NCBI GenBank assembly: GCA_003452695.1
Contig: DMNP01000265.1
Location: 1 to 21,582, forward strand
Reading direction: 5' to 3'
DNA: 21,582 bases
DNA from: Eggerthellaceae bacterium
GTDB lineage: Bacteria; Actinomycetota; Coriobacteriia; Coriobacteriales; Eggerthellaceae
Part shown: piece after piece, positions 1 to 21,582 of the stretch
How the letters are laid out: each line of letters starts with the position of its first letter
Position numbering within the stretch: position 1 is the first letter of the stretch
Program-made: the position numbers and the translations under genes
Notes under the pieces: generated by a model
Told to the model about the DNA's origin: nothing
Seen by the model: only the letters and a program-made list of their open reading frames with translations
The model's database searches: none

Positions 1-3000
1 TACCTGGTCATAGACACCGAATATACCGACGACTTCCCTGCAGTCAAGGCTATGTCACATGCCGAGAAGGAGGTCTTCGATAGCGGGGTGCGGCGCAACG
101 GCGAAACGCTTGCGATGTGCGATTACGCAATCACTACTACGGCGGCATTGGCCGATGAGCTGCTGCCCTATGTGGACGCGGTTTGCATTAACCGCAATGT
201 CGCATCGGCCGAGATGGTGCGTTTGTCGCAGGCGGCTTGGGAAAACCGTCGTCCCAACGCAGATGGTAGAGTTGTGATGGGGTACTTCAGCGGCAGCCGT
301 ACGCACAATGGCGATCTGCAATCCATCGCCCGCCCCCTTGCCGACGTCCTTTCGAGCCACCCTGAAGCGGCGTTGCTGATTGTGGGAGAATGCGTCCTGC
401 CCGATGAGCTGGCGCCCTACGAGTCTCAAATCATGAGGCACGGCTATGTCGATTGGCACGATTTGCCGGCTCTGATACGCACGACCGACATCGGGCTAGC
501 CCCGTTGGAATACACGCTGTTCAACGCGGCGAAGTCCGAGAATCGATGGGTCGAGGCAGCTTTAGTGGGCGTGCCGACCGTGGCAAGTAACTTCGGCGCC
601 TTCGCCGAGGTCGTGGACGATGGCGTGACGGGGCTTCTCTGCAGCGATGAAGGCGCTTGGGCGGACGCGTTGTCTTCCCTCGTGGAAGATGGGGGTTTGC
701 GCGACCGCATCGGCGAAGCCGCCCGTTCATGGTGCCTTGCCCATTGCACGACGGAAACCGCAGGAGATGAGATTTCAGAGGCGCTCGCGCCGATACCGCA
801 TACGATAAGCGATGTTTTTGCCGGAAACGACGCCAAGGCGAATTCCTCCGTCGCCGCATTCCTCGAAGACAGGGGCATATCGATTGTCGATTTTGCTTAC
901 GACCCCGAACCATGGAGCGGCGTTGAGCTTTCGGAAAGGATCGATAGGATCCTTGAGTCAAAGCGCGCGGGCCGCCGCTGTGCAGCTTTGCTATACGACC
1001 GGGCGGCGGGAGACGACGCGACGTTCAGGTATTATGGCTTCAACGTGGCGGAATGCCTTGCAAGTTCGACCGAGTGGGACGCTTGCTATTTTTTCCTGGA
1101 CGAGCTGGATGACCTCGAGCGCATGTTGGATGCCCTCGATATTGTCGTCCTTATCCGCATGAGGTACCACCCGCGACTGCAACGCTTCATGGAACGGGCG
1201 CATGCGGCGGCAACGCCCATCGCGTTTTTTATCGATGACGACGTGGTTGGCATCGATAAAGCCGAGCGCCTAGCCCAGGTGATGGCTCATGACAAGGACG
1301 ATCAAACGGAACAGGATTTCTGGAGCGGCGAGGCGCAGCGGTTCGCCATGGTTGTCCAAGGGTGCGATTTCGCCATCGCCTCGACGGATTACCTTGCTCG
1401 TTCGCTCGAACAACAGCTTGACGTGCCCGTTCGGACCATTGGACCGTTCCTCAACGACATGCAGGTTGCATTGAGCCAATCGATGAGCCGAGCCGAGCAA
1501 GCTTCCAATCATGCGTTTGCCATCGGATATTTCAGCGGCACGTCAAGTCATAATGCCGATTTCGAGCTTATCAAGGGCCAGCTGCTTTCGTTCATCGATT
1601 GCCATGAAGATGCATTACTCGTGCTCGTCGGCGAACTGAAGCTCGATAGCGAACTGGTTCAACGCTGGAAAGACGGCTCAATTACCCTGCTACCCCGAGT
1701 TAATTACGTAACGCTGCAACAATTGCAAGCTGCCGTTGACGTTTCGCTTGCGCCGCTCGTCATCGACGACTTCACCAGTTGCAAAAGCGGATTGAAGGCC
1801 TTCGAGGCAGCTGCGGTGGGCACGCCCATTTGTGCTTCGCCATCGCCTAGCTATAGCGACGTCGTGAAAACGCTCGGCCAAGGTGCGATATGCGCGCAGC
1901 CGCAGGATTGGGCGGAAGCCCTCAACCGTTACTACGAGTCGCCGATTTCTCCAAGCGACCGCGCGTCTTTGGAGGACCGCGCCGTGGCGGCCTATCATGG
2001 CCAAGCAGTTCGAAGCAATATCGAGCGGGTATTCGATGAAGTGCGGGCGGCAACAATCGAGCCGAGCACGGCGATGCGCGATTGTGCCGCGCATGTGCGC
2101 ATTGACGATTGGGATGACCAGTTCGGTGCGAGCGTGGCGCTTGGACGCTCGGCAAGAATGGGCGCCGCTTATGGAAGCGAGGACCAGCACGAGTCGACGT
2201 TGCACAGGGTTGCGCGCCTGACCGTGGCCAAGGTGCAGCGCGAGGGATTTACCTCTGCGGCAGATATTGTTGCCGAAAACGTTCGCGAGCGAATTAACAG
2301 GTTTAAATGGACCTCGCAAAACCCCGACGAAGCGACATTTTTCGATGTGCTGTTCATTAACGGATGCGACTTAAGCCTGCCGCATCCTATTCGCTATCGT
2401 GTTGACCACCAGATTCAACAGCTGACCGCATGCGGCGTTGCCGTCAAGTGCGTCAATTCCTGGGATTTGAAAAAATCGGATGTCACATGCGCTCGGGCAT
2501 TCATCATCTTCCGCTGTCCGTACACCTTCGAGATGGGGGAGTTTGTGGCCCTTGCGAAGCGGTTGAACAAGTGCGTCTATTTCGATATCGACGACTTGGT
2601 TGTCGATAGAAGGTATACCGACACGATTGAATACGTGAAAACGCTGTCCACGGCAGAATACGTTGCATATAGCGATGGCGTCGATCGCATGGGGCGCATG
2701 CTGCGCGAGTGCGGCCGGGCTATAACCACGACCGATAGGTTGGCGGCCGAGTTGCGCACCATCGTGCCCGAAGTATTCATCAATCGAAACACCGCATCGG
2801 ACGAGATGCTGTTCTACTCTGAGCGGGCGGTGCGTGAACGCGATGTGCTGCCGTATCTCGAGGAGGGGGATATACCGCCCAATGAACGTGCCCATGTACG
2901 GTGGGCGCGCAGGGAGGCGGCCAAGCGCGATGCGAACAGCGTGGTTATCGGCTACTTTAGCGGAAGCATAACCCATAACGACGATGTGGCTATGATATTG

Positions 3001-4497
3001 CCCGTTCTCGTCGATGTTCTGGGACAGCGTCCCCAGGCGCGTCTGCTCGTTGCCGGCTTGCTGGACATTCCCCGAGAACTCGAACCATACCGAGACCGCA
3101 TCAGCTCGTTCGACTTCTGCCCCTGGGAGCGATTGCCAGACGTTATCGCGAAGGCAGACATCAACATCGCCCCCTTGGAGGACACGGTTTTCAACGCAGC
3201 GAAATCCGAGAACAAATGGGTTGAGGCGGCGTTTGTTAAGGTGCCGACCATTGCAAGCAATATCGGGGCTTTCGCGGAGATGATCGAAAACGGCAAGACG
3301 GGCGTCCTGTGCGATACGCCCGAAGAATGGAAGGCCGCGCTCCTTCGCCTTATCGACGATGCCGCCGAGCGGAAGCGAATCGGCGAAGCGGCCTATGCAA
3401 AATGTCATGCCGATTGCTTCACGCTGAATACCGGGCAGCATCTGGCTACGTATCTGAAAGGCCAATTCAACCACAATATCTTTATGGTCCTCCCCGACTT
3501 GGAAATCAGTGGCGGGATTTTGGTGGCTTTGAAGCACTGCGCGATACTTCAGGGCGCCGGATACGACGTGACGATTGTCGATAGCGGTGCGGCGCGGCAA
3601 TACTGCGAGCCGTTCGTGGAGGTCGACGATAGGTTGATCCCCGTCGTTCGTGCAGTGAGCGGCCGAAACAAGCGTTTGCACGAACTGCTTATGGGGTCGG
3701 TCGACCACATGGTCGCCACCATGTGGTCGACGCTCGATCAACTGGATAGATGCCCGTCGGTCAAGAAACGGCAGTACCTGGTGCAAGGCTTCGAGCGGGA
3801 TTTTTACGAGCCGCCGCTCTATCAGCGCATGTCGGCCAATGCTACGTATACACGCGATGACGTGGATTACCTGACTATTTCCCAATGGTGCAAAGGGTGG
3901 CTCGAAAACGGTTTTGGGCGTATTGTCAGGTATGCTCCGAACGGTATCGATGCGTGTAAGTTCCCCCGCAAGAAGCGCGCGTTCGAATCGGGGCGCAAGG
4001 TGAGAATCCTCGTCGAAGGCGATCCCGCTTCCTATTACAAGAACGTCGACGAGGCGTTCGAAATAACGAACGCGCTCGACCCAGGGCGTTTCGAAATTTG
4101 GTTCATGTCCTATAATGCAAAACCTAAGTCGCAATATCGCGTAGATCGCTTCCTGCACAGTGTGCCTCACGACGAAGTCGGGGATGTATATGCCTCGTGC
4201 GATATCCTGCTTAAGACGAGCTTGCTCGAAAGTTTTTCGTATCCCCCATTGGAAATGATGGCCACGGGAGGTTTCGTTGTGGCCATACCCAACAACGGCA
4301 ATGCCGAATACCTCGTGCATGGATCGAATTGCCTATTGTTCGAATCGGGCGATCGGGCGTCGGCCATCGCGAGCATCGAGCTGATATGCGAGAGTCCTGA
4401 ATTGCGCGAACGGCTCGAGCGAAACGGTTTGGAAACCGCTCAATCACGCGATTGGGCGGTTCTTGAGCGGCAGGTACTTGCGCTCTACGCGGATTAG
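1..4497 (+). CDS. Giant multi-module glycosyltransferase, 5' end missing (three related GT-B modules plus WsaF-like GT4 module)
   Basis: The frame is open from base 1 and ends at TAG 4495-4497, so the gene begins before the window; 1498 codons are visible. A GYFSG(S/T)xxHNxD motif occurs three times, at visible codons 94, 509 and 984. Modules 1 and 3 also share AITTT, INRNxAS and NAAKSEN(R/K)WVEAA, the last at codons 175 and 1065, followed by GAFAE and TGxLC; these look like the C-terminal half of GT-B/GT4 enzymes with the sugar-nucleotide-binding glutamates. Module 2 is more diverged. From about codon 1160 a fourth module starts (VLPDLEISGGILVALKH), resembling WsaF/GT4 rhamnosyltransferases. 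No signal peptide or membrane span is seen, so a cytoplasmic polymer-building role is inferred. Donor and acceptor sugars cannot be read from sequence. It converges on the GT2 gene ending at 4545, with 47 bp between them and no convincing terminator. Confidence 0.85.
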   Translation, partial: YLVIDTEYTDDFPAVKAMSHAEKEVFDSGVRRNGETLAMCDYAITTTAALADELLPYVDAVCINRNVASAEMVRLSQAAWENRRPNADGRVVMGYFSGSRTHNGDLQSIARPLADVLSSHPEAALLIVGECVLPDELAPYESQIMRHGYVDWHDLPALIRTTDIGLAPLEYTLFNAAKSENRWVEAALVGVPTVASNFGAFAEVVDDGVTGLLCSDEGAWADALSSLVEDGGLRDRIGEAARSWCLAHCTTETAGDEISEALAPIPHTISDVFAGNDAKANSSVAAFLEDRGISIVDFAYDPEPWSGVELSERIDRILESKRAGRRCAALLYDRAAGDDATFRYYGFNVAECLASSTEWDACYFFLDELDDLERMLDALDIVVLIRMRYHPRLQRFMERAHAAATPIAFFIDDDVVGIDKAERLAQVMAHDKDDQTEQDFWSGEAQRFAMVVQGCDFAIASTDYLARSLEQQLDVPVRTIGPFLNDMQVALSQSMSRAEQASNHAFAIGYFSGTSSHNADFELIKGQLLSFIDCHEDALLVLVGELKLDSELVQRWKDGSITLLPRVNYVTLQQLQAAVDVSLAPLVIDDFTSCKSGLKAFEAAAVGTPICASPSPSYSDVVKTLGQGAICAQPQDWAEALNRYYESPISPSDRASLEDRAVAAYHGQAVRSNIERVFDEVRAATIEPSTAMRDCAAHVRIDDWDDQFGASVALGRSARMGAAYGSEDQHESTLHRVARLTVAKVQREGFTSAADIVAENVRERINRFKWTSQNPDEATFFDVLFINGCDLSLPHPIRYRVDHQIQQLTACGVAVKCVNSWDLKKSDVTCARAFIIFRCPYTFEMGEFVALAKRLNKCVYFDIDDLVVDRRYTDTIEYVKTLSTAEYVAYSDGVDRMGRMLRECGRAITTTDRLAAELRTIVPEVFINRNTASDEMLFYSERAVRERDVLPYLEEGDIPPNERAHVRWARREAAKRDANSVVIGYFSGSITHNDDVAMILPVLVDVLGQRPQARLLVAGLLDIPRELEPYRDRISSFDFCPWERLPDVIAKADINIAPLEDTVFNAAKSENKWVEAAFVKVPTIASNIGAFAEMIENGKTGVLCDTPEEWKAALLRLIDDAAERKRIGEAAYAKCHADCFTLNTGQHLATYLKGQFNHNIFMVLPDLEISGGILVALKHCAILQGAGYDVTIVDSGAARQYCEPFVEVDDRLIPVVRAVSGRNKRLHELLMGSVDHMVATMWSTLDQLDRCPSVKKRQYLVQGFERDFYEPPLYQRMSANATYTRDDVDYLTISQWCKGWLENGFGRIVRYAPNGIDACKFPRKKRAFESGRKVRILVEGDPASYYKNVDEAFEITNALDPGRFEIWFMSYNAKPKSQYRVDRFLHSVPHDEVGDVYASCDILLKTSLLESFSYPPLEMMATGGFVVAIPNNGNAEYLVHGSNCLLFESGDRASAIASIELICESPELRERLERNGLETAQSRDWAVLERQVLALYAD
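3700..3731. repeat. Perfect 14-bp inverted repeat with 4-nt loop inside the giant glycosyltransferase gene
   Basis: GTCGACCACATGGT (3700-3713) is followed by CGCC and then its exact reverse complement (3718-3731). It lies in coding sequence near the start of the WsaF-like module, encoding VDHMVATMWSTL. The next outward bases are G and G, so the stem stops at 14 bp. It may be chance reinforced by codon choice, or an mRNA hairpin; no function is assigned. Confidence 0.8.
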
Positions 4498-4544
4498 CGG
4501 GTAACGGGTCCCGTGCTATGGCAAGCTCCGAAGTGCGGGATCCG

Positions 4545-6446
4545 CTACGAACCCTTCCTGGGATCGGTGGCAGGCAACGTGAAATGTCCGCTTGAGCTAT
4601 CCAGGTGCGGGTTCTGAAGCGGGGCGGCCAAATTTGCAAGAGGATATCGTTTTGCCATGGTGCTGCGATAAGGCTCGTCGGCTAAATCCGAAAGTATTCC
4701 CGGCGCGATGACGGCGAAATCCGGCGTGAGCCGAATCCGCGCGTCTTTCGAATGGAGCTTCAGGCAGAAGTCTATGGAAGCCCAGTCGGGCCGAAGGGAA
4801 AGATCGAATCCTGCAGCTTCCACGAAGGCATCTTTGCGAAAAGCTAGGCAGTACAGGGGTGCGGCAAGGATGTCGCGTGCAAAGCCGAGCATGCGCATGT
4901 ACCCGTCGCTCGAGGATTTCACTCCGGCAAAGCAATGATGCCATATGCCGTTATCGTCTACCGCCAAGCCCGATGAAAGGACGTTGCAGGACGAATCGAG
5001 CACGAGGGCGGTGCTGCATCTCACTCCCGGATGATTCAGGGGCCCTATCAGATCGCCGAGGTCGGCGTTGTTCGCGGGAACTGCCCCCGATCCGAAGACC
5101 GCAATGTAATCGCGCGTCGAACTGGCGATAGCCGTATTGATGTCGTCCCAGCGGCAGCGAATGACCTCCACATCCTTCGGAAGGCGCTTTTCCCAATCGG
5201 TCGCGGGCTGCATGGCGTCCGCGCCAAACGGAATGACGACTGCAGTGTTCTCATGTGCGGCGGGGTACTTCAGCCGATAGGTGAACGCGTTGTTGCCATG
5301 CAGCACCCTGGCATCGATTCCCATGCGCGAAAGGTGCTCTTCGATTGCCAGCATGCCCGCCGTATCTGCATAGGGCTTGCTGTCGCTGTTCGTTGCCGTC
5401 GAGTTTGGGTGCACGCGCCAGTGATACAGGATGCCGGGGACGTGACGCACTTCGCGCGCCACCTCCGACACCTTTAACGTGAGGTCGTAATCCTGCGCCC
5501 CGTTCATGCGCGCAGGGGATAGCTCCACGCGATCGAGCGCCCATCTGCTTACCATAAGCATATGGCAGGCGTAGTTTTGGGTAAGGAGAAAGTCGGGGTT
5601 CCATCCTGGTTTGAAACGCGCGCCAAAGTAGCGGTCTCCATCCCAGAGGTCCTCGTCGCAGAAAAGCAGGTCGCATTTGGGATGCTGGGCAATGACCTTG
5701 GCGTATCGGTAGAGAGCATCGGGCTCGATGAAATCGTCGTGGTCCACGAATGCAAGGTAGTCGCCTCGTGCAACGCGAATGCCCTCGTTGGTGTTTTCGG
5801 GGATCGAGCGGTTTTGCACGGCGATAATTCTGAGGCGCGGATCGTCGAAGGTCGAAATCGCCCTGTCCACTTCGTCGCATGTGCCGCTCGCGTTAACGAC
5901 TATCAATTCCAAATTCGAATAGGTTTGTTCCAAGATGGAGGCGATAGCCCGTTTGAGGTATCGCTCGGGCGTGCGGAAAACGGGCACGATTACGCTGATG
6001 AGACTGTCGAATCCGTCGATGCCGACATGTGTTTGCTGGTAGAAGAGCTCTTGTCGATTTGTTCGGTGCTTTTCGAACCAGGCATGATAGCCCTCATCGC
6101 TGATGGCATCGGTCGTGCGTGCTGCCAGTGTTCGAAAGAGCGGTTCGTCAACCCGACAGGATTTGAAGCTGTACCAGCGATTGGTGCGGCTCTGCGCATG
6201 CAGCGTGCAGGCACAGTAATCGCGGGGGAGGTCGACGGCCACCCTGTATCGCCGCGGTGTGTCCGACGACCGTGCGACCACGTGTGCCGGTACGGGGAAT
6301 CGTCTTCTCTGGCCGCAGGTGGCCCAAAACGATGGTTCGTTGGCGCATTCCGGCGATACGTCGCAGGTGAAGAAGACTCGTGGGCCATCTTCCCAGGGCA
6401 CGACAACGCTTTGCGGCTGCACGTCGATGATTTGCTTATTGGGCAC
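4545..6446 (-). CDS. Tandem-domain GT2 glycosyltransferase (first domain intact, second degenerate)
   Basis: About 633 aa. An N-terminal domain of about 140 residues precedes a classic GT2 domain starting at ISVIVPVFRTPERYL (residue ~150), with the metal-binding DHDD near 235-238, a CDED motif near 263 and AQDYD near 317. The remaining C-terminal ~240 residues look like a second GT-A fold with poorly conserved motifs (FGSGAVP where DxD is expected, then FRKDAFVEAAGFD). This architecture is typical of O-antigen and rhamnan type GT2 enzymes; the transferred sugar is unknown. The GTG at 6446 is preferred because GGAG lies upstream and the gene then overlaps the preceding one by only 11 nt. An in-frame ATG at 6473 has no visible ribosome site. 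The gene is translationally downstream of, and paralogous to, the GT2 gene starting at 8553. Confidence 0.85.
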   Translation of the reverse strand: MPNKQIIDVQPQSVVVPWEDGPRVFFTCDVSPECANEPSFWATCGQRRRFPVPAHVVARSSDTPRRYRVAVDLPRDYCACTLHAQSRTNRWYSFKSCRVDEPLFRTLAARTTDAISDEGYHAWFEKHRTNRQELFYQQTHVGIDGFDSLISVIVPVFRTPERYLKRAIASILEQTYSNLELIVVNASGTCDEVDRAISTFDDPRLRIIAVQNRSIPENTNEGIRVARGDYLAFVDHDDFIEPDALYRYAKVIAQHPKCDLLFCDEDLWDGDRYFGARFKPGWNPDFLLTQNYACHMLMVSRWALDRVELSPARMNGAQDYDLTLKVSEVAREVRHVPGILYHWRVHPNSTATNSDSKPYADTAGMLAIEEHLSRMGIDARVLHGNNAFTYRLKYPAAHENTAVVIPFGADAMQPATDWEKRLPKDVEVIRCRWDDINTAIASSTRDYIAVFGSGAVPANNADLGDLIGPLNHPGVRCSTALVLDSSCNVLSSGLAVDDNGIWHHCFAGVKSSSDGYMRMLGFARDILAAPLYCLAFRKDAFVEAAGFDLSLRPDWASIDFCLKLHSKDARIRLTPDFAVIAPGILSDLADEPYRSTMAKRYPLANLAAPLQNPHLDSSSGHFTLPATDPRKGS

Positions 6447-8553
6447 GGTTGCGCATCTCCTCTGCATCGGCATGGTCCAGTCTGAAATACGGGCTGGACT
6501 GGTCCAAGTTGGGGTTGATGAAGCAGTCGCCTCGGTCGAAGAGGAACGGCCAGCGTTTTCGGAGTAGTTCGCCTTCGCGAATCGATTGGGCTTTCCTGCC
6601 CTCGTCGGCCAAGTCGCTTCCTCGCGAACCGTACTCGTTATGCACGAACTGCACGTCTGGCGTGTACGCCACTTCGAGCCCCATCTCCCTTACACGCCAA
6701 CAGAAATCCAGGTCATTGCAGGTTATTGCAAGGTCTTCGCAGTAGCCCTCCGCCTGCCAGAACGTGGCTGTGCGCACCATCTGGCATGCGCCAAGAACGG
6801 CAGGGCAGTCCCAGGCGCCCGCCAAGTTGCCCAAATAGCCGAATCCATCTGCGGGGAGATTCTGGTTTGCGAAGCCCAGACGTCCGTCGCCATACAGGAA
6901 GAGGCCTGCATGCTGCACTAATCCATCTTCATATAGCAATCGAGGCCCGACCACGCCCACTTCGGGCCGCGTGAAATAGCCGGCCATCTTGCGGAGGAAG
7001 CCGGGGGTGATTGCCCGCGTGTCGTTGTTCAGGAGCAGCAGCAAGTTTCCGCGGGCATGCCCGGCGCCGAAGTTCACAACCTTCGAATAGTTGAACTCTC
7101 CTTCGAAAAAGACGACGCGAATCCGCTTGTCGCGAGTTGTGGCGTGCTCGTAGAACGCAAACGTTTTCAGATCGGTGCTGTTGTTCTCGACGATTACGAT
7201 TTCGTAGCGATCGTATCCTGCGTTTTCCCCGATGGAATCCAGGCAGGGAGCAAGGTAGCCGATATGGTCCTTGTTGGGGATAATGATGCTCACGAGCGGA
7301 TGGTCGTCGCCTGGTTCGAAGCACGTGTGGAACAGGCCGAAGTCGTCCTGCTCTACCTTGGCAGCCAATCCGCGCCGCGCAAAGTGTTCCCGGAGGGCGT
7401 CGAGAGACCCGCAATTCGCATCGTGAACCTGCGCTTTCGAGGCCTTCGCGCGGCGATGGTACAGCACTTCGGGCACGTGCCCAATCGAGTGCGCTTCTTC
7501 CGAGACGCGCAAGGCCAGCTCGTAATCCCAGGCGTCGTCGATTGAAAGGAAGCCTGGTGCAAGCGTGCGCAGCAATGCCGCGCTTGCGAACGCGAACGAT
7601 CCGATGTAATTGCGCGCATACAGGAAATCTCGGTTCCAGTCTGGCTTGAACAAGGGTCGCTCCACGCGCCTGCGCGTGGCATCCCAGGAATCTTCGTCAC
7701 AATATATGAAGTCGTAGTTGCCCGTTGCGGCAAACTGGCTGATATGCAGCAGGCACTGGGCGTCCAGAGTGTCGCCGGGCATGACGACCGCAGCGAAATC
7801 GCCGTCTGCTGCACGCAGGCCTGTTTCGATTATATGGGCGCGATGCGCCGGCGCTGTGGAGCCTGCCATGCGCACCCGCGCATCGCCAAGCGATGCCACC
7901 AAGGCCGCCGCTTCGTCGTACACGTCCTCGGATGCTGCGACGATGGCCTCCCAACGGCATCCGCGTTGCTGCGCGATGGAAGCCAGCGTGTCGAAGAACG
8001 GGTCTCCTATTGCGCTTTCGACGGGAACGACCAGGCTGAACAGAGAATCCGAGGTATCGTCCTGTTCGGCTTGGGCGATGGCGCGCGTTGCATTGCGCCG
8101 CTTTGCCCAATCGGCGTAATTCGTGTCGTCGTAGGCATTGCACGACTGTGCGCGGAATTCGCGCAGCAGCGCATCTATTTGTCGTGCCGGGAATTCTTGC
8201 CTAAGCACCGTGCTGCCCGATTCGCCGTCCACGAGCGATATAGTCAGGTCTGCGGGCCCGCGGCTTAGCACAACGGAATAATCGTCGATTCGCTGGCGCC
8301 AGCCGCGATGCAGCAGTTCCATCCCGTGAAGGTGGATGACCCTGCATTGGCCAGTTCTCGGGCCCGTTGTGCAATGGGGCTCGAGGATGGGCGCGTCGTC
8401 GGCAAGGGGCTGCGATATCGCTATGCGCATCACGGCGGACGAACCGCTTCCAGCATGCACTCCCGTAATCTCGATATACGGGCGCGTGTTCTGTCGCGCC
8501 CTCCCAAAACGTTCGCGCACGACCGTCAACACATTTGCTACAAAAGGACTCAT
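6436..8553 (-). CDS. Tandem-domain GT2 glycosyltransferase (first domain degenerate, second intact; WbbL/RgpF-like)
   Basis: About 705 aa. An N-terminal ~165-residue region carries a YADWAKRR segment like YHAWFEKHR in the next gene. The first GT2-like domain (SLVVPVESA, ~172) has MPGDT near 258 in place of the usual DxD, so it may be inactive or bind other ligands. The second GT2 domain begins at LVSIIIPNKDHIGYL (~420), with VENNSTD, the nucleotide/metal motif NNDT near 509-512 and CNDLDFCWRVR; this is the standard layout of rhamnosyltransferase-like GT2 enzymes. Start ATG 8553 is chosen over the upstream ATG 8580 because GGAG lies 7 nt before it. The stop overlaps the next gene by 11 nt, suggesting coupled translation. 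Product cytoplasmic; sugar specificity not determinable. Confidence 0.87.
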   Translation of the reverse strand: MSPFVANVLTVVRERFGRARQNTRPYIEITGVHAGSGSSAVMRIAISQPLADDAPILEPHCTTGPRTGQCRVIHLHGMELLHRGWRQRIDDYSVVLSRGPADLTISLVDGESGSTVLRQEFPARQIDALLREFRAQSCNAYDDTNYADWAKRRNATRAIAQAEQDDTSDSLFSLVVPVESAIGDPFFDTLASIAQQRGCRWEAIVAASEDVYDEAAALVASLGDARVRMAGSTAPAHRAHIIETGLRAADGDFAAVVMPGDTLDAQCLLHISQFAATGNYDFIYCDEDSWDATRRRVERPLFKPDWNRDFLYARNYIGSFAFASAALLRTLAPGFLSIDDAWDYELALRVSEEAHSIGHVPEVLYHRRAKASKAQVHDANCGSLDALREHFARRGLAAKVEQDDFGLFHTCFEPGDDHPLVSIIIPNKDHIGYLAPCLDSIGENAGYDRYEIVIVENNSTDLKTFAFYEHATTRDKRIRVVFFEGEFNYSKVVNFGAGHARGNLLLLLNNDTRAITPGFLRKMAGYFTRPEVGVVGPRLLYEDGLVQHAGLFLYGDGRLGFANQNLPADGFGYLGNLAGAWDCPAVLGACQMVRTATFWQAEGYCEDLAITCNDLDFCWRVREMGLEVAYTPDVQFVHNEYGSRGSDLADEGRKAQSIREGELLRKRWPFLFDRGDCFINPNLDQSSPYFRLDHADAEEMRNRAQ

Positions 8554-8560
8554 ACCCGTA

Positions 8561-8564
8561 CTCC
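8561..8564 (-). promoter_or_regulatory. Ribosome binding site deciding the GT2 start at 8553
   Basis: On the minus strand GGAG lies 7 nt before ATG 8553. The alternative ATG at 8580 has no such site. Confidence 0.65.
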
Positions 8565-8584
8565 GCCGATGCTTCTGCATCTTT

Positions 8585-8615
8585 CGTATAGTTGCCCGTT
8601 GGATTTCCTGTTCAA
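8585..8615 (-). promoter_or_regulatory. Possible divergent promoter for the leftward GT2 pair
   Basis: On the minus strand TTGAAC (8615-8610) and TATACG (8590-8585) are separated by 19 bp, each matching consensus at 4 of 6 positions. The site overlaps the rightward promoter, so the two could compete. Weak match; low confidence. Confidence 0.3.
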
Positions 8616-8622
8616 GTATAAT
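8592..8622 (+). promoter_or_regulatory. Promoter of the Wzm-Wzt-galactan operon, predicting a leaderless transcript
   Basis: A perfect TATAAT lies at 8617-8622, with TTGCCC (4 of 6 to TTGACA) at 8592-8597 and a 19-bp spacer. Only 8 nt separate the -10 box from ATG 8631, so transcription would start at or within a few bases of the start codon. No Shine-Dalgarno sequence is present between them. Confidence 0.65.
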
Positions 8623-8630
8623 ATGGCGTT

Positions 8631-9494
8631 ATGTCAGAAGAAACGCAATACACCACGGTTGTTTCGAGCGCCTATGTCGCCGTGGATACCGATGCGGCCT
8701 ACAAGCAGGTTACGCAGAATCGATCGGGCAACGAAATCAAGCACAACTGGTTCGTGCTGAAGTCGCTCGTGTCGAAGGATTTCAAGTTGAAGTACCGTCG
8801 CAGCGTGCTCGGCGTGCTGTGGAGCGTGCTCAATCCGTTGCTGATGATGGTTATCTTGGCCATTGTTTTCACCTACGCCTTTAAATTCCAGATTGAAAAC
8901 TTCCCGCTCTACCTTATCTTGGGAAACATATTGTTCGATTTTATGAACAGGGGCACGACCGGGGCCTTGGAGTCGGTTATCGCCGCCCAGTCGCTCATAA
9001 AGAAGATTCGCATAAGCAAGATGATTTTCCCCCTGGAAAAAGTGTCGTTCGAATTGGTGAACTTCGCCATTTCCCTCATAGCTGCAGCAGTAGTGATGGC
9101 CGTTTTCCGCGTGGTGCCCTCTATCCATGCCATCTGGGCCTTGCCGTTCATCGTCGTCGTCACGACGATCTTCGCCATGGGCCTCGGGTTGCTCATCTCG
9201 GCTCTGGCCGTGTTCTTCCGCGACATGATGCATCTGTGGGGCGTGCTCATGACAGCCTGGATGTATTTTACGCCGCTGTTCTATCCCGTGGAAGTGTTGC
9301 CGGATGTCGTTCAGCAGGCCATGTGGTTCAACCCTATGTATCACTACGTAACCTACTTCCGCAGCATCATGATGTGGAACACGAACCCCGGCGGCGTGGA
9401 AAGCCTTCTCTGCCTGGGCATGGCGCTGGTCACGTTCCTCGTGGGCTTCTTGGTGTTCCGCAAGCTGCAGAGCAAGTTCATCCTTTACGTGTAG
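8631..9494 (+). CDS. wzm: ABC-2 type polysaccharide export permease (Wzm/TagG/RfbD-like)
   Basis: 287 aa, the usual length for Wzm-type permeases. After a ~45-residue hydrophilic N-terminus comes the family signature DFKLKYRRSVLGVLWSVLNP (residues ~50-69), then about six hydrophobic spans, with MYFTPLFYPVEVLP near the periplasmic gate and a C-terminal SKFILYV. It is predicted to form the membrane channel that moves a lipid-linked polysaccharide across the cytoplasmic membrane, paired with the ATPase starting 7 nt downstream. The start ATG has no ribosome site but sits just after a perfect -10 box, which suggests leaderless translation. It is the first gene of a five-gene rightward run ending at 14075. 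In mycobacteria the equivalent permease (Rv3783) is clustered with GlfT1. Confidence 0.93.
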   Translation: MSEETQYTTVVSSAYVAVDTDAAYKQVTQNRSGNEIKHNWFVLKSLVSKDFKLKYRRSVLGVLWSVLNPLLMMVILAIVFTYAFKFQIENFPLYLILGNILFDFMNRGTTGALESVIAAQSLIKKIRISKMIFPLEKVSFELVNFAISLIAAAVVMAVFRVVPSIHAIWALPFIVVVTTIFAMGLGLLISALAVFFRDMMHLWGVLMTAWMYFTPLFYPVEVLPDVVQQAMWFNPMYHYVTYFRSIMMWNTNPGGVESLLCLGMALVTFLVGFLVFRKLQSKFILYV

Positions 9495-9501
9495 GGCAAC
9501 C

Positions 9502-10236
9502 ATGAGCGAACCGATCATCGTCATAAACCACGTCACCATGGTGTTCAACATCGCTTCCGAGCAGTTGAACAATATAAAGGAATACTTCATAGCCATTGCC
9601 AAACGCCAGCTGCACTTCAAGGCATTCGAGGCGCTGAAGGATATCGACTTTGTCGTTAACCGCGGAGACCGCTACGGCATCGTGGGCACAAACGGCTCTG
9701 GCAAATCGACGCTGTTGAAAATTATCGCTGGCGTGTTGGAGCCCTCGAAAGGACGCGTGGCCATTGGCGGCACGATAGCCCCGCTCATCGAGCTCGGCGC
9801 CGGTTTCGACTTGGATCTTACGGCGCGCGAGAACATCTATCTGAACGGCGCGTTGCTCGGGTACGACAAGGATTTCATCGACGAGCGTTTCGACAGCATC
9901 GTCGATTTCGCGGGAGTGCACGAATTTTTGGATATGCCCATGAAGAACTATTCGTCGGGCATGGTCGCGCGTGTGGCGTTTTCGGTGGCCACGGCCACGG
10001 TGCCCGATATCCTCGTCGTTGACGAGGCACTTTCGGTCGGCGATTTCCTGTTCCAGGAAAAATGCGAGGCGCGCATCAACGAGCTCGTGGACGAGTTCGG
10101 AACGACGCTGCTGTTCGTTTCGCATAGCATCGACCAAGTCGAGCGCGTTTGCGACAGGGCCGTATGGATAGAGAAGGGCCATATGCGCATGATCGGCGAC
10201 GTGAACGAGGTCTGCGAAGCCTATCGCAACATGTAG
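9502..10236 (+). CDS. wzt: ABC transporter ATP-binding protein for polysaccharide export (Wzt/TagH-like, short form)
   Basis: 244 aa. Walker A is GTNGSGKST (residues 62-70), the signature is YSSGM (150-154), Walker B is ILVVDEA (170-176) and the switch histidine is H208. It is the energy-coupling partner of the upstream permease. The protein ends directly after the nucleotide-binding domain, so it lacks the C-terminal carbohydrate-binding domain of Wzt proteins that recognise a capped chain end. This is like the mycobacterial galactan exporter ATPase and the O-antigen exporters of Klebsiella O2a type; export is therefore probably not gated by a terminal cap (inference). AGGG lies 5 nt before the ATG. 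Confidence 0.94.
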   Translation: MSEPIIVINHVTMVFNIASEQLNNIKEYFIAIAKRQLHFKAFEALKDIDFVVNRGDRYGIVGTNGSGKSTLLKIIAGVLEPSKGRVAIGGTIAPLIELGAGFDLDLTARENIYLNGALLGYDKDFIDERFDSIVDFAGVHEFLDMPMKNYSSGMVARVAFSVATATVPDILVVDEALSVGDFLFQEKCEARINELVDEFGTTLLFVSHSIDQVERVCDRAVWIEKGHMRMIGDVNEVCEAYRNM

Positions 10237-10268
10237 CCCGAATTGCCCGAGGGTCGATTGCGCGAGAT

Positions 10269-10273
10269 GGAGG
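10269..10273 (+). promoter_or_regulatory. Ribosome binding site deciding the GT2 start at 10279
   Basis: GGAGG lies 5 nt before ATG 10279. The longer reading from TTG 10243 lacks a comparable site. Confidence 0.7.
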
Positions 10274-10278
10274 TGCGC

Positions 10279-11148
10279 ATGCCGCTTGTGTCCATCATTG
10301 TTCCCGTTCACGATACGGGTCGCTATGTTGCCGAATGCCTGGCCAGCATCGAGCGCCAGACGTTGCGCGATATTGAAATTATCTGCATAGACGATGCGTC
10401 CACCGACGACAGCTTGGCCATTTGCCGTGCTTTTGCCGAGGGGGACGATCGTTTCGTCGTCGTGTCCCTGCAGCGCAACGAGGGCGCGTCTGCGGCGCGC
10501 AACCATGGCCTGGACGCTGCGCGCAGCGAATACGTGCTGTTCATGGATGCCGATGATTGGTATCCGTCTGATACGACGGTGGAGCGCCTGTACCGGGCCG
10601 CGGTCGAACACGGGGCCCTCATCGCAGGTGGGCAGATGGCCGAATACGATTCGACGACGGGAGCCCTTCGTACCGATTATCGCGATGCCGGGCATTTGTC
10701 GCTGTACCATTTTGCCGGGGAGGGCTTCATCGACTACCGGGATTGGCAAGGCGATCTGGGATACACGCGCTTCATTTACAAAACCAGCCTGCTACGCGAC
10801 AACAACATTCGTTTCCCAGCGCTCACTTGCTACGAGGACCCGCTGTTCTTTGTGAAGGCCATGTTGGCGGCCGGCCGTTTCTATGCCATACCCGAGCCCG
10901 TGTATTGCTATCGGATAAACTACAAGCCCGCGAAGCTGACCGACCAGGCGTTCGAAGATGCCAAAGAGTCCATCGTCGAGCTGCTCGTCATCGCGCATCA
11001 AAACGGTTTGGAACAGCTGAAGGCATGGCTCGTGGAATCGATGCAGTGGTATTTTGCCTATAACATTCTGAATTCGAGGGCCTATAAGCTGGGCGAGGCT
11101 TTGGTTGCCCCGTACCGGAAGGTCGTCGAGCTGCTGAAGGGATGCTAG
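10279..11148 (+). CDS. GT2 family glycosyltransferase (single domain)
   Basis: 289 aa. A GT-A fold begins at once with VSIIVPVHDTGRYVAECLASI (residues 4-24), then IICIDDASTDDS (34-45), NEGASAARNHGLDAA (67-81) and the metal-binding DADD at 90-93. The C-terminal part has CYEDPLFFVKAMLA, the usual ED motif of WcaA/EpsJ-type enzymes, and YCYRIN. It should transfer one sugar to a growing lipid-linked glycan on the cytoplasmic side; the donor cannot be identified. It lies 42 nt after the ATPase gene and 35 nt before the GlfT1-like gene. Its position suggests that it adds a linker or early residue before galactofuranose, but this is inference. Confidence 0.88.
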   Translation: MPLVSIIVPVHDTGRYVAECLASIERQTLRDIEIICIDDASTDDSLAICRAFAEGDDRFVVVSLQRNEGASAARNHGLDAARSEYVLFMDADDWYPSDTTVERLYRAAVEHGALIAGGQMAEYDSTTGALRTDYRDAGHLSLYHFAGEGFIDYRDWQGDLGYTRFIYKTSLLRDNNIRFPALTCYEDPLFFVKAMLAAGRFYAIPEPVYCYRINYKPAKLTDQAFEDAKESIVELLVIAHQNGLEQLKAWLVESMQWYFAYNILNSRAYKLGEALVAPYRKVVELLKGC

Positions 11149-11170
11149 CCGATTTGGGACAAGGAAACGC

Positions 11171-11176
11171 AGGAGG
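11171..11176 (+). promoter_or_regulatory. Ribosome binding site deciding a GTG start at 11184
   Basis: AGGAGG lies 7 nt before GTG 11184. The open frame also contains ATG 11142, overlapping the previous gene, but that codon has no good site and adds 14 residues unlike the family. Confidence 0.75.
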
Positions 11177-11183
11177 CTCGCAC

Positions 11184-12134
11184 GTGCCAAAACAATCCAT
11201 TGCCGCAGTGGTTGTCACCTATAACCGAAAGAACCTGTTGATGCAGTGCATCGAATGCTTGCGCGCGCAGCGCATCGTGCGCGGGCCGGGCACGGGCGCG
11301 CCCTGTTCCGCCGAAGAGGCGCTGGCCATTATCATCGTCGACAATGCGAGCACCGATGGAACGCGCGAGGCGCTGGCAGATTTGGTTGCGGAAGGGGCGG
11401 TGGTCTACCGCAACACGGGCGAGAACCTGGGCGGTGCAGGAGGCTTCAACTACGGCATGCGGCTGGCCGTGGAGATGGGCTTCGAATTCTGCTGGGTGAT
11501 GGACGACGATTGCCTTCCCCGCGCCGATGCCCTGCAGGCGCTTGTCGACGCCGACTACGGACTTCAGGGCGATTACGGCTTCTTGTCAAGTGTCGTTCGT
11601 TGGACCGATGGCGAAATCTGCAAGATGAACGTGCAGCGCCATCCGCTGACGCGCGATATCCGCGATTTCGACATCGATTTGCAGCCGTGCACGCTGGCCT
11701 CGTTTGTCAGCCTGTTCGTGCCCTGCCGCGTAATTCGCGCCGTGGGCCTTCCGATAAAAGACTTCTTCATCTGGACAGACGATTGGGAGTTCACGCGAAG
11801 GATATCGCGCTGCTACGATTGTTTCGTTGTGGGCGGCAGCGTGGTCACACATGCGTCCGCGAACAACGGCGCCGGCACCATCGTGGACGATGTCCCCGAG
11901 CGAATCGACCGCTATAGACTTATCTACCGCAACGACGTCGTGCTGTATCGAGGAGAGGGTTTGTTTGGCTGGGCGTTTCTCGCAGCGCGCGCGGCAAGCC
12001 ATATCGGGCGCGTGTTGCTGCATTCGGATGGCGATAAGCTGAAAAAGGTGGGCATCATAGTGTCGAGTAACATCGAGGGTCTGCGCTTCCGTCCGGAAAT
12101 CGAATTCCCCGTGGATGGCAGGGCGCGGTCCTGA
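11184..12134 (+). CDS. GlfT1-like GT2 galactofuranosyltransferase
   Basis: 316 aa from GTG 11184. The N-terminus IAAVVVTYNRKNLL (residues 6-19) is typical of GT2. IIIVDNASTDGT (49-60) and NLGGAGGFNYGM (81-92) follow; the second closely matches the NLGGAGGF segment of mycobacterial GlfT1 and GlfT2. The metal site is DDD at 107-109 (WVMDDDCLP). An acceptor-side FIWTDDWEFTRR (195-206) and a histidine at 223 complete the catalytic set. GlfT1 adds the first galactofuranose residues to the linker sugar. Here the call rests on motifs, length (Mycobacterium GlfT1 is about 300 aa) and the GlfT2 homologue next door. Other Galf- or Rha-transferring GT2 enzymes share these motifs, so specificity is probable rather than certain. 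Confidence 0.75.
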   Translation: MPKQSIAAVVVTYNRKNLLMQCIECLRAQRIVRGPGTGAPCSAEEALAIIIVDNASTDGTREALADLVAEGAVVYRNTGENLGGAGGFNYGMRLAVEMGFEFCWVMDDDCLPRADALQALVDADYGLQGDYGFLSSVVRWTDGEICKMNVQRHPLTRDIRDFDIDLQPCTLASFVSLFVPCRVIRAVGLPIKDFFIWTDDWEFTRRISRCYDCFVVGGSVVTHASANNGAGTIVDDVPERIDRYRLIYRNDVVLYRGEGLFGWAFLAARAASHIGRVLLHSDGDKLKKVGIIVSSNIEGLRFRPEIEFPVDGRARS

Positions 12135-12214
12135 GCGAGGGCTGCGGTGTTCGAGGTGGATTTACGGAAAAGGCAGATGCCGGCGCAAGGGCGAATGCGT
12201 TGGCTGGCAAGATG

Positions 12215-12218
12215 GGAG
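12215..12218 (+). promoter_or_regulatory. Ribosome binding site deciding the GlfT2 start at 12225
   Basis: GGAG lies 6 nt before ATG 12225. The frame stays open to GTG 12147, but the first 26 residues there are arginine-rich and have no counterpart in GlfT2. The protein starting MQRVKLASVLLQ aligns with the N-terminus of mycobacterial GlfT2. Confidence 0.65.
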
Positions 12219-12224
12219 ATTCGG

Positions 12225-14075
12225 ATGCAACGAGTGAAACTGGCAAGCGTGCTGCTTCAGGCGGAGGACTATCTTTCCGACGATACGGAGCTTTTGTATA
12301 TCGAACAGGCCGGTTCCGCATGCTCGTACGATGTGCAGGAAGGATCGCTGCGCGTGTCGGGCACGGTGGACTTCGCGACGTATTTCAACAGCGTGTCGGT
12401 CGTGAAATGGAAGCGCTACACGGCAATCGACAACATTAAGCTGCATATCGAGCTGGCAGGTGCTGCTGGTACGATTGCGGTGCGGGCTTTGCGCGAGTCG
12501 GACACGGGTGCGCTCGAAGACGATGTGCCGTATGCCCTCGACGTCGAAGCGAGCCCGGACTTCAAAGCCTATGAAATCGAAATGCCCCTCGATTGCGCAG
12601 TTGCAGGTTTCGCGCTGTCTACGGGCCGCTGCATTCGCGTGCGCAGCGCCTATTACTTCACGGAGCTAGGCGAGCGCACCGTTCGACCCGTTTGCCTGGC
12701 GCTGTGCACCACCACGTTTCGCAAAGAAGAATTCATCGTCCCCAACATCGCGCGCATACGCGCGGGCATCTTGGAGGGTGACGAGGATTTGGCGCGGGAT
12801 TTCCACATGTTCGTCGTCGACAACGGGCGCACGCTGGACGCAGATTCGCTGTCTGGCAATGGCGTGACCATCATCCCCAACCCGAACGTGGGCGGTGCGG
12901 GCGGCTTCGCGCGCGGCATGATGGTGGCGTTGGAATCCGACCGCGCCTTCACGCACGTCGTGCTCATGGACGACGATGTGCGCATGCAGGTGGAAAGCTT
13001 CAGGCGGCTTCATGCCTTGCTTTCGCTGGTTACGCCTGCATACGAGCAGGCATGCGTGAACGGCGCCATGCTGCAGCTGGAACACCCTTCGGTGCAGTTC
13101 GAGGACATTGCGTTTGTAAGGCGCATCGGCGGCTACCAGAAGGTGAAGCCGACGTTCGACATGCGTGAACAGGCGAATATGGTGCGCAACGAGCTTATCG
13201 ACGTCGAGGTGGAGAACACCTATGGCGCATGGTGGTTCAGCTGCATTCCGGTCGAGCTCGTTCGTCAGGCGGGGCTGCCGATGCCCTTCTTCATACGCTG
13301 CGACGACGTGGAATACGGCCTGCGCTGCAGGGCTCCCTACATGACCATGAACGGCATCTGCGTGTGGCATGCGCAGTTCACCGGGCGATTCAATGCGGCT
13401 ATCGTGTGCTATCAGTATGCGCGCAACATGACCATCGTCCAGGCGCTGCACGGTGCAAGCGACGAGCGCATGCAGCAACTGCAGTTCTGGCGCATGTTTC
13501 GCTACTATCTGCGCACGATGGATTACGCTGCGGCAGACCTGTGGCTGGATGGGCTGGAGGATTACCTGAAAGGCCCGGAGTTCCTGATGCAAGTCAACGC
13601 CATTGCAACGGTGAAGGCAAACAGCGCCAAGGCAGAGCAGTTCAAACCAATCGGCGACTTGGACCCGGACATCATGGGCAAGCTCGAGATAAATCTGGAT
13701 TGGCTGGAAAGCGGCGAGCACACGCCCCTGTGGCAAAAGATTGCGAACACGCTGCCTCACGACCGCCATTACCTGCCAGATTTCCTGCTCAGCGAAACGC
13801 CGGGCATGCTTGCCCCGGGAGCGGGGGAATGCCATACACCGTGGCGCAAGACGGCCATGCGCAAGCATCTAGTAGCCATGAGCCTCGATGGCAAGCAGGG
13901 GGCAATCCGCACCATCGACCGCGCTCGCTACAAGAGCCTCGTGGCGCGCTATCGCCGGCTCATGCGCGAATACCGTGCGCGCGGCGCCGAGGTCGCCCAG
14001 AGCTATCGCGACAGGATAGGCGATATGACTTCCCTCGAATTCTGGCATGACTACCTGGTACGCCAAGACGTATAA
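12225..14075 (+). CDS. glfT2: GlfT2-like galactofuranosyltransferase (galactan polymerase)
   Basis: 616 aa; Mycobacterium GlfT2 is about 637. The N-terminal beta-rich domain has VDFATYFNSVSVVKWKRYT, matching GlfT2's SFATYFNxxxxxYWRRWT. The GT-A core has NPNVGGAGGFARGM, the metal-binding DDD at 249-251 (LMDDDVRM), the acceptor-site WW at 336-337 (YGAWWFSCIP), DD at 360-361 (FFIRCDDVEYGLR) and H382 (VWHAQF). All are at spacings close to GlfT2's DDD 256-258, W347-W348, D371-D372 and H396. The C-terminal helical part ends DRARYKSLVARYRRLMREYR..YRDRIG, again like GlfT2. The family polymerises UDP-galactofuranose into alternating beta-(1,5)/(1,6) galactan on a polyprenyl-linked primer. UDP-Galp mutase is not in the window. 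It is the last gene of the rightward operon, before a strong hairpin. Confidence 0.88.
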   Translation: MQRVKLASVLLQAEDYLSDDTELLYIEQAGSACSYDVQEGSLRVSGTVDFATYFNSVSVVKWKRYTAIDNIKLHIELAGAAGTIAVRALRESDTGALEDDVPYALDVEASPDFKAYEIEMPLDCAVAGFALSTGRCIRVRSAYYFTELGERTVRPVCLALCTTTFRKEEFIVPNIARIRAGILEGDEDLARDFHMFVVDNGRTLDADSLSGNGVTIIPNPNVGGAGGFARGMMVALESDRAFTHVVLMDDDVRMQVESFRRLHALLSLVTPAYEQACVNGAMLQLEHPSVQFEDIAFVRRIGGYQKVKPTFDMREQANMVRNELIDVEVENTYGAWWFSCIPVELVRQAGLPMPFFIRCDDVEYGLRCRAPYMTMNGICVWHAQFTGRFNAAIVCYQYARNMTIVQALHGASDERMQQLQFWRMFRYYLRTMDYAAADLWLDGLEDYLKGPEFLMQVNAIATVKANSAKAEQFKPIGDLDPDIMGKLEINLDWLESGEHTPLWQKIANTLPHDRHYLPDFLLSETPGMLAPGAGECHTPWRKTAMRKHLVAMSLDGKQGAIRTIDRARYKSLVARYRRLMREYRARGAEVAQSYRDRIGDMTSLEFWHDYLVRQDV

Positions 14076-14114
14076 GAAGGCACATCCCCGTTCATTTCAG
14101 CTTGCGGGGATACT

Positions 14115-14148
14115 GCCCACGGCCCCGCCAACGCGCGGGGCCGTGGGC
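14115..14148. terminator. Perfect 14-bp GC hairpin between convergent genes, likely bidirectional terminator
   Basis: GCCCACGGCCCCGC (14115-14128), loop CAACGC, then the exact complement (14135-14148). It lies in the 116-bp space between the galactan operon (ends 14075) and the leftward licCA-like gene (ends 14192). There is no T-run on either side, so it is not a textbook intrinsic terminator; the convergent position supports the call. Confidence 0.6.
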
Positions 14149-14191
14149 TGCAACCTTGCGGACGTCGTCTCGCTGTCCTGCAGCCGTTCGT

Positions 14192-15964
14192 TTAGCCGCT
14201 TTGCGCGTCGATGATTTCGCGTGCCTTGTAGCCGAACAGCTTCGCGTTCTTGTACCACAGATACAGCCACTCGCCGACAGGTGCGCCGCAGGCGTCTTTG
14301 TACAACGCCCAGACGAACCAGTAGTAGCTGGAGATGGCAATGTAGGACATGCAATGAGCCAGCTCAGCCGGGGTCGGGTCGCGCTGGAAGTACTCGGCGA
14401 GCACGGCGCAGGCCTCGTCGTACGTGTAATCGCTGCAGCAAATGTAGGTGCCCAAGTCGCTGGCATAGTCGGACATGCCCGAATACTCCCAATCTATGAG
14501 GTACATCTTGCCCTGTGAGACGAGCAGGTTCGGGCTGTAGAAATCGTTGTGGCAAAGGCATTGCGGTGTGCCGTCGGATGCCACGTGCGCAGCCAGCCCG
14601 TCGATGAGGTCGAACAGCGTCTTGAAGTCGTCGAACGACGCGCGATGGCGCTCGTCTATAAGGGCGACAATCTCCTTTGCCTTCTCGTACACGTCGAAGT
14701 TCCATTTCGAGCGGTAGCTGCTCTGGTGCAACGTGCGCACCATGTGCAGCGATTCGCGCACCTGGTCCCAGTCATGGTAATCGAGCTCGGAGCAATCGTG
14801 CAAGTAATACGATATCTTCCAGCCCTCTTGCGCGTCCTCGAAGATGAACGTGTCGTCCAGCCCGAGTTTGCGGGCAACCTCTTGCGAAAAGGCCTCTGCT
14901 TCGCGGTTTATGATGGCGTCGGTGCCGGCGCCGGGATGGCGGTAGACGTAGTCGCGACCTGCGGCTTCGAATTTGAAGGATAGGTTTGTCAGGCCCTGGC
15001 TAATGGGCTCGATTCCGCTGATGTCGGCGCGTTCGACGTGCAGCGTCTTGCATATGTTGTCCAGGATGGACGAATCCACGTTTTCGATGAACGCAGGATC
15101 GAACGTTGCCAGCTCGTCGAGCGAGTCGAATTCGTGGATGACCCCTTCGCCATAGGTGCGCATGACCATTGGCAGCTCGGGCAGGTGCTCGATGTAGATG
15201 TCCTCCCAGAGTTTGGTCGCCGTTCCGGGCCGATCGTACTCTTCTTCCAAGATGCGCCGAAACGTCTTGGCATATGAGTCGTCGAAATACGCATGGCCGA
15301 GCATGCCGAATGCGTCCGATCCGCCGATGGTAACGCCCGTAATTCGCTTGCCAGGCCCTGTTTCCAGCAGGTATTCGTCGGTCTTGCCCGCAAAGTATGC
15401 TGCCGAATAAAAGGATTGGTATACGTACGGGTCGAAGACGTTTTCCGTGAAATAGTTGTCAGACGAGCAGATATAGGTGTTGCCGAGCTGCTCGCGCACC
15501 AGCATGAGCGTGGAATTGTTGTTGCGGTGCGCATACTCCTCGTTCACGCGAATCCTCACGCCGAACATGTCCTCCAAATAGAAGAAGCGCTCCTTCATAT
15601 AGCCCACCACGACCGTTATGTCGTCGATTCCGGCTTCTTTCAGCTGACGGATTTGCCGTTCGATGAGCACTTCCCCACGCACGCGCAAAAGGCCCTTGGG
15701 CTGCTCGTAGGAAATGGGCGCGAAGCGTGTCGACAAGCCAGCTGCCATGATAACGGCATTGCGCACCTTATAGGGCTCGAGCATGTCGCGACCCGTTTCC
15801 GTAATGCGGCCATCGGTGTCGAGGGCGCCGGATTTCCTGAGCGCCCGCGTGGCTGTGTTGATGGTGCCAAGCGATACGCCTGCTCTCATCGCTATCGTGC
15901 GTTGCGGCGACCTTCCATGCACCGCAGCGTCGGCAAGGACTAAAAACTGGTTTTTCGTCAGCAT
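14192..15964 (-). CDS. licCA: Winged-helix + LicC-like nucleotidyltransferase + LicA-like choline kinase fusion
   Basis: 590 aa in three parts. Residues 1-65 form a winged helix-turn-helix (TIAMRAGVSLGTINTATRALRKSGAL, then a wing DGRITETG). Residues 68-290 are a nucleotidyltransferase with AVIMAAGLSTRF (70-81), K90 and a metal-binding-type SSDN (167-170), as in CTP:phosphocholine cytidylyltransferase LicC. Residues 310-590 are a choline/ethanolamine kinase fold with SQGLTNLSF, the Brenner motif CHNDFYSPNL (H472, D474, N479) and DWEYSG (D491). Together they could convert choline to CDP-choline, feeding a LicD-type phosphocholine transferase that is not present here. A LicC-LicA fusion is known from Treponema denticola. 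ATG 15964 follows a G-rich tract by 5 nt; ATG 15976 is an alternative. The open frame continues upstream to 16276 through a palindromic repeat, which I do not consider coding. The wHTH may regulate, or merely be structural. Confidence 0.85.
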   Translation of the reverse strand: MLTKNQFLVLADAAVHGRSPQRTIAMRAGVSLGTINTATRALRKSGALDTDGRITETGRDMLEPYKVRNAVIMAAGLSTRFAPISYEQPKGLLRVRGEVLIERQIRQLKEAGIDDITVVVGYMKERFFYLEDMFGVRIRVNEEYAHRNNNSTLMLVREQLGNTYICSSDNYFTENVFDPYVYQSFYSAAYFAGKTDEYLLETGPGKRITGVTIGGSDAFGMLGHAYFDDSYAKTFRRILEEEYDRPGTATKLWEDIYIEHLPELPMVMRTYGEGVIHEFDSLDELATFDPAFIENVDSSILDNICKTLHVERADISGIEPISQGLTNLSFKFEAAGRDYVYRHPGAGTDAIINREAEAFSQEVARKLGLDDTFIFEDAQEGWKISYYLHDCSELDYHDWDQVRESLHMVRTLHQSSYRSKWNFDVYEKAKEIVALIDERHRASFDDFKTLFDLIDGLAAHVASDGTPQCLCHNDFYSPNLLVSQGKMYLIDWEYSGMSDYASDLGTYICCSDYTYDEACAVLAEYFQRDPTPAELAHCMSYIAISSYYWFVWALYKDACGAPVGEWLYLWYKNAKLFGYKAREIIDAQSG

Positions 15965-16004
15965 GCATGCCCCCATGTTCAATATCAATTCAAACTTCCG
16001 CAAT

Positions 16005-16010
16005 TTTATA
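16005..16010 (-). promoter_or_regulatory. Possible -10 box for the licCA-like gene
   Basis: TATAAA on the minus strand (5 of 6 to consensus), about 40 bp before ATG 15964, in a locally AT-rich patch. No good -35 at 16-18 bp; the best is TTCGCT at 3 of 6. Confidence 0.4.
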
Positions 16011-16030
16011 CGATGCGGCACATCAAAGCG

Positions 16031-16054
16031 AACGAATCGCGAAACCTTTTCGTT
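16031..16054. promoter_or_regulatory. Possible operator: AACGAA/TTCGTT inverted repeat
   Basis: AACGAA (16031-16036) and TTCGTT (16049-16054) form a 6-bp inverted repeat with a 12-bp spacer, adjacent to and overlapping the expected -35 region of the licCA promoter. Such a site could bind a dimeric winged-helix protein, possibly the licCA product itself. Short repeats arise by chance; low confidence. Confidence 0.25.
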
Positions 16055-16070
16055 GTTATCCAAGCCGTAG

Positions 16071-16223
16071 GTTACTAGCCGCAGGTCAGCCACGGTGCCT
16101 GGCAGCGGAAGGGGGTGAGGGCGATTCTGCAGGCACTGAATTGAATACACACATAGGTTAGCCGAAGCCAAGCCCGAATCCCCTTCCGCTGCCAGGCGCC
16201 GTGGCCGACCTGCGGCCAGTAAC
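16071..16223. repeat. Structured repeat, copy A: 44-bp imperfect stem around a conserved core
   Basis: Bases 16071-16114 and 16180-16223 are inverted repeats matching at 41 of 44 positions with no gaps. The interior contains block 1 (16111-16136, 26 nt, from GGGGGTGAGGGCGATTC to GCAGGCAC), a 24-nt variable stretch (16137-16160) and block 2 (16161-16183, 23 nt, GCCGAAGCCAAGCCCGAAT then CCCC). Blocks 1 and 2 recur exactly in copy B (21455-21582), in the same orientation, whereas the stem sequence does not. GGGC/GCCC and GGC/GCC pairings inside the blocks allow an internal loop with conserved bases. It is not a recognised element. It lies between divergent genes. Confidence 0.85.
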
Positions 16224-16233
16224 GCCGCAGGTC
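16207..16233. repeat. Perfect 10-bp hairpin overlapping the right arm of repeat copy A
   Basis: GACCTGCGGC (16207-16216), loop CAGTAAC, GCCGCAGGTC (16224-16233). The first arm is also part of the long stem of copy A, so the two structures exclude each other. GCCGCAGGTC also occurs at 16078-16087, making a direct repeat around the element. Confidence 0.75.
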
Positions 16234-16274
16234 GCTGCACGCGGCCCGCCTCGCATCGCAGGCCCGCGAGCAGC
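16234..16274. repeat. Imperfect hairpin immediately downstream of copy A
   Basis: GCTGCACGCGGCC (16234-16246) pairs with GGCCCGCGAGCAGC (16261-16274) with one bulge and one mismatch around a 14-nt loop. It extends the structured tract to about 200 bp. Confidence 0.45.
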
Positions 16275-16334
16275 AATCCATGTGAATATTTGGTCGCAAT
16301 GAGGCGAACGTGGCGGGTGGCGGCTGCGACCTTG

Positions 16335-16340
16335 TAGAAT
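16335..16340 (+). promoter_or_regulatory. Possible -10 box for the MBOAT-SGNH pair
   Basis: TAGAAT (5 of 6 to consensus) lies 73 bp before ATG 16414, with no recognisable -35. If it is real, repeat copy A lies upstream of the transcript; if transcription starts left of 16071, the repeat is part of the 5' leader. Confidence 0.25.
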
Positions 16341-16413
16341 AGGTGGGCTAAATCGATGACAAGGGCGAATGGCGCGGCAGGGGCCGTGCTTCGCTCGTGG
16401 AAGCACAGGTTGG

Positions 16414-17991
16414 ATGCAGTTCTATTCGTTGCAATTCGTGGTGTTCGTAGCGGCGCTCATGGCGCTCTACTACGCCGTGGGACGCTTTGCCAAGCGCGGG
16501 CAATGGGTGGTGCTGCTTGCCGGCAGCTTGGGGTTCTACCTGTTCGCGGGCTGGCAGAATCTGTTCTTCATTGTGCTCACGTCCGTGTCCACCTGGCTCG
16601 TGGGGCTGGCGTTCGCGCGCATAGACGCGCGTTGCGATAAAGCGCGCGCGACTGCGGCCGACCGCGCGGAGAAAAAGGCCATAAAGGCCCGCTTCAAGCA
16701 CCGGAAATGGCTGGTGCTGCTGGCAGTCATGCTCGTGAACTTCGGCGTGCTCGGCTACATAAAGTACTGGAACACGCTTCTGGCCGGCTTCGGCGCCGAC
16801 GCCACGTTCCTGGCGTCGCACCTGCTGCTTCCGCTCGGCATATCGTTCTACACGTTCCAATCCATCGGATACACCATCGACTTGTACAACGGCAAGTACG
16901 CGCCCGAGCGCAACTATGCCAGATATCTGTTGTTCGTGTCGTGGTTCCCGCAGCTCATCCAGGGCCCCATCAACCGCTTCGACGACATGGCGGCGCAGCT
17001 GTACGAACGCCACAGCTTCGATATGCAGGAAACGCGCAGGGCGCTTTTGCTCATCCTGTTCGGCTTGCTGAAGAAATACGTCATGGCCGACACGCTGGTA
17101 TCCACCATATCGGTGGCGCTCGACAACATGAGCGTGGGCACGCCGGGTTCGGTCGTGGCTTTCGGCATCCTGCTCTACACCTTCCAGCAATACGGCGATT
17201 TCTCGGGCGGCATCGACATCGTGCGCGGCGTTTCCGAGCTGTTCGGCATCCGCATGGCACCGAACTTCAACCAGCCGTATTTCTCGGTGTCGCTTTCCGA
17301 TTTCTGGCGGCGCTGGCACATGTCGCTTGGCGCGTGGATGCGCGACTACGTGTTTTATCCGCTGGCGGTGCGCCCGTCGCTCCTGAAGCTGAACAAGTGG
17401 GGCACGGCTCATCTGGGCAAGCATGTGGGCCGCACGCTTTCGGCTTGCATCGGCAACGTCGTGGTCTTCCTGCTGGTGGGCCTGTGGCACGGCGCCGAGA
17501 CGCATTACGTGCTGTGGGGTTTGTACAACGGCGTTATCATAGCGGCGGGCGACATGATGAAACCGCTGTTCGTGGCACTCGGAAACAAACTGCACATAAA
17601 CGTGGAGGGTCGCGGATACCACCTGTTCGCCATCTTGCGCACCTTCTTCCTGGTGAACATCGGGCGCTACTTCGACCGCCTGTCGGATTTCGGCGATTGC
17701 CTGCAGGGGTTCTACAACACCATCTTCAATTTCAACCTGGCCGATTTCGGCACGTGGTTCCAGACTTATTCCATCTTGCACGGCTGGGTGCTGCAGACGC
17801 TCGCCGCCATCGCGGGCGTTATCGTCTTCATCGTAAGCATCCAGCGCGAACGGGGGGTGGACGTGCGGGCGCGCGTGCTGGCGCTTCCGCTGGTGGTGCG
17901 CTTGCTGCTGTACACCTTCTTGGGTGTGCTGGTCATTGCGGGCGTCGTCATAACGAAGACGAGCGGGGTGTTCCTGTATGCCAACTTCTAA
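16414..17991 (+). CDS. MBOAT family O-acyltransferase (AlgI/DltB-like)
   Basis: 525 aa from ATG 16414; an in-frame ATG at 16369 would add 15 residues. MQFYSLQFVVFVAAL resembles the usual AlgI start, hence the choice, although the ribosome site (AGG, 4 nt before) is weak. Roughly ten membrane spans are visible. Family motifs include LPLGISFYTFQSIGYTIDLY, FPQLIQGPINRF, FWRRWHMSLGAWMRDYVFYPL (H302) and the catalytic-type LWHGAETHYVLWGLYNG (H359). MBOAT proteins of this type move acyl (usually acetyl) groups across the membrane to extracytoplasmic polysaccharide with the help of an SGNH partner. The next gene overlaps this one by 14 nt and fits that partner role. The acyl donor and target are inferred. 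Confidence 0.92.
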   Translation: MQFYSLQFVVFVAALMALYYAVGRFAKRGQWVVLLAGSLGFYLFAGWQNLFFIVLTSVSTWLVGLAFARIDARCDKARATAADRAEKKAIKARFKHRKWLVLLAVMLVNFGVLGYIKYWNTLLAGFGADATFLASHLLLPLGISFYTFQSIGYTIDLYNGKYAPERNYARYLLFVSWFPQLIQGPINRFDDMAAQLYERHSFDMQETRRALLLILFGLLKKYVMADTLVSTISVALDNMSVGTPGSVVAFGILLYTFQQYGDFSGGIDIVRGVSELFGIRMAPNFNQPYFSVSLSDFWRRWHMSLGAWMRDYVFYPLAVRPSLLKLNKWGTAHLGKHVGRTLSACIGNVVVFLLVGLWHGAETHYVLWGLYNGVIIAAGDMMKPLFVALGNKLHINVEGRGYHLFAILRTFFLVNIGRYFDRLSDFGDCLQGFYNTIFNFNLADFGTWFQTYSILHGWVLQTLAAIAGVIVFIVSIQRERGVDVRARVLALPLVVRLLLYTFLGVLVIAGVVITKTSGVFLYANF

Positions 17992-19396
17992 TGCCACGCG
18001 TCGCCTGAAAATCGTTGCGAAGGTGCTTGTTGCCATTGCCTTCTTTGCCCTTATGAACGCACTGCTCACCTTCGTGCTGGAACCGTACGGGTCGCGAAGC
18101 CAGCTGGCTTGGCAAGACTACGAGAAGCAGAAGAGCCTGGACACCATCCTCGTCGGCACCTCGTGCGTGGAATACGGCATCGACCCCGCCGTCATCAACA
18201 AGGCCTGCGGGATAAAGTCGTACAACCTGGCGTCTCCGAGCCAATCCATCGAGGAATCATTCGTGGGCATACGCACGGCCTACGAGGATCATCACATTAC
18301 GCGGGCCATATTGGGGCTGTCCTTCAACTCGCTTACCAGCAGCACGCCGCCCAATCCCGGCAGCGCCTACATGCACAATCGCAGCCTGTACGCCACGCCG
18401 CTCGAAACGTTTGCCGTGACCAACGAGTTCCTGTGGCACTACGGTGCCGCCACGAGCGCCTATTCGCTGAACTTCCCGTTTCCCTGGGCGTCGAATCCCA
18501 TTCGCAGCCTGCGCATTCCCACGTTGGCCGAAAACGTGAAGGCCAAACTGGAGCATGCGGACGTGGCGGCCATGGCCGAACGCCTGGAATCAGGCTGGCA
18601 CTACGTCGGTCTCGGACACGGCGCCCGCAAGGGCACGATGGATTTGAACGGCAGCAACGTGCGCCAGGTGAACAAGGCCGAAGACGAAGAGGAAGTGGCG
18701 GGCGCTGCAGCCATCGAGGACACGGCCACGCTCGACCCCGACCGCGAGCGCACGATACGCGAAATATGCGCTTACTGCGACGAGCGCGGCATCGACCTGC
18801 TGGTCATCATGCCGCCCCTGCCATCCCACGACGTGTTCGACCGCGATTCCACGTACTTCGAGACCATTTCGTACATCGAGGACCTGTTCGCCGACATGGG
18901 CAAGCCGGTATACGACTTCAACCTGGCCGAAGACGATCTGTACGACCTGAAGCCCGATTATTTCGCCGACAACTGGCATTGCAACCTGAAGGGCGCGCAG
19001 GTGTATTCGCGCTCTTTTGCCAAGTTCCTGAAGGCCTACATGGCAGGCGAAAACGTTGCCGACCTGTTCATGACGCCCGAGCAGAAATACGCCGAGCTGG
19101 ACTACATCGCGGCAGTGTTCGCCGAGTCGTCCGTGCAGCCCGACGGCGTGCACCTGAAATGGCATGCGGTTGCAAGCCCCGAGCGCCCGGTGGAATATCG
19201 GGTGATGCTGAAACTGGACAACGACGCCGACGCTGCCGACCCCGCCAACTGGAAAGCGGTCAGCGACTGGTCGAACGCAACCGAAATCGCGTACCTGCCC
19301 GAGCGGCAGGGCGTCGTGAAGCTGCGCATTTGCGCGCGCTTCGTCGGCTCCGATGCCGAATACGACCGCTATCGCACCGTTACCGAGTTCTGGTAA
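17978..19396 (+). CDS. Membrane-anchored SGNH-like acyltransferase partner with extra C-terminal beta domain
   Basis: 472 aa. One N-terminal membrane span (residues ~11-37, KIVAKVLVAIAFFALMNALL) suggests a protein anchored in the membrane with its body outside. GTSCVEYGIDP places a candidate nucleophile at S62, and DNWHCNLKGA (D331, H334) supplies the Asp/His pair typical of DltD, AlgJ and AlgX. The GSL-like middle motif is less clear. After FMTPEQKYAELDY (~365) comes a domain of about 90 residues (~386-472) with aromatic and alternating hydrophobic residues (VEYRVMLK, VKLRICARFVG), which looks like a fibronectin- or Ig-like beta sandwich and may bind glycan. ATG 17978 overlaps the MBOAT stop by 14 nt, implying coupled translation. 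It converges with the sugar transferase gene, 42 bp between ends. Confidence 0.78.
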   Translation: MPTSNATRRLKIVAKVLVAIAFFALMNALLTFVLEPYGSRSQLAWQDYEKQKSLDTILVGTSCVEYGIDPAVINKACGIKSYNLASPSQSIEESFVGIRTAYEDHHITRAILGLSFNSLTSSTPPNPGSAYMHNRSLYATPLETFAVTNEFLWHYGAATSAYSLNFPFPWASNPIRSLRIPTLAENVKAKLEHADVAAMAERLESGWHYVGLGHGARKGTMDLNGSNVRQVNKAEDEEEVAGAAAIEDTATLDPDRERTIREICAYCDERGIDLLVIMPPLPSHDVFDRDSTYFETISYIEDLFADMGKPVYDFNLAEDDLYDLKPDYFADNWHCNLKGAQVYSRSFAKFLKAYMAGENVADLFMTPEQKYAELDYIAAVFAESSVQPDGVHLKWHAVASPERPVEYRVMLKLDNDADAADPANWKAVSDWSNATEIAYLPERQGVVKLRICARFVGSDAEYDRYRTVTEFW

Positions 19397-19438
19397 GAGG
19401 CAATCCGCGTGCCATGGAATCCCGCGGGCGACGAGGTA

Positions 19439-20170
19439 TTACTTCCGATGTGATGCATCATCGCCATCTTCTACGTAGATGCCCTCTTGGGCGAACACGG
19501 TGGCGAAGGTTTTCAGGAACACCTTCGCGTCCAGCGCGAAGCTGCGATTGCGCACGTATTCCACATCCAGTGCCAGGCGGTCGTGCCAAGGTAGCGAGTT
19601 GCGCCCGTACACGGCCGCATAGCCGGTAACGCCCGGCTTCACGGTTAGCTTCAGGGCTTCATCTCCCTGGTAAAGCTCCACTTCGCGACGCAGGTCGGGG
19701 CGCGGGCCCACCACGCTCATGTCGCCGCGCAACACGTTCAGGAACTGCGGCATCTCGTCCAAGCTGGTCTTGCGCATGAAGGCTCCCACGCGCGTCATGC
19801 GCGGGTCGTCGGCGCCGTTGTAGGTGGATCCGTCCTCCATTACCAGGTCTGGTGCGTTCACGCGCATCGATCGCAGCTTGAACATGATGAAGTCGCATCC
19901 GTTCAGGCCAACGCGCGGTGCGTTGTAGAACACGGGGCCGCCATCCTCCAGTTTCACTGCAATGCCGCAGGCGGCAATGGTCGCCCCCACGACGGGCAGC
20001 GCCAGCAAGCCGATTGCGACATCGCAGGCCCGCTTGCCGAAGCGCTCGTAGAACGATTCCGCCGCTCTGCTGCGCAGGCCCTCTGCGATGGCCGCGCCCG
20101 CCGATGCTCCAGCCAGCGCCAGCACAGCTCCGGCAGCTATGCTGGAACCTTTCTTGCCGCAGATGCTCAT
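19439..20170 (-). CDS. Initiating polyprenyl-phosphate sugar-1-phosphate transferase (PglC/WbaP-type monotopic)
   Basis: 243 aa. The bacterial sugar transferase domain starts at KRACD (residues 46-50), then a re-entrant membrane helix with P59 ([19 protein letters not shown]), [18 protein letters not shown] (97-102), the catalytic-type [25 protein letters not shown] (135-159) and [14 protein letters not shown]. These enzymes move a sugar-1-phosphate from UDP-sugar to undecaprenyl phosphate and so start a repeat unit. The N-terminal ~45 residues include an extra small-residue hydrophobic stretch (11-29). Its length is close to PglC/WcaJ-C rather than to full WbaP with four extra helices. The ATG shares an ATGA overlap with the end of the aminotransferase gene, so the two are translationally coupled and may act on the same UDP-amino sugar. 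Confidence 0.93.
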
Positions 20171-21393
20171 CGCATGCCCTCCGATTCCAAGTCGGCCTTG
20201 CAGGAGCGAAACGCATCGCAGACGGTTTTCACGTCGTCGTCTGTCAGCAGCGTGTGCAAGGGCAGGGTAATCTCGTTTTCAAACTGAGCGCGCGCGTTGG
20301 GGAAATCGTCCATATCGAAGCCCAGGGCCCGATAGGCGCTGAGCATCGGCAGCGGCTTGTAATGCACGTTCGAGGACACGCCGGCGTGTGCCAGGCGCTT
20401 TATCAGGGCGTCGCGGAACGCGCGGCTTCGGCCTTCAAGTCGCACGAGCATCAGGTGCGCGCTCGAAGCGAAGCCGTCGTTTTGCGGGTCGCCCTCGTGA
20501 TGCGCGAGCAGAACAGCTCCCGTGCCGGCCAGCCCTTCTGCATAGCTATCGACTATGCGATGGCGCCGCTTCAGCAGGGCGGGATAGCGGCGCAGCTGCG
20601 CCAAGCCCAAGGCTGCCTGGATGTCGGTCATGTTGCATTTCCAGCCTGGAAAGGCAATGTCGTATTCCCACGACCCGGCGCGGTCCTTCGAAAGCGCGTC
20701 CTTGCTCTGGCCGTGAAGCGACATCAGCATTACCGCATGATACGCCTCTTCGTTATCCAAGGCGCCTTTGCGCCAGGTCAGCGCGCCTCCTTCGGCAGTG
20801 GTCAGGTTCTTCACGGCATGGAACGAAAACGCCGTAAGGTCGGCGGCCTGGCCCGATTGCACTCCATGGCGCACAGCGCCAAGCGAATGCGCCGCATCGG
20901 CCAGAACGGGCACGCGGTCGAAACGCGCCTGGCATTCGTTCGCGGGCCTCCAAAGCTTCGCGGCCGATTCCACGACATCGTACAGCCGGTCGTAGTCCAC
21001 CATGCGCCCGGCAATGTCGACCGGGATAATGGCCTTGGTGCGCGGGGATATAAGCCCTGCCAGCTGGTCGTAGTCCATTTCGAAAGAACCCGGGGCAACG
21101 TCGCACAGCACGGGGCTCGCCCCCACATGGCAGATGCACGAGGCCGACGCCGTGTACGTATAGGCGCTCGTTATAACCTCGTCTCCTGGGCCGATTCCCA
21201 TCAATCTCAGGCCGCATTCAAGGGCTGCGGTTGCAGAGCTCAGGCAGGCCACCGCTTCCGTTCCGCAGAACGAAGCAAGCTCGCCTTCGAACTGCTTGGT
21301 CTTGGGCCCAGTGGTTATCCATCCGCTTTGCAGGGCGTCGACGACCTCGTCGATTTCCGCTTGCGTTATGTCGGGCGGCGAAAAGGAAATCAC
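20167..21393 (-). CDS. DegT/DnrJ/EryC1/StrS-type UDP-4-keto-sugar aminotransferase
   Basis: 408 aa from GTG 21393. Family landmarks in this numbering are ISFSPPDITQAEIDEVVDAL...GWITTGPKT (N-terminus to ~31), SSATAALECGL (52-62), ADAAHSLGA (165-173) and the PLP Schiff-base lysine in SFHAVKNLTTAEGG (K195). PglE- and ArnB-like enzymes with this SFHA(V/I)KN segment aminate a UDP-4-keto-6-deoxy sugar at C4 using glutamate. GTG 21393 is preferred over GTG 21399 because GGAGG is 5 nt upstream; for 21399 the spacing is too short. The partner 4,6-dehydratase and any acetyltransferase are not in the window. Product identity (for example a 2,4-diamino-trideoxy hexose) is inferred from the coupled initiating transferase. 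Confidence 0.92.
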   Translation of the reverse strand: MISFSPPDITQAEIDEVVDALQSGWITTGPKTKQFEGELASFCGTEAVACLSSATAALECGLRLMGIGPGDEVITSAYTYTASASCICHVGASPVLCDVAPGSFEMDYDQLAGLISPRTKAIIPVDIAGRMVDYDRLYDVVESAAKLWRPANECQARFDRVPVLADAAHSLGAVRHGVQSGQAADLTAFSFHAVKNLTTAEGGALTWRKGALDNEEAYHAVMLMSLHGQSKDALSKDRAGSWEYDIAFPGWKCNMTDIQAALGLAQLRRYPALLKRRHRIVDSYAEGLAGTGAVLLAHHEGDPQNDGFASSAHLMLVRLEGRSRAFRDALIKRLAHAGVSSNVHYKPLPMLSAYRALGFDMDDFPNARAQFENEITLPLHTLLTDDDVKTVCDAFRSCKADLESEGMR

Positions 21394-21398
21394 GCGCA

Positions 21399-21403
21399 CC
21401 TCC
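21399..21403 (-). promoter_or_regulatory. Ribosome binding site deciding the aminotransferase GTG start
   Basis: GGAGG on the minus strand lies 5 nt before GTG 21393 and overlaps the alternative GTG 21399, arguing for the shorter protein. Confidence 0.7.
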
Positions 21404-21421
21404 CTCGTTCACTTCGCGCCT

Positions 21422-21427
21422 ATTGTA
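21422..21427 (-). promoter_or_regulatory. Possible -10 box for the aminotransferase-sugar transferase pair
   Basis: TACAAT on the minus strand (5 of 6 to consensus), 28 bp before GTG 21393. No clear -35. Repeat copy B begins only 27 bp further upstream, so its stem would lie at or just beyond the -35 region. Confidence 0.4.
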
Positions 21428-21454
21428 CAGTAAGCCGTGCTTGTTGCTGCCCAT

Positions 21455-21582
21455 GGCCCGGCCAGAGGCGGGGGCGGGGAGGGGGGTGAGGGCGATTCTG
21501 CAGGCACAAATCCTGTTAAATGCCAAAGCAAAGCCGAAGCCAAGCCCGAATCCCCCTTCCCGTCCCCGCCGCTGGCCGGGCC
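21455..21582. repeat. Structured repeat, copy B (cut by the window end): 31-bp visible stem around the conserved core
   Basis: Bases 21455-21485 and 21552-21582 are inverted repeats matching at 28 of 31 positions; the stem may continue past the window. The interior carries the same two blocks as copy A: block 1 at 21482-21507 (26 nt identical) and block 2 at 21533-21555 (23 nt identical), separated by 25 variable nt (24 in copy A). The stem (GGCCCGGCCAG..., G-rich) is unrelated in sequence to the stem of copy A apart from the G-run next to the core. Confidence 0.85.

Follow-up and report, generated by a model that had tools for sequence, protein, structure and literature searches.

Two hairpin copies in the window

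The window, by which we mean the whole 21,582-nucleotide stretch analysed here, carries large glycosyltransferase-like genes, an ABC transporter pair and a nucleotidyltransferase-kinase-like gene in its first part (1-15960, translations read by eye), perhaps a surface polysaccharide region. Beyond them lie two copies of a palindromic element, the second cut by the window end, with the following parts.

16071..16223, + strand: element copy 1, whole hairpin (inverted repeat; fold z -11.6; orientation set by the GCGATTCTGCAGGCAC block)
16071..16120, + strand: variable 5' arm of copy 1, with an unpaired GA step near the core (pairing runs 50 nt outward with few mismatches)
16121..16136, + strand: conserved 5' core block of copy 1, GCGATTCTGCAGGCAC (direct repeat; columns mostly invariant or near-invariant in alignment A1)
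16137..16159, + strand: free apical loop of copy 1, between the two common blocks
16160..16173, + strand: conserved 3' core block of copy 1, AGCCGAAGCCAAGC (direct repeat; alignment A1)
16174..16223, + strand: variable 3' arm of copy 1 (inverted repeat; pairing)
21455..21582, + strand: element copy 2, cut by the window end (inverted repeat; match to model R1)
21492..21507, + strand: conserved 5' core block of copy 2 (direct repeat)
21532..21545, + strand: conserved 3' core block of copy 2 (direct repeat)
21546..21582, + strand: variable 3' arm of copy 2, incomplete, as the window stops at 21582

The original prediction described two copies with common inner blocks and a long stem in each. A repeat finder recovered both blocks, one of 30 nt at 97% identity (16107-16136/21478-21507) and one of 24 nt at 100% (16160-16183/21532-21555). 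Inverted arms were likewise found in copy 1 (16071-16122/16172-16223, 52 nt, 88% complementary) and in copy 2 (21455-21493/21544-21582, 39 nt, 85% complementary), the latter stem length being a minimum because the copy is seen only up to the window end. On either strand, both copies fold better than 200 of 200 shuffles (z -11.6, -9.1, -9.2 and -6.4), and two matches to the core 18-mer, at up to three mismatches, fall in the window, where 0.02 are expected. Model R1, in which the window copies are included, matches copy 1 at 16105-16189 (85.8 bits) and copy 2 at 21476-21561 (79.7 bits).

The stems had also been called completely different. Each copy does have a stem of its own, but the 5' arms are weakly alike: aligned outward from the core, they agree at 13/26 positions outside the common block, where shuffled arms give 8.9 (P 0.043). 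This was one of three overlapping stretches tried against the shuffled null; the other two, which include part of the common block, gave 10/14 (P 0.075) and 17/30 (P 0.015).

Further copies and host range

A first scan with an exact 19-mer of the core returned 23 stretches (L001-L023), and 22 of these were set aside on reading. The true element was in L007, from an Eggerthellaceae bacterium of goat jejunum (genome G001). The peptide VEGDSAGG, which we take to be a gyrase-like motif, is encoded by 19 of the 23 stretches; the core 19-mer coincides with its codons, by which naive pattern searches are misled.

Genome G001 gave 19 pattern matches at up to three mismatches and none for the reversed pattern. 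The second block was present in 14 of the 19, each with its own stem; among the G001 rows, L027, L038, L040 and L042 were excluded and L030 is truncated at a contig end. A 16-mer with at most one mismatch matched in 10 of the 15 genomes of the genus of G001, a few matches being gyrase-like genes, and genome G002 alone had 67 such matches, many as head-to-head pairs.

Searches with R1 (33 copies) placed the element in at least 20 of 138 genomes of the family of G001 and in at least 29 of 396 genomes of the class Coriobacteriia, 12 of them already among the family's 20 and 17 new. A second model, R2, searched against 396 genomes of the phylum, scored at least 11 with the element, all already drawn for the family or class searches. 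All these genome counts are lower bounds under strict filters, and 29/396 is a low count, since R2 scored six class genomes that R1 had missed. Together the searches suggest a range limited to Coriobacteriia. Copy numbers reach at least 22 in G001, at least 15 in G013 and at least 9 in G134. Several contigs end in or beside an element (the window at 21582, the end of G004:C33, the start of G004:C97, and G001:C9 and C38), so assemblies probably miss copies.

Further copies, which the original prediction had proposed to look for, are thus numerous in relatives, and most of them are paired. The two hairpins of the window are members of a large and apparently undescribed family dispersed in genomes of gut Coriobacteriia. 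A sparse search of the open-licence literature found no description of such a family. No Rfam family reached its gathering score in the window, and 16 class loci gave two matches, neither on the element; a low-threshold Rfam scan of copy 1 yielded 16 sub-threshold matches, mostly miRNA precursors. Copy 1 had no match in plasmid or phage collections, and two exact patterns (the compact core and the core of the window) had none in viral contigs.

A conserved core inside a covarying stem

Pairing was analysed in two alignments. A1 holds 33 of 34 elements in one register (the cut element L035 was omitted; where the second window row ends was decided by hand); 83.0% of its pair cells are standard, compared with 64.5% after shuffling and 34-46% when slid, and two-sided changes occur at 16 of 18 basal pairs. 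In the class-wide A3 (53 copies), which was fitted to the model, 90.8% of pair cells are standard against 57.6%, two-sided changes occur at 17 of 18 basal pairs, and covariation extends to the small inner helices. The core consensus is roughly GCGATTCYGCAG ... CGARGMCMAGC, flanking the free loop; it comprises GC, GATT, the short covarying helices CT/AG and GGC/GCC, and fixed unpaired GCA, GA and CCAA. In many copies GA stands opposite GA next to the core. The arms, about 15-50 nt long, are largely free in sequence and keep their pairing. The proposed anatomy of a conserved internal loop, a covarying helix and a free apical loop is thus borne out by both alignments.

The original prediction went on to read such a stem as structured RNA. 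Conserved structure and covariation, by which a functional structured RNA is judged, were both found; DNA template switching can give the same signal, and the covariation does not prove that the RNA is functional, since the arms are also altered by apparent copying from one to the other. The corresponding explanation is a structured non-coding RNA whose stem is kept by selection through compensating changes, with copies spreading as duplications are tolerated. It has the strong covariation in its favour, inner helices included, together with the G.A step and the fixed unpaired bases of the core, and the lack of an Rfam match against it; given the observations on context and joint arm change below, we regard it as unlikely.

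Genomic context and insertion into murF

Among 71 elements, 48 are flanked by gene calls on each side and free of any overlapping ORF, in all four arrangements of the neighbours (++ 14, -- 13, +- 11, -+ 10), and 21 overlap an ORF call of at least 90 aa, mostly raw calls. No family of neighbouring ORFs recurred beside many elements among the loci. The largest neighbour cluster was ABC-transporter ATPases (five ORFs in five loci); the other clusters were of two or three ORFs each, in part drawn from loci that are shared or duplicate. This context fits a mobile repeat more readily than it fits a leader, terminator or gene-bound signal, and the absence of a preferred place relative to genes counts against a structured RNA.

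The gene murF is present in all 15 genomes of the genus. In G009 and G010 it contains the element in frame, arms included, and in G005 it contains an element of another subfamily, located in the same linker. The remaining 12 of 15 have no element, among them G014, which resembles G009 in the aligned stretch, and G013, which resembles G005; orthologous loci without the element, another point raised in the original prediction, thus exist. The extra codons span the hairpin and both arms, with borders uncertain by a few bases. As neither arm is seen in the relatives, the arms seem to travel with the inserted unit. An in-frame insertion of this kind is a further point against the RNA explanation. 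Intergenic empty sites were also found, too diverged for their borders to be placed.

The same comparison opposes the alternative offered in the original prediction, that an element inserts into, or copies, palindromic targets. In one form of that idea, insertion at a nick is followed by snap-back copying, which makes the stem an inverted duplicate of the flank. The unrelated look of the stems of many paralogs would fit, as would one site at which the 3' arm is longer in G004 (L124) than in G001 (L039). The murF relatives, however, have by eye neither arm, bar a few bases at the outer edge whose placement is ambiguous, and the stems of orthologs drift after insertion. With the arm data of the next section, we consider a target-made stem highly improbable. 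The snap-back stem was an early proposal and was set aside as the main reading after the murF comparison.

In L051 (G013) and L057 (G007), around 1400-1660, the upstream flank and the 5' half of the element are tandemly duplicated, a half element preceding the complete one; the event is of the same kind in the two genomes. At the place in L225 (G004), within 950-1250, that corresponds to L138 of G001 there is another hairpin; its stem is ~30 bp long and its core differs, and it may represent a further subfamily.

Element ends and the arms of paralogs

Outside the group formed by the window, G001 and G004, short tags were seen at the stem ends: A precedes the stem in 45/65 elements, G is the first stem base in 52/65 and G follows the stem in 43/65, counts in which copies from one genome are not independent. 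The window/G001/G004 group (33 elements) shows no end tag. In all, 33 + 34 + 31 elements entered this comparison, after removal of repeats and of those too near an end. The original prediction of variable ends, unlike those of a MITE or IS remnant, holds for the window, G001 and G004, while the stems of most other genomes have short tags on their flanks. Outside the same group, 12/37 arm lengths equal 28 nt. Both the tags and the recurrent arm length speak against stems made from their targets. Direct repeats at the ends were not significantly longer than expected (mean length 3.54 vs 3.29, largest null 3.58); direct repeats of at least 7 nt near the ends occurred in 4/65 copies against 0.43 expected.

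The arms of the 19 paralogous copies in G001 are faintly alike by position. Likeness was 0.632 at nt 4-12 (0.456 shuffled), 0.353 at nt 12-20 (0.316) and 0.303 at nt 20-30 (0.259), above all shuffles in three of three stretches. The nine copies in G004 exceeded all shuffles in the innermost stretch only and not beyond nt 12. Such faint positional likeness of the G001 arms is expected of divergence rather than of fresh capture, and it too argues against a target-made stem.

Joint change of the two arms at shared sites

Copies at the same site are shared by G009/G010, G001/G004 and G159/G243. At five shared sites, 25/103 stem pairs had changed in both arms against 12.6 expected, and 21 of these 25 are still paired; the register of two of these site pairs was adjusted by hand, L272/L099 was not comparable and L285/L277 (G009/G010) was left out. 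Over all eight shared sites the count is 25/188 against 12.7 expected. Only L139/L128 and L282/L279 are significant alone among the five counted pairs, and three of the eight sites (L081/L080, L278/L281 and L039/L124) have single-arm changes only. The murF copies of G009 and G010 differ by an equal 3-nt length in both arms, and L271/L270 differ by a run of three. At 2/11 shared sites examined, L282/L279 and the tkt-yitT site (L320/L321), the two loci carry the element in opposite orientations although their flanks are collinear.

Template switching between short inverted repeats has arm homogenisation and spacer inversion among its outcomes, according to parts of one study (PMC8604942), and sections of another argue that it is able to create and maintain RNA hairpins (PMC8794818). 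Template switching between the arms would explain the joint changes, the matching 3-nt change and the in-place inversions alike. Selection acting through compensating point changes may have produced some of the joint change, but scarcely the equal length difference, and an apparent inversion could also result from two insertions made at one site in opposite orientations. The matching 3-nt change and the opposite orientation would not be produced by RNA selection alone, which again disfavours the structured RNA.

Candidate mobilising genes

Genes of the Y1 (RAYT) transposase were found in 71 of 138 family genomes, in 15/20 with elements versus 56/118 without (P 0.029, hand-counted). The idea that these enzymes mobilise the hairpins as REP-like repeats of the same genomes draws on this association and on the palindromic, dispersed form of the copies, many of them head-to-head in G002. 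Yet none of the 28 Y1 loci fetched (27 distinct, 20 in element genomes; a part of all Y1 genes) contained an element by model search, and 16 of the 20 scanned (L172-L191) carry other palindromes, for example GGGGAGTCTCCCC, which are likely separate REP-like families. Moreover, G001, G013 and G134 show no Y1 gene despite at least 22, 15 and 9 element copies. We judge mobilisation by Y1 to be very unlikely. A reverse transcriptase, also considered as mobiliser, was rejected for lack of association (3/20 element genomes versus 27/118 others, P 0.56).

No mobilising gene was therefore found among the Y1 and reverse transcriptase candidates or the neighbouring ORFs. An autonomous form would carry a gene, either in its apical loop or between two copies. 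None was seen when the fetched loci were scanned for the 5' core (109 sites, of which 78 had a partner arm close by and 31 were read by eye), nor among the ORFs that separate the copies in L320 and L321, also inspected by eye.

Comparison with known systems

Rickettsia palindromic elements are palindromic and can sit in frame inside a protein gene. Likened by description alone, they resemble the murF copies in being in frame and differ in their hosts. MITEs are small, non-coding and dispersed, and have conserved terminal inverted repeats. The present element is likewise small, non-coding and dispersed, and is probably moved by an enzyme in trans; conserved terminal inverted repeats were not found, conservation lying mainly in the core and the bases nearest to it, and direct repeats of the kind that a target-site duplication would leave were seen at few ends (4/65 copies with at least 7 nt). 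Integron attC sites have conserved outer recombination boxes and go with gene cassettes.

REP elements and REPINs, with their RAYT enzymes (see also PMC3116915), are the nearest known kind. As the parts of the sources that we drew on describe them, they resemble our element in being high-copy, short, palindromic intergenic repeats, often paired and some within genes, and further in unpaired tags at the stem and in stem irregularities, which in REPs matter for recognition (PMC3733652, PMC8266576). Their stems, in the same parts, span 6-13 bp, carry GTAG or CGTC tags and mostly enclose small loops (PMC3733652, PMC8266576). The Coriobacteriia element differs in its arms of about 15-50 nt and largely free sequence, its conserved part being the internal core. 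Neither of the two defining REP features that were tested was found: in place of a 6-13 bp stem with a terminal GTAG or CGTC tag there are A/G tags or none, and no link to a RAYT (Y1) gene was seen, with 0 elements in the 28 Y1 loci. Repetitive hairpin elements of sponge mitochondria, as portrayed in part of PMC2800124, are dispersed between genes and thought to be mobile, with conserved stems and varying loops, the reverse of the Coriobacteriia element in stem conservation.

Discussion

We conclude that the hairpins are probably copies of a palindromic mobile element that is dispersed and non-autonomous in Coriobacteriia, recognised by its core and with arms kept as a shape. Mobility is suggested by the dispersed copies, the conserved structure, the insertion of a unit into murF, the joint change of the arms and the inverted orientation at shared sites. 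The unit would move as a folded single strand, DNA being more likely than RNA, and a putative enzyme would recognise the internal loop, plus the end tags in most genomes. Between moves, template switching during replication may copy one arm onto the other. Stems would then drift fast yet stay paired, and paralogous stems would end up looking unrelated. Taken as one specific scheme, in which transposition reads shape through the internal loop and, in most genomes, the end tags, while template switching rewrites the nearly unconstrained arms as pairs, this mechanism is offered tentatively, as a possibility to which we give somewhat less than even weight.

The element reverses the usual rule for small mobile repeats, with variable ends and a kept middle. 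Its many natural copies per genome offer a chance to watch the paired rewriting of palindrome arms, which bears on how near-perfect stems are maintained. The findings also carry a warning that covariation alone may arise from a DNA process, and identifying the mobilising enzyme would be new biology.
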